Positions 1 through 64,000 of a stretch of 64,000 nt of DNA are shown piece after piece (position 1 is the stretch's first letter; each line of letters begins with the position of its first letter). The stretch covers positions 62,001 to 126,000 of the forward strand of contig JAIXWF010000011.1 of assembly GCA_027482185.1 (NCBI GenBank), written 5' to 3'. The notes under the pieces are model-generated. The model worked only from the letters and a program-made list of their open reading frames with translations. It did not search any database and was not told where the DNA came from. Source of the stretch: Opitutaceae bacterium. GTDB taxonomy: Bacteria > Verrucomicrobiota > Verrucomicrobiia > Opitutales > Opitutaceae. The position numbers were made by a program, and so were the translations under genes.

Positions 1-1095
1 ATTTTCGATCCCAATCGCGGCCTGCCTGTCTTGGTGGTGAACGGTGACGTCAACCCCGTCACGTTTCCGCTCAATCCCAACAAGCTCCAGCAACTTCTCT
101 TCGGCACCTGCTACGTTGTCTGGGTGCCCACGGCCCACGGTTGGGGCGAGGCCTGGCGTACGCACTTTCCTGTCGGCTTCGGCTGCACCACGAACACCGT
201 CCGACTGTATCAGCCCGGGGCCAAACGCGACTCTGCTCACGATTCTGTCCGGCATCGGTTCTTCTCCGACGACGAAATCATGGCCCACGGGGGCGCCGCC
301 GCGTTCGTCGGAATGATCCGCGACGGCCTCACGCGTCGCTTGCTCGCCCCCCGACCGGGCCGCGTTGCCACCTGCGAGGACGTGCTTGCGCTGAGCGCTG
401 CCGCCGGTTTCGCCGCCCAGCGCCTCAAGCTCACCTCAAAGGAGGAAGAACTGGCCTTCTACGAGACGGAATACCAGCAACTGCTCGAAAAACACCGGAG
501 TTCCGATCAGCTGCTGCAGGAGCTGGACTCCGAACTTGCCCGAACGAAATCGGAGCTCGAGGCGCTCCGTCCTCACGCCGAGGACTTGGCGGCGGAACTC
601 GAAAAAACCAAGAGCGCCGCGGTGCCGGTTTTCAACCACAACGACCTCTTGCTGCGTTTCTTTAAAAACGAGGCCTCGGTCGTCGATCAGCTTCTGGCCC
701 TGCAGGCACTCTATCCCGATGCGCTTCATCTTCTTCCCGCGGCGCTCGTTTCGGCCGAGGACGCCGTTGGGTTCGAACAGCCGGAAGTCCTGCGGGAAAT
801 GTTGCTCCAACTCGTGACGGACTTTCGCCAATGCCTGCTCGACGGCAAAGGCACTCAGGAGGGCGTCAGGATTTTTGGCCGCAAGGCCTTCACGACCCGA
901 GAGTCGGACAACCTTAGCAGCAAGGGCCGCAACGCGCGCACCTTCTCTTACAAGGGTCAGCATGTCTTCATGGAGCAGCACCTGAAGATCGGGGTGAAAG
1001 ACTCAGAGGCGCATTGTCTGCGGGTTCATTTTCATTGGGATTCTCCCTCTCGGAAAATCGTCATCGGCCACTGCGGCAAACACCTGCCACTGTGA
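1..1095 (+). CDS. Uncharacterised coiled-coil protein, 5' end outside the window
   Basis: The frame is open from the first base, so the N-terminus is missing; 364 residues are visible. The first ~130 residues form a globular part with several Trp and Gly residues. Then comes a charged coiled coil (roughly residues 145-210), and then a conserved-looking C-terminal module with the motifs HLKIGVK and IVIGHCGKHLP. I have the impression of meeting that C-terminal module in hypothetical proteins of defence islands, but I cannot name the family. It lies upstream of the methyltransferase in the same direction, about 290 bases away, so it may be a separate unit. A 7-bp hairpin at 1271-1288 lies between them. 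No catalytic motif is evident. Confidence 0.7.
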   Translation: MFDPNRGLPVLVVNGDVNPVTFPLNPNKLQQLLFGTCYVVWVPTAHGWGEAWRTHFPVGFGCTTNTVRLYQPGAKRDSAHDSVRHRFFSDDEIMAHGGAAAFVGMIRDGLTRRLLAPRPGRVATCEDVLALSAAAGFAAQRLKLTSKEEELAFYETEYQQLLEKHRSSDQLLQELDSELARTKSELEALRPHAEDLAAELEKTKSAAVPVFNHNDLLLRFFKNEASVVDQLLALQALYPDALHLLPAALVSAEDAVGFEQPEVLREMLLQLVTDFRQCLLDGKGTQEGVRIFGRKAFTTRESDNLSSKGRNARTFSYKGQHVFMEQHLKIGVKDSEAHCLRVHFHWDSPSRKIVIGHCGKHLPL

Positions 1096-1387
1096 GTCCC
1101 GAGGCTGGCTCCTGTCGCGGCCAGCCTGGGCTCCGTCTTCGCATCTGCCACAAGGTTTTCGTTCCCTCTGCGACCCAGTCTGGCGCTACCGCCAGCAATC
1201 CCGTTCGTTCCGGATTGCCCAGCGGGGCCTGCCTGGGGGAGCCAGGGACATGTACGGCATCGTCCGCTTCGAGCCGGTCCGCCGGCTCATTGACCAATCG
1301 GCCAAAAGATGACGTGAGTAATGTGCGATTTAGGTTCGTCGCCGCGAAGCAAAGCCTTGTTACTCGCCGTAGTTTTTGCGCCATCGT

Positions 1388-4300
1388 ATGACTGCCCCTC
1401 TTTCGTCATCCCAATCGCTCCTGCTTGCCTTGGTTCCCGTTGATGGCTCCGCCATCGGAAACACCTCGCTTCGCGAGCAGCTCGGCTGGGAGGAGGCCGC
1501 TTACGTTGCGGTCCGAGATGAACTCGTCGCCGCCGGTGTCTTGGAAAAGGGCAAGGGCCGGGGCGGTTCGGTGAAACGCGTTGTGGCCGCCGTGCCCAAG
1601 ACCGAACTCTTCGCCGCCGAGGAGATCGAGTCCGTTATCCCCGAGTTAGAACGAGCTCGCCGCGCCTCTGCGGAATCCGCCGCCGCCAAGAAAGAGAAAG
1701 CGCCGGCCGCTGCCGCGCCGTTCACCGAGCACCGTTTCGCGGAAGCGACCCGCAAGAACCTGCCTGCCGCCGGCGATGCCCTTGGCCATGTTGAGGAGGC
1801 GGGAAAGATCACGTACGCCTACGATCCGCACCGTCCGCCCGTCTTGCGGTTCAACGAGGGCATCGTCGGCCTGCGAGAGTTGCTCGACGAGTCCCGCCGC
1901 CGGCCGCTCACCGTGGAGGAGACGGAAAAACTCGCCGCGTTGCTGGAGGCCCCGCAGCCGTGGTTGGAGTGGACGGGTAAACGGGAAACCCCCGACTTCG
2001 CGGTCGAGCCTGTGGCTCTGCACATCCACGAACGCGTGTCCGCCCAAGCCATCTTGAAGGCAGTGCGGCGCGAAGACATTCAGCGCGATCTCTTTGCCGA
2101 GGGCGCGCAGTCAGCCAAGGAAGCCCGCGCCTATTACCAGCACGATGTCGCCTGGGCCAACCGCCTCATCACGGGCGACTCCCTGCAAGTCATGACGAGC
2201 CTCGCCCGCCGCGAGGGCCTCGCCGGTCAGGTGCAGATGATCTATTTTGATCCGCCTTACGGCATCAAATTCAGCAGCAACTGGCAAAACGAGGTCGGCA
2301 AACGCGACGTGAAGGACAAGGACGAAGACCTCACCCGCGAGCCCGAGATGATCCGCGCCTACCGCGATACCTGGACACTTGGCGTTCACTCCTACCTGGC
2401 GTATCTGAAGCAAAGGCTGATCGTCGCCCGCGAGTTATTGAAGGACTCCGGCTCAATCTTTGTTCAGATTTCAGACGAAAACCTGCATCGTGTGCGAGCG
2501 GTGATGGATGAGGTTCTGGGGGCTGAAAATTTTGTTTCTCAGATAACCTTCCGCAAGGGCATGGCCCTAAGTTCTGACGCAATTTCTGGTGTTTGTGATT
2601 ATCTCGTCTGGTATGCCAAAGACGCATCGAAACTGCTCGTACGAACACTGTTTTACGAAAAAGAAGAGGGCCTTGATTCGGGGTACGCCACAGTAGAGAC
2701 GGACAATGGCGCTCCATATCCAGTCACTTCAGCTGAACGCGGCCGAATTTTTGGAACTCAACCACTGCATGCAGCCGGAACAAACCTATCTTCAATGTTT
2801 GCCATCAATGTCTTTGGAAGGGACTATATGGCGCCAAGACAAGGCTGGAAAACGAATGAAGAAGGTATGGTTCGTCTTTCGAGGGCGGCTCGAATCGCTG
2901 CTACCGATTCAGTCCTACGGTACAAGATATATTTGGATGATTATCCGGTATCCAAGCTGAGCAATTTGTGGAGTGGAATCACAGGAGAACCCGACAAGCG
3001 ATACGTGGTACAGACGTCTACAATTGTTGTGCAGCGTTGCATGCTAATGACCACGGAACCAGGCGACCTCGTGCTGGACCCGACTTGTGGCAGTGGTACA
3101 ACGGCCTACGTCGCCGAGCAATGGGGCCGCCGTTGGATAACTATCGATAGCTCACGTGTCGCCGTGGCAATCGCGCGTCAACGGCTGCTCACGGCTTCCT
3201 ATAACACCTACAAGACCAAAGATCCAGAAGCGGGATTCGATCCTAGCGCCCCGCAAAATCCGGCCCACGGTTTTCACTACAAGACCGTCCCGCACATCAC
3301 GCTCAAGAGTATTGCGCAGAATAAGGGCCTCGATCCCATCTTCGCCAAACATGAGCCCATACTTGTCGCCCGTCTCGCCGAATTAAACGCCACGCTCGCC
3401 GCCATCGCGGCCCCGCAAGCAGCCGCCCTGTGCCAGAAACTTGTCGCGAAGCTCCTAGCGAGGCACGTAGCCGACGGCGCCAACGCAGTTACCGATGCCG
3501 ATTACCGCCGCTGCCTCCTCCCCGGTACCGACAAGGCACTCATCCAGCCCGGCAAGAAGATCACCGACAAGCAGGCCAAGGCTTATCAGGCCGCCATCCC
3601 GCCCACCGCCGCATGGCGTGAGTGGGAAGTACCTTTTGACGCTGATCCCGAGTGGCCCGCACCGCTCGCCGCCTCGCTCGATGCATACCGCACCGCGTGG
3701 CGAGCCAAGATGGACGAGGTCAACGCCGCCATCGCCGCCAACGCCGAACAAGAGGAGTTGGTCGACCAGCCCGAAGTTGTGCGCGGCGTCGCCCGCGTGG
3801 CCGGTCCCTTCACAGTAGAATCTATGCGCCCACCCGAGACATCCCTCAAGGGCGAGGCCGATCACGAAGACGCACCCGGCCCCATCGGCGACGAGCCGGG
3901 CGAGCTCGAATCGTTCGAGACGACCACCGCACCTGAGCGTGATGTCACCAACGCTGCGTCGCACATCGAGCGCATGTTGGAACTGCTCAAGCACGACGGC
4001 ATCACCTTCACCGGCAACAAGCACGTCAAGTTCACCCAGCTCGACGCCGTCGAGAGCAGCTTCCTGCACGCCGAGGGCGAGTTTGCGGCCGAGGACGCTA
4101 AGCCGCACCGCGTGGCCATCGTTGTCGGCCCGGAGTTTGGCAGCGTCACCAGCTACCAAGTGGACAATGCCCTGCGCGTCGCCCATCGCCGGGGTTATGA
4201 CGACGTCGTCTTCGCCGGTTTCTCCTTCGACGCCACCGCGCAGGAAACCATCCAGGCCTACAACGACGAACCCCGCGCCGAGGTGCGTCTGCACATGGCG

Positions 4301-4756
4301 CAAATCCGCCCCGATGTGGGCATGAAGGACCTACTCAAGAAGACCCAGAAGGTGGAGCAGATCTTTACCGTCTTTGGCCAACCACGTACCCGCGTGGAGA
4401 CCAAGGCCGGCGAGGTTGTCGTCCACATGGACGGTGTCGACCTCTACGATCCTGTGGCCAATGCCCTGCAAGCCACCAGCGCCGGCAAGGTCGCAGCGTG
4501 GTTCCTCGACACCGACTACGACGGCAAAGTCTTCTGCATCTGCCAGGCCTTTTTCCCCGACAAGACGGCGTGGGACAAACTCGCCCGCGCACTCAAGACC
4601 AGCGTCTCCGAAGGCGCGTTCGAGGCACTCAGCGGCACCACGAGCCTGCCCTTCAAGCCCGGCCCCCGGCAATGCGTGGCAGTGAAAGTCATCGATCCGC
4701 GCGGCAACGAAGTCATGCGCGTGCACCGGCTCGGCGATACCTACGAGACCCGCTAG
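1388..4756 (+). CDS. Type III-like (beta-class) site-specific DNA methyltransferase
   Basis: The 1122-residue protein should methylate an adenine or cytosine amino group in DNA. The catalytic motif DPPYG is at residues 288-292. The SAM-binding motif DPTCGSGT starts at residue 564. Motif IV before motif I is the beta-class order of type III Mod enzymes. Residues 1-65 look like a winged helix, which is unusual for simple Mod proteins. The segment between the motifs, expected to be the target recognition domain, is clearly poorer in GC than the rest. The C-terminal ~300 residues are typical of large Mod-like partners of type III-like restriction helicases. ATG 1388 was preferred to TTG 1376. The next gene follows after 11 bases. 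The matching helicase-nuclease lies 4 kb downstream. Confidence 0.9.
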   Translation: MTAPLSSSQSLLLALVPVDGSAIGNTSLREQLGWEEAAYVAVRDELVAAGVLEKGKGRGGSVKRVVAAVPKTELFAAEEIESVIPELERARRASAESAAAKKEKAPAAAAPFTEHRFAEATRKNLPAAGDALGHVEEAGKITYAYDPHRPPVLRFNEGIVGLRELLDESRRRPLTVEETEKLAALLEAPQPWLEWTGKRETPDFAVEPVALHIHERVSAQAILKAVRREDIQRDLFAEGAQSAKEARAYYQHDVAWANRLITGDSLQVMTSLARREGLAGQVQMIYFDPPYGIKFSSNWQNEVGKRDVKDKDEDLTREPEMIRAYRDTWTLGVHSYLAYLKQRLIVARELLKDSGSIFVQISDENLHRVRAVMDEVLGAENFVSQITFRKGMALSSDAISGVCDYLVWYAKDASKLLVRTLFYEKEEGLDSGYATVETDNGAPYPVTSAERGRIFGTQPLHAAGTNLSSMFAINVFGRDYMAPRQGWKTNEEGMVRLSRAARIAATDSVLRYKIYLDDYPVSKLSNLWSGITGEPDKRYVVQTSTIVVQRCMLMTTEPGDLVLDPTCGSGTTAYVAEQWGRRWITIDSSRVAVAIARQRLLTASYNTYKTKDPEAGFDPSAPQNPAHGFHYKTVPHITLKSIAQNKGLDPIFAKHEPILVARLAELNATLAAIAAPQAAALCQKLVAKLLARHVADGANAVTDADYRRCLLPGTDKALIQPGKKITDKQAKAYQAAIPPTAAWREWEVPFDADPEWPAPLAASLDAYRTAWRAKMDEVNAAIAANAEQEELVDQPEVVRGVARVAGPFTVESMRPPETSLKGEADHEDAPGPIGDEPGELESFETTTAPERDVTNAASHIERMLELLKHDGITFTGNKHVKFTQLDAVESSFLHAEGEFAAEDAKPHRVAIVVGPEFGSVTSYQVDNALRVAHRRGYDDVVFAGFSFDATAQETIQAYNDEPRAEVRLHMAQIRPDVGMKDLLKKTQKVEQIFTVFGQPRTRVETKAGEVVVHMDGVDLYDPVANALQATSAGKVAAWFLDTDYDGKVFCICQAFFPDKTAWDKLARALKTSVSEGAFEALSGTTSLPFKPGPRQCVAVKVIDPRGNEVMRVHRLGDTYETR

Positions 4757-4767
4757 ATTCTTTAGCC

Positions 4768-5874
4768 ATGGCCCTCGCGAAGTTCTTCGAAGACGTCCGA
4801 GAAAGCTACCTTGAGGGGGTAGACGGCCGCATCAACGCGGTTTATGGTCGTGACCCGGAGCGGGAATGGAAGCTGACGGCCGCGACCGTCACCGAGGCAG
4901 TCGCCCTCCGCGGTCGTGACGGGATCCTATTCGACGACAACCTCGTCTTCAAAACGGGCCAACGGGTGATCTTTGAGATCGTCTGCGCTAGGGCGGATCT
5001 CGCCGTGGAGCTCAAATGGCAGACGGCGCAAAAAGGCGCCCTGACTACGCTGCCCAATGACGAGAATGCCGTCGTGCTCGTCTCGAAGCATGCCGTCTCC
5101 GGCGATCTTGTCGTTAGCTGCGGCAACTACGCCAAATCCTACCGGGTCTCCTTCATCGCAGGACACACACCCGAAAACCTGCCGGATTTCGCCGCTGAAC
5201 TCGCCAAGCTCACGGCCAATCCGCCCGCCTGGACCCAGACAACATTCGACCGCTTTCGCATCGGCATGGAATCGGTGCTGACCAACCACAAGTTGCCTGC
5301 CGATTTCTGCGACGGGATCCGGGAGTATTACCTCGGTCTCTTCCATGAACAGCGTCGGGAAGGTCGGTTTGTCGAAAGGCTAGACCGTGCCTATGTGCAA
5401 CTGGCGCCGTTTGTGCAATTCAGCCGCTTGGCGGCGCTCATCTGCGCCTACCATCTTTATCGAATCAATGCGTTCGAGGCACCCTTGGTGAAACAAATCC
5501 TCGGCCGGATTGGCCGGGTTGCCCGTTTCTTTTCCGGCGAGGTGGCAGCTATGGCTCCAGCGACCGGAGAGGCGCGCAAGTCCTCGCGGGAACTGCTGAT
5601 TGTTTCAGCCGTCGACGAAGCGATCATCGCGGCGGTAGAGCACCTGGATGAGGGAGACCTCGACCTCGCGGAGTCCTGCGTGGGAAACGCAGACTCGGCT
5701 CGGTGTGAAGTTGATACCCAGGCCTTGGAGAGAATCCACTTTTTGCGCCACCGGATCTGTTTGCGACGAGGTGACGCCCGCGGGACAGCGAAGTATGCGC
5801 TCCAATTGAGCAACTCGGGGTTGGCGAATTTTCGCGCGCTGGCCCAGTCGAAACCCGCGATGTCGGGGAAATGA
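4768..5874 (+). CDS. Unknown protein in the methylase-Hsp70 gene run
   Basis: I do not recognise this 368-residue protein. The N-terminal ~180 residues look like a mixed alpha/beta domain with alternating hydrophobic strands. The rest is predicted mainly helical (a Leu/Ala-rich stretch around residues 200-300), possibly a helical-repeat scaffold. No Walker, nuclease or methylase motif is visible. It begins 11 bases after the methylase stop, and its stop lies 4 bases before the next start, so it should be co-transcribed with both. The open frame extends further upstream inside the methylase gene, but ATG 4768 is the first start that avoids a long overlap. A role as an adaptor or target-recognition subunit is only a guess. 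Confidence 0.75.
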   Translation: MALAKFFEDVRESYLEGVDGRINAVYGRDPEREWKLTAATVTEAVALRGRDGILFDDNLVFKTGQRVIFEIVCARADLAVELKWQTAQKGALTTLPNDENAVVLVSKHAVSGDLVVSCGNYAKSYRVSFIAGHTPENLPDFAAELAKLTANPPAWTQTTFDRFRIGMESVLTNHKLPADFCDGIREYYLGLFHEQRREGRFVERLDRAYVQLAPFVQFSRLAALICAYHLYRINAFEAPLVKQILGRIGRVARFFSGEVAAMAPATGEARKSSRELLIVSAVDEAIIAAVEHLDEGDLDLAESCVGNADSARCEVDTQALERIHFLRHRICLRRGDARGTAKYALQLSNSGLANFRALAQSKPAMSGK

Positions 5875-5878
5875 TTTC

Positions 5879-6925
5879 ATGACTGAATTTAACCAGATTC
5901 CTACCTCCAAAGGACCCGCCGCAACTTCGGCACCGCTTCCTTTTTTCAAAGACAGCGGGGTCGCGCTGAAGGAGCTGCGAAAGTTTGAGCCGCCCTTCAC
6001 AGACGAGATGCGCGCCGACTTTTTGGAAAAGGTTGCCAAGAGCCCGATGGCAAAGCCCATCGCGTTTACCATTCTCGCTCTAGGCTGGGCCGGGAAAACG
6101 GACGCACGGTGGAACTTGATCCGGTCCGGCGTAAGGCAGCTGCTTTTGGGGGAGCGGGAGCACCCCGGCGGCAGGCATCTGGCAGACGCACGTGTGCGCC
6201 GGGCTTGGCTCGCCAGCGAGTTCAACACCGATCATCGCAGCGCCGCCGCCAAAGCCTACGTGGCAGACTGCGGCTATCTGCGCCCGCTCTACATCATCCT
6301 CAACGAGCCCGACAGCGAGGGCTGGCTGCATGCAGCGCTCGACGACTTCATGGTCGAGCTCGATGGAGCAATTGAAGTCGCGCAGGATGCGGGTCCCAAA
6401 AAAAAGCCCGCGGTGAACCTGACCGCGGCTCGGCGTTTGGCCTGGCAGATTTCTCGCCAGATCCCGACTAAACCAAATGGGCACAAATCGCTGCGCACGC
6501 ATCTGCACCTGCTCCAGGCCATCAACGCGCTGCACGTGGACCAAGGGACGAAACTCGAGTCTGCCCTTGAACAAGTCGAAACGGTAGATCGGTTGCTAAC
6601 GGAGGCCAAAGCCGAGACGGCGCGACTTCGGGCGGAAATTGAACAGACGGAGGCGAAGATTGGCGCCGAGCGTGCGCGTGCGGAAGGGATCGCAAGCGAA
6701 CTCCGTGCGTCACGGGATCAACAAGCACTGCAAAAAGGGATCGCCGACGCCAAGCTGAGCGACGAGCTGAATGCCCAACGTGCGGCGATCCGCGCCTACC
6801 TCCGGGAGCGAATCCAGAACGTCCGTCTCTACGCGGACCGCCCCGAACCGGCACGGGACAAGGTCGCGCGGCTTTGCGAAGAAATGGTCGCCTTCCTCGA
6901 CGATACAACCCGTGCGCCAAAATGA
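5879..6925 (+). CDS. Coiled-coil protein coupled to the Hsp70-like gene
   Basis: This 348-residue protein has a mostly helical N-terminal part and a long charged coiled coil from about residue 220 to 300. A short conserved-looking end contains LRERIQNVRLYADRP. Its stop codon overlaps the start of the Hsp70-like gene (ATGA), so the two are translationally coupled. By position and shape it could be the nucleotide-exchange or substrate-delivery partner of that ATPase, much as GrpE (also a long coiled coil) serves DnaK. This is inference: I see no GrpE signature. It has no membrane segment or signal peptide, so it should be cytoplasmic. Confidence 0.75.
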   Translation: MTEFNQIPTSKGPAATSAPLPFFKDSGVALKELRKFEPPFTDEMRADFLEKVAKSPMAKPIAFTILALGWAGKTDARWNLIRSGVRQLLLGEREHPGGRHLADARVRRAWLASEFNTDHRSAAAKAYVADCGYLRPLYIILNEPDSEGWLHAALDDFMVELDGAIEVAQDAGPKKKPAVNLTAARRLAWQISRQIPTKPNGHKSLRTHLHLLQAINALHVDQGTKLESALEQVETVDRLLTEAKAETARLRAEIEQTEAKIGAERARAEGIASELRASRDQQALQKGIADAKLSDELNAQRAAIRAYLRERIQNVRLYADRPEPARDKVARLCEEMVAFLDDTTRAPK

Positions 6926-8448
6926 AACCACTCGCTTTCGGCATCGATTTCGGAACCACCAATTCGCTCGTTTGCGCGTGGGGAAATGCCCTGCTCCGCG
7001 AGGAGCGCCCCGTGGCATTTTGGGACAACACGCCGAGCGGGAATCGCCCGCACCCTTCGATCGTATGGTATGGCCCGCACGTACATCCGAAGGTTGGCCT
7101 CGAGGCGCGTGCGAGCATCGGCAGCCATTCCACCAGCATGGGGCATGCGTTTGTCTCTTCGGTGAAGAGGAAGCTCGGGCGCAATGCGGAGGTTGAGCTT
7201 GTGGGGGGCCAAAGGAAACCGGCCTGGGAAGTGGCCAGCGAGATCTTCCGCCACCTAAGGGAACACGCCAAAGGGCACGCGATGATGAAGCAGTCGAAGC
7301 AGGAGTTGGTAGAATGCGTGGTGACCGTGCCCGTCGATTTCAACGGGCAGCAGCGGAGCGAGATTCGCCGTGCAATGCAGCGCGCAGGTCTGAAGCTGAG
7401 AAACTTCCTCCACGAGCCCTTTGCCGCGATGGTGAGCCATTTCTACGATCCGGTGAACAAGCTGCAGGGAATTGCGGGCAAACGCACCATTGTGTTCGAT
7501 TGGGGTGGTGGAACGCTGGATGTCTGCATCACCGAAGTCACCCAGGACGGCTCTCATGTTTTCGAGATCGCCCATGACGGCATTGCTGATCGCGCCGGCG
7601 ACGAATTCGACCTTCGCGTCATGCGGGCTCTCAAGCAAAAGTTTATCGCCCGCAGCAATCTGAAGATTGACGACCTCCCCCTCAGGGGGAACGCCTCGGA
7701 CCGATTTCGGTTGGCAGCGGAAAACTGCAAGATTGCGCTCAGCACGACGCAGGAGGAACGGATCGAGGTTCCAAGCCTTTTCGAGGCCTTTGGGAGGCAT
7801 CATGATCTCGAGGAGACGATGAGTCGGCAGGAGTTTGAGGAAATTGCTCGCGTCGAGATCGATGCCGCCGAGGCATGTGTTCAAAGATGCCTGAACAAGG
7901 CAGGACTCTCTCCCGGCCTCATCGACTACGTGCTGCTGGTGGGCGGGACCTCCAACATTCCTGCCGTGCGCTCGATGATGGAGCGAATGTTTGGGGCGCG
8001 GGTCGCCGTGGCCCACGAGCCGGATGCGGCGATTGCACGGGGCGCGGCGATTGTCGCTGCCGAGGAGTGGATACCCTACAACGTCAAAGACGTCGGAGTT
8101 CTGCTCTCAGACGGCACCATGTTCTCGGTCCTACCCGGAGGCCGCCCCTTGCTTGCGAGCGAAAGCCAGAAGTTTTCTTTCTACTGCATCGATCCGCGCG
8201 ATGGCGTCGCGCGGATTCAGATTGTGGAAAAAAAACGCAGTGGCGACCGCGCACTTTCCAGCCTCGCGGATTGCATGACGGTCAAGACCAATCCCGGAAT
8301 CCGGGAGGTGCGTTCACTGGATCGAATCACCACCCAGTTCATCGTTACGGAAGATGCCACGCTGCGCGTCGTGGCCCAATCCGCTTCTACGGGAAGCAAG
8401 AGTGAGATTGATATTCACGATCTGTGCTTCGGGCTGAAGCTACGCTGA
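6922..8448 (+). CDS. Hsp70-like (actin-fold) ATPase in a restriction gene cluster
   Basis: The 508-residue protein has the Hsp70/actin-fold ATP-binding elements: phosphate-1 motif GIDFGTTNS near residues 6-14, VTVPVDF near 135, phosphate-2 motif DWGGGTLDV near 193-201, and the adenosine motif LLVGGTSNIP near 335. A beta-rich segment of about 115 residues follows; it would be a small substrate-binding-like domain. The helical lid and acidic tail of DnaK are absent. It is far more diverged than housekeeping DnaK and sits among restriction genes, so a dedicated role (loading or remodelling a defence complex, or sensing phage protein) is likely but unproven. It overlaps the upstream coiled-coil gene by four bases, and the next gene starts 4 bases after its stop. 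Confidence 0.9.
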   Translation: MKPLAFGIDFGTTNSLVCAWGNALLREERPVAFWDNTPSGNRPHPSIVWYGPHVHPKVGLEARASIGSHSTSMGHAFVSSVKRKLGRNAEVELVGGQRKPAWEVASEIFRHLREHAKGHAMMKQSKQELVECVVTVPVDFNGQQRSEIRRAMQRAGLKLRNFLHEPFAAMVSHFYDPVNKLQGIAGKRTIVFDWGGGTLDVCITEVTQDGSHVFEIAHDGIADRAGDEFDLRVMRALKQKFIARSNLKIDDLPLRGNASDRFRLAAENCKIALSTTQEERIEVPSLFEAFGRHHDLEETMSRQEFEEIARVEIDAAEACVQRCLNKAGLSPGLIDYVLLVGGTSNIPAVRSMMERMFGARVAVAHEPDAAIARGAAIVAAEEWIPYNVKDVGVLLSDGTMFSVLPGGRPLLASESQKFSFYCIDPRDGVARIQIVEKKRSGDRALSSLADCMTVKTNPGIREVRSLDRITTQFIVTEDATLRVVAQSASTGSKSEIDIHDLCFGLKLR

Positions 8449-8452
8449 GTCC

Positions 8453-8722
8453 ATGAATAACCAAATGAACAGCAATCTCGTGGTTGCAGCGAATGTCTGG
8501 ATCGATGCGGAGAATCCGAACGGCACAACCGTTTGGCAGGCTGCCGAACAAATTCCGGGCGATCTGATGATCGATTTCATTGCGAAAGAGTTCCCCCATA
8601 TAAATCCACGCGATAAGCAGATCTTGGCTGGAAAGATGACGTCGGTGCAGATTCGGGAGTATCTGGAACGGCGATTCTTCCTTCATCACGGCGAGAAGGG
8701 TCCTGCTTTTGAAGACAGTTGA
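8453..8722 (+). CDS. Small unknown protein downstream of the Hsp70-like gene
   Basis: This 89-residue acidic protein has no motif I recognise. It begins four bases after the Hsp70-like stop, which argues for a real coupled gene. An N-terminal beta-like segment (LVVAANVWIDAENPNG) is followed by helices. It could be a co-chaperone, a regulator or an antitoxin-like inhibitor of the following nuclease-helicase; nothing in the sequence decides between these. A 47-base gap separates it from the restriction helicase. Confidence 0.65.
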   Translation: MNNQMNSNLVVAANVWIDAENPNGTTVWQAAEQIPGDLMIDFIAKEFPHINPRDKQILAGKMTSVQIREYLERRFFLHHGEKGPAFEDS

Positions 8723-8769
8723 TGATTCCCTTCTAGCGGCCACCCACGACTCCTAACGACAAACTTTTC

Positions 8770-11700
8770 ATGGCACGGTCTTCTAGCAACACCGCACTCG
8801 CGCCCGAGTTGCCGATCCAGGCGCCGGTCGAAGAGCCGATCATCAATAGCCCCTATGTCGTGCCCAAAGCGCACTGGGCTTACGACAAATCCGGCAAGGC
8901 CAACAAGATGTCCGGTCGACGGGATGCGCGATACTTCTGGACGACCCAGCGGGTGCTTACTGGCCAAACGGAGCTGGAGAGCATCGGAGGCGACTACGGC
9001 AGCGAACCGCTACCGCTTGTAAATGCACTACGCGCAGATGTCGCCAAGTGGCGCGACAGTGGTTACGAAAACGCAAGCCAAGTCACCAAGAAGCTACTGG
9101 CTCACTGGACGCGAACCGACCGCAAGCGCCGGTTCTTCTTCTGCCAGATGGAGGCCGTTGAAACGGTCATTTACATCAATGAGATCCTGGCCGCTGGCCG
9201 GCGGACGCGCTTCAACCAAGCCGTGACACCGTTGGACTACGCTGCCATGATCAAGGGTGAGAAACCTCCGCTTGCCGCCGGCATGAGCGACGAGTTTTTC
9301 CCGCGCCTATGCGACCAACCATGGGATCGGACGCAAAGAGCACTCGTCCGCTACGGCTGCAAAATGGCCACGGGTTCCGGCAAAACGGTCGTCATGGCGA
9401 TGCTGGTCGCATGGAGTTTCTGCAATCGCGGAGCGGTGCCGGGAGACACCCGCTTTCCGTCAGCCGTTGTGGTGGCGTGCCCAAATCTCACGGTGCGCGA
9501 GCGCCTTCAGGTGCTGCGCACTGACGGCGACCCCGAGAAGAGCTACTACGCTATCTTCGACATTGTGCCTCCCACGCTACGCAACTTGCTTTCGAGCGGG
9601 CGCGTGCTGGTAACGAATTGGCATGCCTTCGCTCCGGAGAGCGAACACGCAGAGGGCGGTGCAACATATGCCGTGGTGCAGAAAGGCGAAGAAGGGGCGG
9701 ACGCATTCGCTCGTAGAGTGCTGCGGGATCTATACGGCCGAGGCGAAATCCTCGTGATGAACGATGAGGCGCACCACGCCTACCGGCCGGCCCCGCCGGA
9801 AGAGGCCGTGAAGAGCAAGAAGAAGAAGGGCGACGAAGCTGGCTTTGGTGAAGTGAGCGACGACGACCAGAAGGAAGCCACGGTCTGGGTGGAAGGACTA
9901 GATAAGCTCAACTCCTCCGTCGGGGTACGTTGCTGCATCGACTTGTCCGCAACCCCGTTTTACCTCGGCGGCAGCGGCTACATCGAGGGCTCGCCGTTTC
10001 CGTGGTTGGTGAGCGACTTCGGGCTGGTGGACGCCATTGAGAGCGGTATCACCAAAATCCCACGCCTTCCGGTAGCGGATACCAGCGGCCGGCCCGACCC
10101 CAAATTCTTCCGCCTATGGGACGAAATCAAACGCCAGCTCAAGGCCCAGGGAGACGCCAACTTTGATCGCGGCAAGCCTAAGCCCGAGGCAACCTGGCGG
10201 CAGGCGCAGCCGGCGTTCGCGATGTTGGCGGCGCAGTGGCAGGAACGTTTCGGACAACATCGGGAGGCCAAGGGCGGCCAAACCTTTGTGCCGCCCGTGA
10301 TTATCGTCGTCTGCGACAATACGGATATGGCGCAGGTATTCTTTGAGAAGATCTCCGGCGAAACCATCGAGGAAATCACCGAGGAAGACGATGACGGCAC
10401 CGTCACTACCCGAAAGGAACGACGATACAATCCCGACGGCGTGCCTTTCCCCGACTTGGCCAACACCGCCGGACGTACGGTGACACTGCGCATCGACAGC
10501 AAGCTACTTGCCGAGGCCGAGATCGGCAATGCCACCGGCTCAAAACTCAAGGAAGCCGAGCGACTACGCGAACTCATCGCCAACGTTGGCAAGCCCGGTA
10601 CGCCCGGCGAACATATCCGCTGCGTCGTTTCGGTGCAAATGCTCACTGAGGGCTGGGATGCCAACAACGTCACCCAGATCCTCGGCTTGCGTGCATTCGG
10701 CAGTCAGCTGCTCTGCGAGCAAGTCGTCGGGCGTGGTCTGCGGCGCATCAGCTACGACGCCTATATCGACGAACGGACAGGCGAAGAACGCCTTCGCCCG
10801 GAATACGTGGACGTTTACGGCATTCCGTTCTCGGTTATTCCCTACAAGGGCCGCGAGGGCAAAACGCCCGAGCCTGACGACAAACCTACCAACCTCGTGC
10901 AGGCCTTGGTCGAGCGCGGCATGATGGAGATACGGTTCCCCAACGTGGACGGTTACGTCATGGAGTTGCGCCAGCACAAGGTGCGATGCGATATCGCCAA
11001 GGTGGAGCCGCTCACCATTAAGCCCACCGATTTCCCTACCCAGGTTTACGTGCAGCCCCAAGTTGGTATCAAAGAGGCCGGGCAATGCGGTTCGGGAGAT
11101 TTTGCGCTGGGCAAACACGATCGCGAGGAGTTCTACGAACTGCATCACCTTCAGACCATTCTCTTCGAGATCACGCGCCTGATCGTCCACCGCCTCACTG
11201 AGTCACAGCCCGGTAAAGAGGCGAAGCTCAAGCACCACGCCCGCCACCAGCTCTTCCCGCAAGTTCTCGCGATTGTGGAAGATTATGCCGCACGACGAAT
11301 CCAGTGGAACGGATGTGCCAAGCAGGAACTCGCGCTCGAGGTCTACATGCGTAAGGTCGTCGAGCAGCTGAGCGACGCCATCGAGCCCGACCACGGCGCT
11401 GGTGAGCCACCGCTTTTGCCGGTGGTAAATCGTTTCCGTCCCCATGGCAGCACAGCGGAGGTGCGTTTCACAACCACGCGGCCTTGTCACGCAACCTTCA
11501 AGAGCCACATCGACCAAGTCGTTCTCGATACCGATACCTGGGAACGCTCGGCGGCATTTCAACTAGAGGCGAGCGAAGCAGTCTCATTTTTCGCCCGCAA
11601 CGATCACCTCGGACTCGAGATCCCCTACGAATTCTACGGAGGTGCGCACAAGTTTCTGCCTGATTTTGTCGTTCGTCTGCGAAACGGCACCAACGTGCTG

Positions 11701-11877
11701 CTGGAGATAAAAGGCCTTCACGGAGAGAAGGAGGAAGCGAAGTTCCAAGCGGCCAAGCGCTGGGTATCCGCCGTTAACAACTGGGGGCGCATGGGGCGCT
11801 GGGCGTTCCACGTCTGCAGGAGTCCCGACGCGCTTCAGACCGAAGTTGAGTATATCAACAAGCAACCATTCGTGTAA
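8770..11877 (+). CDS. Type III-like restriction helicase with C-terminal PD-(D/E)XK nuclease
   Basis: The 1035-residue protein joins a superfamily 2 DEAD/DEAH motor to a nuclease. Walker A ATGSGKT is at residues 200-206. The DEAH box is at 332-335. Helicase motif III-like DLSATPF and a later QVVGRGLRR (motif VI) complete the motor. Near the C-terminus LPDF (Asp965) and LEIKG (Glu979, Lys981) form a PD-(D/E)XK nuclease core, as in type III Res subunits. It should translocate on and cut DNA, in partnership with the methyltransferase 4 kb upstream. Features such as EPIINSPY near the N-terminus remind me of the BPTD_3080-type restriction endonuclease family, but that is from memory. The UvrD-like gene follows after 14 bases. 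Confidence 0.93.
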   Translation: MARSSSNTALAPELPIQAPVEEPIINSPYVVPKAHWAYDKSGKANKMSGRRDARYFWTTQRVLTGQTELESIGGDYGSEPLPLVNALRADVAKWRDSGYENASQVTKKLLAHWTRTDRKRRFFFCQMEAVETVIYINEILAAGRRTRFNQAVTPLDYAAMIKGEKPPLAAGMSDEFFPRLCDQPWDRTQRALVRYGCKMATGSGKTVVMAMLVAWSFCNRGAVPGDTRFPSAVVVACPNLTVRERLQVLRTDGDPEKSYYAIFDIVPPTLRNLLSSGRVLVTNWHAFAPESEHAEGGATYAVVQKGEEGADAFARRVLRDLYGRGEILVMNDEAHHAYRPAPPEEAVKSKKKKGDEAGFGEVSDDDQKEATVWVEGLDKLNSSVGVRCCIDLSATPFYLGGSGYIEGSPFPWLVSDFGLVDAIESGITKIPRLPVADTSGRPDPKFFRLWDEIKRQLKAQGDANFDRGKPKPEATWRQAQPAFAMLAAQWQERFGQHREAKGGQTFVPPVIIVVCDNTDMAQVFFEKISGETIEEITEEDDDGTVTTRKERRYNPDGVPFPDLANTAGRTVTLRIDSKLLAEAEIGNATGSKLKEAERLRELIANVGKPGTPGEHIRCVVSVQMLTEGWDANNVTQILGLRAFGSQLLCEQVVGRGLRRISYDAYIDERTGEERLRPEYVDVYGIPFSVIPYKGREGKTPEPDDKPTNLVQALVERGMMEIRFPNVDGYVMELRQHKVRCDIAKVEPLTIKPTDFPTQVYVQPQVGIKEAGQCGSGDFALGKHDREEFYELHHLQTILFEITRLIVHRLTESQPGKEAKLKHHARHQLFPQVLAIVEDYAARRIQWNGCAKQELALEVYMRKVVEQLSDAIEPDHGAGEPPLLPVVNRFRPHGSTAEVRFTTTRPCHATFKSHIDQVVLDTDTWERSAAFQLEASEAVSFFARNDHLGLEIPYEFYGGAHKFLPDFVVRLRNGTNVLLEIKGLHGEKEEAKFQAAKRWVSAVNNWGRMGRWAFHVCRSPDALQTEVEYINKQPFV

Positions 11878-11891
11878 GCATAACTAGCGCC

Positions 11892-14732
11892 ATGCCCCTC
11901 GTCGTTGTTCACCGAGAAAACAAGTTCAATGATGTCTTGAGGAACATGCGGCGCAGTGGAGGCAGCCGCGCCAACGCCTATCGGAAAATAGGCGAAATCC
12001 GGCAGAGCTTGGCACTTGGCGAGCGAAATGTCTGCCAAACGACCGACCACGGTGAGACTCGAATCAAGAACTGCGTCAAATACGATATCGGCAACGGACA
12101 CCGCTTGGTTACGGTAGATTTCGGAGAAGTTGTAATGCTATGTTTTGCCGGCTCCCATGACGAGGTAGACCATTGGCTCGACTCCAATCGAAACACGACC
12201 TTCACCTTCGACAAAGAATCGAAAAAGATCGGCGTTGTAGTTGAACGCGAAGTTGCAACCACGTCTTACCTGCCCGCCTCCACAACACCGCCTGAGGACC
12301 CGCGGCCGTATTTGCTGCAGATTGACGGAATTGACTGGGAACAACTCGTACCTCCCAGGAGCATTCGCAGACGATTGCTCGAGCTTGGCGTCGATTCGGA
12401 TGAAGAGAAAATTCTCGAGGTGCTCGGCGATGTAAAGGAGGAGGTCAACGCAGAGATCGCAGACCTATCGCTACAGCTCTTGACAGCTCTTCGCGACGGT
12501 CGGTGCGACATCGCTGAGCGACATCGCGACTTGTTTCTTGGACGAAGGCAGCGGGCGACGGAGCAAACCCCGCTTACACCTGAAATTGTCACCGCCGCAT
12601 CGAACTCCGATACATTGGTTGTATTGAACGATTTGTCGGAAGCAGAGTTTGATGCGTTGTGGGACCCCGCCCGATTCCAGGAATGGATGCTTTATCTGCA
12701 CCCAGGACAGAAACGCATTGTCGACGAGGACTTTGACAAGCCGTGTGTGTTCACCGGGGTTTCAGGCAGCGGAAAAACCTGCGTTCTGATTCACCGCGCG
12801 GTCCGACTGGCGAAGCTTTCTCCGGGTGCTCCGATCCTTATCCTCACTTTGAATCGGTCGCTGGCACATTTGATCGAGAAGCAAGTAGAACGCCTGGGAA
12901 ACGGCGCCAAACACCAGATCAGCGTCATGGCGTTTTACGATTATCTCGAAGCCGTGCTGAAGTTTTACGGACTCGACGACTTTCTCACTTCGGTCAGCGC
13001 CCTTCTTGAGCTTAAGGCGGAGGTGGCGGAGTTTATTCGTACGCACGTTTTGACTGAGCTAACTTCCCTCTTTGCCGCGCGCGATGACTATGAAATTGAA
13101 ACGCTGTGGTCGCAATTCTGCGACGATCCAAATTCACAGGCAACCAAAGATGCATTCTCGCGCCTAACCCACTACCTCAAGGAGCAGGACCCAACCATCG
13201 ACGCAGAACGCTACCTGAAAGACGAACTGACACTTGTCCGCAGCGCGTTTCGGCTGGCTGCTGAATACGAAGGCTACCGCGGATATGATCGTGGCGGTCG
13301 TTGCATTCAGTTTCAGGACAAGCGCCGCGAGGATATCCTGAGACTACTGCGCACCTGGGAAAGATTCCAACTTCGGCACGGTAAACTCGACAGCATGGGG
13401 CTGACTCAAGCGGCGACTGTCGCACTTGACGATCACGGAGGCAGCCTGCCGGAGCATTTGCGGTTTCGCAGCGTGCTAGTGGACGAATTCCAGGACTTTT
13501 CGACCTTGGACCTGGAGCTTATCTGCAAGATCCCGATTAATGCAGAAAATGGGCTGTTTCTCACCGGGGACACGGCACAGAAGATATACACCAAGGATTT
13601 CGATCTGCCTCGCGCGAACCTAGCCCCGGCTAACCGAGTAAATCGAAGCATTCACAAGAATTATCGCAATAGCCGGCAGATCTTGGAGGCGGCGCATCAT
13701 CTCATCGAAGCGTATGCGAACGAGTCGACGGCCAGGCACGAGGGAGTGACCGTCCTCAAACCTGAATATGCGCAGCGCGATGGGGCAATGCCCTTCGTTT
13801 GCCCTACGAATGATCAGCTACAAGCCGCATGGTCGCTTGCGGGTGAGTGGCTGGCTTCCGGTTATCCCGCGTTCAGTGTTTGCATCGCAACCGCGAATCC
13901 GGATGCGGTATCGGTACGGCAGATTCGCGACTCGGCTCCGCCTGACATCGCGACATCTCGCCTTACGGGCGACTATTTGCAGCGGACTGATATCGTGGTC
14001 GTAAGCGATATCTACAATATCAAGGGATTTGAGTTTAGCTTGATTGTTATCGTCGGTCTTGCGGAAGGGGAATTTCCCCCGCGAGGTGTGCCGAGTGGGG
14101 AGGCGTGGAGGGAGGCCCTTCGACTCTACGTTGCGATGACGCGTGGACGTGATGAGGTATGTCTTGTTTACGAAAACAGGCCTTCGCCCTTTCTCTTGGC
14201 GATGGGCGCGGCGGTTGCCGAGCGGCCATTGAACTTTGCGGAGCCGATTGCGACCCGACTGAATCCCGACCTCCCGGCGCCGACGCAGCAAAGCTCTGAG
14301 GATGTAAGATGTAACGAGACGCTAGGTCAGGCTGAGAAAGTTGCGGAGCCTTTCCCGTCGCCACTGCCAACGATTCCTCCGCCTGAGATCATATCGCATC
14401 CGGACGCAATTCCGCCGATTCCCTACCCAAGGCCGGTTTCGATTTCGATTGTTCCTGCCGACAATTTACCTCCAGCGGAGGGAATTGGGTCGGAGATCAC
14501 ATCAGCAAGCCCGGAGCCCGCTGAAGTTGTGCTGAACGGAGTTAGTCTGCTCGTGGTCAAGGGCGAACCCAGTGTTCGGTCTGTGGCGAAGGCACTTGGA
14601 AGAAGTCTTACCCAGATCCACAATGACTTTATGGCGCTCGGGGTATTTACTGCACCCGATGCACCTGTCCGTCGGGCCTTCGCGAATCGAGTGATGGAGA
14701 AGTACGGATGCAGCCCCATATTTCACCGTTAA
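11892..14732 (+). CDS. UvrD-family helicase with RelE-like N-terminus and IF2N-like C-terminus
   Basis: The 946-residue protein is a superfamily 1 helicase. Walker A GVSGSGKT is at residues 289-296. Walker B DEFQD is at 531-535. FLTGDTAQ (motif III) and LYVAMTRGRDEV (motif VI) follow. Residues ~30-100 resemble a RelE/ParE-like fold (KYDIGNGHRLV then CFAGSHDEVDHWL). The last ~60 residues resemble the IF-2 N-terminal small helical domain (VRSVAKALGRSLTQIHNDF). A proline-rich linker of ~100 residues precedes this end. It should unwind or translocate on DNA, and the extra domains may bind nucleic acid or a ribosome-like surface. GC content is about 52% in sampled lines, lower than the neighbouring restriction helicase, which suggests a separate origin. 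Confidence 0.88.
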   Translation: MPLVVVHRENKFNDVLRNMRRSGGSRANAYRKIGEIRQSLALGERNVCQTTDHGETRIKNCVKYDIGNGHRLVTVDFGEVVMLCFAGSHDEVDHWLDSNRNTTFTFDKESKKIGVVVEREVATTSYLPASTTPPEDPRPYLLQIDGIDWEQLVPPRSIRRRLLELGVDSDEEKILEVLGDVKEEVNAEIADLSLQLLTALRDGRCDIAERHRDLFLGRRQRATEQTPLTPEIVTAASNSDTLVVLNDLSEAEFDALWDPARFQEWMLYLHPGQKRIVDEDFDKPCVFTGVSGSGKTCVLIHRAVRLAKLSPGAPILILTLNRSLAHLIEKQVERLGNGAKHQISVMAFYDYLEAVLKFYGLDDFLTSVSALLELKAEVAEFIRTHVLTELTSLFAARDDYEIETLWSQFCDDPNSQATKDAFSRLTHYLKEQDPTIDAERYLKDELTLVRSAFRLAAEYEGYRGYDRGGRCIQFQDKRREDILRLLRTWERFQLRHGKLDSMGLTQAATVALDDHGGSLPEHLRFRSVLVDEFQDFSTLDLELICKIPINAENGLFLTGDTAQKIYTKDFDLPRANLAPANRVNRSIHKNYRNSRQILEAAHHLIEAYANESTARHEGVTVLKPEYAQRDGAMPFVCPTNDQLQAAWSLAGEWLASGYPAFSVCIATANPDAVSVRQIRDSAPPDIATSRLTGDYLQRTDIVVVSDIYNIKGFEFSLIVIVGLAEGEFPPRGVPSGEAWREALRLYVAMTRGRDEVCLVYENRPSPFLLAMGAAVAERPLNFAEPIATRLNPDLPAPTQQSSEDVRCNETLGQAEKVAEPFPSPLPTIPPPEIISHPDAIPPIPYPRPVSISIVPADNLPPAEGIGSEITSASPEPAEVVLNGVSLLVVKGEPSVRSVAKALGRSLTQIHNDFMALGVFTAPDAPVRRAFANRVMEKYGCSPIFHR

Positions 14733-14738
14733 AGTTGA

Positions 14739-14975
14739 AGGCCTACAAATGAATACGCCCTAAGCGAACTGCGAGGGGACTGCGGTGCTCCGACCTTAAG
14801 CGGTTTCGTGTGGTACTGCTCACCCACGGATCGACTGCTGTTTTGTCCCAAGCAGCGGGTGCTTCGTTACGTGGCTCGTTGGTATTCTTGCCGCAAATGC
14901 GGCACGCCATACCCTGAAGGCCAGATCGACCATCACGAAGCCGGATGCCGGCGAAGCCGACGGTATGCCTTCTGA
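14739..14975 (+). other. Possible cryptic zinc-ribbon reading frame without a good start
   Basis: One frame between the helicase and the HNH-like gene is open for about 78 codons. It reads like a small metal-binding protein, with WYCSPTDRLLFC and WYSCRKCGTPYPEGQ followed by an HH-x4-C ending. It has no ATG: the only ATG nearby (14749) is in another frame and stops after four codons. It ends 11 bases inside the next gene. It could be a remnant, a frameshifted gene, or chance. I list it because the Cys spacing is protein-like. Confidence 0.25.
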
Positions 14976-15747
14976 TCACCCAAACCCTCCTTGCCGCCTC
15001 TGCGGCGCGACCGAACCGCTCTGCCGGTCGCACATCTTTCCGCGTTTCACCTTCAAGCGAATGAAGGCACGCGATGGCCATTTTTACCGTTTTGACGGGC
15101 AGCGGCGCGCATGGGAGAGCCGCAGGCGTCAGGACGATTGCTTCGAATATTTGCTCTGCAAAGGGTGCGAGCAGCGCTTTCAAAGATGGGAGAGCTCAAT
15201 TGCCCGTCTCTTCGCCCGCGGTTTTTTCGATAACTTGGAGCCGTCCGCGGGGAAGAAGAGCACCATATTGCAGCTGCCGGATTATGCTACCGCCAAGCTT
15301 TATCTGCTTTCGTTATTGTGGAGATGCCATGCGGCAAAAGATCCAATCTTCCGGCAGGTGGAGCTTGGCGCAAGGCATGACGCCCGGCTTCGCCAGATGT
15401 TGCTTTCTTCCGACCCAGGGGAACCATGGGAATACGGGTGCCTTATCTCAATACCTCACCTGCAGCTAGATGACGGAAAAGTTGATCGGCCGCCTATCGC
15501 CATGATGCCGGAGACGATGCACTTTGGCGCCGAGCACGGGCTCAGACTGGTCAGGATGGTCATCGATGGGATCGTGCTTTGTTTTGTGATCGGCAGCCCT
15601 GATCGTATGCGACAATGGCGCGGCGTACCCGCACTTTTCCAGAGGAGCGGCAGGTTAATCGTGGGTATCGAAGACGCCATGGAGATGCCATTTTTTATCA
15701 AGCAGCTCCAATTAAGCTTTGGAGTGCAGAACCCGATGCATGAATAA
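14965..15747 (+). CDS. HNH-like zinc-finger protein
   Basis: The 260-residue protein starts with CRLCG (residues 11-15), then SHIFPRF, then LLCKGCEQRFQRWE. This is a treble-clef pattern (Cys-x2-Cys, Ser-His, Cys-x2-Cys-Glu) seen in a widespread HNH-related hypothetical family. The remainder is an alpha/beta domain I cannot name. If the fold is a working HNH nuclease, the His of SHI would be the metal or general-base residue. The second catalytic position is not obvious, so it may only bind DNA. It begins 232 bases after the helicase gene and ends 8 bases before the McrB-like gene, hence probably co-transcribed with the McrBC pair. Confidence 0.75.
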   Translation: MPSDHPNPPCRLCGATEPLCRSHIFPRFTFKRMKARDGHFYRFDGQRRAWESRRRQDDCFEYLLCKGCEQRFQRWESSIARLFARGFFDNLEPSAGKKSTILQLPDYATAKLYLLSLLWRCHAAKDPIFRQVELGARHDARLRQMLLSSDPGEPWEYGCLISIPHLQLDDGKVDRPPIAMMPETMHFGAEHGLRLVRMVIDGIVLCFVIGSPDRMRQWRGVPALFQRSGRLIVGIEDAMEMPFFIKQLQLSFGVQNPMHE

Positions 15748-15755
15748 TATTTTCT

Positions 15756-18008
15756 ATGGCCCGAAAAACAAAGACCCGCGACCTCTCTCCAACCCTTGAG
15801 CCGGCCGCGCAGTGGATTCGACGGTGCCTAATTGAGGACGGGTCTATTCTGAGCCCCCGAGGGCTGTGGACCGCGGACCTACTCCGGGAGCTCGAAACGC
15901 GGTTCGTGAAGGCCCCCGATTCGTCGGATCGGAAGTTTCTCGCGAAATTGAAAGACCAGCTCGCCAACGCCAGCCCGGAGGCGCGGTGCCTTATGGCCGA
16001 AGTCCTTTGGATTCTCTCCCTTTTCCCTTCCGCGACGAACATGAAACCCGAGACCAAGCGCGCCCGCGTGCTCGATTTCTGGGCGATGCTACCGTCGCCG
16101 TCATCTCAACCAGCCCTTTCCGATGCTGCCTTGGTGGGCATCGGCAGTGTAGGCCAAGGCTACCTGCAGCACCAGCCGCTTGAGGCGGAGAGCATCATCA
16201 CCATGGCGCTCAATCTAAAGGGGCGAAGCGTGGAGGAAAGAAAGACCATCTTCGCCACTCGGACAAACCTCGAGGAGTGGTTAAACTCACAACCGCGGAT
16301 TGCGAACCGGCAGTTCCCGAACGTGCTGCGCTACTTCGCCTTCCCCGACGAGGTGGAGCGGATCTCTTCGGTCGCCAACAAACGCGCGATTCTGGAGGGC
16401 TACGGTGTTAAGGTCGGAGCCGACTGGCCGCACCAGCGATTGGATGACGAAATTCTGACGCTGAGGACGAAAATGGAAGCGTTACATCCCGGCCAAAATC
16501 TTGATTTTTATGAGGCCCCACTCGTTGATCGCTGGAAAGAGGACCGCGAGAATTCGGACAGGCCAGTGATTTCCACTCCGGTGCCCGTTCCGGTTGGACC
16601 GAACAAGGCCATGGTAGCGGCGCCGCATTTGAACGTGCGGGATCAGCTGGCAGTGAACCGTATTTATTTCGGTCCGCCAGGCACTGGAAAAACCCACAAA
16701 CTGCGCTCGCTCTTCGCCGCTTTTGAGGACGAACCCAGGTCAGCCAGCCGGCAAGAATGGCTACGCTCGATAGTTGCCGACCATGGCTGGCGCGCGGTTA
16801 TCGCGGTATCCCTTAGCACATCTAAAGAAGGAATGAAGGTACCTGATCTTCTGCGCCACGAGTTAATGCTCGCGAAGATAGACCTACGAGGCCGCAGCGC
16901 GAACCTTAGCCAGACTGCATGGGGTTACCTCTGCGAGCACACGCCCCCGGATTCCAAAACGGTTCAAAACAAAATCCGGCGAGCACCTTTCATCTTCGAC
17001 AAGAGTGTTGAGAGTCGATGGGAACTATTGGCCGGCTGGGAAGAAGCCGACAGCGAAGCCGCCGCACTCTCAGAGGTGTATCTCAAAGGCCCTGCATCCG
17101 GCGCTGCCTCAATTAGGCGCTACCGCACGGTCACGTTTCACCCGTCTTACTGCTATGAAGATTTCGTGCGCGGCATCCGCCCGATTGCTACTGAGGATGC
17201 CGGCCGCACCGAGTTCCGGATGGTGGACGGTGTTTTCAAACAGATCTGCGACGAAGCCCGGGCCAACCCCGCCAAGCGCTACGCCCTCTTCATCGACGAG
17301 ATCAACCGCGGCAACATCGCCAAGATCTTCGGCGAGCTCATCACCCTGATCGAACCCGACAAACGCCTCGTCGTCACCGAGGACGGCAGCGTTGTCGGCG
17401 GCATGACGGTCCAGCTTCCCGGCAGCAACACGGGCGAAGCAGTCGAGCCGCCCTTCGGCGTCCCCGCCAACCTCGACCTCTACGGCACCATGAATACGGC
17501 GGACCGTTCCATTGCCCTGCTGGATATCGCCCTCCGCCGCCGCTTCGAATTCGTCGAGCTGCCGCCGCGCTACGATGCCGACATCTTCACCTCTGACGTG
17601 GCCGACGTGGACCGCGGCGCGTTGCTCCGCCGCATCAACGACCGCCTCGAATACCTCCTGGATCGCGACCACCGCATCGGGCACGCCTACCTGATGAAGG
17701 CGAACAGCCTTGCCGAGCTTCGCGGCGCTTTTGCCAACCAGATCATCCCCTTGTTGCAGGAGTACTTTTTCGACGACCTCGGCAAAGTCGCCCTCACACT
17801 CTCAGGTCCCGACGGCACGAGCCCGTTCGTGCGCAAAGAGGAACTCGGCTACGCCACTTTGTTCACCGGCCGCGCCGTTGGTTCCCCAAGCCCCCGCTTC
17901 CGCTACCTCGTCACCGACCCCGCGCAATGGTCAGCCGAAGCCTTTCAATCGATCTACGCCTCCACCGGGCCAGCCACTGACCTCGAAGCTGAAGACGCCG
18001 CCGGCTGA
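15756..18008 (+). CDS. mcrB: McrB-like AAA+ GTPase subunit of a modification-dependent nuclease
   Basis: The 750-residue protein has the McrB AAA+ core: Walker A GPPGTGKT at 306-313, FHPSYCYEDFVRGIRP around 464-479, Walker B FIDEINRGN with Asp514-Glu515, and the GTPase signature MNTADRS at 579-585. In the McrBC family this subunit hydrolyses GTP and translocates DNA after recognising modified bases. Residues 1-300 are the variable recognition part and match nothing I know. The gene has a composition break near 17,150: the upstream half is near 50-55% GC, the downstream half near 65-70%. McrC follows after 11 bases. Confidence 0.92.
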   Translation: MARKTKTRDLSPTLEPAAQWIRRCLIEDGSILSPRGLWTADLLRELETRFVKAPDSSDRKFLAKLKDQLANASPEARCLMAEVLWILSLFPSATNMKPETKRARVLDFWAMLPSPSSQPALSDAALVGIGSVGQGYLQHQPLEAESIITMALNLKGRSVEERKTIFATRTNLEEWLNSQPRIANRQFPNVLRYFAFPDEVERISSVANKRAILEGYGVKVGADWPHQRLDDEILTLRTKMEALHPGQNLDFYEAPLVDRWKEDRENSDRPVISTPVPVPVGPNKAMVAAPHLNVRDQLAVNRIYFGPPGTGKTHKLRSLFAAFEDEPRSASRQEWLRSIVADHGWRAVIAVSLSTSKEGMKVPDLLRHELMLAKIDLRGRSANLSQTAWGYLCEHTPPDSKTVQNKIRRAPFIFDKSVESRWELLAGWEEADSEAAALSEVYLKGPASGAASIRRYRTVTFHPSYCYEDFVRGIRPIATEDAGRTEFRMVDGVFKQICDEARANPAKRYALFIDEINRGNIAKIFGELITLIEPDKRLVVTEDGSVVGGMTVQLPGSNTGEAVEPPFGVPANLDLYGTMNTADRSIALLDIALRRRFEFVELPPRYDADIFTSDVADVDRGALLRRINDRLEYLLDRDHRIGHAYLMKANSLAELRGAFANQIIPLLQEYFFDDLGKVALTLSGPDGTSPFVRKEELGYATLFTGRAVGSPSPRFRYLVTDPAQWSAEAFQSIYASTGPATDLEAEDAAG

Positions 18009-18019
18009 TTGCCGTCCTC

Positions 18020-19318
18020 ATGCCTCACGCCGCGCTTACCGCGTTCGAGCATCAGCCGCTGCCGATTGTCCCCGGCGGCGATGCGCGCTCGCTGTCCGAG
18101 GCCGAGGCGGAGCAACTCCTCTGGGTGGCCGAAAGCCTGCCGGGCTTTTGCGCCCGCGGCTACCAAAGCGTGAAGCTCAGCGAGCACTGCGGCCTGCTCA
18201 ATCTCGGCGGTCGGGTGCTCGAGATCCTTCCCAAAGTCGGTGAGCGTTCCGACGCAGCAGCCGGCCGAGGCGTGCTCTTGCGGCTGCTCCGCTACGCCTT
18301 GGACTTTCCGGTCCACCGCCAAAGTGAGGCCGGACAAGGAGCGCGACCCGCGCCGCTGCTGGAGGTATTCATCTCCGCCTTCTTCGAGGAGGTTCTCGGC
18401 CTCCTCAGAAGCGGCCTGCTTCGCCGCTACGTGGAGCACGAGGACGATCTCCTCGCCGTGCGCGGCGGCATCCGGCTCCAGCGGCAATTCACCACGCTCG
18501 CCAATCGCACCGACCTCGTTGCCTGCCGCTTCGACGAACTCACGCCCGACAACCGGTGGAATCGCCTGCTCAAGGCGGGGCTCCATGCCGTGCGGCCATG
18601 GATTCGGAGCCTCGCGCTCCAGCGCACCTGGTTCGAACTCTCCGCCGCCTTGGAGGAGGTCAGCCTGATTTCGCATCCCCGCATGCTACTCGAAGGGCTC
18701 CGCTACGACCGCCAAGCCGTGCGTTACCGCCCGGCCATCCTCTGGGTGGAGCGAATCCTCAACCTTCTCTCTCCGGACTTTCGCGCCGGCAGCCGGCCGG
18801 CGCCGGGTCTGCTCTTTGACATGAACCTGCTCTTTGAGCGCGCCGTGGAGCAACGCATGGCGACCTGGGCGGACGCGCGCGGCTGGACGCTGTCAAACCA
18901 GGATGACTCACGCTTCCTCGCGGAAAGACCGGGCACGCCTCCTCGCCCGGCCTATCGGCTGCGTCCGGATCTTGTATTTCGGGAGCGCGGGCGCGTCGTC
19001 GCCATCGCAGATTCGAAATGGAAGCGACCTGAAGTGCGTCACGGTTTCGTTTTCCCCGCCCAGCCCGACGTCTACCAACTCCACGCCTACGCTTCGGTCT
19101 TCGGCTGCGACCAACTCGCCCTGATCTATCCTTGGCAAGACCACCTCGCCCAGGCCCTCGAAACCGTCTTCAAACTTCCTACCACCGGCGCCACCGCACC
19201 AAGACTTTCGGTGATGGCCATCGATATCGGCTACGACTTGCTCCCGTTAAAGCTCACCTCAAGCGGTGGCCTTTGGCCCAATCCATCGCCCTCGCTTGTG
19301 CCACCCCTCTTGCAGTAG
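18020..19318 (+). CDS. mcrC: McrC-like PD-(D/E)XK nuclease subunit
   Basis: This 432-residue protein is the expected partner of the upstream McrB-like motor. The N-terminal half resembles the McrC domain that contacts the AAA+ ring. The C-terminal nuclease has RPD (Asp317) followed by ADSKWK (Asp331, Lys333), the intact PD-D-x-K catalytic set of this family. It should cut DNA near modified sites once the McrB ring is assembled. GC content matches the 3' half of mcrB, so the two segments probably travelled together. No gene follows on this strand before the tRNA. Confidence 0.92.
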   Translation: MPHAALTAFEHQPLPIVPGGDARSLSEAEAEQLLWVAESLPGFCARGYQSVKLSEHCGLLNLGGRVLEILPKVGERSDAAAGRGVLLRLLRYALDFPVHRQSEAGQGARPAPLLEVFISAFFEEVLGLLRSGLLRRYVEHEDDLLAVRGGIRLQRQFTTLANRTDLVACRFDELTPDNRWNRLLKAGLHAVRPWIRSLALQRTWFELSAALEEVSLISHPRMLLEGLRYDRQAVRYRPAILWVERILNLLSPDFRAGSRPAPGLLFDMNLLFERAVEQRMATWADARGWTLSNQDDSRFLAERPGTPPRPAYRLRPDLVFRERGRVVAIADSKWKRPEVRHGFVFPAQPDVYQLHAYASVFGCDQLALIYPWQDHLAQALETVFKLPTTGATAPRLSVMAIDIGYDLLPLKLTSSGGLWPNPSPSLVPPLLQ

Positions 19319-19472
19319 CCACGCGCACGTCACGTCCAATGTTTCGACCCCGAATCGGATCGGCACCGCTTCGCTCACCATCGCCGCCAACGACTTCGTC
19401 AGCTCGGAGGCGTCCCTCAATTAAGTTCGCCGACATTGTGCGTGCATCGTTCCGCGGCGATTGAGCCATATC

Positions 19473-19555
19473 TCAACGGCTGAAGGCCGCCTCGGTAAAC
19501 TCGCCCCAAGCACCGGGATTCAGGCCGCGTAGGTCGATCTTCCGCCAGAACCAGA
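19473..19555 (-). pseudogene. Possible C-terminal gene remnant
   Basis: Reading leftwards, one frame gives a compact, aromatic peptide ending LNPGAWGEFTEAAFSR and a TGA stop. It resembles a true protein C-terminus more than random sequence. Upstream codons in that frame are not convincing, and another ORF ends at the same place. It may be the end of a gene cut off by an insertion. The rest of the spacer between mcrC and this point shows nothing. Confidence 0.2.
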
Positions 19556-20221
19556 TCAGCGCGGAAAATTGACACAACAAGGGCCGACGGCAGGAATTTC
19601 TCCGTGCCCAGCAGCGGACTCCTCCGGGGGAGTAACCAATCCGCAGTTGGTGACATGGGGGCTCCCGGAAGAACTCCCACCTGTTTCGCTAGTGACCGCG
19701 TGCCTCTCGTAGGGTTCGCCTCGGCAGCCAATCGGTTCGGCGAGGGCACAGGCCCGGCTCCACGAAAGCACGAGGTACTTCCCCTCGCCGTACTTGGGTA
19801 GTCGGTCACGACGGACAATTCGTACGTCAAACCGTTGATCTGGCAGAACCCGCACAACCGCGAGCAGGCTGAAGTTTCCGGACCGTTTGGCGCGCACGCA
19901 GAGCTTCCGCTTCTTGGGCGTGATCGTCTTGATTTCAACGAGGTCGTTACCCAGCCGACCATCGTGCCCTTGGGCACATTTCCGGCAAAGCCTGACGCCG
20001 TAACGGAGCGCCGTGTACAGTTCCCCGATACGTCCCCAAAGCTGGCCAGAGGTCGCGCTCTGCTGCTCGTGCGCCGAAGCCGCGCGGACCAGGAGCTGGA
20101 GCTCCGCGGTTCGGTGCATAGACGTACGCAGGTCGGAATCTGCGATTGCGAACTCGGGTATGGAACCGGTTGCGGGTAGGCGGAAAGGCGTGGACTCGCC
20201 GCGCGATGTGACGGAGGGCAT
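19556..20221 (-). CDS. DUF6998-like putative PD-(D/E)XK protein
   Basis: The central part contains GRIGELYTALRYGVRL, then GRLGNDLVEIKTITPKKR, then a strand-rich stretch with LLAVVRVLPDQRFDV. This order (helix with Glu, then EIK, then beta strands) resembles the DUF6998 family and the PD-(D/E)XK fold, with Glu and Lys of EIK as candidate active residues. ATG 20221 gives 221 residues. A GTG at 20308 or a later ATG (MHRTAELQL, giving a shorter protein closer to the family size) are alternatives. The C-terminal ~50 residues look unstructured and may be non-native. It points away from the tRNA and is transcribed against mcrC. It may be a solitary defence nuclease or a decaying gene. Confidence 0.55.
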   Translation of the reverse strand: MPSVTSRGESTPFRLPATGSIPEFAIADSDLRTSMHRTAELQLLVRAASAHEQQSATSGQLWGRIGELYTALRYGVRLCRKCAQGHDGRLGNDLVEIKTITPKKRKLCVRAKRSGNFSLLAVVRVLPDQRFDVRIVRRDRLPKYGEGKYLVLSWSRACALAEPIGCRGEPYERHAVTSETGGSSSGSPHVTNCGLVTPPEESAAGHGEIPAVGPCCVNFPR

Positions 20222-20668
20222 TTTCTGGCATGGGCTGACTGACGTTGAGGAGCTCCGTGCGAGGACCTCATTAAGCCCATCCGAGACCAGGCACCCGTGG
20301 CTGGTCACTGTGTGCAGTCGAAAATTCGACGCACATCGCGCCCCGAATCGGAAGTCCCTATCGGCGCGCCGGCACGCAGAACAGCTACCCTAAGCCTATC
20401 CCACGTAAAGCTCGAACTCGGCATCGTGACTACCTCCGTCCCCAACGCCGACGGCCCTCCTGCGCCGCCTCCTAGCGGATTCATCGCGACGGCTTCGGCG
20501 CAGACACAGCGTGCGCAAGGCACCCCTGGCGAGAGCCACCAAAACAGCAGCCCGTCACCCCCTACTTTCGGGGCCAATTTTCGGCCGATGGCCCGCTTTT
20601 TCCTCCCTCCCCCAGAGGCCACCGAGGCCTCCAAAACCGGGGCAAAAAGCCCGCTTTAGGACTCGAAA

Positions 20669-20689
20669 AACCGGACAGTAACCGGACAG
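20669..20689. repeat. Direct repeat AACCGGACAG, two copies, 11-base period
   Basis: Two identical copies of AACCGGACAG begin at 20669 and 20680. They lie about 50-70 bases from the 3' end of the tRNA-Asn gene, on the island side. Short direct repeats spaced by one helical turn near a tRNA are typical of integrase arm or excisionase binding sites; that interpretation is inference. Confidence 0.5.
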
Positions 20690-20705
20690 ACAAATTTAAA
20701 GGGAG

Positions 20706-20735
20706 AAGGCCAACAACACGTAAGTTGTTGGCCTT
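20706..20735 (-). terminator. Hairpin terminator downstream of tRNA-Asn
   Basis: A perfect 12-bp stem (AAGGCCAACAAC with its complement) encloses a 6-base loop. Reading on the minus strand it starts four bases after the tRNA CCA end and is followed by a short T-containing run (CTCCCTTTAAATTT). It fits an intrinsic terminator for the tRNA transcript, although the U-tract is weak. Confidence 0.7.
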
Positions 20736-20738
20736 CAA

Positions 20739-20813
20739 TGGCTGCCCGGGTAGGGATCGAACCTACGACCAAGTGATTAACAGTCACCTGCTCTGCCACT
20801 GAGCTACCGGGCA
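20739..20813 (-). tRNA. tRNA-Asn (anticodon GTT)
   Basis: The minus strand gives a full cloverleaf. The 7-bp acceptor stem TGCCCGG pairs with CCGGGCA, the D-arm contains AGCTCAGTGGCAGAGC, and the anticodon loop CTGTTAA has anticodon GTT. The T-arm contains GTTCGATCC, and CCA is encoded. The 3' end faces the accessory island, which makes this gene the likely attachment site used by it. Confidence 0.95.
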
Positions 20814-20852
20814 ACGAATCCGCGCGACCAAAGCCACGCGAAAGGAGGTGCG

Positions 20853-20881
20853 AAAAACAAGGTCGCGCCCGGCCTTGTCAA
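20853..20881 (-). promoter_or_regulatory. Candidate sigma-70 promoter of tRNA-Asn
   Basis: On the minus strand a perfect -35 hexamer TTGACA is followed, after 17 bases, by a weak -10 (GTTTTT). This is about 40 bases upstream of the tRNA 5' end. The -35 match and the distance support it; the poor -10 does not. Confidence 0.35.
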
Positions 20882-21020
20882 TGCTCCTTTTGAAATTACC
20901 TCCGGAAATTCCGATTTCGGTCAAAGTTTTGGTTGCGTTGGGTTCTTCGGAAGCTATCCCCTCTACCCCTTTTCCACTACGCCTGCCCCCAATTCCGGGG
21001 CGACAGGGGGAACGAAATCC

Positions 21021-21797
21021 ATGAGCCAACAGTACAAACTCAACGCCGCTGATCGCGCCCAAACGGGCCGCAGCGCTTCTCGTCGTCTCCGCAAGGTCAA
21101 TCGCGTTCCCGCGATCCTTTACGGCAAGCACACCAAGCCGGAGTTGCTCTCCATCGACGGTCCCGAATTCATCCGGCTGCTCAAGTCGGTCGGCGGCCGC
21201 TCGGTTCTCATCGAGCTGCAGCGCCAGGCCGGTCCCGCGCTCTCGTTCCTCCAGGAAGTGCAGCGCGACCCGATCACGGACAAGTACGTCCACATCGATC
21301 TTCAGGAGGTCAAGGCCAACGAAAAGTTCGAGATCCGCGTCCCGGTGCGCGTCGTCGGCGAATCCTTCGGCGTCAAGAACCAGAGCGGCGTGTTGGAAAT
21401 GGCCTCCCAGGTCCTCCGCATCCGCGTCCTCCCGAAGGATCTGCCGGAAGCGATTTCCGTCGACGTCACCGAGCTTAAGGTCGGCGAGACGATCAAGGTC
21501 GGCTCGCTGAAGCCGATCCCGGGCGTCGATTTCCTCGATCCCAAGGGCCAGCCGGTCGTTTCGTGCGTCGAGCCCGTCGCCGAAATCACCCAGGAAACCG
21601 TCGCCGCCACGCCGGCCGCCGGCGATGCCGCCGCCGCCGCTGCGGGCGCCGCCGCGCCTGCCGATGGCGCCGCCGCCCCGGCTGCCGCCGGTGCCGCCGC
21701 CCCCGCCGCGGGCGACAAGAAGGCCGCTGCTCCCGCCGCCGGCGCCAAGCCGGCCGCCGCTGCGGCCGCGAAGCCCGCTGCTCCCGCCAAGAAGTAA
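21021..21797 (+). CDS. rplY: 50S ribosomal protein L25 (CTC form)
   Basis: This 258-residue protein binds 5S rRNA in the large subunit. The N-terminal L25 domain (residues ~5-95, with RSASRRLRKVNRVPAILYGK) is followed by the TL5/CTC beta domain (to ~195, ending in SCVEPVAE). A tail of about 55 residues is almost only Ala, Pro, Gly and Lys. Long Ala/Lys tails occur in this family, but this one is extreme. The start has a purine-rich AGGGGG upstream. It begins the core operon after the tRNA and is followed by pth, the usual partner. Confidence 0.95.
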   Translation: MSQQYKLNAADRAQTGRSASRRLRKVNRVPAILYGKHTKPELLSIDGPEFIRLLKSVGGRSVLIELQRQAGPALSFLQEVQRDPITDKYVHIDLQEVKANEKFEIRVPVRVVGESFGVKNQSGVLEMASQVLRIRVLPKDLPEAISVDVTELKVGETIKVGSLKPIPGVDFLDPKGQPVVSCVEPVAEITQETVAATPAAGDAAAAAAGAAAPADGAAAPAAAGAAAPAAGDKKAAAPAAGAKPAAAAAAKPAAPAKK

Positions 21798-21813
21798 GCT
21801 TGGTTTTCCGCCC

Positions 21814-21837
21814 GCCCGCCGCGTTCGCGCGGCGGGC
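21814..21837 (+). terminator. Stable TTCG-loop hairpin between rplY and pth
   Basis: A perfect 10-bp GC stem (GCCCGCCGCG and its complement) is closed by a TTCG tetraloop. It lies between rplY and pth. No T-run follows, so it may be a partial terminator, an mRNA-processing or a stability element that lowers pth expression relative to rplY. Confidence 0.45.
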
Positions 21838-21860
21838 TTCGGGCGACTGTTCTTTGAGTC

Positions 21861-22445
21861 ATGTTCCTTTCGCTCGTTGCCGCTCTCGGCAATCCGGGCC
21901 GCGAGTACGAGTCCACCCGCCACAATCTCGGCTGGGTGGTGCTCGACGCCTTGGCCAAGAAACACGGTCTGGAGTGGAAACGCTCCCCGCAGTTCGAGGC
22001 CGAGGTGGCGCGCTGGGATTCCGGCACGTCTCCGACCCGCTGGCTGCTCAAGCCTCGCACCTTCATGAACGCCAGCGGCCGCTCCGTCGCCGCCTTGGCC
22101 CGTTTTTACAAGGTCGAGCCGCCCGGCATCGCGGCCGTCTACGACGATCTCACGATCGATCTCGGCCTCGTCAAAGTGTCCGTCTCCGGCAGCGCCGGCG
22201 GCCACAACGGGGTCGCCAGCCTGCTTGAGCATGTCGGCGACGGTTTTGTCCGCTACCGCCTCGGGATCGGACCCAAATCGCCCGCGCAAATGGAACTCTC
22301 GGACTTCGTCCTCGGAAAATTCACGCCTGAACAACAGATCACCGTCACTCAAAAACTCGACCACTACGTCTCCGGACTCGAATTGCTGCTTTCCCGCGGC
22401 GCCGAACCGGCGATGAACCAACTCAATCGCAGAGACCCAAAATGA
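21861..22445 (+). CDS. pth: Peptidyl-tRNA hydrolase
   Basis: The 194-residue enzyme frees tRNA from peptidyl-tRNA released by stalled ribosomes. Family signatures are present: LGNPGREYESTRHNLGW with catalytic His21, KPRTFMNASG with the conserved Asn, YDDLTIDLG with the catalytic Asp, and GSAGGHNGVASL. Length is normal for bacterial Pth. Its stop overlaps the rpsF start by four bases, so the two are translationally coupled. Confidence 0.97.
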   Translation: MFLSLVAALGNPGREYESTRHNLGWVVLDALAKKHGLEWKRSPQFEAEVARWDSGTSPTRWLLKPRTFMNASGRSVAALARFYKVEPPGIAAVYDDLTIDLGLVKVSVSGSAGGHNGVASLLEHVGDGFVRYRLGIGPKSPAQMELSDFVLGKFTPEQQITVTQKLDHYVSGLELLLSRGAEPAMNQLNRRDPK

Positions 22446-22738
22446 GCTCCACCAACCGCAACTACCGCGCCACCTTCATCCTTGATAACCGCGGCAAGGA
22501 AGAAACCGTCGACCAGATCCTCGAGGGCGTGAAGAAAGTCATCGCCGAAGTTAAAGGCGAAGTCACCGCCGTCGAATCCATCGGCAAGAAGGATTTCGCC
22601 CGCGTCACCGACAAGAAGCTGACCGGCGCGAACTACGTGCACGTCAACTTCTCCGGCCCCGCCGAATCTCCCGCCCAGCTGCGCGAGAAGCTCCGCCTCA
22701 ACGGCAGCGTCTACCGCACGTTTATCCAGTCCGCCTGA
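22442..22738 (+). CDS. rpsF: 30S ribosomal protein S6
   Basis: The 98-residue protein has the S6 fold and length. It contains YRATFILDNRGKEETVDQIL at its N-terminus and YVHVNFSGPAESPAQLREKL near the end. In the ribosome S6 pairs with S18 on the platform. The gene overlaps pth and is followed by ssb after 24 bases. rpsR, usual between ssb and rplI, is not in this cluster. Confidence 0.95.
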   Translation: MSSTNRNYRATFILDNRGKEETVDQILEGVKKVIAEVKGEVTAVESIGKKDFARVTDKKLTGANYVHVNFSGPAESPAQLREKLRLNGSVYRTFIQSA

Positions 22739-22762
22739 CGCGACGGCCCGGCCCCTCACCCC

Positions 22763-23242
22763 ATGCCTTCGCTCAACAAGGTCTTGCTCATGGGCAACCT
22801 CACCCGCGACCCCGAGTTGCGCGTGACGCCCAAAGGCACGTCGATCTGCCAATTCGCTTTGGCGATCAACCGTCAGTTCAAGATGGAGTCTGGGGAAAGC
22901 CGCGAAGAGGTCATCTTCGTCGACGTGGAAGCCTGGGGCAAACAGGGCGAGACCATCGCCAAGTATGTCACCAAGGGCCGCCCGCTCTACGTGGAAGGCC
23001 GTCTCAAGCTCGACCAGTGGGAAGACAAGAACACCAAGGAAAAACGCAGCCGCATGAAGGTTGTGCTGGAGCAATTCCAGTTCCTCGGCGATTCCCGCGG
23101 TGGCGGCGGTTCCGGCGGCGGCGCCCCGGCCGGCGAGTTCGACCAGACCGGCGGCGCTCCCGAGCGCCACTCCCCTCCGCCCCGCAGCAGCGCCCCCAAG
23201 CCCGCCGCGAGCGAGAATCTCGACGAAGACGTCCCGTTCTGA
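22763..23242 (+). CDS. ssb: Single-stranded DNA-binding protein
   Basis: The 159-residue protein has an N-terminal OB fold (about residues 1-110, starting NKVLLMGNLTRDPELR, with FVDVEAWGKQGE) that binds ssDNA as a tetramer. A Gly/Pro-rich linker ends in the acidic tip DEDVPF that recruits replication and repair partners. It lies between rpsF and rplI, the common bacterial setting. Confidence 0.97.
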   Translation: MPSLNKVLLMGNLTRDPELRVTPKGTSICQFALAINRQFKMESGESREEVIFVDVEAWGKQGETIAKYVTKGRPLYVEGRLKLDQWEDKNTKEKRSRMKVVLEQFQFLGDSRGGGGSGGGAPAGEFDQTGGAPERHSPPPRSSAPKPAASENLDEDVPF

Positions 23243-23353
23243 CGCCTCCGTTTTCCAACCCAACGTTGCGGCGCCGCCTCGGCGGCGCCGTCGGTCCCGC
23301 AGCCGCGGGATCGCGACACCCGAATCCAGCAGCCCTTTAATCCTACCAACATC

Positions 23354-23899
23354 ATGGCCACCACAGAAGTTCTCCTCGTCAAACCCGTCGAAGGTCTCGG
23401 CGGCGAAGGCGATCAAGTCAAAGTCCGCGCCGGCTACGCCCGCAATTTCCTGCTCCCGCGCAAAATCGCGGTGACGCTCAACGCTTCCAACAAGAAGCAC
23501 GTCGAGGCGCTCAAGAAGCGCCGCGCCGAGCGCGAGCAGACCGAACTCTCGAGCGCCCAGGAACTGGGCAAGAAGCTCGAGAAGACCAGCCTCGCGTTCG
23601 CCGTGAAGACCGGCGAGGGCGGCAAGATGTTCGGCGCCATCACGGCCCAGGATGTCCACGACAAGCTCGTCGCCTCCGGCATCGAGCTCGACAAGAAGAA
23701 GATCCACCTCTTCACGCCCGTGAAGACCCTCGGCAAGCACACCGTGAAGATCAAGTTGCACACCGATGTGACGGTGGAGCTCGGTTTCGACGTCGTCTCC
23801 GAGAATCCCATCGAGCCCGCGGCCGTCGAGGCCGCCCCGGCCGGCGACAAGACCGAAAAGAAGTCCGACCGCCGCCCGCGCAAGGACGCCAAGGAATAA
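23354..23899 (+). CDS. rplI: 50S ribosomal protein L9
   Basis: The 181-residue protein has the L9 N-terminal signature GLGGEGDQVKVRAGYARNFL (residues ~14-33). The long connecting helix and a C-terminal domain with FGAITAQDVHDKL follow. About 30 extra residues, rich in Ala, Lys and Glu, extend the tail beyond the usual ~150. It is preceded by a 110-base spacer holding a GC hairpin and no rpsR. A good terminator follows. Confidence 0.96.
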   Translation: MATTEVLLVKPVEGLGGEGDQVKVRAGYARNFLLPRKIAVTLNASNKKHVEALKKRRAEREQTELSSAQELGKKLEKTSLAFAVKTGEGGKMFGAITAQDVHDKLVASGIELDKKKIHLFTPVKTLGKHTVKIKLHTDVTVELGFDVVSENPIEPAAVEAAPAGDKTEKKSDRRPRKDAKE

Positions 23900-23982
23900 G
23901 CTCCGTCGGTTGCGGCGGAGCGCCCTCCCCGGGCCGCTCCGTCTCTTCCTTCGGTCGCCGCCGCCCGCCGGCGGCAACCCGC

Positions 23983-24014
23983 AAGGCCGCGTGATTCACG
24001 CGGCCTTCGTTTTT
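23983..24014 (+). terminator. Intrinsic terminator after rplI
   Basis: An 11-bp perfect stem (AAGGCCGCGTG and its complement) with a 3-base loop is followed by CGTTTTT. It closes the rplY-pth-rpsF-ssb-rplI unit and separates it from dnaB. Confidence 0.85.
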
Positions 24015-24090
24015 GGTCGGTGCGAGTTTTTTGTGCACAACCTCCACTTGCCCGCCGGCCCGCCTCCGTCCCTAGTTCTCCGCCCTCCGC

Positions 24091-25479
24091 ATGGTCCAAG
24101 ACGCCGCCAACTCCGCCCCACGCTCCGCCTCCGGCGCGCCGATGGTGGGCCGCACCTTGCCCCACAGCCTTGAAGCCGAGGAATACCTGCTCTCCTGCTG
24201 CCTCCTCGACGGTCCGGATGTGATTTCCCGCTGCCTCGAGGCCCGCATCAAGCCCGAGTCGTTCTACGACCCCAAGCACGGCGTTATCTACGAGAAACTG
24301 CTCGATCTCTACAACCGGCAGACGCCGATCGATATTTCCGTTGTCGCCGAAGAACTGAAGACCGCACGGCAGTTGGATCAGGTTGGCGGATACGCGTTCC
24401 TCGCCCAAGTCAGCAGCCGCATCCCGACCACCGCCCAAGCCGGCTATTTCATCGAGAAAGTCCGCGAACAGGCCCTGCTCCGCGAGATCATCCGCTCCGC
24501 CACCGGCGCCGTCGACGACTGCTACGGTTTCACCGGCGGCATCGACGAGTTCGTCGACCAGATCGAAACCAAGATCTTCAGCGTCACCCAGAATCGCGTC
24601 AGCGAAAGCGCCAAGCAGATGCGCGAGCCGACGCGCGAGGCCATGAACGTCATCACCAAAATGATGATGAAGAAGGGCGAGCTCACCGGCGTGCCCTCCG
24701 GCTTCAAGGACCTCGACGGCTTCCTCTGGGGCTTCCAGCGCCAGGAAATGATCATTTTGGCCGCCCGCCCCTCGATGGGCAAAACGTCTCTCGCCCTCAA
24801 CTTCGCCGAGGCCGCCGCCCTGCCGAAAAAGGGCCCTCCGGCCGCCGTGCTCATCTTCTCGCTCGAAATGGGCGCCTCCCAGCTCGCCCTGCGCATGCTC
24901 TGCTCCCGCGCCCGCGTGAACATGAAGCTTCTCCGCGACGGCCTCCTCTCCAAGAACGGCGAGGAACAGAACCGCCTGCTCGAGGCCGCCGACGAGTTCT
25001 CCAAGGCCCCCATCTTCATCGACGACTCCAGCGCCATCTCGATCATGCAGCTGCGCGCCAAGGCCCGCCGCATCCATTCCCGGACGCCGCTCGGGTTCAT
25101 CATGGTCGACTATTTGCAATTGCTGAGCCCGACCGACCCCCGCGTACCGCGCGAACAGCAGGTCGCCGAAGCTTCCCGCGGCCTGAAGGCACTTGCGAAG
25201 GAACTCGACGTCCCCGTCCTTGTTCTATCCCAGCTCAATCGTTCGTCCGAAAAGGACAACCGCACCCCAAAACTCTCCGATCTGCGTGAATCTGGTTCCA
25301 TCGAGCAGGATGCCGACGTCGTGCTTATGCTCGCCCGGCCCAAAGACGCCGACGAAAAGTTCCAGGTAGCCGCCGACTCCGCCGAGTTAATCGTTGCCAA
25401 ACAACGAAACGGACCGGTAGGAGAATTGAGACTAACTTTCTTAAGAGACATCACCCGCTTTGAAAACTTCCATCAGTAA
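24091..25479 (+). CDS. dnaB: Replicative DNA helicase DnaB
   Basis: The 462-residue hexameric helicase unwinds DNA ahead of the replication fork. The N-terminal domain starts at LPHSLEAEEYLLSCCL. The RecA-like C-terminal domain has Walker A RPSMGKTSLA with Lys231, MVDYLQLL (Walker B) and SQLNRSSEKDNRTPKLSDLR. It ends QRNGPVGELRLTFLRDITRF, as usual for DnaB. No intein is present. The 3' end overlaps the bamA start by about 20 bases. Confidence 0.97.
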   Translation: MVQDAANSAPRSASGAPMVGRTLPHSLEAEEYLLSCCLLDGPDVISRCLEARIKPESFYDPKHGVIYEKLLDLYNRQTPIDISVVAEELKTARQLDQVGGYAFLAQVSSRIPTTAQAGYFIEKVREQALLREIIRSATGAVDDCYGFTGGIDEFVDQIETKIFSVTQNRVSESAKQMREPTREAMNVITKMMMKKGELTGVPSGFKDLDGFLWGFQRQEMIILAARPSMGKTSLALNFAEAAALPKKGPPAAVLIFSLEMGASQLALRMLCSRARVNMKLLRDGLLSKNGEEQNRLLEAADEFSKAPIFIDDSSAISIMQLRAKARRIHSRTPLGFIMVDYLQLLSPTDPRVPREQQVAEASRGLKALAKELDVPVLVLSQLNRSSEKDNRTPKLSDLRESGSIEQDADVVLMLARPKDADEKFQVAADSAELIVAKQRNGPVGELRLTFLRDITRFENFHQ

Positions 25480-27835
25480 CCCTGTGTGCAGGGCCGTCTC
25501 CTTGTGCTGCGTTTTGGTCGGGTTGCTGACAGCGGGTCCGACGATCGCTCTTGCGCAAGCTCCTCAAGGCCAGCAACAAGCGCCGGCTCAGGCCAACCGT
25601 GTCGGCACGGTCACGATCAAGTTTGTCGGTACCGCCAACGTCAACGAACAGGTCGTCCGCGCCAACATGCAGGTGCGCGAAGGCGGCGAGTTCGATGAGG
25701 TCACGATCGACCGCGATATCCGTTCCCTTTACCGCACCCAGCTCTTCGAGTACGTCGAGGTCAAGCTGGAGGCCGTCGGCGGCAACACTTTCAACCTCGT
25801 CGTCGAGGTCACCCCCAAGTTCCGCGTGCTCGCGGTCCGCTTCGAGGGCAACGTCAAGATGAAGGCCAACCGCCTCGAAAAGGAGGCCAAGACCAAGCCC
25901 AATCAGGCCCTCGACGAACGTCAGGTGAAGGAAGACGCGGAGAAGCTCCGCGAGTTCTATCAGAAATCCGGATACAATCAGGTTTCCGTCGCCTACAACG
26001 TCGAGAAAGACCGCGTCGGCGGCTTCGGCACCGTCGTCTTCAAGATCCGCGAAGGCGCCAAAGTGAAGATCGCCGAGATCAAGTTTGTCGGCAACAAGAA
26101 CGTCCCCGCCCGGAAACTCCGCGGCGTCATGGAGACCAAGAAATGGTGGATCTTCTCCTGGCTCACCGGCTCCGGCCGCTTCAAGGACGACCAGTTCGAA
26201 GACGACCTCGACAAACTCCGCGACTTCTACCGCGAGGAAGGCTTCCTCGACGTCGAAATCCCGCAGGAATCCGTCCTCTTCAACTACCCGAATCCGGACA
26301 AACTGCAGCTCGTCGTCCAGATCAACGAAGGCCGCCGCTACCGCATCGGCGAGATCGCCTTCACCGGCAACAAACTCTTCGAATCCTCCCTCCTGCGCCG
26401 CGTCGTCCGCCAGCGCTCCGGCGCGGTCTTCGTGCCCTCGAAACTCGACAAAGACGTCGAGCGCCTCGACGACTTCTACGGCAAGGACGGCTACCTCGAC
26501 ACCCGCGTCCGCCTGACCCGCAAGCCCAACGTCGCCACCGGCAACATCGACATCGAGTACACCATCCGCGAGAGCGAGAAATTCAACGTCGAGTCCATCG
26601 TCATCGAGGGCAACACCAAGACCAAGAGCACCGTCGTTCTGCGCGAATTGGTCCTCGGCCCAGGCGATGTGTTCAGCACCGTGCTGATGAAGATCAGCCA
26701 GCTCCGCCTCGAGAACACCCGCTTCTTCGAGAACGTGAACATCACGCCGCAGGAGACCAACATCCCCGGCCGCCGCAACATGCGCATCGCCGTCCGCGAA
26801 GGCCGCACCGGCAACCTCACCTTCGGCGCCGGCTTCAGCTCCCTCGAACGCGCCACCCTCTTCGCCGAAGTCTCGCAGTCCAACTTCGACCTCTTCAACC
26901 GACGCTCCTTCTTCCAGGGCGACGGCCAGAAGTTCCGCCTCCGCATGCAGCTCGGTTCGCTCTCCAGCGAAGTCGTCCTCTCCTTCGAGGAACCCTGGCT
27001 CTTCCAGAAACAGCTCGGCCTCGGCTTCAGCGTCTTCCGCACGAGCTCGGAGTACAACTCGTCCTTCTATAGTCAGATCGAGACCGGCTTCGAGGTCTAC
27101 CTCCGCAAGCACCTCTTCGAACTCTGGAACGGCCGCCTTTCCTACCTCTACCAGATCGTCGGCATCAACGACGTCTCGCCCTCCGCCTCTCCGATCATCC
27201 GCTCCCTCGAGGGCAACAACGCCCTCTCCCAGATCGGCTTCACCCTCGAGCGCGACACCCGCGACAAGATCATCAACACCACCTCCGGCAACCGCGTCGA
27301 AATCAACACGCGCTTCGCCGGCGGCCCCCTCGGCGGCGACAAGATCAACAACTTCTACAGCCTCGAATTCCGCGGTTCGCAGTTCTTCCCCGTCTTCGAA
27401 ACCCAGACCCAGGTCCTCGCCCTCATCGCCCGCGGCGGTGTGGTCCAGAACTTCGGCGACGCCTCCGACGTGCCCTACTACAACAAGTGGTACCTCGGCG
27501 GCCCCACCACCCTCCGCGGCTTCGAATTCCGCGACGTCAGCCCCCGCGACCAGTTCGACGAACCCATCGGCGGCAAAACCTACGGCTTCTTCAGTGCGGA
27601 GTACTCCCTCGATATTGTCAGCCCGATCCGTTTCGCCATCTTCTACGATGCCGGTTTTGTGAACCGGGGCGCCTACGACTTCAACCCCGCCACCTACAAC
27701 GACAACTTCGGCTTCGGCCTCCGTCTGTTCGTGGCCGGCGCCCCGCTCAGCCTCGACTTCGGCATCCCGATCACTGGCGACAAGCTCAACAAGAAGGGCA
27801 ACCAGTTCAATTTTTCCTTTGGCACCCGGTTCTAA
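25460..27835 (+). CDS. bamA: Outer-membrane assembly factor BamA
   Basis: The 791-residue protein inserts beta-barrel proteins into the outer membrane. A signal peptide ends near ALAQA (residue ~35). Five POTRA repeats follow, with repeated phrases such as VKIAEIKFVGNKNVPARKLR and YRIGEIAFTGNKLFESSLLR. The C-terminal half is the 16-strand barrel with TLRGFEFRDVSPRD and a terminal aromatic (GTRF). TTG 25460 overlaps dnaB; GTG 25484 is an alternative that also leaves a signal peptide. The Skp-like gene follows, forming an envelope-assembly pair. Confidence 0.95.
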   Translation: MKTSISNPVCRAVSLCCVLVGLLTAGPTIALAQAPQGQQQAPAQANRVGTVTIKFVGTANVNEQVVRANMQVREGGEFDEVTIDRDIRSLYRTQLFEYVEVKLEAVGGNTFNLVVEVTPKFRVLAVRFEGNVKMKANRLEKEAKTKPNQALDERQVKEDAEKLREFYQKSGYNQVSVAYNVEKDRVGGFGTVVFKIREGAKVKIAEIKFVGNKNVPARKLRGVMETKKWWIFSWLTGSGRFKDDQFEDDLDKLRDFYREEGFLDVEIPQESVLFNYPNPDKLQLVVQINEGRRYRIGEIAFTGNKLFESSLLRRVVRQRSGAVFVPSKLDKDVERLDDFYGKDGYLDTRVRLTRKPNVATGNIDIEYTIRESEKFNVESIVIEGNTKTKSTVVLRELVLGPGDVFSTVLMKISQLRLENTRFFENVNITPQETNIPGRRNMRIAVREGRTGNLTFGAGFSSLERATLFAEVSQSNFDLFNRRSFFQGDGQKFRLRMQLGSLSSEVVLSFEEPWLFQKQLGLGFSVFRTSSEYNSSFYSQIETGFEVYLRKHLFELWNGRLSYLYQIVGINDVSPSASPIIRSLEGNNALSQIGFTLERDTRDKIINTTSGNRVEINTRFAGGPLGGDKINNFYSLEFRGSQFFPVFETQTQVLALIARGGVVQNFGDASDVPYYNKWYLGGPTTLRGFEFRDVSPRDQFDEPIGGKTYGFFSAEYSLDIVSPIRFAIFYDAGFVNRGAYDFNPATYNDNFGFGLRLFVAGAPLSLDFGIPITGDKLNKKGNQFNFSFGTRF

Positions 27836-27876
27836 TTCTGTTCCGGATTACCCTCTCCATTCTCAAAAACACCTCC

Positions 27877-28548
27877 ATGAAGCATTCCCTCAAATCCCTC
27901 GTCGCGCTCGCGGCGTTCGGCTTCGCCACGCTGGCCGCCAGCGCCCAGCCCGCCGCGAAGATCCTCGTCGTCGACATGGCCAAGCTGTACGACACCCACT
28001 ACAAGACGCTCGAACAGAACGCCAAGATCCAGAGCGACGACCAGAAGGCCCAGGAAGAAGTCGACAAGATGAACAAGGAGGGCAACGCCCTCGTCGAGGA
28101 GTACAAGAGCCTCAACGATCAGGCGAACAACGCCGTCCTCTCCGCCGAGGCCAAGTCCAAGGCCCAGAACGAGGCCCAGAAGAAGCTCGAAGCCATCCAG
28201 AACAAGCAGAACGAGGTCCGCAGCTTCATCCAGAACACCCGCAATTCCCTCCAGCAGCGCCTGCAGACCTTCCGCAGCCTGATGCTCGAAGAGATCGGCA
28301 AGATCGCGTCCGACGTCGCCAAACGCAAGGGCGCCACCCTCCTGTTCGACAAGGCCGGCCCTTCCCTCATCGGCGTTTCCAACATCATCTATTCCGATCC
28401 CGCCTATGACATCACCGACGACGTCATGAAGGAGATCAACAAGGACCGCCCCGCCGGCGCCCCGACCGCCGCGCCGGCTCCTGCCGCCGCCCCCGCCGCT
28501 GCCGGCTCGCCGACCATCAGCCTCCCCGGCGTCGGCACCAAGAAGTAA
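27877..28548 (+). CDS. skp: OmpH/Skp-family periplasmic chaperone
   Basis: The 223-residue protein has a signal peptide (MKHSLKSLVALAAFGFATLA, cleaved near ASA-QPA). A short strand (KILVVDMAKLYDTHYKT) and two long charged helices (residues ~45-140) form the Skp tentacles. The last strand region contains LLFDKAGPSLIGVSNIIY. The Ala/Pro-rich tail of ~35 residues is not part of the standard fold. It would hold unfolded outer-membrane proteins for BamA, whose gene ends 41 bases upstream. Confidence 0.92.
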   Translation: MKHSLKSLVALAAFGFATLAASAQPAAKILVVDMAKLYDTHYKTLEQNAKIQSDDQKAQEEVDKMNKEGNALVEEYKSLNDQANNAVLSAEAKSKAQNEAQKKLEAIQNKQNEVRSFIQNTRNSLQQRLQTFRSLMLEEIGKIASDVAKRKGATLLFDKAGPSLIGVSNIIYSDPAYDITDDVMKEINKDRPAGAPTAAPAPAAAPAAAGSPTISLPGVGTKK

Positions 28549-28574
28549 GCTCCCGCCGAACCATTCAGCCTTTG

Positions 28575-28602
28575 GCCCCGCTCCACCCGAGCGGGGCTTT
28601 TT
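28575..28602 (+). terminator. Intrinsic terminator after skp
   Basis: An 8-bp stem GCCCCGCT / AGCGGGGC with a 7-base loop is followed by five T residues. It ends the bamA-skp transcript. Confidence 0.85.
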
Positions 28603-29329
28603 CGTGCCCAAAACGATCGGCGTAGAACCGCGGCCGCCCTGCTTCGTAGTGAAACACCCTCGCTCGTCCACTCAGCTTCCCACTTATCCAAATCCGGCTG
28701 AAATCAGGCCAAATCCACCCCAAAACAGCCCAAATCACCCCTGATTTCGGGTCATTCCGGGCCAAAATGCATCGCTGCCTTACCCCAGGAATCGGCCTCC
28801 CACGCGGTGCTCCGCCCGCTCTCGGCCAACAACCCCCTAAACCGCGCCCTTTACTCGCCGCTGCGCATCTGGAGCAAAGTAGCCCCCCGTCGCCATCTCC
28901 CACGGGACCATCCCGAACAACCCTCCAACTCTACCCCAATGAACACCCCCGTGTTCTGAGCCCCGGTGCGCGCAAAACGGCCCAAGCAGAGTTCGCCTCC
29001 GTTCTTCGTGTTTTCGGCCGATATCTGCGCCAAAACCACGAAAAGGTCTCTGCTGTTAAGCGATTCCCATTTCCTGCTTCACCCAATCGCACTCGAAATC
29101 TCGAAATCCCGACCCCCAAAATAACTCCACTTTTGGCCATAAATCGGGTCTTTTTCTGCTCATTTCGGCCACTTTTGGCCCATTTCTTCGTATTTTCCCA
29201 TTTTCGCAAATGCTCACCGTTTTCACGCCTGAAACAAGTATTGCTTGGGGCGGCGCATTACTTTTGAACGGCCCTCCTCGAAATCCAACTAACCGTTCGA
29301 GCCATTCTAACTCGTAACCAAGGCATCCT
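28603..29329. other. Long intergenic region upstream of accB, no gene recognised
   Basis: No frame on either strand looks like a gene: the longest is 166 codons and very Pro/Ser-rich, and known structured RNAs (tmRNA, RNase P, SRP RNA) are not apparent. The plus strand is pyrimidine-rich. It carries repeated TTTTGGCC/TTTCGGCC words, including an exact 12-base repeat CCACTTTTGGCC at 29127 and 29169. It probably holds the accBC promoter and leader. The 727-base length is large for this compact genome. Confidence 0.55.
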
Positions 29330-29815
29330 TTGGACCTCAAACAGATCAAGCAAATCATCGATCTCATGAAGCGCTCGGAACTCACCGAGTTCGCCGTCGA
29401 GGAAGAAGGTTTCAAGTTGAAGATCCGCCGCGGCATGAACGGTCTTCCCGTTGTTTCCTCAAGCCGGGGTTCCAATCCTCCGTTTCCGACTGTCGAAACG
29501 ACCCCGCCCATGCCGGTCGCTTCCGCCCCGGTCCAGCCGATCAGCACTCCCGCCACCCCCGCCGAAGAGGCCGGCGTCGGCTACATCAAGTCCCCCATGG
29601 TGGGTACGTTTTACCGGGCCGCCTCGCCGGAGAGCAAACCGTTCGCCGATGCCGGCACCAAGGTCGTCGAAAACTCCGTGGTCTGCATCATCGAAGCGAT
29701 GAAGATCATGAACGAGATCCAGGCCGAGGCCAAGGGCACCGTCCTCGAAGTCCTCGTCGAAAACGGCCAGCCGGTCGAATACGGCCAGCGCCTCTTCAAG
29801 ATCAAGCAAGGCTGA
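29330..29815 (+). CDS. accB: Biotin carboxyl carrier protein of acetyl-CoA carboxylase
   Basis: The 161-residue protein carries the biotin used in the first step of fatty-acid synthesis. The N-terminal segment [19 protein letters not shown] is the typical AccB start. A Pro/Ala-rich linker follows, then the biotinyl domain with EAMKIMNE, biotinylated at Lys125. The start is TTG; no in-frame ATG lies upstream, and the family N-terminus begins here. accC follows 91 bases downstream. Confidence 0.95.
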
Positions 29816-29906
29816 GCCACCGCCCCGTCCGGCCGCCTCCGCTGCAGTTCGCCCGCGCCCCCCCGGCCCGGCGACGCCGCAGGCGGCCCTTTTATTTGTC
29901 CCTCTG

Positions 29907-31271
<1,365 letters not shown>

Positions 31272-31304
31272 GCCGATCCCGCCGGCCAACGTACTCGCCT
31301 TCGG

Positions 31305-31338
31305 ACCCGCGCCCTCCCCGGCGCGGGTTCTTTGTTTT
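31305..31338 (+). terminator. Intrinsic terminator after accC
   Basis: A 9-bp GC-rich stem (ACCCGCGCC / GGCGCGGGT) with a 6-base loop is followed by TCTTTGTTTT. It lies between the convergent accC and HupE/UreJ-like genes. Confidence 0.8.
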
Positions 31339-31370
31339 CGGGCATCAGCCCGTCGGCCGCACCGCCGACT

Positions 31371-32516
31371 TCACCGCAGCACCGTGCGGTCCAGCAGCCA
31401 GTATAGCCCGGCCAGCGTCACCAAAATCGACAGCGCCGGCACCCCGCGCCGCACAAATTCCGGCTTCTTCCGCAACTGCCACAGCCCGGGCAGCACGACC
31501 GCCGCGACCGCAATTTGCCCCAGCTCCACGCCCAAATTGAAACTGAACAGGGGCAACGCGATCCCGTCCTGGCTCCGTCCCAAACCGAGATCGCGCAACA
31601 CACCCGCAAAGCCGAAACCGTGAATCAACCCGAAGCAAAACGTCAGCGCCCACCGCGCCTTCGGCTCGCGGCCCCGCAGCCATAGGTTCTCGAGTCCCAC
31701 GTAGACAATCGACGCCGCGATCGCCGGTTCCACCCACGTCGAGGGCACCTCGACCCACTCCAGCGTCGCAGCCACAAGCGTGATCGAATGCGCCAGCGTG
31801 AAGCAGGAAATGATGCCGACGATCGATCCGAAACGCGAACACACGACCAGCAACGCGAAGAGAAACAGCAGATGGTCGTACCCGGTCCAGATGTGCTCCA
31901 CGCCGAGCTTGAGGAAACCCCAGAACGTCCCGCTCTCGGCCGCAGCCGGTGCAGACGCCGCGGCTCCCGGCGACACCGCCACGGCCGCCGTCCCTGCGTT
32001 CTCCGCTCCCTTCGCCGCCGGTCCACGCAGGTCCGCCTCCAGCACCGGATCCCGTCCGCTCAACAGTTTCTTCGCCAGCGTCGATCCGCGCGCATCCGCC
32101 AAAATCACGAATTGCCGGTGCGTCGTCGGCAATTCTCCCAGCCGCGTCGCCTCAAGTGTCACTGTTCCCGGCATCCTGCCCAGATCGAATCGGTACTCGA
32201 AACTCACGTTGTCGCCGGGCAACAGCTGCACGAGAAACGTCGCCGGCCCGACCTCGCGGCCGTCGAGCTTCACGCGCCAAAGTCCCCGCGCCGCGGCCGT
32301 CAACTCGGGCTTGGCCGCCTCGAATTCCGCCTCGGACCACGACCCTTCCGTGCGTTTCTCCGGCGGCAGAAACATCGCCGCATCCGCGGGCGCGAAGCCG
32401 TTCACCAGCACCAGCGCGTCCGCCCGCAACTCGACCTGCACCGTGCTGATGCCGGGGTCATGCGCGCGCAGCGAAACCGCGGCAAAGATCAGCACGAACA
32501 ATTGGAAGAGGCGCAC
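31371..32516 (-). CDS. HupE/UreJ-like membrane protein
   Basis: The 381-residue protein has a signal peptide (LFQLFVLIFAAVSLRA), an exported beta-rich domain to about residue 170, and an Ala-rich linker. The C-terminal membrane domain has about six segments and the motif EHIWTGYDHLLFLFALL, typical of the HupE/UreJ_2 family. Relatives are proposed to handle nickel or cobalt, or are of unknown function. The His residues in HIWTGYDH and FGLIHGFGF could bind metal. GTG 32516 was chosen because it directly precedes the signal peptide; longer frames would overlap aat, which is divergent with a short gap. Confidence 0.8.
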   Translation of the reverse strand: MRLFQLFVLIFAAVSLRAHDPGISTVQVELRADALVLVNGFAPADAAMFLPPEKRTEGSWSEAEFEAAKPELTAAARGLWRVKLDGREVGPATFLVQLLPGDNVSFEYRFDLGRMPGTVTLEATRLGELPTTHRQFVILADARGSTLAKKLLSGRDPVLEADLRGPAAKGAENAGTAAVAVSPGAAASAPAAAESGTFWGFLKLGVEHIWTGYDHLLFLFALLVVCSRFGSIVGIISCFTLAHSITLVAATLEWVEVPSTWVEPAIAASIVYVGLENLWLRGREPKARWALTFCFGLIHGFGFAGVLRDLGLGRSQDGIALPLFSFNLGVELGQIAVAAVVLPGLWQLRKKPEFVRRGVPALSILVTLAGLYWLLDRTVLR

Positions 32517-32633
32517 CCGCGGAGGTAGGCAAATCGTTTTCGGGAATGCGAGTCGCCAATTCAGCCGTCGCCCGCGGGCAGCGCGGCGCGATGCTCGACT
32601 CGCACACTGCGCCGCACATCGTGCGCGGCGGCA

Positions 32634-33299
32634 ATGAACGTCGACCACCCGTGGCCCGCACCCGACCCGAGGGATCCCTGGGGCTTGGTCGCCCTCGACT
32701 TCGACCTCAATCCCGACCGCGTCGCCTCGGCCTACCGCCACGGCATCTTCCCTTGGCCCGAAGGCACTGCCGACAACCCGATTCCCTGGGTCTGCCCGCC
32801 GCGCCGCGCGATCCTCGATTTCGCCGATCTCCACGTGCCGAAGTCGCTGCGCAAACTGCACCAGAAATCCACGCACCTCCGCCGCACGGTCGACGCCGCG
32901 TTCGGCGCCGTCATCGCCGCGTGCGCCGCCGCCCCGCGCCGCGGGCAAGCGGGTACCTGGATCATTCCGCCGATGGTGGCGGCCTACACGGAACTGCATC
33001 GTCGCGGCGCCGTGCACAGCGTGGAACTGTGGGACGGCACCGACCTCGTCGCCGGACTCTACGGCGTCGCCGTCGCCGGCGTGTTCTGCGGCGAGAGTAT
33101 GTTCACGCGCATCGACGGCGGCTCGAAACTTTGCGTGCTCCACCTGATCGAGCACCTCCGCGCCCGCGGCGCGACGTGGATCGACCTGCAGCAATTGACG
33201 CCGCACTTTGCGATCCTCGGCGCGCGCGAAATTTCCCGCGCGGAATTCCTGCAACGGCTCGCGTCCGCGCGCGCAGCCGCTCTGCCCCTATTTCCTTAG
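32634..33299 (+). CDS. aat: Leucyl/phenylalanyl-tRNA-protein transferase
   Basis: The 221-residue enzyme adds Leu or Phe from aminoacyl-tRNA to N-terminal Arg or Lys of proteins, marking them for ClpS/ClpAP degradation. Family signatures are visible: YRHGIFPWP, GTWIIPPMVAAYTELHRRG, SVELWDGTDLVAGLYGVAVA, FCGESMFTR and DLQQLTPHF. Length is normal. It is divergent from the HupE/UreJ-like gene. Confidence 0.95.
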   Translation: MNVDHPWPAPDPRDPWGLVALDFDLNPDRVASAYRHGIFPWPEGTADNPIPWVCPPRRAILDFADLHVPKSLRKLHQKSTHLRRTVDAAFGAVIAACAAAPRRGQAGTWIIPPMVAAYTELHRRGAVHSVELWDGTDLVAGLYGVAVAGVFCGESMFTRIDGGSKLCVLHLIEHLRARGATWIDLQQLTPHFAILGAREISRAEFLQRLASARAAALPLFP

Positions 33300-33340
33300 C
33301 CGGGCTCATGGAGTTGAAAGAGCTCGGTTGAGAGTCGAAA

Positions 33341-33360
33341 GCGGAACCGTCGGGTTCCGC
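33341..33360. repeat. Perfect hairpin between convergent aat and prmA
   Basis: An 8-bp stem GCGGAACC / GGTTCCGC with a 4-base GTCG loop lies in the convergent spacer. No T-run follows on either strand, so it may be a weak bidirectional terminator or a genome-specific palindrome. Confidence 0.4.
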
Positions 33361-33447
33361 CGGTTGCGGACCGCGGCCACGGTTTCCGTGACCCACGGAT
33401 CGATCTCCCAACCCTCAACGTTCAACTCTCGACTGCCGGATCCCGGC

Positions 33448-34344
33448 TTAGGCGGGACGCCGGAGGAAAACGTCGCTCCACTCGCCCATCTCACGGTGGT
33501 CGATGCTCCACCCGGACGCCGCCGCCGCAAAGACCCCACGCACCTGCGCGTTTTCGTGGGCCAGAATGCCGCTGAGAATCAGCACCCCGCCCGGCGCCAC
33601 GGCCGCGAGCAACTCGCGCGCAAACCGCATGAGCACATCGGCCTGGATGTTGGCCAGCACGACATCGCCCCGGCCGTCCTCCCCGGCAAGTCCGCTCACC
33701 AGGTCGCCGACGCGGAAGGCCACGCGACCGGTCAAGCCGTTGAGCGCCGCGTTTTCCTCGCTGACGCGCACGGCTTCCGGATCGTTGTCGAAGCCCGAGA
33801 TCGCCCGGAAACCAAGCAGTGCCGCCGACAACGCGAGGATCCCCGAACCGCAACCGGCGTCGATCACGCGCAGCGCATCCAGTTTCCGCACTTCGCCCGC
33901 CGCCAGCGTCACCAACCGCTCCACGCAAAGGCGCGTCGTCTCGTGATTGCCGGTGCCGAACGCGAGCCCGGGATCCAGCCACAGCACCGCGTCGCCCGGC
34001 GGCAGCCGGAACGTCGCCCTTTCCCAGACCGGCACCCAGTGCAGCCGCCCGAACTGCCACGCATGGAAGTGGGCCTTGTAGCTGTCGCGCCAATCCGCGT
34101 CGCCGAGCACGCGGCACACCGCCGGCGCCAGCACCGCCACGCCGGCGCCGCCGAGCAGCGGCTCGAGCCTCGCCCATTCGCCGCGCGCCGCGGCCTCGTC
34201 CTGGCCGATGCCGACGAGCCACGCGCGCTTCACGATCACGTCCTCGAGGACGCTCCAGTTTTCCCAACCGTGCTCGAGGAGCAGTTCGTCCGCCGCCGCG
34301 GCTCCGGCCGGGGCGATTTCGACTTTGGTTTCAAACAGGGCCAT
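33448..34344 (-). CDS. prmA: Ribosomal protein L11 methyltransferase
   Basis: The 298-residue SAM-dependent enzyme trimethylates ribosomal protein L11. The N-terminal L11-binding domain is followed by the Rossmann methylase: [11 protein letters not shown]-like phrase ([11 protein letters not shown]), motif [20 protein letters not shown], and [11 protein letters not shown], the PrmA counterpart of the substrate-binding motif. ATG 34344 starts [10 protein letters not shown], matching the family N-terminus; an upstream extension looks random. It is on the same strand as creBCD but 155 bases beyond creD. Confidence 0.93.
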
Positions 34345-34502
34345 TCCCCCGAACGTCCCGGGGATGCCGGTTCGCCGCAATGACTTTTCCCGTCCGGGGT
34401 CCTCGGCCAGGCCAACTCCGCCTCCTGCGCGGCCAGACATTGCGTCAGCGGCAACAGTCCCTGCAACGCGCACCACAGCCGCGGCAGCCGTTTGCGTTTC
34501 AT
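34236..34502 (-). CDS. Doubtful small reading frame coupled to the creD stop
   Basis: An ATG overlaps the creD stop codon (ATGA), and the first ~45 codons ([20 protein letters not shown]...) read like a small basic, hydrophobic peptide. The frame then runs into the prmA start for about 110 bases. The overlap with creD is the usual coupling geometry, but the 88-residue product resembles nothing known to me. It may simply be spacer. Confidence 0.25.
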
Positions 34503-35194
34503 CGCGCGCCCTCCGGCAAGGCCGCCGTCTCGTGCGCGTGCCAGTCGACGCGCCGGGTGCAGAACATCACCGCCCCGAGCGCGGCGAACAGCGCCGCGGT
34601 CCCCGCCAGCAGCGCGTACGCTTCCATCCGCAGCACGACAAAGAGGACCGCGTGCACCGCCCCGAGCAACGCCGCGATCATTCCCGCCCGGAGCCACGAC
34701 CGCAGGATCGCGGCGCTGTAGCCCGTGATCAGCAGCGAGGAGGCGGCCGCGGCGCCCGCATACGCCGCCGCCGGCGGCACCACCTCGCCGAGCGCCAGCA
34801 ACGCGAGAAAGAACAGCACCAGCGCGGCGCCAACGAGACCGTAGTGGAACGCGTGCAGCCGGAGATCCGCGAGCGTCTCGAACAGGAAGAATGCCATGAG
34901 CACGAGTCCCAGCACCAACGGTCCGTGCTTCACCGCCCGCTCGACCATCCGGTAGGCGTCGAATTCCGCGGTCGGCGGCATCGGCACGGCGGTTTCCCGG
35001 GTCTCGACTCGCTCCGCGCCGGGCGCGAGGCCGCGGGCCAGATTGGCCGCACGCTCCGCGCGCAGCGCGTTCACCATTTGCAACGGTATCAGCAGAATCA
35101 GGACGAGCGCCGCAATGAAGAGCAGTTTGATCGTCACGGCATGGCGCCGGCCCATCGGGGGCCGCACGGGCAAGGCAGGAGGAATCGGGTTCAT
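34499..35194 (-). CDS. creD: Truncated CreD-like inner-membrane protein
   Basis: The 231-residue protein matches both ends of CreD. TM1 is [20 protein letters not shown] (about 22-41). The C-terminal membrane bundle has [37 protein letters not shown], a GY motif and the end FCTRRVDWH. The long periplasmic domain that normally separates TM1 and TM2 (about 200 residues) is reduced to some 45 residues. CreD is the strongly induced effector of the CreBC two-component system and lies directly downstream of creB and creC here. The C-terminal core is well preserved, so the gene is probably functional as a minimal form. Confidence 0.85.
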
Positions 35195-35295
35195 GCCGCA
35201 AAGTCTGCCCGGCCCCTGCGAAGCCTTGATGAAGCCGCCGTGAATTCGGCATGAAGCGCGCGGCCCGCGGGCCGGCACCGCGGGACTCCGCCGCG

Positions 35296-36672
35296 TCAGG
35301 CCCCGGCCGCGGGCAACGTCAGAGTCGCGCGGGCGCCGCCTCCCGCCCGATTCTCGAGCGCCACCTCGCCCCGGTGCAGCCGCGCGATCTCCCTTACGAT
35401 GCTGAGTCCGAGACCACTGCTCTTCCGGCCCGAATCGGGCCGCGGCAGCGAATAGAACCGCTCGAACACGCGCACCAAGGCGTAGTCCGGCACGCCCGGT
35501 CCGCCATCGTCGACCTCGACGACCACGGCCGCGCCTTCAGCGCGCGCCGTCACCGTCACGTCGCCGCCGCGCGGCGAAAACTCCAACGCGTTCTGGATCA
35601 GATTGCCCAGCGCCTGCCCGAGCAAAAACGCATCGCCGCGCCCCGGCAGCGCCGCGGGCAGCGCCGTCCGCAGGGCCACGCCGCGCAGCTCCGCCGCCCC
35701 GCGCGCCTCCGCGACGACCCGGGCGACCACCGTCGCCAGATCCAGCGGTTCCCACGCCGGCCCCGCGCGGCGCGACTCGAGCGCCGCCAGCTCCAGCAGG
35801 CGGTCCACGATGCGCCGCAACCGCTCGGCCTCGCCGAGCACATTGGCCGCGAAGCGCGCGCGATCCTCGGCCGGCGGATTCTCCGCCAGCAATTCCGCCG
35901 CGCCGCGAATCGCCGTCAGCGGTGCCTTGAACTCATGCGCCAACGCCTGCGTGTAGCGCTCCACGTGCAGTTTCCCCTCGAGCGTGACGCGCATCTCTTC
36001 GAAGGCCTGCGCCAGCGCCGCGATCTCGCGCGCCCGCGAGGCCGGCGGTTGCGCCGCGCGACCGTCGCGCACGGCCACCGCATACTCGGTCAGCCGCTCC
36101 AATGAATGCGTCAACCGGTTCGCGATCCACCAGCCCGCGGCCGTCATCGCCGCCGCCAGCAGCGCCGCATAAGTCGCCAGCCGCCAGCGCGCCGCGCTCA
36201 CGCCCTCGGTCACCGACGCCAGCGGCCGGCCCACCCCGACCCAGCCGCGCAACTCGCCCGCGATCCGCACCGGCGCCACCACGCGCAACTCCCCGTCCAC
36301 TTCCGCGACATTCGCCACGGTGTAACCCTCCGTCGCGACGCGCCCGCCGCCCGTCATCGACCAGCGGTAGACTTGGCCGACGTCCCGCCCGTGCGCGGAA
36401 TCGAACACCACGCGGCCGTCCGCCGCGCAGGCAAACACCCGCAGCAGGTCCGCCTGCGGCGGCAATTGCCCCAGCCGCGCCCGCCAACCCGCGGGCTCGC
36501 TCCCGCCCTCGGCCGCGAAGACGGCCAGAAAAGCCGCCGTGTCGCCCAGCGTGCGCCGCATCGACTCGACATAGCGGAGCCGCACATCCCGCAGCACCAG
36601 AAACATCAGCGCCGCGAAGCCCAAGGCCGACGCGCCGACGTACACGCCGAAGATCGCCGTCCGGATCTTCAC
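35296..36672 (-). CDS. creC: CreC-like sensor histidine kinase
   Basis: The 458-residue membrane kinase has TM1 at residues ~7-27, a periplasmic sensor domain to ~165, TM2 near 170-190, and a HAMP segment. The dimerisation/phosphoacceptor motif ALAHEFKAPLTAI follows. The ATPase domain has an N-box (NLIQNALEFSPRGGDV), G1 (DDGGPGVP) and G2 (SSGLGLSIV). The H-E-F-K around the phospho-His matches CreC rather than the more common H-E-L-R. GTG 36672 overlaps the creB stop by four bases. It should phosphorylate CreB in response to an envelope or metabolic signal. Confidence 0.92.
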   Translation of the reverse strand: MKIRTAIFGVYVGASALGFAALMFLVLRDVRLRYVESMRRTLGDTAAFLAVFAAEGGSEPAGWRARLGQLPPQADLLRVFACAADGRVVFDSAHGRDVGQVYRWSMTGGGRVATEGYTVANVAEVDGELRVVAPVRIAGELRGWVGVGRPLASVTEGVSAARWRLATYAALLAAAMTAAGWWIANRLTHSLERLTEYAVAVRDGRAAQPPASRAREIAALAQAFEEMRVTLEGKLHVERYTQALAHEFKAPLTAIRGAAELLAENPPAEDRARFAANVLGEAERLRRIVDRLLELAALESRRAGPAWEPLDLATVVARVVAEARGAAELRGVALRTALPAALPGRGDAFLLGQALGNLIQNALEFSPRGGDVTVTARAEGAAVVVEVDDGGPGVPDYALVRVFERFYSLPRPDSGRKSSGLGLSIVREIARLHRGEVALENRAGGGARATLTLPAAGA

Positions 36673-37394
36673 GGCCCGGCGGCTCCCGCTTCGCGCAGCG
36701 AATAGCCGAGGCCGCGGTGCGTCTGAATCGGATCCGCGTCCGGCACGACGGCCCGCACTTTGGCGCGGAGCGTCTTGATGTGCGCGTCGACCGTCCGGTC
36801 GAGACTTGCCTCCGGCTCCTCCCACGCCGCCGACATCAGTTGCTCGCGCGTGAACACGCGCCCTGGCCGCGCAACCAGCACGCGCAGCAAACGGAATTCG
36901 TAGCGCGTCAGTTCGAGCGCCCGGCCGCGGAAACTGATCCGGCAACGCTCGTCGTCCACCTGCCACTCGGGCTCCGGCGCGAGCGAAGCGGATGCGTTCG
37001 ATGCCGCGACCGCGGCGCCCGCCGTCCCGGTCCGGCGCAGCACTGCCTTCACCCGCGCCGTAAGCTCGCGCGGACTGAACGGCTTCACGAGATAATCGTC
37101 GCCGCCGAGCTCGAGCCCCAGCACGCGGTCGAGTTCCGAGTTCCGCGCGGTCAGGAAAAGCACCGGGACGTTCGACCGCCGGCGGATCGTCTTGCAGAAA
37201 TCGAACCCGCTTCCGTCCGGCAACCCGACGTCGAGCACCACGAGGGCGAACTTCCCTTTTTCCAACGCCGCCAGCCCTTCGCGTCCGGTGGCACTCCACT
37301 CCGGCGCGAAGCCTTCCGTCTTCAGCGCGTAGAGCAGCGTGTCCGCGATCGCGGGCTCGTCCTCGATCACCAGAATCCGCGGCCGGCCTTCCAT
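36669..37394 (-). CDS. creB: CreB-like response regulator
   Basis: The 241-residue regulator has a receiver domain (ILVIEDEPAIADTLLYAL, phospho-Asp in VVLDVGLPDGSGFD, Thr/Lys sites in LFLTARNS and DDYLVKPFSPRE). An OmpR-type winged helix follows (LTRYEFRLLRVLVARPGRVFTREQ and DAHIKTLRAKV). An Ala-rich linker joins them. It heads a creB-creC-creD operon on this strand and should control creD. Cre boxes (TTCACN6TTCAC) were not found upstream by eye. Confidence 0.92.
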   Translation of the reverse strand: MEGRPRILVIEDEPAIADTLLYALKTEGFAPEWSATGREGLAALEKGKFALVVLDVGLPDGSGFDFCKTIRRRSNVPVLFLTARNSELDRVLGLELGGDDYLVKPFSPRELTARVKAVLRRTGTAGAAVAASNASASLAPEPEWQVDDERCRISFRGRALELTRYEFRLLRVLVARPGRVFTREQLMSAAWEEPEASLDRTVDAHIKTLRAKVRAVVPDADPIQTHRGLGYSLREAGAAGP

Positions 37395-37406
37395 GCACCC
37401 TTTCGG

Positions 37407-37985
37407 TCAGGCCGGCGCCGCGGCGAGGCGCGCGATCACCGCCGGCAGCAGCGCGTGTTCCGCGGCATGCACCTTGGCCGCGAGCGTTTCCAAAGTATCC
37501 GTTTCCTCGATGCGCACGGCGGCTTGGTCGATGATCGGCCCGCCGTCGACTTCCGCGGTCACGTGGTGGACGGTGCAGCCGGTGATCTTCACGCCGCGGC
37601 GGAACGCCTGGCCGATGCCGTCGAGCCCGGGGAAACTCGGCAGCAGGCTCGGGTGCAAATTGATGATCTTGCCGGCGAACGCCGCGATGAACGGCGGCTT
37701 CAGCACGCGCATGAAGCCCGCGAGCACGATCAGGTCCGGCGCGCACGCCGCGATCGCCGCGATGTACCGCTGCTCGCCCTCGCCATCCAGCTTCGTCTTG
37801 AACGGCGCCGGATCAAGATACGAGGCCGGCACGCCGAACCGCGTCCCGAGCGCCAAAATGCCGGCGTCGGGTTTGTCGGAAAACAGCTGCACCACGCGGG
37901 CGTTGCCCAGCCGGCCCGCCGACTGCGCCTGCAGAATCGCTTCGGCGTTGGAGCCGCGGCCGGAGCCGAGAATGACAATGCGCAT
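37407..37985 (-). CDS. purN: Phosphoribosylglycinamide formyltransferase
   Basis: The 192-residue enzyme transfers a formyl group from 10-formyl-THF to GAR in purine synthesis. It has [14 protein letters not shown] (phosphate loop), [11 protein letters not shown]-like [27 protein letters not shown] with catalytic Asn and His, and [16 protein letters not shown] with catalytic Asp. Length is normal. It is 17 bases downstream of rfaE2 on the same strand and precedes creB by 12 bases, so a shared transcript is possible. Confidence 0.96.
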
Positions 37986-38002
37986 CGGTAAGTCCGTCGG
38001 TC

Positions 38003-38500
38003 TCAGATTTCGCCCGCCGCCTTGATCTTCGCGATCAGCTGCGTTGTCGAGAAGCCGGGCAGAAACGGCATGAACTCGATCCGCGCGCCGTGCGCCTGCA
38101 GCGCCGCGCGTTCCTCGGGATTCAGTTTCTCCAACGTATAGTCGCCGGCCTTGCAGTAAATGTCCGGTTTCAGCGCGTGGATCTCCGCCGTCAGCCGCGG
38201 CTCGCGGAAAATCACGACCGCGTCGATGCAAGCCAGCGCGCCGAGCGCGTACGCGCGCTGCTCTTCGCTCTGCACCGGGCGCGACGGCCCTTTCAGCGCC
38301 CGCACGCTGGCGTCGGCGTTGAGCGCGATGATCAACGCGTCGCCCAGTCGCCGCGCCTGCTGCAAATAGTAAAGATGCCCCGTGTGCAGGAGGTCGAAGA
38401 CGCCGTTGGTCAGCACGACGCGGCGGCCTTCCGCCCGGAGTTTTTCGCGCCACGCCACCGCGGCGGGCAACGAAAGCAGTTTTGGGTTGTCGAGACTCAC
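38003..38500 (-). CDS. rfaE2: Heptose-1-phosphate adenylyltransferase (stand-alone HldE C-domain)
   Basis: The 165-residue enzyme transfers AMP to D-glycero-beta-D-manno-heptose 1-phosphate in LPS inner-core synthesis. The nucleotidyltransferase motif [19 protein letters not shown] holds the HxGH-type site (HTGH). It is a separate adenylyltransferase, not fused to the kinase. The kinase gene is not adjacent. GTG 38500 was chosen as the first start giving the family N-terminus. Presence supports an LPS-bearing outer membrane. Confidence 0.92.
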
Positions 38501-38563
38501 GCGCCCGCAAGCCTCACGGCTCACCCCGCGGTTGTAAATCCGCATTCCCCGTCCCGTCGCGTC

Positions 38564-39568
38564 ATGAAACTCCGCCCCTGCTCCGCCCTGCTGCTTTTCG
38601 CCCTGCTCGTCCCGACGCTCTTCGCCGCGAAGGACAAGCCGGTCATCGGCCTCTCGCTCGACACGTTGAAAGAAGAGCGCTGGCAGCGCGACCGCGACAC
38701 CTTCATCGCCGAGGCGCAGAAACTCGGCGCCACCGTCATCGTGCAATCCGCGAACAGCGACGACACCCGCCAAGTCCGCGATGTCGAATCGCTCATCAGC
38801 CGCGGCGTCGATGTCCTCGTGATCGTGCCGCACAACGGCGCCGCCATGACGCGCGCGGTCAAGTCCGCCAACGAAGCCAAAATTCCCGTCATCGCCTACG
38901 ACCGCCTCATCCTCAACGCCCCGATCGACTACTATCTCACCTTCGACAACGTGAAGGTCGGCGAAGCCCAGGCCGGTTATTTCGCGGCGCGTCTCCCCGC
39001 CGGCCGGCCCGCCCGCATCGTCCGCATCTACGGCGCCCCGACCGACAACAACGCCAAACTTTTCAAGCAGGGCCAGGACAACATTCTCCTCCCGCTGATC
39101 AAGGCCGGCAAAGTCCAGGTCGTGCACGAGGACTGGGCCCTCGATTGGAAACCGGAAAATGCCAAGAAAATCATGAACGCCGCCGTCACCAAGGCCGGTC
39201 GCGCGATCGACGCCGTCATCGCTTCCAACGACGGCACCGCCGGCGGCGCCATCCAGGCGCTCCAGGAAGACGGCCTCGCCGGCAAGGTCCTCGTCACGGG
39301 CCAGGACGCCGACCTCGCCGCCTGCCAACGCATTCTCCGCGGCACGCAGGCGATGACGATCTACAAACCGCTGAAGAACCTCGCCTCGCTCGCGGCCCGC
39401 GTCGCCGTCGAAGTTGCCCAGGGCAAACGCCCCGCCGCCACCGCCACGCTCGACAACGGCGCAAAGCAGGTCCCTTCGATTTTCGAAAGCATCGTCGCCG
39501 TCGACCAGGCCAACCTCATGTCGACCGTCGTCGCCGACGGCTTCCACAAAGCCGAGGCGCTGAAGTAA
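38564..39568 (+). CDS. xylF: XylF-like sugar ABC transporter binding protein
   Basis: The 334-residue periplasmic protein has a signal peptide (ALLLFALLVPTLFA, cleaved near residue 21) and the periplasmic-binding-protein fold of the ribose/xylose class (VIGLSLDTLKEERWQRDRD, VDVLVIVPHNG, VIASNDGTAGGAIQAL). The tryptophan-rich DWALDWKPENA stretch and KPLKNLA resemble XylF. It starts a three-gene importer followed by xylG and xylH. Xylose is the likely substrate, though related pentoses cannot be excluded. Confidence 0.9.
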   Translation: MKLRPCSALLLFALLVPTLFAAKDKPVIGLSLDTLKEERWQRDRDTFIAEAQKLGATVIVQSANSDDTRQVRDVESLISRGVDVLVIVPHNGAAMTRAVKSANEAKIPVIAYDRLILNAPIDYYLTFDNVKVGEAQAGYFAARLPAGRPARIVRIYGAPTDNNAKLFKQGQDNILLPLIKAGKVQVVHEDWALDWKPENAKKIMNAAVTKAGRAIDAVIASNDGTAGGAIQALQEDGLAGKVLVTGQDADLAACQRILRGTQAMTIYKPLKNLASLAARVAVEVAQGKRPAATATLDNGAKQVPSIFESIVAVDQANLMSTVVADGFHKAEALK

Positions 39569-39590
39569 CGCCCTCCCCGCGCCCGCCTTC

Positions 39591-41123
39591 ATGCCGCCGC
39601 TCCTCGCCGCCCGCGCGCTCACCAAGCGCTTTCCGGGCGTCGTTGCGTTGCGGGATGTGAACTTCGACCTGCGGCCCGGCGAGATCCACGCGCTCTGCGG
39701 CGAAAACGGCGCCGGCAAATCGACGCTGATCAAATTGCTCGCCGGCATTTACCCGCACGGCAGCTACGAGGGCGAATTGGCGGTCGACGGCGCCGTCGCC
39801 GCGTTCCGCTCGATCCGCGACGCCGAAGCCGCGGGCCTTGCCGTCATCACGCAGGAATTCGCTCTCGTCGACGAACTCAGCGTCGCGGAAAACATTTTCC
39901 TCGGCCGCGCCCCGCGCCGCGGCTGGCGCATCGATTGGCCGGAGATGCACCGGCGCGCCGCCGCGTTGCTCGCCGACTTCGGCCTCGCGCTCGCCCCGGA
40001 GACGCCGGTCCGCGAACTCGGCATCGGCCAGAAGCAACTCGTCGAGATCGTCCGCGCCATCGACAAACGTTCCCGCATTCTCGTCCTCGACGAACCCACC
40101 GCCGCGTTGACGGAACAGGAAGTCGCCGTGCTGCTCGGCCATCTGCGCCGCCTGCGCTCGCAGGGCACGGCCTGCATCTACATTTCGCACAAGCTCGACG
40201 AAGTCTTCGCCCTCGCCGACCGCATCACCGTGCTGCGCGACGGCGCGAGCGTCGTGACGCTTGATCGCACCGCGACCGCGATTCCCGAAGTCATCCGCCA
40301 CATGGTCGGGCGCGAGATCACGGACTTGTTTCCGCGCCATGCCCCGCCGGCCGACGCCGCCGCCCGCCCTCCGATTCTCGAAGTCCGAAATCTCGACGTC
40401 GCCCCGTCGCCCGGCGCCCCCGCCCGCCTGCGGGACATTTCCTTTTCGCTGCGCCCCGGAGAAGTGCTCGGCTTCGGCGGCCTGATGGGGGCGGGCCGCA
40501 CCGAGTTGCTCATGCATTTGTTCGGAGCCTGGGGCCACCGCGCCGCGGGCGAAGTGCGGCTCGAAGGCCAACCGCTCCGTGCCCGCTCGCCCCGCGAGGC
40601 CATCGCCCGCGGCCTCGTGCTCGCGAGCGAAGACCGCCGCCGCTACGGCCTCGTGCTCGACCAGCAAATCGGCTTCAACCTATCCCTCTCGAGCCTGCCG
40701 CGCTTCACCGTGCCGCCCGGCCGCGTCGATCGCGTCGCCGAGTTCCGCCGGAACCAAGACTTTTTCGCTTCGCTGCGCATCAAGGCGCCGGACCAACAGG
40801 CGCGCGCCGGCGGTCTTTCCGGCGGCAACCAGCAGAAGATTGTCCTCGGCAAGGCGCTCATGACGGAACCGAAGGTCGTGCTGCTCGACGAACCTACCCG
40901 CGGCATCGATGTCGGCGCCAAGCTCGAGGTCTATGAATTGATCAACCGCCTCACCGCCGCGGGCCAAGCCGTAGTCCTCGTTTCCAGCGAGTTGCCCGAG
41001 CTCATGGGCATGAGCGACCGCATCGTCATGCTCGCCGCCGGCCGCATCGGCGGCGAATTCGCGCGGCGGGATTTTCACCCGGAGTCGCTGCTCGCCGCCG
41101 CGATGGGCCGGCTGGCCGCCTAG
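39591..41123 (+). CDS. xylG: XylG-like sugar ABC transporter ATP-binding protein
   Basis: The 510-residue protein has two ABC domains, as in ribose/xylose importers. The first has Walker A CGENGAGKSTLIKLLAG and Walker B ILVLDEPTAALTE. The second has the degenerate P-loop GGLMGAGRTELLMHLFG, signature LSGGNQQKIVLGKAL and VVLLDEPTRGIDVG. It energises uptake through xylH using the sugar from XylF. Start lies 22 bases after xylF. Confidence 0.95.
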   Translation: MPPLLAARALTKRFPGVVALRDVNFDLRPGEIHALCGENGAGKSTLIKLLAGIYPHGSYEGELAVDGAVAAFRSIRDAEAAGLAVITQEFALVDELSVAENIFLGRAPRRGWRIDWPEMHRRAAALLADFGLALAPETPVRELGIGQKQLVEIVRAIDKRSRILVLDEPTAALTEQEVAVLLGHLRRLRSQGTACIYISHKLDEVFALADRITVLRDGASVVTLDRTATAIPEVIRHMVGREITDLFPRHAPPADAAARPPILEVRNLDVAPSPGAPARLRDISFSLRPGEVLGFGGLMGAGRTELLMHLFGAWGHRAAGEVRLEGQPLRARSPREAIARGLVLASEDRRRYGLVLDQQIGFNLSLSSLPRFTVPPGRVDRVAEFRRNQDFFASLRIKAPDQQARAGGLSGGNQQKIVLGKALMTEPKVVLLDEPTRGIDVGAKLEVYELINRLTAAGQAVVLVSSELPELMGMSDRIVMLAAGRIGGEFARRDFHPESLLAAAMGRLAA

Positions 41124-41133
41124 GTCCAATGCC

Positions 41134-42279
41134 ATGGAACCAATTTCCCCCTCTCTGAATTTCCGCCGCCTGCTGCAGAACCTCGCGATGCCGCTCGCGC
41201 TGCTCGCGATTTGCGTCTTCTTCGCGACACGCGAAAGCGCCTTTCTCGGCCCGCGCAATCTCACGCAGCTCATCGTCGAATTCTCGATCACGGGCACGCT
41301 CGCGCTCGGCATGTTCATGATTCTGCTCACCGGGCAGATCGACTTGTCGGTCGGCAGCGGCGTCGGTCTCGTCGGCGGCATCGCGGCCGTATTGGTTTTC
41401 CAGCACGCTTGGCCCGCTCCCGCCGCGCTCGGCCTCGCCTTCGTCGCGGCGCTCGTGCTCTGGACGCTGATGGGGACGTTGATCGTCGGGCAACGCATCC
41501 CGTCGTTCATCATCACGCTCGGCGGACTGCTGATTTTCAAAGGACTTTTCTGGTTGGTGATCGGGAATTCGACCGTGCCCGTGGCCCGCGGCGACCAGGA
41601 CAATCTCTATTCCCTGCTCACAACCTACTACCTGCCCCGTCCCGTCGGCTTCGCGCTCGCCGCCGCGGTGCTCGCGGTCGCCGCTTTGCTCGCGTGGCGC
41701 GGCCGGCAGGCGCGGTTGCAACACGGGCTGCCCGTCGCGCCGTTGCCGCGCCTCTTGCTGCAGGGCGGATTCGCCGCCGCGGCCGTGCTCGGCCTCGTCG
41801 AGATCTGCAACCGCTTCCGCGGTGTCCCGCTCCCGCTCGTGATCCTCGCCGCGACCGCCGGCGGCGTCTGGTTCCTCACGCGGCACACGCCGTTCGGCCG
41901 TTACCTCTACGCCATCGGCGGCAACGAGGAAGCCGCCGCCCTCTCCGGCATCGCGGTTTCCCGCGTGCTCGTCGGCGCCTACGCGCTGATGGGCATCGCC
42001 GTCGCGCTCACCGGCTTCATGACCACGGCCTACTCCGGCTCCTCGACGACCACGGTCGGCGATCTCATGGAGCTCGACGCCATCGCCGCCTGCGTGATCG
42101 GCGGCACCGCCCTGCGCGGCGGCCGCGGCACTGTCGGCGGCGTGATCTTCGGCGCGCTCATCATGACCGCGTTGCTCAACGGTATGACGCTCCTCGCCGT
42201 TTCCCCCGAAGCCAAATTCATCGCGCGCGGTGCCGTCCTCACGCTCGCGGTGTGGATGGACGTCAAGTTGCGGCGCTGA
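41134..42279 (+). CDS. xylH: XylH-like sugar ABC transporter permease
   Basis: The 381-residue permease has about ten membrane segments. It contains the family phrases ILLTGQIDLSVGSGVGLVGG, RIPSFIITLGGLLIFKG, YAIGGNEEAAALSGI and IGGTALRGGRGTVGGVIFGA. It follows xylG by 10 bases and completes the xylFGH importer. The length near 380, longer than RbsC, agrees with XylH. No xylose isomerase or kinase is nearby. Confidence 0.94.
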   Translation: MEPISPSLNFRRLLQNLAMPLALLAICVFFATRESAFLGPRNLTQLIVEFSITGTLALGMFMILLTGQIDLSVGSGVGLVGGIAAVLVFQHAWPAPAALGLAFVAALVLWTLMGTLIVGQRIPSFIITLGGLLIFKGLFWLVIGNSTVPVARGDQDNLYSLLTTYYLPRPVGFALAAAVLAVAALLAWRGRQARLQHGLPVAPLPRLLLQGGFAAAAVLGLVEICNRFRGVPLPLVILAATAGGVWFLTRHTPFGRYLYAIGGNEEAAALSGIAVSRVLVGAYALMGIAVALTGFMTTAYSGSSTTTVGDLMELDAIAACVIGGTALRGGRGTVGGVIFGALIMTALLNGMTLLAVSPEAKFIARGAVLTLAVWMDVKLRR

Positions 42280-42297
42280 GACTGCACCGCCCCCGCG

Positions 42298-43803
42298 TCA
42301 ACGCGCCCACCGGCCCACGATCTCCCGCGCGGCGCCGCCGGAATTCGGCATCGCCTTCAGGGTAACGGATTCGCCGTCGGGCGCGAAACGCAGTTCGAGG
42401 CGCACCGTGTTGGGCGTGCGGAAGAACACCGTCTCCAGCGCAAACGTCGCCGGCCCCGTCCACGCGCCGCTCAACGCGATCGCGTTTTCCGGATTCCCCG
42501 CCTCGACGCGGCTCCAGCCCGCCGGCGATACCGTTGCGGCAACGTCCTCGCCGCCCGCCCGCCACCGCAGTTCCGTCGCGCCGCTGCCGCCGGCCGCGGG
42601 CGCGAGCGCGATCGACTCGTACTTCAAAGGATTTTCCGGAAAGACAAATCTCCGGCCTGCGATTTTCGCCGCGAGCTCGGGCGTCGCCGCCCCCGCCGCC
42701 GGTTTCACCAACGTCAGCGTCGCAAGTTTGTCCTTCAACTTCGCCTGCATCGCCGCATCTCCCGCCAGCGGCGACGTCCGCGCCTGCGCCGCCTGCAGCG
42801 CCGGCAGCAACGTCGTCCAGACCACATCGAGCACCTTCTGCAGATTGCCCGTGCCGGCGGTGATCGCGACCACGGCATCGAGCTCGGGCATGATCAGGCA
42901 GAATTGGCCGCGGGCACCGTCGCCGCGCACGATGCCGTGGCGGCAACGCCAGAATTGGAAGCCGTAGCCCTGCTCCCAGTCGCTCGCCGGGTTGCTGCCG
43001 TTCGACATCCAACGCGCGGTCGCCTGCGCGACCCATGCCTCCGGCACGAGTTGCTTCCCGTCCCAACGGCCGCGTTGCAAATAGAGCTGCCCGAACTTCG
43101 CGATGTCCTCCGTGCGCAGGCTCAGGCCGAAGCCGCCCATCGACACGCCCTGCCTGCTCGCTTCCCAGGTCGGATTTTCGATGCCCAACGGCGCGAACAA
43201 CTTTGGCTTCAGGTACTCGAGCACGCTCTGTCCCGTCACCCGCTGCACGATCGCCGACAGCATGTAGGACGCGGGCGAGTTGTAGACGAAGAAGGTCCCC
43301 GGCTTGTGCGCCACGGGCAACTCGAGGAATTTCTTCACGACGTTCTCGTCGCCGCGGTAAGGGAAATTCTGGATGTCCTCGTTGTGCTGGCCCGTGGACA
43401 TCGTCAGCAGATCGCGCACGCGCATCGCACGGAGGTTAGCGCTCGGTTTCTCCGGCGCCAATTCCGGGAAGAACGACAGCACCGGATCCTCGATCTTCAA
43501 TTTGCCCTCCGCCGCCGCGAGCCCCACCGCCGTCGAGGTGAAGCTCTTGCTCAGCGAGAACAGCTGGTGCGGTTCGTTCGCCGCATACGGCGCCCACCAA
43601 CCTTCGGCGATGACGTGCCCGCGCCGCACGATCATGACGCTGTGCAACGCCTGGATCGATTTCTCCGCCTCGGCCACAAAGCCGAGGATCGCGTCCGCGG
43701 CCACGCCCTGCGCTTCGGGCGTGCTGCGCGGCAACGGCGCGGCGCGCAGCGTCAGGACCAAGCCGACCAGAACGAGCAGGACCGCGGGGCAACGGGGAAG
43801 CAT
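42298..43803 (-). CDS. Secreted beta-lactamase-fold serine hydrolase
   Basis: The 501-residue protein has a signal peptide (VLLVLVGLVLTLRA). The class C/DD-peptidase fold carries SxxK at Ser83-Lys86 (SLSK) and a Tyr-Asn pair in FVYNSPASYMLSAIV. A C-terminal domain of ~120 residues, starting near KLKDKLATLTL, resembles the beta-barrel tail seen in esterase-type members. Relatives act as esterases, amidases or penicillin-binding-like enzymes. Nothing here shows true beta-lactamase activity. It is convergent with xylH with an 18-base spacer. Confidence 0.88.
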   Translation of the reverse strand: MLPRCPAVLLVLVGLVLTLRAAPLPRSTPEAQGVAADAILGFVAEAEKSIQALHSVMIVRRGHVIAEGWWAPYAANEPHQLFSLSKSFTSTAVGLAAAEGKLKIEDPVLSFFPELAPEKPSANLRAMRVRDLLTMSTGQHNEDIQNFPYRGDENVVKKFLELPVAHKPGTFFVYNSPASYMLSAIVQRVTGQSVLEYLKPKLFAPLGIENPTWEASRQGVSMGGFGLSLRTEDIAKFGQLYLQRGRWDGKQLVPEAWVAQATARWMSNGSNPASDWEQGYGFQFWRCRHGIVRGDGARGQFCLIMPELDAVVAITAGTGNLQKVLDVVWTTLLPALQAAQARTSPLAGDAAMQAKLKDKLATLTLVKPAAGAATPELAAKIAGRRFVFPENPLKYESIALAPAAGGSGATELRWRAGGEDVAATVSPAGWSRVEAGNPENAIALSGAWTGPATFALETVFFRTPNTVRLELRFAPDGESVTLKAMPNSGGAAREIVGRWAR

Positions 43804-43866
43804 GATGCCTCGCCGTACCCCGGCCCCTCCGGCCTGTCAACGCGCGCGCCCGCGGACGCGCGCCGG

Positions 43867-45015
43867 TCAGAAGAACTTCTTCGCTTTTTCGAAGAACGAT
43901 TTCGACGTCGGCTCCGCGGCATCGCCGCTGACCCGCGCGAACTCCTCGAGGATCTTCTTCTGCTCACCCGACAAGGACGTCGGCACCTCGACGTGCACGC
44001 GCACCAGTTGGTCGCCCTGGGTGCCGCCGCGCAGGCTGGGCATGCCCTTGCCGCGCAGGCGGAAGGTCGTGCCGCTCTGCGTGGCCGTCGGGATTTTCAG
44101 CGAGGCTTTGCCCGAGAGCGTCGGCACCTCGATCGTGCCGCCGAGCGTCGCGAGTGTGAACTTGATCGGAATCTCGCAGAACAGATCCTCGCCCTGGCGC
44201 TCGAAGAGCTCGTGCTCCTTTACGCTGAGCACGATGTAGAGATCGCCGGCCTGCCCGCCGGCCATGCCGGCTTCGCCGTTGCCCGTGGAACGCAGGCGCG
44301 AACCCGTGTCGACGCCCGGCGGGATCCGGACGTTCAGCTTGGTCGTCTTCGGCATGCGCCCTTCGCCGCGGCAAGCGGTGCAGGGACGCTCGACCTTGTT
44401 GCCGGCGCCGCCGCAGGTCGGGCACGTTTGCGTGAAGGTGATGATGCCGCCGGAGCGCCGCACCTGGCCCGCGCCGCGGCAGGTCGGGCAAACGACGCGC
44501 TTCGAACCGGGCTCGGCGCCCGAACCGTCGCAGCGTTCGCAGGCCATGTTCTTGCGGAACGTGATTTCCTTTTCGATCCCGCGCGCCGCTTCCTCGAGCG
44601 TGATCTCGAGATCGTAGCGCAGGTCCGCGCCGTCGCGGCCCCCGTCGCGGCCGCCGCCGAAGACTTCGTCGAAAATCCCGCCGCCGCCCCCGCCCTGCTG
44701 GCCGAAGACCTCGCGGAAAATGTCGAACGGATCGTGGAAACCGCCGCCGCCGCCCGCCGGACCGCGCGGGCCCGGGCCGGCGCCGCCGCCCTCGAACGCC
44801 GCCGGTCCGTACCGGTCGTAGGCCGCGCGCTTTTCCGGATCGTTCAGAATCTCGTAGGCGTGCGAGACCTTCTTGAACATTTCCTCGGCCTCCTTGTTGC
44901 CCGGGTTCTTGTCCGGGTGAAACTGCACGGCCTTCTTGCGGTAGGCTTTTTTCAGTTCCTCGGCGGTGACGCCCTTCTGGACGCCGAGCAGTTCGTAGTA
45001 GTCTTCCTTGGCCAT
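43867..45015 (-). CDS. dnaJ: Chaperone protein DnaJ
   Basis: The 382-residue co-chaperone stimulates DnaK ATPase. The J domain (residues 1-70) contains [16 protein letters not shown] Gly/Phe-rich linker follows, then four CxxCxGxG zinc repeats ([32 protein letters not shown]) and the C-terminal substrate-binding domains. ATG 45015 gives [13 protein letters not shown], the family start. It lies 60 bases downstream of grpE on the same strand. dnaK is not in the window (the Hsp70-like island gene is not a replacement). Confidence 0.96.
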
Positions 45016-45075
45016 GATGAGAATGCGGCGAAAGCCGGGTTCGGCCGGCATGCCGCCGGGAGGGTGCGAAAGGGA

Positions 45076-45645
45076 TTATTTGGCGGGACCGCTCGAGATC
45101 ACGACGGAGGCCGGCCGCAGGAGCCGGCCGTTCAGCGAATAGCCCGTGCGCACGACGTTCACGACATGCTCTTCCTTCACGTCCGCGCTCGGCGCGTGCG
45201 AGATCGCCTCGTGCTGGTGCGGATCGAAGGCCTGCCCCGCGGGATTGATTTCCTTGAGACCGTGGTTCGCGAGCGCGGTCTTGAGCTGCGTCAGGACCAT
45301 GTCGACGCCGCCGACGAGGGTCTTGAGGTCGGCGTTGGGCTGCTTCGCCGCCGAGATCGCGAGCCCGAGCGTGTCGAGCACCGGGAAAATGTCTTCCAGC
45401 ACGCGGCCGGTGGCGGCCGTGCGCAGGTCTTCCTTTTCGCGCACGGTGCGCCGGCGGAAATTTTCCAGGTCGGCCGCGGTGCGCAGAAACTTGTCGAGGT
45501 TGGCCGCCGCCTCCGCCTTCGCGGCCGCGAGTTGCGCGGCGAGATCGGCGGAACCGGGATTCTGCGGCGCAGCGGAATCGGCGCCGGTGGCCGCGGCCGC
45601 GGGTTCGTTGGGAGTCGCAGGGATCTTGGTTTCGGGCTCGGACAT
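45076..45645 (-). CDS. grpE: Nucleotide exchange factor GrpE
   Basis: The 189-residue protein releases ADP from DnaK. A disordered Ala/Pro-rich N-terminus is followed by a long helix (LAAQLAAAKAEAAANLDKFL, then DLENFRRRTVREKEDL). The small beta domain has NPAGQAFDPHQHEAISH and the end VRTGYSLNGRLLRPASVVIS. ATG 45645 was chosen; an upstream extension looks random. It is paired with dnaJ. Confidence 0.95.
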   Translation of the reverse strand: MSEPETKIPATPNEPAAAATGADSAAPQNPGSADLAAQLAAAKAEAAANLDKFLRTAADLENFRRRTVREKEDLRTAATGRVLEDIFPVLDTLGLAISAAKQPNADLKTLVGGVDMVLTQLKTALANHGLKEINPAGQAFDPHQHEAISHAPSADVKEEHVVNVVRTGYSLNGRLLRPASVVISSGPAK

Positions 45646-45729
45646 ATTGAAAAAGATGAAGACAGTATTCGCGGCCGCCGGCTTCTTCAAGCGCGCTGTG
45701 CGGTCCCGGCAGCGCGGCAACGTCGCGCG

Positions 45730-46701
45730 TCAGATCCGGGAAAATCCCTCCGTCACCAGCAACGTCGCCGGTTGCTCCGCCGCCAATTCGAAGCCGCCCG
45801 CGTACGGCACGAGCGCATTGGTCCCGCGGACCAAGGTCTGCGCCGGACCGCCACCCTGCGTGCTTCGGCTCCGCACACGGCCCGCCACGACACTGACGAG
45901 ACGCGCCTCTTCGCGCGCCGCAAAGGGCAACGTTTCCCCGGCGCCCAAAACCACGCGCCGAATCCGGAACTCGGCGCAATCGGCGAGCACCTCGGAAACC
46001 GCCGCGGCGCGGCGCGGTTGCGGCTCGAAGTCCTGCCAGTCGATCGAGCGCAGCGATTGCGCGACGTGCATTTGCCGCGGTTTGCCGTCGAGCCCGACGC
46101 GGCCCCAGTCGTAAACGCGGTAGGTCGTGTCGGAGTTTTGCTGGATCTCGAGGATCAGGTTGCCGGCCCCGATCGCATGGACCTGCCCGCTGCGCACCAA
46201 GATCGAATCGCCGGCCCCGACCGCAAAACGATGCACGCACGTTTCGAGCGTCTGGTCGGCGATCGCCTTTTCGAAAACCTCGCGCGTGACGCCGCGCTTC
46301 AGCCCCACGATCAATTCCGCCCCGGGCTCCGCTGCGGCGAGATACCAGTTCTCCGTTTTCGGTTCCCCGCGCAGCTCGCCCGCCACCGCGGCCGGCGGAT
46401 GCACCTGCAGGCTGAGGCGCTCGCGACAATCGAGCCACTTGACCAGAATCGGAAACGGTTTCGCCGCCGGCCAACCGGGGCCCATGACGTCGCCGGCCGC
46501 CGCCGCGATCACCGCCCGCAGGCTTTGGCCAGCCCAGGGGCCCGCCGCGACCACCGATTGCGCCTCCGGCCGGTCCACGATTTCCCAACTTTCCCCGATC
46601 GGTCCGCCGGCCGGCAGGGACCGGCCCAAGGCCGACGCCAAGGCGCGACCGCCCCAAACGCGTTCCTGATACAAAGGCTGGAAGAACAACAAGTCCTGCA
46701 T
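45730..46701 (-). CDS. manA: Mannose-6-phosphate isomerase
   Basis: The 323-residue zinc enzyme interconverts mannose-6-P and fructose-6-P. Type I signatures appear: LYQERVWGGRAL, SLQVHPP, EPKTENWYL, SGQVHAIGAGNLILEIQQ and NSDTTYRVYDWGR. The His, Glu and His ligands of these motifs form the metal site. It is the shorter, bacterial form. It lies divergently from ftsK, with about 105 bases between them, so this gap should hold both promoters. Confidence 0.92.
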   Translation of the reverse strand: MQDLLFFQPLYQERVWGGRALASALGRSLPAGGPIGESWEIVDRPEAQSVVAAGPWAGQSLRAVIAAAAGDVMGPGWPAAKPFPILVKWLDCRERLSLQVHPPAAVAGELRGEPKTENWYLAAAEPGAELIVGLKRGVTREVFEKAIADQTLETCVHRFAVGAGDSILVRSGQVHAIGAGNLILEIQQNSDTTYRVYDWGRVGLDGKPRQMHVAQSLRSIDWQDFEPQPRRAAAVSEVLADCAEFRIRRVVLGAGETLPFAAREEARLVSVVAGRVRSRSTQGGGPAQTLVRGTNALVPYAGGFELAAEQPATLLVTEGFSRI

Positions 46702-46807
46702 GTGGATTGACGAGAAAGTCGTGAAAAGGCCGTCGGGGGTGTTTACATTTGACCACCCGGCGGCTTACCGTGGAATCCGCCTACTTTTTCGCGACGGATC
46801 ACACCAA

Positions 46808-49354
46808 ATGCCCAAGCCGGAGACATCAAACCCAAACGACGGTCCGTCATTTCAGGCTCCTCGCTACCGGCCCAATTGGATCGCCGCCCTGCTCTGTTTC
46901 GCCTTCGGCGCCTTCTTGCTCGTCGCCCTGCTCTGGTACGATCCCGCGCAGAGCACCTTCCGCGGCACCGCCACGGTCGGCAAAAATCCCGCCGGCGTCA
47001 TCGGCGCCAACTCCGTCTGGGCCCTGCTTTATTCCATCGGCGCCAGCACGTGGCTGATTCCGCTCTTCCTGTTTTGGATGCTCTACATTTCGGTGCGGAA
47101 TTCGAAGCACCTCACCGGCACGCGCGCCGTCGCGATGTTCATCGCCTGCATCTCCGTCGCGGGCGGCCTCGCGATGTTCAACGAACCCAAGTGGGGCAGC
47201 GACTATTTCCCCCACGGCTACGGCGGCCTCGTCGGCGTCACCCTTTATCACCGCCTGCTCGCGGATGCCCTCGGGCCCTTCGGCTCCGGTCTCATTTTCG
47301 GCACGTTCTATTTCGGCTCGCTCCTCTTCATCTTTACCCGGGACATCGGGGCTGAGTTCGAAAAAATCTTCTCCAGCTTCCACGCTTGGCGCGCCGAGCG
47401 CGCGAAACGCAAGGCCGAGGAACACGAGCTCCTGCTCAAGGCCAAGGAAGCCCGCGCCAAACAGAAAACCGCCGCCGCCTCCGTCGCCGCAACGTCCGCG
47501 GGCAACGCCGCCGCCCAGCCCACCGGTCCGGTCGGTCCTTCGGGCAAGAAGACCTTCGTCCCGAAATCGTCCGAGGATCCGCTGGCCAAGGGCCCGGCCG
47601 CCCGCTCCCCGGAAGCCGACGCCGCCGTCAAACCCGCCCCGACCCCCGCGGAGAAACCGGACCCCAAACCCGCGCCCGCGCTCGCACCGAAGCCCACGCC
47701 CCGCGCTCCCGCGCCGGAATCCGCCACCGCGACCGATCCCAAGCAGCTCGCCGTTGCCGCCGGCAAAGTCGAACTCAACATCGTCCGCCCCGAGGAACCC
47801 AAGAAGGCCGCGAAGGTTTCCCTGCCCCAAAGCGACGACGCCAACTACCAGTTCCCGCCGCTCACGCTTCTGCGCGAACAGGCCAAACCCGCCGCCGGCA
47901 ACAGCGAGGAAGAGCACCGCCAGAACGCGGAGAACCTGCTCCGCATCCTCAGCGAGTTCGGCGTCGAAGTGACGCTCGGCGAGATCCACGTCGGCCCCGT
48001 CATCACCCGTTACGAGGTCGTGCCCGCCCCCGGCGTCCGCGTCGAAAAGATCGCCGGCCTCGACAAGAACATCGCCCTCGGCATGCGCGCCCAATCGGTG
48101 CGTATCCTGGCGCCGATCCCCGGCAAAGCCGCCGTCGGCGTCGAGGTCCCCAACCAGCACCCGACACCCGTGGGCATGCGCGAATTGCTCGAGAGCGAAG
48201 ACTGGGCCGGCGTGAAATCCGAAATCCCGATCGCGCTCGGCAAGGATGTCTCCGGCAAACCGCTCGTCTCCGATCTTTCGAAGATGCCCCACCTGCTCAT
48301 CGCCGGCGCCACCGGCTCGGGCAAATCGGTCTGCATCAATTCCATCGTCGCCTCGATCCTGTACTCGAAGAGCCCGAAGGATCTCCGCCTCATCATGGTC
48401 GACCCGAAGGTCGTCGAATTGAAGATCTTCAATTCGCTGCCGCACATGCTGATCCCGGTGGTGACGGAACCGAAGAAGGTCCCCGGCGCGCTCAAATGGC
48501 TGCTGAGCGAGATGGAGCAGCGCTACCAGATTTTCGCGAAGTGCAACGTGCGCAACATCGTCGGCTTCAACAGCCGCAAGAAGTCCGGCGCCGAACCCGT
48601 TCCCTCGCCCGATGCGCAGGGCGCCCTCGCCGGCGTCGACCCGCTCGAGACCGACGACCTCGAGATTCCCGACCGCCTGCCCTACATCGTGGCGATCATC
48701 GACGAGCTCGCCGACCTCATGATGGTCGCGCCCGCCGAGATCGAGACGAGCATCGCCCGCCTCGCGCAACTCGCCCGCGCCGCCGGCATCCACCTCATCA
48801 TCGCGACGCAGCGCCCGTCGGTGAACGTCATCACCGGCGTCATCAAGGCCAACCTCCCCTCGCGCATCGCCTTCCAGGTCGCCTCGCAGGTCGATTCGCG
48901 CACCATCCTCGACACCAAGGGCGCCGACACCCTCATCGGCCGCGGCGACATGCTCTTCTCGCCGCCGGGCACGTCCCGCCTCGTCCGCGCCCAGGGTGCC
49001 TTCGTCTCCGACGAGGAAGTCCACGAGATGGTCGAGTTCCTCAAGCGCAACGGCCCGCCCCAGTACGCGCAATCCGTCCAGCAGCAGATCGACCGCGCCG
49101 CCAGCGAGGACGACGAGGATGCGGACGCCGACGGCGAGGACGGCGACCTCGGCGACGACGAGGAGTTGTATCAGCAGGCGTTGGACGTGCTCAAGTCCAC
49201 GAAGCGCGCGAGCACCTCGATGCTCCAGCGCCGCCTGCGCATCGGCTACAACCGCGCCGCGCGGATCATGGAGATCATGGAGGAAAAGGGCATCGTCGGG
49301 CCCGAGAACGGCTCGAGTCCCCGCGAGATCCTCGTCGATCTCGATTCGCTCTGA
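46808..49354 (+). CDS. ftsK: FtsK/SpoIIIE DNA translocase
   Basis: The 848-residue protein moves DNA through the division septum to finish chromosome segregation. Four N-terminal membrane segments (residues ~18-190) are followed by a short Ala/Pro/Lys-rich linker. The alpha/beta RecA motor has Walker A IAGATGSGKSVCINS with Lys506 and Walker B PYIVAIIDELADLMMV. The C-terminal gamma winged helix (STKRASTSMLQRRLRIGYNR) reads KOPS sites. ATG 46808 was chosen over a longer frame that would overlap manA. The rodZ-like gene follows after 59 bases. Confidence 0.95.
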   Translation: MPKPETSNPNDGPSFQAPRYRPNWIAALLCFAFGAFLLVALLWYDPAQSTFRGTATVGKNPAGVIGANSVWALLYSIGASTWLIPLFLFWMLYISVRNSKHLTGTRAVAMFIACISVAGGLAMFNEPKWGSDYFPHGYGGLVGVTLYHRLLADALGPFGSGLIFGTFYFGSLLFIFTRDIGAEFEKIFSSFHAWRAERAKRKAEEHELLLKAKEARAKQKTAAASVAATSAGNAAAQPTGPVGPSGKKTFVPKSSEDPLAKGPAARSPEADAAVKPAPTPAEKPDPKPAPALAPKPTPRAPAPESATATDPKQLAVAAGKVELNIVRPEEPKKAAKVSLPQSDDANYQFPPLTLLREQAKPAAGNSEEEHRQNAENLLRILSEFGVEVTLGEIHVGPVITRYEVVPAPGVRVEKIAGLDKNIALGMRAQSVRILAPIPGKAAVGVEVPNQHPTPVGMRELLESEDWAGVKSEIPIALGKDVSGKPLVSDLSKMPHLLIAGATGSGKSVCINSIVASILYSKSPKDLRLIMVDPKVVELKIFNSLPHMLIPVVTEPKKVPGALKWLLSEMEQRYQIFAKCNVRNIVGFNSRKKSGAEPVPSPDAQGALAGVDPLETDDLEIPDRLPYIVAIIDELADLMMVAPAEIETSIARLAQLARAAGIHLIIATQRPSVNVITGVIKANLPSRIAFQVASQVDSRTILDTKGADTLIGRGDMLFSPPGTSRLVRAQGAFVSDEEVHEMVEFLKRNGPPQYAQSVQQQIDRAASEDDEDADADGEDGDLGDDEELYQQALDVLKSTKRASTSMLQRRLRIGYNRAARIMEIMEEKGIVGPENGSSPREILVDLDSL

Positions 49355-49413
49355 GCGGCCCCGCGCCGCAGATCGGTCTTCCCTCTCCCCGCATTTCTCC
49401 CTAATCCCCACCC

Positions 49414-50244
49414 ATGCAGACCATCGGCGAACGCCTCGAGGAAGCGCGCAAGAAAAAGGGCATCTCCATCCGCGAAGCCGCCGAAGCCACGAAGATCCGC
49501 GGCGACTACCTGCAGAAATTCGAGACCAACCACTTCGATATCGGCCTGACCGAAATCTACACCCGGGGCTTCCTGCGGACCTACGCCAACTTCCTCAAGC
49601 TGCCCGGCGAGCGCATCCTCAACGACTACGCCGCCCTCGGCCGCGGCGAAGTGCGCCCGCGCCAGCCCAACCGCGAGGTCTACGGCCGGATGGATATCTC
49701 CGTCGCCACCGCCGGCGAGACCAGCGACCGCGCCGCCCCGCCCGCGGACGGCGCGGCGGACGCCCCGGCCGGCGGCCAGCCCCAGCCGCGCTATCCGCGC
49801 GGCTCTTCCTCTCTTCCCACCGGCCCGGACCCCGCGGTCGTCTTCAAATACATCAAATGGGGCGGCGGCGCCGCCGTGGCGCTGCTCGTCGTCGTCCTGG
49901 CGTGGAATCTGATCGGCGGCAGCAAGCCCGCCGCGCCGGCCCCGAGCGCGGCGCCGGCGTCCGCCCCCGCGCCCCGCGGCCCGGTGATCGGTCTCTACGC
50001 GGTGCGCCCCGTGAAGGTCACGGTGCTCAAGCGCAACGCGGACGAAACCGAAGGCGAAGTCTACTTCTCGGGCTTCCTCGCGGCCGGCGAAACGCGCACG
50101 GTCGCGCGCCCCGGCGCCGTCTACGTCGAGGCCGACGCGCCGGAAAATCTCGAACTCGAGATCAACGGCCGACGCATGAATTTCGGCCAGATGCTCGCAC
50201 AGTTCGGCCCCGGCTACAAACGCGGCCAACTGCCCGCGCCCTGA
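49414..50244 (+). CDS. RodZ-like helix-turn-helix membrane protein
   Basis: The 276-residue protein has an N-terminal HTH of the RodZ type (residues 1-70, GERLEEARKKKGISIREAA, then YTRGFLRTYANFLKLPGE). One membrane segment follows near residues 148-166 (GGGAAVALLVVVLAW), then an extracytoplasmic beta-rich DUF4115-like domain. RodZ links MreB to the cell wall and helps set rod shape. This form is a single-pass protein as expected, but mreB is not nearby. It is on the same strand as ftsK. Confidence 0.85.
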   Translation: MQTIGERLEEARKKKGISIREAAEATKIRGDYLQKFETNHFDIGLTEIYTRGFLRTYANFLKLPGERILNDYAALGRGEVRPRQPNREVYGRMDISVATAGETSDRAAPPADGAADAPAGGQPQPRYPRGSSSLPTGPDPAVVFKYIKWGGGAAVALLVVVLAWNLIGGSKPAAPAPSAAPASAPAPRGPVIGLYAVRPVKVTVLKRNADETEGEVYFSGFLAAGETRTVARPGAVYVEADAPENLELEINGRRMNFGQMLAQFGPGYKRGQLPAP

Positions 50245-50381
50245 CCCCTCCGGCGCACCGCCGCCGTGGTACCAGCTGTCCCGGCCACGACACGACGTCG
50301 CGGTGGGCGATGACTCTTCTCTGCGTCTCGCCGGCCCAACCGGCTGGCTAGGCGCGCTCCAGCCGCGTCGGCGAAGTCACC

Positions 50382-50990
50382 TCAGGGCCGCAAGCTGACC
50401 GGCGGACCCAGAATTTCCCGCTGCAGGAACGCGCGGCGCAGCCGCTCGGGATCCCTCAGTTCCTCGATCGGCGAACGTCCGCCGGCGGACGAGGTCCGCG
50501 TCGGCGCCGCCGCCTCGGCCTTCGCCGCCGCCTGCGCGGTGCGGCGGGCCTTGAGCGCTTCCAACTCGGCCGCGAGCCGCTGCTGCCGCTCGAGTTCGTC
50601 GTTGCGGCGTTCCGCCATGACCGGCGGAGGCGCGACCGGCGGCGCCGCCGGCTCGGCCCGGCGCTCCAGTTCCTCGAACAGTTTCCGCAAGGGCCCGCCG
50701 ATCGGGTCGGGCATCGGGATGGCCGTCGGGTCGCGCCGCATAACCGGCGGCGGTTCCGCGGGCGCGGCGGTTTCGGCCGGCACGGCCCCGCCCCGGCGCT
50801 CCGCGATCTTGCGGCGGATCTCGCGCTGAATCTCCTCTGTGCGGCGCTGCTCCTCGAGCTCGTTGTGCCGCACCGGCGGCTCCGCGTCGGGCTCCGACTC
50901 CTTCGCTTTCATCAAGCCGCGCACCATCTGCCCGATGAAGATCACCACAAAGATGATGACGGGCAGTTTCTCGAGGATCCACTCGAACAT
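50382..50990 (-). CDS. Single-pass membrane protein with charged coiled-coil tail
   Basis: I do not recognise this 202-residue protein. A hydrophobic N-terminal segment (LPVIIFVVIFIGQMV, residues ~9-24) anchors it. The rest is a charged Arg/Glu/Ala/Pro-rich sequence with coiled-coil stretches (around 45-65 and 128-155) and a repeated PPVMxERR-like phrase (PPVMRRDP, PPVMAERRND). It is 48 bases downstream of floA on the same strand, so it is probably the last gene of the NfeD-FloA operon and may be a partner or scaffold of FloA. Confidence 0.7.
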   Translation of the reverse strand: MFEWILEKLPVIIFVVIFIGQMVRGLMKAKESEPDAEPPVRHNELEEQRRTEEIQREIRRKIAERRGGAVPAETAAPAEPPPVMRRDPTAIPMPDPIGGPLRKLFEELERRAEPAAPPVAPPPVMAERRNDELERQQRLAAELEALKARRTAQAAAKAEAAAPTRTSSAGGRSPIEELRDPERLRRAFLQREILGPPVSLRP

Positions 50991-51038
50991 GGGCGGCAGG
51001 TTGGAGGTTGGAACGAAGCGGGAGCGGCGGAAACGGGC

Positions 51039-52043
51039 TTACTTTTTGCCGTCCGGGTGGGCGATGGAACTGCGCATCGACGTATCCGCCTGCACGTTCT
51101 CCATCTTGTAATAGTCCATCACGCCGAGCCGGCCGGAGCGGAAGGCCTCGGCCATCGCGAGCGGCACCTGGGCCTGGGCCTCGACGACCTTCGCCTGCAT
51201 CTCCTGCACGCGCGCCTTCATTTCCTGCTCCACGGCCACGGCCGCGGCGCGCCGGATTTCCGCCTGCGCCTGCGCCATGTTCTTGTTCGCCTCGGCCTGC
51301 GCTTCCTGCAGCTTCGCGCCGACGTTCTCGCCGACGTCGACGTCGGCGATGTCGATCGAAAGGATCTCGAACGCGGAACCGACGTCGAGGCCGCGGGCGA
51401 GCACCGTCTTCGAGATGCTGTCCGGCGATTCGAGCACCACCTTGTAGGTCTCGGCCGAACCGATCGTGGAAACGATGCCTTCGCCGACGCGGGCGATGAT
51501 CGTGTCCTCCTTCGCGCCGCCGACGAAACGGTCGAGGTTCGTGCGCACGGTGACCCGCGCCTTCACCTTCACCTGGATGCCGTCCTTGGCGACGCCGTCG
51601 ATCGTCGTGCGGCCGCCTTCGGGATTGGGGCAGTCGATCACCTTCGGATCGACGGAGGTGCGCACGGCTTCGACGACGCTCTTGCCGGAGCCCTTGGTCG
51701 CGAGATCGATCGCGCAGGCGCGGTCCCAGCCGAGCTCGATGCCGGCCTTCTGGGCGGCGATCAGCGCCTGGACCGTGGGGACCACGTTGCCGCCGGCCTG
51801 GAAGTGCGACGCGATCTGGTCGGCATCGAGCGCGATGCCGGCGCGGACCGCGGTGATGCGCGCGTCGACAATGAGATTGTAGGGAATGCTCGCGAATTTC
51901 AGCGCGACCAGCTTGGACAGCGGCACGGGCGCGCCGTTGAACATCGCCTTCACCCACGCGCCGACGAGGCTGAAGACGATGGCGAAAAAGATCAGGCCGA
52001 CGATCGCGACGACGATGACGACACCGAGTACGGGAATGCTCAT
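51039..52043 (-). CDS. floA: Flotillin-like protein FloA
   Basis: The 334-residue protein has an N-terminal membrane segment ([18 protein letters not shown]). A SPFH-like domain ([28 protein letters not shown]) and a long helical region rich in Ala, Gln and Glu ([20 protein letters not shown]) follow. FloA organises membrane microdomains and affects fluidity. The start overlaps the stop of the short NfeD gene (ATGA), the classical NfeD-flotillin arrangement. The C-terminus ends HPDGKK without extra domains. Confidence 0.93.
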
Positions 52044-52525
52044 GAGGATTTGGGTGTGGAAGGTTTGGATACGATAAGACGGAAAGTGTCCACGGCGACG
52101 ACCTCGAGGGTCTCGCCGGCCGCCGCATGCCCGCTGCGCGAAAACGCCTCGTAGCGCCGGCCGCCGATCTCGACGTAGCCGCTCGGCACGAGGGCCGTCG
52201 CGGCGACGGCCGGGCGCCCCACGACGGCGGCGGCGTCGGCCACCGGCGGCTGGCTGGTTCCGGCCACGGTCGCGGTCATGGAGAACGTTTTCGCCAGCCG
52301 CGATTTCGGAAGGACCACAAACTCGAGGTAAAGCGCCAGGCCGAGAATGGCCGTCGCGATTCCCCCGGCGATCAGCCCGCCATCGAACCCGAAGCGCGCA
52401 AACGACACCAGCGTGCCGGCGAGAAAAAGCAGGCCGCCGACAATGCCCAGCACTGCGCCCGGGACGATGACTTCGAAGGCCAGCAACAGCACGCCGGCCA
52501 TGAACAGAATTACGATCAGGCTCAT
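52040..52525 (-). CDS. Short NfeD-like membrane protein
   Basis: The 161-residue protein has two or three membrane segments in residues 2-80 ([20 protein letters not shown] with the NfeD PG motif). A C-terminal OB fold follows, with [20 protein letters not shown] and [11 protein letters not shown]. Such NfeD1a-type proteins pair with FloA and are thought to act in membrane organisation. It is overlapped at both ends by four bases: by the longer NfeD gene upstream and floA downstream. Confidence 0.88.
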
Positions 52526-53994
52526 GCGGATTCCTTTTCCACGAGCAGCCCGAACGATGTGCGTTGGCGGACGGTCACCCGCGTGCCCGGCGGCACCGAA
52601 CCGACGTCCACGCGCGCCTCGAAACGCCGGCCCGCGATCTCGATCTGCCCGCTGGGAAACAATCCCGTGACCGCGACGCCGGATCGGCCGATCAGGTCGT
52701 CGATCGCCGCCGCTTGCTCCGGGGCGCCGCCAGCCACCTGCGCGGAGCCGGCGATCGCCTGCGCCACGGCGAGCCGGTTGAAGAACCAGCCCTTGGGAAT
52801 GAACTTCGCGAGCGCCAGCGCCAGCGCGACGGCGATCAGCATGCCAAGCCCAAGATCGGAAAGCGGTTTCAGCAACAGGTCGCCGTCGAGCCGCAGCGGT
52901 TCGTTCGGCCAGATGTCGGCCATCGACCAGATCAGGGAAACAAACATCAGCGCCAGCCCGCCGAGGGCCGCCACGACGACCCCGGGAAAGAAAAACAGCT
53001 CCACGAGCACGAGCAGCAGGCCGAGTCCGAACACCAGCATCGGTTCGTGTCCGGACAGCCCCGCGACGTAGTTGCTGAGGAACACCACGGCGAGGCAGAC
53101 GATGCCCGTGATCCCGAAGACGCCGAAGCCCGGCGTCTTGAATTCGATGTAGATCGCGAGGAGCCCGAGCCCGAGCAAGATCGGCGCCAGGCCACGGAGG
53201 AAAACCGCCACGTGTTCGGACCACGTGATTTCCAGCCGCGTGACCGCAAAGTTGCCCGCGCCGTACTTCTTCGCGAGCAACTCGTCCACGCTGGCGGCAA
53301 TGCCGGCGCCGAGCAGCGGCTGCGGCGGCTCGCCGTAAGCCTTCATCGCTTCGCTGGCCGTGAGGGTGAGCAGTTCGCCCTTCGGCTTCAGCACGGTGTC
53401 GCCGATCTTAAGTTCGAAGTCCTCGTCGATCATCGCCGAGATCACCTGGCCGCGGAAGCCCTTGCCCTCGGAAATCGAGCGCACCTCCGCCCGCAGGTAG
53501 CTGACGAGCTTTTGGCGCATCGATTTGTCGATCTCCTGGCCCGTCGCGGCAACCGGCGCCGCCGCCCCGATCTTACCGCGCGGCGAAAACCAGATTTCCT
53601 TCGTGGTGGCGGAAATGAACGCCCCCGCGGAAATCGCCTGGTCGTCGACGAACGTGATCGTTTCCCCGGGAAACTTGCCCAGCGCCTCCATGATCTCGAA
53701 CGTCACGTCGAGGGCCCCGCCCGGCGTCTTCATGTCGAGCACCACGGCGTCGGCCTTGGTCTCGATCGCTTCCTTCAGACCGCGGCGAATGATGAACAGC
53801 AGCGGGGAATCGACCTGCTCGCGCACCGGAATGACCACCACGCGGCGTTTCGCGCCGCCGACCGCCGGCGCCGCCGGAGCCGTCTCCGCCACCGCGGGCC
53901 CATCGGGCGCCGATCCGACCGGAGCCGACGCCGGCGCGGCGGCACCGCCCCAGGCGGTCCCCGCAACCAGCAACAGACAGAGCATCCATTTCAT
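52522..53994 (-). CDS. Long NfeD protein with ClpP-class protease domain
   Basis: The 490-residue protein has a signal peptide ([16 protein letters not shown]). A periplasmic ClpP/crotonase-like serine protease domain follows ([14 protein letters not shown], then [18 protein letters not shown], the AGA-type segment around the catalytic Ser). A membrane bundle with about five segments ([19 protein letters not shown]) and a C-terminal OB fold complete it. This is the NfeD1b architecture, proposed to cleave membrane proteins such as stomatin relatives. ATG 53994 was preferred to the GTG three codons upstream. Its stop overlaps the short NfeD gene by four bases. Confidence 0.88.
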
Positions 53995-54146
53995 CGTCGA
54001 CACGCGGCGACCTTACGCCGCCGACCGCGCCGCGCAAGTGTTGCGACCTCGGAATCCGCTCCGGCGTTTCCAGTGCTCCGATGGCGCGACTCGCGCTGCA
54101 ATAATCCTTTGCGCCGGCCCAAACCGGGCCGTAGACCGGCGCGACC

Positions 54147-55067
54147 ATGGAGAATGTCCCGTATGCCGGCCAAACTCTCACCCGCTGGAAAGTGGGTCCG
54201 TCGACGTTCCTGGCGCTGCCGGAACGAGGCGCGCGGCTGATGAACTGGAACCTTACCCTCGGCGACGGCACCGTCCGCGATGTGCTCTACTGGCCCGAGC
54301 AGGCGGACTTCGCCGATTTCGCGAAGGTCCGCGGCGGCAATCCGATCCTTTTTCCGTTCAACGCGCGGGTCTTCGACCGCGGGGAAATCTACCACTGGCG
54401 CGCGGCCGACGGCGTCCGCCGCCCCATGCCCATGCACGGGGTCGCCCGCCAAGGCGACTTCAAGGTCGTGCGCGCCGATGCCCGCGGCTTCGTCGCCCAA
54501 TTCCAGCCCGGTCCCGAAGCGCACGCGTGCTACCCTTACGACTACGACTTCACGGTGACCTATCGTTTCGAGGCCTTCGGCCTGAGCTGCGAATTCGCGT
54601 TGGCCAATCTCGGAACCGAACCCCTGCCCTGGTCCGCCGGCCATCATTTCTATTTCACGCTGCCATGGTCCGAAGGCACGACGCGCGGCGATTACCTGAT
54701 CCGGATCCCGGCCTCGCGCCGGCTGCGGCAGGACGCCACCGGTGCGCTCGTCGCGGGTCCGCAACTGCAGCTCGAGGAGCCGTTCGACAACCCCGCCATC
54801 CTGGACGCCCTGCACCTCGGGCTGCGCAGCAACGAGATCGTCTTCGGCGAAAAGGGCCGGCCCGGCGACATCGTGATGAAGCTCGGCACCGAGAAAATCC
54901 CCCACCCCGAGGCCACGCTCGTGACGTGGACCTTGGCCAAAGACTCGCCGTTCTTCTGCGTGGAACCTTGGATGGGCCCGCCCAACGCCCCGGAACACAA
55001 AGTCGGCCTGCACTGGGTCGCCCCGGGCGAGACGCAGCGTTTCGCGGTCACGATCGCCGTGCGCTGA
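54147..55067 (+). CDS. Aldose 1-epimerase family protein
   Basis: The 306-residue protein has the galactose mutarotase fold. It carries GGNPILFPFNARVFDR, MPMHGVARQGDF with a likely catalytic His, AGHHFYFTLPW with the second His, and ends VEPWMGPPNA with the conserved Glu. The function is interconversion of alpha and beta sugar anomers; the exact sugar (hexose or hexose-6-phosphate) is not determined. It is divergent from the NfeD operon with about 150 bases between. Confidence 0.85.
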   Translation: MENVPYAGQTLTRWKVGPSTFLALPERGARLMNWNLTLGDGTVRDVLYWPEQADFADFAKVRGGNPILFPFNARVFDRGEIYHWRAADGVRRPMPMHGVARQGDFKVVRADARGFVAQFQPGPEAHACYPYDYDFTVTYRFEAFGLSCEFALANLGTEPLPWSAGHHFYFTLPWSEGTTRGDYLIRIPASRRLRQDATGALVAGPQLQLEEPFDNPAILDALHLGLRSNEIVFGEKGRPGDIVMKLGTEKIPHPEATLVTWTLAKDSPFFCVEPWMGPPNAPEHKVGLHWVAPGETQRFAVTIAVR

Positions 55068-55116
55068 CGCGGAATTTAGCACTACCTTTTTGCCGGAAAT
55101 GCGTCACATTGCCTGC

Positions 55117-55617
55117 ATGGATCCTGCGCTCCAACCCCTCGCCTTCATCGACGGCATCGGCGGCCCCGAGATGGTGCTGGTGTTTATCATCGTGCTGGTC
55201 CTGTTCGGCGGCAACAAGCTCCCCGACTTCGCGCGCAGCCTCGGGAAAACGATGCGGGAATTCAAAAAAGCCGCCGCCGGTGTGGAGGAGGAATTCAAAC
55301 GCGCGATGGAAGAGGACGAGCGGAAGAAAAACGCCGCCCTGCTCCCGCCGCCCGCCGCCACGACGCCCGCTTCCGATCCGTCCACGCCCTACGAGGACCC
55401 CCATCACTATCAGTACGACGGCTCCTACGACGCCGGCCCCAATGCCCCCGCGTCCACCCCGGCCGCCGATCCCGCGCCGGCCGCGGCCCCCGCCGCCCCA
55501 GCCACAGTTCCCGCCGCCGCGACCGTGACCGACCCGGCGGTGGCGCCGGCGGACACCAAAGCAACGGCGACCGTCCCTGCTCCGGCTCCGGCGGACCCGG
55601 CGGCCAAGACCGTCTGA
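55117..55617 (+). CDS. tatA: TatA/TatE-like twin-arginine translocase protein with long acid/Pro tail
   Basis: The 166-residue protein has the Tat signature. A short membrane helix (PEMVLVFIIVLVLFGGNKLP, about residues 16-35) with the FGxxKLP hinge is followed by an amphipathic helix (FARSLGKTMREFKKAAAGV). About 100 residues of Ala, Pro, Asp and Thr follow, longer than in usual TatA. ATG 55117 gives the shortest N-terminus; ATG 55099 is also possible. The Smr gene begins 4 bases after its stop. Confidence 0.85.
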   Translation: MDPALQPLAFIDGIGGPEMVLVFIIVLVLFGGNKLPDFARSLGKTMREFKKAAAGVEEEFKRAMEEDERKKNAALLPPPAATTPASDPSTPYEDPHHYQYDGSYDAGPNAPASTPAADPAPAAAPAAPATVPAAATVTDPAVAPADTKATATVPAPAPADPAAKTV

Positions 55618-55621
55618 TCCC

Positions 55622-55909
55622 GTGTCGACCGCAGGCGACGCCGTCCCGCCGGTGCGGATACCGATCACGGGCGAGCTCGATCTGCACACCTTCCGGCCGC
55701 AGGACCTCGGCGACCTGCTGCCGGCCTATGTCGGCGAGTGCCGCCGGCTCGGCCGGCGGGAAATCCGCATCATCCACGGCAAAGGCACCGGCACGCTGCG
55801 GACCACGGTGCACGCCTGGCTCCGCCAAGCTCCGGACGTCGCGTCGTACCGCCTGGCCGACGAGACCGCGGGCGGCTGGGGCGCGACGATTGTGGCGCTG
55901 CAACGATGA
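55622..55909 (+). CDS. Smr-domain protein
   Basis: The 95-residue protein consists of a stand-alone Smr domain with LDLHTFRPQDL and IIHGKGTGTLR. Smr domains nick or cleave DNA/RNA, for example in MutS2; short free forms may act on RNA. GTG 55622 starts 5 bases after the TatA-like stop region. The stop overlaps the next start (ATGA). Confidence 0.88.
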   Translation: MSTAGDAVPPVRIPITGELDLHTFRPQDLGDLLPAYVGECRRLGRREIRIIHGKGTGTLRTTVHAWLRQAPDVASYRLADETAGGWGATIVALQR

Positions 55910-57147
55910 TCCGTCGCGGTCTCATCCTCATCCTGCTTGTTTGCGCGGGTGCGGCGGCCGCCGCCGCGACGGAACCGGGCCGGCCGCTGATCCTGCTTTC
56001 GCTGGACGGATTCCGCTGGGACTACTGCGAAAAGTATCCCGCCGAAACGCCGACGCTGCGCGCGCTGCGGGCCGAGGGTGTCGCCGCGCGAAGCCTCATT
56101 CCCTGTTTCCCGACCAACACGTTTCCCAACCACTACACGCTGGTCACCGGGCGATATCCGGCGCGGCACGGGATCGTGAACAACGATTTCTTCGATCCGG
56201 TGCTCGGGAGGATCTTCCACTACTTCCAACCCGCGGCCGTGCAGGATCCGGTCTGGTGGGGCGCGGAGCCGATCTGGGTCACCGCCGAACGCGCCGGGCT
56301 CAAGACGGCCGCCTCGTTCTGGGTCGGCTCCGAAGCGGAGATCAAGGGCCGCCGCCCCACGCACTGGAAACGCTACGACTACTCGCAGCCGTGGGAATCC
56401 CGGCTCGACGAAATCGCCGGCTGGCTCACGCGCACCGGGGACGAACGCGTTTCGTTCCTCGCCATGTACCTCGAGGAAACGAACAGCGCGGGCCACACGC
56501 ACGGTCCGGACGACCCGGCGACCGCCGCCGCCGTCCGGCTCGTCGACGGCCGCGTCGCATCCCTGCTCGCGCGCCTGCGGGCCGCGAACCTCGAGCCGAA
56601 CCTCGTCGTCGTTTCGGACCACGGCATGACCGCGACGAGCGTCGACCGGGTCGTGATCCTCGACGACTACCTCGACCGCGACGCCGTGCAGATCGACGCC
56701 GACGGCAGCGTGGTTTCGTTGCGGCCGCTCGACGGCGATGTCGAGGCGCTCCACGCGCGCCTCGCCCGCCTCCCGCACGCGCGCGTCCACCGCGCGGCCG
56801 ACCTCCCGGCGCATTTTCGGTTGCGCGACAATCCGCGGATCGCACCGCTGTGGATTTTGCCGGAAGAAGGCTGGCATGTGGGGACGCGGGCCAATTTCGA
56901 ACGCCTGAAAAAGCGCTATGCCGCCCGCGGCTACCTCGGCGGCGACCACGGCTACGATCCCGCCCTGCCTTCCATGCACGGATTTTTCCTCGCGCACGGG
57001 CCCTCCTTCCGGCGCGGCGAGACGCTGCCCGCGTTCGAAAACATCCACGTGTACGCGCTGCTCTGCGCGGTGCTCGGCATCGCGCCGGCGGAGCACGACG
57101 GCGATCCGGCCGTGACGCGCGCCGCCCTGCGGGATCCGGCGCGCTGA
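55906..57147 (+). CDS. Secreted nucleotide pyrophosphatase/phosphodiesterase-like enzyme
   Basis: The 413-residue protein has a signal peptide (LILILLVCAGAAAAAA). The alkaline-phosphatase superfamily NPP type is shown by LILLSLDGFRWDY (metal Asp), FPTNTFPNHYTLVTG (Thr nucleophile), GHTHGPDD, VVVSDHGM and GGDHGYD. The metal-binding Asp and His residues are all present. It should hydrolyse nucleotide or lipid phosphodiesters in the periplasm. It is translationally coupled with the Smr gene upstream. Confidence 0.9.
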   Translation: MIRRGLILILLVCAGAAAAAATEPGRPLILLSLDGFRWDYCEKYPAETPTLRALRAEGVAARSLIPCFPTNTFPNHYTLVTGRYPARHGIVNNDFFDPVLGRIFHYFQPAAVQDPVWWGAEPIWVTAERAGLKTAASFWVGSEAEIKGRRPTHWKRYDYSQPWESRLDEIAGWLTRTGDERVSFLAMYLEETNSAGHTHGPDDPATAAAVRLVDGRVASLLARLRAANLEPNLVVVSDHGMTATSVDRVVILDDYLDRDAVQIDADGSVVSLRPLDGDVEALHARLARLPHARVHRAADLPAHFRLRDNPRIAPLWILPEEGWHVGTRANFERLKKRYAARGYLGGDHGYDPALPSMHGFFLAHGPSFRRGETLPAFENIHVYALLCAVLGIAPAEHDGDPAVTRAALRDPAR

Positions 57148-57229
57148 GGTCGGACGCGGAATTTTCCGCGCGGCTGCAACTTTTCGGGCGGGTGCGGGGT
57201 TATGCCGTCAACCAACGGAAAACACCGCC

Positions 57230-57445
57230 ATGAAATCCTCCTCCCTCCTCCTCGCCTCCGCCCTTGCCGCCGTCGCCGCCGTCGCGGCCGGTTTTGCCGC
57301 CGGCGTCGCCGTGCTCCCCGCACTCGCCGCCTTCACCGCCGTCATGATCGCGCTGCTCGGCGCGCACGACTACGCGCCGCGCGCGGCCTACACCCGCGCG
57401 CTCGCCGCCGAGCTCGCGGCCGAGGCGCGTCCGCTGGCCGCCTGA
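57230..57445 (+). CDS. Small hydrophobic protein
   Basis: The 71-residue frame begins with a membrane segment or signal peptide ([20 protein letters not shown], about residues 6-25) and a second hydrophobic stretch ([14 protein letters not shown]). A short helical, charged C-terminus follows. It matches nothing I know. It lies between two genes on the same strand, and its start codon context is plausible. It may be a membrane peptide or a non-coding artefact of Ala-rich sequence. Confidence 0.5.
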
Positions 57446-57506
57446 ACCCGCCGTACCTTCCCGGCTCCGTCTTGAATCCCGGCACCGATCGCCAAGCCTC
57501 CACACC

Positions 57507-58325
57507 ATGAACCCGCCCCTCCTCTCCACGCAGATGCACGAGATCGACTACAAGATCCACGGCGACGACATGCAGTTCGTCGAAGTGGAGCTCGACCCGC
57601 AGGAAGCCGTCGTGGCCGAGGCCGGCGGCATGATGTTCATGGACGACGGCATCGCCATGGAGACGGTGTTCGGCGACGGAGCCCAGAAGTCGTCCGGCTT
57701 CATGGGCGCGCTGCTCGGCGCCGGCAAACGCCTGCTTACGGGCGAGTCGCTGTTCATGACGGTGTTCTACAACCAGGGCGTGGGCAAACGCCGCGTCGCG
57801 TTCGGCGCGCCCTATCCCGGCAAGATCATCCCGCTGCACCTGCGCGATCTCGGCGGCGAGCTGATCACGCAGAAGGACTCGTTCCTTTGCGCGGCCAAAG
57901 GCGTGAGCATCGGCATCGCTTTCCAGAAGAAAATCGGCGCCGGCCTGTTCGGCGGCGAAGGTTTCATCATGCAGCGCCTCACCGGCGACGGCTGGGCCTT
58001 CATCCACGCGGGCGGCACGCTCTACGAACGCACGCTCGCCCCGGGCGAAGTCCTGCGCGTCGACACCGGCTGCATCGTCGGCTTCCAGCCGACGGTCGAC
58101 TACGACATCCAGCTGGTCGGCGGCATCAAGACGGCGTTGTTCGGCGGCGAAGGCCTCTTCTTCGCCACCCTCCGCGGTCCCGGCAAAGTGTGGCTGCAGT
58201 CGCTGCCGTTCTCGCGCCTCGCGGGCCGGATCATCGCGGCCGCGCCGCGGACCGGCCGCGGCGGCCGCGAGGAAGGCTCCGTGCTCGGCGGTCTCGGCCG
58301 CGTGCTCGACGGCGACAATTCCTGA
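57507..58325 (+). CDS. AIM24 / TIGR00266 family protein
   Basis: The 272-residue protein has the tandem jelly-roll AIM24 fold with [37 protein letters not shown] and the repeated GG-type turns. It ends [20 protein letters not shown], a family hallmark. In mitochondria AIM24 acts in inner-membrane organisation, but the bacterial role is unknown. It is a stand-alone gene of normal length. Confidence 0.9.
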
Positions 58326-58416
58326 CTCCGCCGCGGCGGCGCCGTCCATCCCGCCGCCGGACCGGCGGTCACGGCCCGCTTGAGCTTCGGACGCCGGGCC
58401 GCCTTCCTCGGCGGCC

Positions 58417-58959
58417 ATGAAACTTCCCCTGCTCTTCGGGTCGGCAATGGCGTTTGCCGGCGCGGTGCTCACGCTCCTGATGTTTTTCGCCGGACTCCAC
58501 GACGACGTGGAGAAACTGAAGACGGCCCAATGGGTCGGCACCCTCGGCGGCATCGCGATCGGCGTCACGACTCTGGCGCTGGCGATGAAGGAAAAGCGCC
58601 GCACCTACACAACCGAGGAAGAATGGGGCTACGGCAACGCCCTCGGCGTCGGCGTGCTCTCCGGGCTCGTCGGCGCGGTGCTCGGAGCCGTCTTCGCGTA
58701 CCTCTACTTCGGCGTCATCAATCCCGGCCTGAGCGACCTCATGGTCCAGGCCCAGATCGCCGGCATGGAACAGGCCGGCGTGCCCGCCGCGCAGATCGAG
58801 AAAACCGAACCGATGATGCGGAAATGGATGTCGCCGCCCGCGATGACCGTCTTCCAGGCGATCTTCGGCTTCATCTGGTCGACGGTGCTCTCGCTGATCA
58901 TCGCGATCTTCTACCGCAACCGTCCGGCGCCGCCGGTCGGGGCGCCGGCGGTCGGCTGA
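58417..58959 (+). CDS. DUF4199-like membrane protein
   Basis: The 180-residue protein has four membrane segments (residues ~5-28, 40-57, 75-100, 140-165), with the DUF4199-type stretch GYGNALGVGVLSGLVGAVLG and PPAMTVFQAIFGFIWSTVLS. The family is of unknown function. It follows the AIM24 gene and is convergent with the PDZ-protein gene. Confidence 0.8.
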   Translation: MKLPLLFGSAMAFAGAVLTLLMFFAGLHDDVEKLKTAQWVGTLGGIAIGVTTLALAMKEKRRTYTTEEEWGYGNALGVGVLSGLVGAVLGAVFAYLYFGVINPGLSDLMVQAQIAGMEQAGVPAAQIEKTEPMMRKWMSPPAMTVFQAIFGFIWSTVLSLIIAIFYRNRPAPPVGAPAVG

Positions 58960-58968
58960 TCCCGTCGT

Positions 58969-60003
58969 TCAAAGCACCCGCGGCGGCAACATCCGGGTGC
59001 CGGAAGCCGGCCGCAGGGCATTTTCGGCCGGCAGGGAAATGCCCCGCGGGCGAACCGTGCGGTTCTGCACGCCCTGGAATTCGCCGTCCGTGCGGAAGCT
59101 CATCTCGCGCATGCCTTCGACCTTCTCGAGCCGCGCGCGCACCTCGGCCGGCATCGCCTTGCGCTCCTCGACGGTGCTCGCCGGACCGGAGAACACGACC
59201 TTGCCGTCGCGATCTTTCGCCACGACCGACTTGGCGCCCTCGCGCACGGTGAGCTCGAGCGAGCCATCGTCGTCGTTGAAGTTCAGGGTGCTGTTGCCGG
59301 TGTTGATAGTCATGACGCGGAAGCCCGGGCCGTCGGTGCGCGAGATCTCTTCGCGCACCGCCCCTCCTTCGCGGGCCTGCTTGAGCAGACCGAGCACGCG
59401 GTCGACTTCGGCGCGGTCGGCCGCACCGGCGGCCCGGCCGAGCTCGGGACCGCCCGAGCCGAAAATGCTGATGGTCGGACCGCCGCCCGGCAACGCGGCC
59501 ACCTTCGGCATCTCGCGCTTGCCGAGCTTCACCTTGGCGACGGCGGACTTGCCGCCGCGCAGGTAGGTGAACGTCACTTCGTCGCCCTCCTTCTTGCCGC
59601 GGATCAGCACGGCGAGCTGGCGCGTCTCGATCAAGATCTGGTCGTCGAGCTTGAGCAGCACGTCGTGCACCGCGAGCACGCCGGCGGCGGCGCTCTGCGG
59701 GACGATCGCGTTGACCACGAGGCCGGAACCGTCGGCCAGGCCGAGTTGCGAAGCCAAAGCGCCGGAGACCGGCGTGGCCTCGACGCCGAGGAAGGTGACG
59801 GTCTCCATCTCCACCTTGCCGTCCTTGCCGGCGCGGGCTTCGACGATCACGCGGCGCGCGGGTTCGGGACCGCTGAGCACGCGCAGTTCGCGGCGTTCGG
59901 TGACCGCCGGTGTTTTCGGCGCGGAGGCGGTTTCGGCCGCGGTGCCGGCGACGGCACCGAGGGCCAGGGGGGCGAGCAGAAGACCGAGGGAACGGAGTTT
60001 CAT
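58969..60003 (-). CDS. Secreted PDZ-domain protein
   Basis: The 344-residue protein has a signal peptide (LGLLLAPLALGAVAGTAA). A PDZ domain (about 75-160, LGLADGSGLVVNAIVPQSAA, LKLDDQILIETRQLAVLI) is followed by a region of weak sequence complexity with FRVMTINTGNSTLNFNDD. No protease active site is visible, so it is a PDZ scaffold or a protease adaptor. It is the last gene of the sigma/anti-sigma operon (31 bases after the anti-sigma-like gene), which suggests a role in envelope-stress signalling. Confidence 0.8.
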   Translation of the reverse strand: MKLRSLGLLLAPLALGAVAGTAAETASAPKTPAVTERRELRVLSGPEPARRVIVEARAGKDGKVEMETVTFLGVEATPVSGALASQLGLADGSGLVVNAIVPQSAAAGVLAVHDVLLKLDDQILIETRQLAVLIRGKKEGDEVTFTYLRGGKSAVAKVKLGKREMPKVAALPGGGPTISIFGSGGPELGRAAGAADRAEVDRVLGLLKQAREGGAVREEISRTDGPGFRVMTINTGNSTLNFNDDDGSLELTVREGAKSVVAKDRDGKVVFSGPASTVEERKAMPAEVRARLEKVEGMREMSFRTDGEFQGVQNRTVRPRGISLPAENALRPASGTRMLPPRVL

Positions 60004-60033
60004 AAACGAGGAATGAGCACGGGAGGCCGGAGG

Positions 60034-60486
60034 TTATTGGAAGCTGACCGGAACCACGCGGACCTCTTCGCGCGGCACGGTCCAGGTGAGGGAGACGTTC
60101 GTCCGCGGATTGCTCCACGTGATCGTATCCAGAAAAACCAAACGCTCGCGCCGGGCCGTCGTGCCGTCGTCGAGGGTCACGAAGCCCTCGTCGCGGGCGC
60201 GCACGAGGACGTTTTCCGCCGCCACCGGACGCAACGTGGCGGCGCCGCCGCCGAGGGCGAGCGGCTCGCCGGCGGGGGGCCGCACCCCGGGTTGCCAGAT
60301 CATCAACGCCGCCGCCGCCGCGGCCGGCAACGCGACCGACCAAAGCCAACGCAGATCCGCGATCGGAGCCGGCCGGGCCGGCGCTTCGTCCAGGGCGGCG
60401 GCGACGCGGCGCCAAAGCCGGTCGGGCACCGGCGCGGGACGCAGGGAGCGCAATTCCGTTTCGAGGGCTTTGAGTTCGTCATCCAT
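60034..60486 (-). CDS. Putative anti-sigma factor
   Basis: The 150-residue protein has a short cytoplasmic N-terminus with PVPDRLWRRVAAAL, a membrane segment near residues 47-65 (WLWSVALPAAAAAALMIW), and a periplasmic C-terminus. The zinc motif of ZAS anti-sigma factors is absent. It begins inside the 3' end of the sigma factor gene (8-base overlap). Position and topology fit an anti-sigma factor, but no catalytic or binding motif proves it. Confidence 0.65.
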   Translation of the reverse strand: MDDELKALETELRSLRPAPVPDRLWRRVAAALDEAPARPAPIADLRWLWSVALPAAAAAALMIWQPGVRPPAGEPLALGGGAATLRPVAAENVLVRARDEGFVTLDDGTTARRERLVFLDTITWSNPRTNVSLTWTVPREEVRVVPVSFQ

Positions 60487-61033
60487 GGCAATCGGCGGCG
60501 GTCAATTCCTGGCGCAGGGCAGCGAGGGCATAGCGGTAGCGGGACGCGGCGGTGTTGGGCGAAAGCCCGAGCTCCCGCCCGATCTGTTCGAACGTGAGTT
60601 CCGCCCAGATCTTGAGCACGAGGACCTCGCGCTGTTCCGGCGGCAGGCGGCCGAGCGCTTCCTCGAGGGCGAGCCGGCGTTCGTCCGCTTCCAGCCCCGA
60701 GGCAAACTCAGCGAACGCCTCGCGGTCGCCCGCGAAGGCAAAGTCCTCGCGCCGCACCCGGCGATCGTCGCCCCGCGCCCGATCGAGCGCGGCCCGGCGC
60801 ACCGAAGTGACGAGCAAAGCCATCGGTTCGCCCGGCAGGTGGCGCTGGCGCCGCCAGAAACGGACGAAGGCATCCTGGACGATATCCTCGGCATCCGCCG
60901 CCGAGCGCGTCCATTGGCGGGCGCAGAGCAGCAGCTTCGGGCCGTGGGACTGAAACCATTGCTTCCAGGAATCATGTGCGGGCAAATCCTCCATGCGGTC
61001 TGGTTCGGGAGCGTTATGCCGCGGAAGCGTCAT
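60479..61033 (-). CDS. ECF-family RNA polymerase sigma factor
   Basis: The 184-residue protein has sigma region 2 (RSAADAEDIVQDAFVRFWRR, residues ~44-63) and region 4 (LPPEQREVLVLKIWAELTFE, then LGLSPNTAASRYRYAL). Regions 1.1 and 3 are missing, as in ECF sigmas. It should direct transcription of a small stress regulon and is paired with the putative anti-sigma gene it overlaps. A target promoter is not evident in front of this operon. Confidence 0.9.
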   Translation of the reverse strand: MTLPRHNAPEPDRMEDLPAHDSWKQWFQSHGPKLLLCARQWTRSAADAEDIVQDAFVRFWRRQRHLPGEPMALLVTSVRRAALDRARGDDRRVRREDFAFAGDREAFAEFASGLEADERRLALEEALGRLPPEQREVLVLKIWAELTFEQIGRELGLSPNTAASRYRYALAALRQELTAADCHG

Positions 61034-61104
61034 CGGGAGCGGACTTTGTCTAAACGCCCCGCCGAAAGTGCCAATTTCCGACTCGGACGCCGAATCGGGA
61101 CAAT

Positions 61105-61133
61105 AAAAAGGGGCCCGGATTGCTCCGGACCCC
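61105..61133 (-). terminator. Intrinsic terminator after the small membrane protein gene
   Basis: On the minus strand a stem of ten pairs with one mismatch (GGGGTCCGGA / TCCGGGCCCC, 4-base loop) is followed by five T residues. It lies just downstream of the 60-codon membrane gene and upstream of the sigma gene. Confidence 0.8.
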
Positions 61134-61163
61134 TGTTCAGGTTATCTGCTCTGCGGCCGTACC

Positions 61164-61346
61164 TTAGTTGAGGCCGAAGAACCGCTTCCAGTTGATGCGG
61201 TATTCCAAGGTCGCGACGCCCAGCAGTCCGAGGACGCTGGCGAAGCCGATCAGGGATTCCGCAGTAACCGGGGAACGGAGAGAAAGCAGGAGGGCGGCGA
61301 CAGCAATCGTGCTGGAGGTGGCCGCAATGAGGAGGTTCTTGTTCAT
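61164..61346 (-). CDS. Small two-segment membrane protein
   Basis: The 60-residue protein has hydrophobic segments at residues ~5-22 and ~30-46 and a basic C-terminus (YRINWKRFFGLN). It matches no family I know. A credible promoter and a good terminator flank it, so it is probably a real, self-contained gene. It is divergent from the LysR gene, hence possibly regulated by it. Confidence 0.65.
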   Translation of the reverse strand: MNKNLLIAATSSTIAVAALLLSLRSPVTAESLIGFASVLGLLGVATLEYRINWKRFFGLN

Positions 61347-61389
61347 AGTTTCGTTTGGTTTGCCGAACCAGCATTGGTCCGACGCACCT

Positions 61390-61418
61390 AGTATAGACTC
61401 AAAATGAAATAGTTGAAA
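61390..61418 (-). promoter_or_regulatory. Candidate promoter of the small membrane gene
   Basis: On the minus strand a near-consensus -10 TATACT is preceded, after 17 bases, by a weak -35 (TTTCAA). It lies 44 bases before the ATG of the 60-codon gene, inside an AT-rich spacer shared with the LysR gene. The spacer also has a direct repeat CTATCT near 61429 and 61439. LysR control is inference. Confidence 0.4.
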
Positions 61419-61452
61419 TTGATCTTCCCTATCTCATCTATCTGTTTTGCCT

Positions 61453-62364
61453 ATGGAACTATACCAGCTGCGTTACTTCGTTGCCGTCGCCGAGACCCAA
61501 AACTTCACCCGCGCAGCCGAGCGTTCCAACGTATCTCAACCTTCTCTCAGCCAGCAGATTATTAATCTTGAAGGCGAGGTTGGCCACAAGCTCTTCCACC
61601 GCCTCGGGCGCAAGGCCGTCCTGACCGAAGCCGGGACCGCCTTCCTGCAGCGGGCGAAACGCATTCTGTTCGAAGTCGAGAACGCGGCCCGGGAATTGAG
61701 CGACCACCCGAGCCTAGGGCGCCGGATCACGGTCGGCGCGGTTCAAACGGTTATGCCCTACTTGGTTACGCCGTTCATCGCGGAGTGCCGGACCAAGCAT
61801 CCCAACTTGCTCATCGATGCCCGCGAAGACTTCCGTTCCGACCTCGTCCGGGCCGTGGTCGATGGCGATCTCGATCTCGCCGTCGTGCCCCTGCCCGTCG
61901 TCGAACACCGGGTGTCCATTGAACCGTTGCACACCGAGCCGCTGCTTCTCGTTGTTGGCAAGGAACATCCGATTGCGCAACGGAGCGAAATCAGCATCCA
62001 GGACTTGGCCGCGGAGACGTTTGTTTCCCTCGGCGATTCCAGCGCCTTGAGTGCGCAGATCCGAACGTTCTTCGGCGACCAGAAATTCCAGCCGCGGATC
62101 GGCATCCGCTGCGCCCAAGTCGCTACCTTGAAGCTGTTTGTCGCGCAGGGATCGGGTATCTCGATTCTGCCGGAATTGGCCCGGACGCCGGACGACCGCG
62201 ACGCGCTGACCTACCTGCGCCTGACCGGCAGTCTGCCGACGCGCGAGTTGGTGGTCATCCGCCACTTGCAACGCTACCAAAGCCGCGGCGCCGAGCAGTT
62301 CCTGACGCATTTCCGTGCCTTCGTGAAGGCGCGGGAAGACGCCGCCACGGCGAATCCGGCCTAA
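61453..62364 (+). CDS. LysR-family transcriptional regulator (OxyR-like)
   Basis: The 303-residue regulator has the N-terminal winged helix (YQLRYFVAVAETQNFTRAAE then SQPSLSQQIINLE, residues 1-60) and the LysR effector domain (from ~90). No Cys pair of the true OxyR redox switch is present in the effector domain: the Cys at RCAQVATLK and ECRTKHP are not in the OxyR positions. So this is OxyR-like in HTH only. ATG 61453 was preferred to TTG 61447. A small palindrome (GCCCCG-tcaat-CGGGGC) follows the stop. Confidence 0.9.
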   Translation: MELYQLRYFVAVAETQNFTRAAERSNVSQPSLSQQIINLEGEVGHKLFHRLGRKAVLTEAGTAFLQRAKRILFEVENAARELSDHPSLGRRITVGAVQTVMPYLVTPFIAECRTKHPNLLIDAREDFRSDLVRAVVDGDLDLAVVPLPVVEHRVSIEPLHTEPLLLVVGKEHPIAQRSEISIQDLAAETFVSLGDSSALSAQIRTFFGDQKFQPRIGIRCAQVATLKLFVAQGSGISILPELARTPDDRDALTYLRLTGSLPTRELVVIRHLQRYQSRGAEQFLTHFRAFVKAREDAATANPA

Positions 62365-62494
62365 GTTCAACTCCGCCCCGTCAATCGGGGCACCGGAAAC
62401 CGCGAGCCACCGACGCCATGCGCGGACGGAAATCTCGTTGCCGCACGGGCGCGCCGGTTGCGCTTTGGGCCAAAAACCCAACGCTCCGCCTTCC

Positions 62495-63751
62495 ATGTCC
62501 ACGCCGCTCCAGCATCACGCCCTGTCGCCGGCCCGCGAGCGGGCGACGTTGCTGACGCTCGCGGCGGTCCAGTTTACGCACGTCCTGGACTTCATGATCA
62601 TGATGCCGCTCGGCTCGCAGCTGATGGCGGTCTTCAAGATCGATCCGGCGCAATTCACCTACTTGGTCGCCGCCTACGGCATCGCCGCCGCCGTCGCCGG
62701 TTTGGCCGGCGGCTTCTTCCTCGATCGGTTCGACCGCAAGCGCTCCCTCGTTGTCCTATTTGCCGGTTTCGGCGTCGCCACCCTCGCCTGCGCCTTGGCC
62801 CCGACGCACCACACGCTGATGCTGGCGCGTATCGCCGCCGGCGCCTTCGGCGGCCTCGCCGGCTCGATGGTCGGCGCGATGGTCGGCGACATCATCCCGC
62901 CGGAGCGCCGCGGTCGCGCCATGGGCGTCGTCATGTCCGCGTTCCCCCTCGCCTCCGTGCTCGGTGTGCCGCTCGGACTCGTGCTGACGGGCAAGTACGG
63001 CTGGCACGCGCCGTTTTTCCTGCTCGCCGGCTGCGCCGCGGTAATCCTCGGCATTGCGATCGCGACCCTGCCGCCGATCCGGACCGCGGTCCGCGACCAC
63101 CAACCGATCCGGCAGATGCGGGAAATCATGTCGCACGGCATCCATCTCCGCGCCTTCGCCCTCGGGGCTGTCCTCGTGATGGCGGGCGGAATCCTCATTC
63201 CGTTCATCGCGCCGTCCTTCGTCGTCAACGTCGGCCTCGACGAGGCGTCCCAGCTGCCCATCACCTACGCCGTCGGCGGCCTCGCCACTGCCCTGAGCAC
63301 CCCGCTGATCGGCTACCTTTCCGACCGCATGGATCGGCTGAAACTGCTCGTGCTCATCTCGATCGCGGCCATCGGCACCGTGCTCCTGATCACGCGGCTC
63401 GGGCCGGCATCGGTGCTGACGGCATCAATCGTGATGGCCCTCTTCATGGTCACAATGTCCGGCCGCTTCTCGCCGGCGATGACCATGATCACCAACGCCG
63501 TCGAGTCCCGCTACCGCGGCGGCTTCATGAGCGTGAACGCCGCGCTCCAGCAGGCCGCGAGCGCCGGGGCCAACGTCCTCGCCGGCGTCTTTGTCACACG
63601 CACGGCGGGCGGCCAACTCGCCGGGTTGCCGCAGCTCGGCTACGTCTCGATCGGTTTCTTCGTTCTCACGGCGCTGCTGGCCGCCCAGCTGCGGGCGGCC
63701 GCGCCGCACGTGGCCCGCAGCGGCGTGCGGCCGCCGGCGCCGGCGGCGTGA
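62495..63751 (+). CDS. MFS transporter
   Basis: The 418-residue protein has about twelve membrane segments. The loop-2 motif is GFFLDRFDRKRSLVVLFAGF (a version of motif A). Other MFS phrases are IPPERRGRAMGVVMSAFPLA and GFMSVNAALQQAASAGANVL. The DHA1-like layout suggests drug or metabolite efflux, but the substrate is unknown. The start ATG 62495 gives a normal N-terminus. It follows the LysR gene by 130 bases on the same strand, so that regulator may control it. Confidence 0.88.
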   Translation: MSTPLQHHALSPARERATLLTLAAVQFTHVLDFMIMMPLGSQLMAVFKIDPAQFTYLVAAYGIAAAVAGLAGGFFLDRFDRKRSLVVLFAGFGVATLACALAPTHHTLMLARIAAGAFGGLAGSMVGAMVGDIIPPERRGRAMGVVMSAFPLASVLGVPLGLVLTGKYGWHAPFFLLAGCAAVILGIAIATLPPIRTAVRDHQPIRQMREIMSHGIHLRAFALGAVLVMAGGILIPFIAPSFVVNVGLDEASQLPITYAVGGLATALSTPLIGYLSDRMDRLKLLVLISIAAIGTVLLITRLGPASVLTASIVMALFMVTMSGRFSPAMTMITNAVESRYRGGFMSVNAALQQAASAGANVLAGVFVTRTAGGQLAGLPQLGYVSIGFFVLTALLAAQLRAAAPHVARSGVRPPAPAA

Positions 63752-63788
63752 CGTTGCGCTGCGCCCGGCCGCCGCCACAGTTTTCCGC

Positions 63789-64000
63789 GTGTCCTCCGTT
63801 TCCGCCCAGCCTCTGCCGCCGCCCGCCGTCCCGGCCCTCGCGCGCCCCGAACTGCTCGCACCCGCCGGCGACTGGGAATGCGCCAAGGCGGCGGTCGAAA
63901 ACGGCGCCGACGCGATCTACTTCGGGCTCGAGCGCTTCAACGCCCGGATGCGCGCGAAGAACTTCACGCAGGCGGACCTGCCGGCGCTGATGGCCTTTTT
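63789..64000 (+). CDS. U32 peptidase / tRNA-hydroxylation family, 3' end outside the window
   Basis: Only the first ~70 residues are present, but PELLAPAGDWECAKAAVENG followed by GADAIYFGLERFNAR is the clear start of the U32 family, whose members act as collagenase-like proteins or in rRNA/tRNA modification. GTG 63789 precedes a Pro-rich segment. The gene runs off the window end, so which subgroup it belongs to cannot be decided. Confidence 0.8.
   Translation, partial: MSSVSAQPLPPPAVPALARPELLAPAGDWECAKAAVENGADAIYFGLERFNARMRAKNFTQADLPALMAF

Follow-up and report, generated by a model that had tools for sequence, protein, structure and literature searches.

Why should a gene for an Hsp70-like protein, with its start codon overlapping the end of a gene for a long coiled-coil protein, lie inside an operon for DNA restriction? 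We asked this of the window, by which we mean the whole stretch of 64,000 nucleotides that was analysed, the first 19 kb of which is a defence island on the + strand. An earlier note, made from the sequence alone, had viewed the two proteins as a private chaperone pair that mimics DnaK and GrpE. The results described below lead to a different answer, in which the two genes belong with a third gene, here called B, to a cassette that is found in many genomes and likely plays a role in defence.

A three-gene insert in a Mod-Res operon

The genes of the island that concern us are listed in Table 1. The trio formed by B, the coiled-coil gene (CC) and the Hsp70-like gene occupies 3.7 kb and splits the Mod-Res operon of the window. 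Its genes are closely packed, with gaps of 11 nt between Mod and B and 4 nt between B and CC, and the CC stop codon and Hsp70 start codon share the sequence ATGA (6922 versus 6925), as the earlier note had said of this overlap. Res passed the NF046055 cut-off with 930.5 bits versus 800, and the small ORF at 8453..8722 gave no family above cut-off in PADLOC, Pfam or NCBIfam.

Table 1. Genes of the split Mod-Res operon and its insert, in window coordinates
Feature	Coordinates	Strand	Support
Mod, type III-like N6/N4 DNA methyltransferase	1376..4756 (start TTG 1376 or ATG 1388)	+	PADLOC MTase_III E 7.6e-164; PF01555
Gene B, 368 aa, third cassette member	4768..5874	+	B-family profile E 6.6e-11
Coiled-coil protein CC, 348 aa, ATG start	5879..6925	+	ORF; position in trio
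Hsp70-like ATPase (predicted), 508 aa, ATG start	6922..8448	+	PF00012 178 bits; residue table; tree
Small ORF, 89 aa, between Hsp70 and Res	8453..8722	+	ORF
Res, BPTD_3080-family restriction endonuclease, downstream half of split operon	8770..11877	+	NF046055

For comparison we used 22 sister Mod-Res loci, from 18 genomes and 4 plasmid records, with gaps measured between open frames. Mod and Res were side by side on one strand in all 22; they abutted or overlapped in 7 and were 502 to 2,075 nt apart in the other 15. Because the gap in these loci is at most about 2.1 kb, the 3.7-kb trio cannot fit the sister slots, and other content occupies the same slot there. The closest relative, L195 (55% identity in Mod and 56% in Res), has the same order with Mod directly abutting Res and no insert. 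Among 25 genomes above the NF046055 cut-off, B or a cassette-type Hsp70 was present only in that of the window. The Mod-Res operon thus occurs without the trio, and therefore the trio looks like cargo in the operon of the window.

We also searched a sample of 387 genomes of the window's phylum. A search with B gave matches in five, the window's own genome and four others of 19-22 bits that spanned some 40 residues in the zinc-finger region and were not accepted as B. No cassette-type Hsp70 was detected elsewhere in these 387 genomes (best other match, 139.7 bits), nor any recognisable CC, the one coiled-coil match having an E of 1.6e-4 and the query being one that would miss divergent CCs.

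Distribution of the trio

The first clue that the arrangement is not peculiar to the window came from a plasmid Hsp70 (L039) with a coiled-coil gene directly upstream. A motif-based scan gave two viral-type contigs and 287 relatives in genome contigs, and we assembled a set of 83 loci from the window, L039, L074 and the best 80 of the 287 relatives, leaving out L075 as a near copy of L076. The gene order was B, CC, Hsp70 in the 83 loci, with B missing only from L152, a cut contig of 3.2 kb; what had been taken for a private pair is accordingly a trio. In BLAST clusters of the neighbouring genes, made before any profile, CC stood at position −1 in 77 loci and B was recovered in 74. With profiles, CC was found directly upstream of Hsp70 in 82 of 83 loci, the CC of the window being the one missed, and B likewise in 82, figures that lean on the training of both profiles on these same loci. 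The distance from the end of B to the start of Hsp70 was 986-2,006 nt in 82 loci. The offset between the CC stop and the Hsp70 start, taken as the start codon that most closely precedes the first ATP motif, ranged from −25 to +25 nt in the 81 loci measured, with −4 the commonest value (24 loci).

When B was used as the query, exactly one B was found in each of 20 whole genomes, every time beside a cassette Hsp70, although three of these B loci were themselves rows of the query. A strong DnaK-type match was present besides the cassette Hsp70 in all 20 genomes checked. The same query found two B genes in viral contigs, both followed by CC and Hsp70, of which L176 proved to be the already known L075; the Hsp70 protein or a longer fragment of it gave no match in viral_contigs. 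On two contigs of viral type, L177 and L074, the trio has no recognised partner; on L074 it lies close to an integrase-like gene. Two plasmid records with the same Hsp70 were the only plasmid ones above our strict limits, and a search of plasmids with the CC protein gave no match. The DNA of the Buttiauxella trio matched nothing in 5,426 E. coli genomes in a search that reaches about 65-70% identity, and one B protein matched nothing in 50,697 phage records. Apparent B-CC fusions in Nocardia (L122 and L154) were rejected as upstream ORF extensions in GC-rich DNA, since a frame-wise search separated B from CC, and an apparently long Hsp70 in L131 was likewise an upstream extension of the open frame in GC-rich DNA. 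The pairing of CC with Hsp70 is not due to chance, and from these data it is all but certain that the cassette exists.

Pairwise distances among B, CC and Hsp70 were correlated within the trio with r of 0.93-0.94 (69 loci), and none of 999 shuffles gave a value as high. For 19 genomes r was 0.92-0.93 within the trio, whereas it was only 0.43-0.47 between trio genes and the DnaK of the same genome. From the high r inside the trio and the low r against the host DnaK we conclude that B, CC and Hsp70 are passed on as a block, moving as one and following the chromosome only loosely.

The Hsp70-like protein

The PF00012 match of the window Hsp70 lay far above the cut-off of 20.6 bits, and its best stretch ended at profile position 497 of 599, so that the nucleotide-binding domain (NBD) and the beta part of the substrate-binding domain are present and the lid is absent. 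The best solved DnaK chain aligned to the window protein over residues 5-496. The protein ends after the beta substrate-binding domain without a lid, an acidic tail or a Cys tail; the first two of these absences had been recognised in the earlier note. It did not reach the cut-offs of the DnaK model TIGR02350 (164.8 of 822.55 bits) or the HscA model TIGR01991 (164.7 of 708.55 bits) and matched general Hsp70 models only.

To compare individual residues we aligned 78 cassette Hsp70s with two DnaKs, using as E. coli numbering that of Shewanella DnaK plus one; five of the 83 loci were left out, their protein being cut below 480 aa or its start not found. Residues K70, P143, R151, E171, D194, T199 and D201, which we take to be the catalytic positions in E. 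coli DnaK, were invariant in all 78 proteins, window included, as were the DFGTTN and GGGT loops. The claim that the ATP-binding motifs are kept thus extends from the window to the family, and from these residues the cassette Hsp70 is predicted to be an ATPase.

Other positions set the family apart from DnaK. A tryptophan follows D194 (W195) in 78/78 cassette proteins and distinguishes them from DnaK. N170 is replaced by H and D393 by K, again in all 78, and the VLLLD linker is replaced by LxL[AS]K in 73, the linker of the window being different again; N170, D393 and the VLLLD linker take part in J-protein action and docking in DnaK. The segment facing DnaK residues 75-110 (subdomain IB) is 24-25 residues shorter in every one of the 78. 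A Cys motif was found at the C-terminal end of 56 proteins by a strict pattern and 64 by a looser one; the Hsp70s of the window and of L155 stop before it.

In a tree of 30 Hsp70s, 15 cassette proteins, that of the window among them, were separated from the 15 others by a 100/100 branch, and the tree rows alone span seven named phyla. The window Hsp70 has a long branch (1.55), and its exact place is unsure. On the tree together with the shared W195, H170 and K393 we assign it to the cassette family.

The coiled-coil protein and its relation to GrpE

The window CC is only weakly similar to its family (profile E 0.1, hhalign P 4e-4), and it went unreported in a family profile search that did list two non-CC proteins (E 0.003 and 0.013). 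We have therefore assigned it as the CC of the trio by its position and overlap, without significant sequence similarity. At the junction behind its coiled coil the protein resembles the C-terminal segment that the family conserves, and about 48 residues, judged by eye, follow the coiled coil. PADLOC, Pfam and NCBIfam hold no family for CC. Matches to LmuB (PADLOC E 0.00026 and 0.0021) mainly cover the coiled coil, and an identity of CC with LmuB was rejected.

The fold of the CC family was modelled on a relative, L127 (42 alignment rows, mean pLDDT 91). The model predicts a helical head (residues 41-202), one long helix of 112 residues (205-316) and then 25 residues that include a short C-terminal helix (322-340), with helices only and no strand. 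Foldseek gave nothing in the PDB at E up to 0.001; the best VIA Z was 6.9, a middling value that may reflect common helix packing only.

GrpE is a four-helix bundle with a beta domain after its long helix, a feature that the all-helical L127 model lacks. The GrpE family profile gave no match for the window CC (E up to 0.1) or for three CC relatives (E up to 0.01). No clear GrpE match appeared in the Foldseek and VIA PDB lists for the L127 CC, a result that excludes nothing. With the J-protein docking positions of the Hsp70 also replaced, the idea that the pair mimics DnaK and GrpE was not borne out. The broader suggestion of a dedicated unit fared better, in that Hsp70 and CC do form a conserved unit tied to DNA-restriction operons; the analogy with DnaK-GrpE has to be dropped from it and B added as the third member.

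Gene B

Assignment of the window B to the cassette family comes from its sequence match (E 6.6e-11) to a B-family profile built without the window sequence; PADLOC, Pfam and NCBIfam have no family for B either. Most B relatives carry a predicted N-terminal zinc finger of C2H2 type, its C, C, H and H columns being at least 90% conserved in the 43 rows of the B alignment. These columns are gapped in the window B, which lacks the finger. As the window B has no zinc finger and the window Hsp70 no Cys tail, the window holds a divergent version of the trio, from which both metal sites seem to have been lost.

The model of the window B had a mean pLDDT of 70.9, with residues from about 135 to 360 helical and mostly confident and the N-terminal part poor. 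TPR proteins predominated among its VIA matches, the highest Z being 10.5 (rmsd 2.0 over 87 residues), and Hop TPR2A gave a Z of 10.0 with an rmsd of 3.9 over 117 residues; Foldseek found nothing in the PDB at E up to 0.001. We call the C-terminal half of B TPR-like as a descriptive label that implies no function, because the Z of a repeat protein may reflect common packing.

Defence genes around the cassette

To ask whether cassettes lie among defence genes more often than host chaperone genes do, we took the four nearest genes of at least 200 aa at each of 20 loci and counted the PADLOC families that they matched at E up to 1e-10. The 80 nearest neighbours of the cassette matched 364 families, whereas the 80 genes nearest to DnaK in these 20 genomes matched 38; these counts are of families, not proteins, and the DnaK gene was located by a second script in 6 of the 20 control loci. 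Among the matches listed, those of the DnaK neighbours were mostly of one member to PD-T4-6 models.

In the set of 83 loci, at least one of 21 labelled reference proteins was present in 43 and, within the DNA covered at each locus, none in 40; the reference proteins were drawn from these loci and the window, so that the tally does not serve as a control. The labels were BREX (15 loci), GmrSD-like (10), dynamin-PLD (8), SNF2-type helicase or DUF1156 methylase (7), type I RM (7), McrBC (5), Mod/Res (4), Mrr (3), UvrD (2) and Schlafen (2), with the window counted under both McrBC and Mod/Res; in the window, 7.3 kb and four genes separate Hsp70 from the start of the McrBC pair downstream. Defence loci that hold the trio thus include BREX, type I, type III and others, and it is often coupled to its neighbours within a few bases. 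The end of PglX lies 2-36 nt before B in 9/83 loci, PglZ directly follows Hsp70 in 5/83, the gap between HsdS and B is 0 nt in two, and in L125 a type III restriction gene (PADLOC REase_III, 1,082 bits) ends 27 nt before B. PADLOC has no name for the trio. A role of the cassette in defence is likely.

Proposed role and alternatives

The conserved order and overlap of the genes, their co-inheritance, their defence neighbourhood and position between Mod and Res, the retained ATP-site residues and the lidless Hsp70 are observations that any account of the trio has to accommodate. We tentatively favour a reading whose probability we place somewhat short of even, namely that B, CC and the Hsp70-like ATPase make up one mobile cassette that DNA-targeting defence operons have acquired, and which we infer to work as a sensor or switch driven by ATP. 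B, with a zinc finger in most copies and TPR-like repeats, and CC, with its head on a long rod, would form a dedicated adaptor that binds both a target and Hsp70 and so delivers to the chaperone a target that is derived from phage or altered by infection. Binding and hydrolysis of ATP by Hsp70 would then provide the conformational switch that licenses or releases the adjacent restriction or BREX machinery, and the cassette should not depend on the housekeeping DnaJ and GrpE in the usual way. No toxin, nuclease or other effector domain was recognised in B, CC or Hsp70 with PADLOC, Pfam and NCBIfam, and because of this we expect the effector to lie in the neighbouring system or in host machinery. 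A neighbour may not be needed at all, since L074 and L177 carry the trio without a recognised partner. This speaks against the favoured reading, as do the 40 loci that showed none of the reference proteins and the lack of significant similarity between the window CC and its family. Rather more doubtful is the wider claim that the cassettes represent a widespread and undescribed form of immunity, in which a dedicated Hsp70 ATPase core with its own non-GrpE, non-J partners would sense infection and act either by itself or as a switch that plugs into BREX and restriction systems.

The trio could also be a self-contained antiphage system, acting for example through host factors and merely lodged where RM and BREX operons take up cargo. 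This would account for the partnerless copies on viral-type contigs (L074 and L177), for neighbours of many different kinds and for the other content in the same slot of sister Mod-Res loci. We nevertheless think it unlikely, in view of the missing effector domain and of gene ends coupled to PglX or PglZ within a few bases at several loci. That tight coupling to genes for very large proteins, together with the beta substrate-binding domain of Hsp70, would also suit a dedicated chaperone for assembly, one that senses no phage but folds the operon's large methylase, helicase and nuclease proteins or takes them apart; but the same RM family manages without the trio (of 25 genomes above the NF046055 cut-off only the window's has B or a cassette-type Hsp70), and the trio stands beside unrelated systems or no recognised partner, which makes this explanation improbable. 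Less probable again is a nucleic-acid-binding Hsp70-like module that steers its neighbours to phage RNA or DNA with help from the zinc finger of B. Such a role has been proposed for CnuD in the part of PMC11090510 that treats it, and the zinc finger of most B relatives and the Cys tail of 56/78 Hsp70s would fit; the RNA proposal for CnuD, however, rests partly on degenerate ATP motifs, whereas the ATP-site residues of the cassette are invariant, and the window has neither the zinc finger in B nor the Cys tail in Hsp70. Lowest of all, and in our judgement very improbable, stands a DnaK-GrpE-like pair with CC as a nucleotide exchange factor of GrpE type, for although a coiled coil adjoins Hsp70 and is followed by a conserved C-terminal segment, neither a GrpE family match nor, in the relative's model, a beta domain was found, and the third gene, B, is present in 82/83 loci.

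If our favoured reading of a sensor or switch cassette is true, one of biology's best-studied machines, the Hsp70 ATPase, joins the parts that BREX and RM loci have recruited, and the cassette would tell how a chaperone senses infection or restrains a restriction enzyme. The trio suggests that one layer of bacterial immunity may be driven by a chaperone. It gives B and CC, families absent from PADLOC, Pfam and NCBIfam, their first context, and, being compact (3.7 kb) and occurring within BREX and type I operons of named strains, it is directly testable.

Comparison with known systems

We found no description of the trio in the open literature, which was the scope of our search. The main text of a 2026 BREX survey (PMC12839542) does not mention HSP, chaperone, ASKHA or C2H2, and the available portions of PMC11090510 and PMC7159879 do not describe B, CC or this gene order. 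The nearest published ideas, going by those portions, are the Hsp70 units in McrBC-type CoCoNuTs and the HSP70-GrpE-DnaJ/TPR themes in GAP1-N2 systems, and because of them the earlier note's remark that it knew in detail of no role for Hsp70 in restriction is out of date.

In the account of CoCoNuT type IV systems given in the relevant part of PMC11090510, units of Hsp70 NBD and substrate-binding domain are described; the type III CoCoNuTs have CnuD or Hsp70 units fused to McrB or McrC, and CnuD is linked with McrB/McrC and with HEAT repeats, its ATP motifs being degenerate. The trio resembles these systems in having an Hsp70 NBD and substrate-binding part in a restriction-linked locus, in its coiled coils and in its co-location with BREX and type I RM, which that part of PMC11090510 also reports. 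It differs, going by the description of CnuD there, in that no fusion to McrB or McrC was seen, the ATP-site residues are invariant and the partners are B and CC. In the GAP1-N2 GTPase conflict systems, as the portion of PMC7159879 concerned with them presents them, HSP70 occurs with GrpE and with DnaJ/TPR themes, and chaperones are proposed to act as thresholds. An Hsp70 in a predicted conflict system with TPR-containing partners is common to these systems and the trio, in so far as B is TPR-like, whereas a GTPase, GrpE or DnaJ gene is lacking from the trio.

With DnaK and HscA the cassette Hsp70 shares the NBD, the beta substrate-binding domain and the ATP-site residues, but it has no lid, replaces N170 and D393, has a changed linker and a shorter subdomain IB, and falls far below the cut-offs of both models. 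At the level of the operon, the window Mod and Res are like those of BPTD_3080-family type III-like RM operons, and the trio between them is what sets the window apart. Accessory genes of BREX loci offer a parallel in position, since the trio is likewise embedded, directly after PglX in nine loci and before PglZ in five.

Genes surrounding the cassette

In eight loci the cassette of gene B, the coiled-coil gene and the Hsp70-like gene has as a neighbour a gene whose product combines a dynamin-type GTPase and a phospholipase D-like domain in one fusion protein; in six of these loci that gene adjoins B on the upstream side. Directly 3′ of the cassette Hsp70 in 10 loci is a coiled-coil protein of 450 aa, without family, which is possibly a fourth cassette member. 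On the viral-type contigs L177 (1-9233) and L074 (1-11956) the trio was present with no partner recognised beside it; an integrase-like gene lies near the trio on L074.

In the window, the HEC-07-like protein encoded 5′ of Mod has a coiled coil and an NsnC-like end, and its beginning may lie outside the window. The helicase, McrB-like and likely McrC genes are further defence genes 3′ of Res. Two frames resembling housekeeping dnaJ and grpE are also present; the best DnaK match of the same genome is on a different contig (G000:C3).

Features near the cassette and elsewhere in the window
Feature	Location	Strand	Basis
HEC-07-like protein, C-terminal part	window 31-1095		PADLOC HEC-07, E 2.8e-22, profile 208-548 of 553
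UvrD-type helicase	window 11892-14732		GajB-like matches
McrB-like gene	window 15756-18008		
McrC partner, likely	window 18020-19318		
dnaJ-like reading frame, housekeeping type	window 43867-45051	-	by eye
grpE-like reading frame, housekeeping type	window 45076-45720	-	by eye
Dynamin-type GTPase fusion	e.g. L088:4226-7147		
450-aa coiled-coil protein	L039 (plasmid):16772-18112; L113:11327-12676; 8 other loci		

In BPTD_3080-type systems (comparison loci L040, L043 and L179-L194) the Mod-Res interval looks like a variable cargo slot, which in Thermus (L040), for example, holds a DUF3800 gene.
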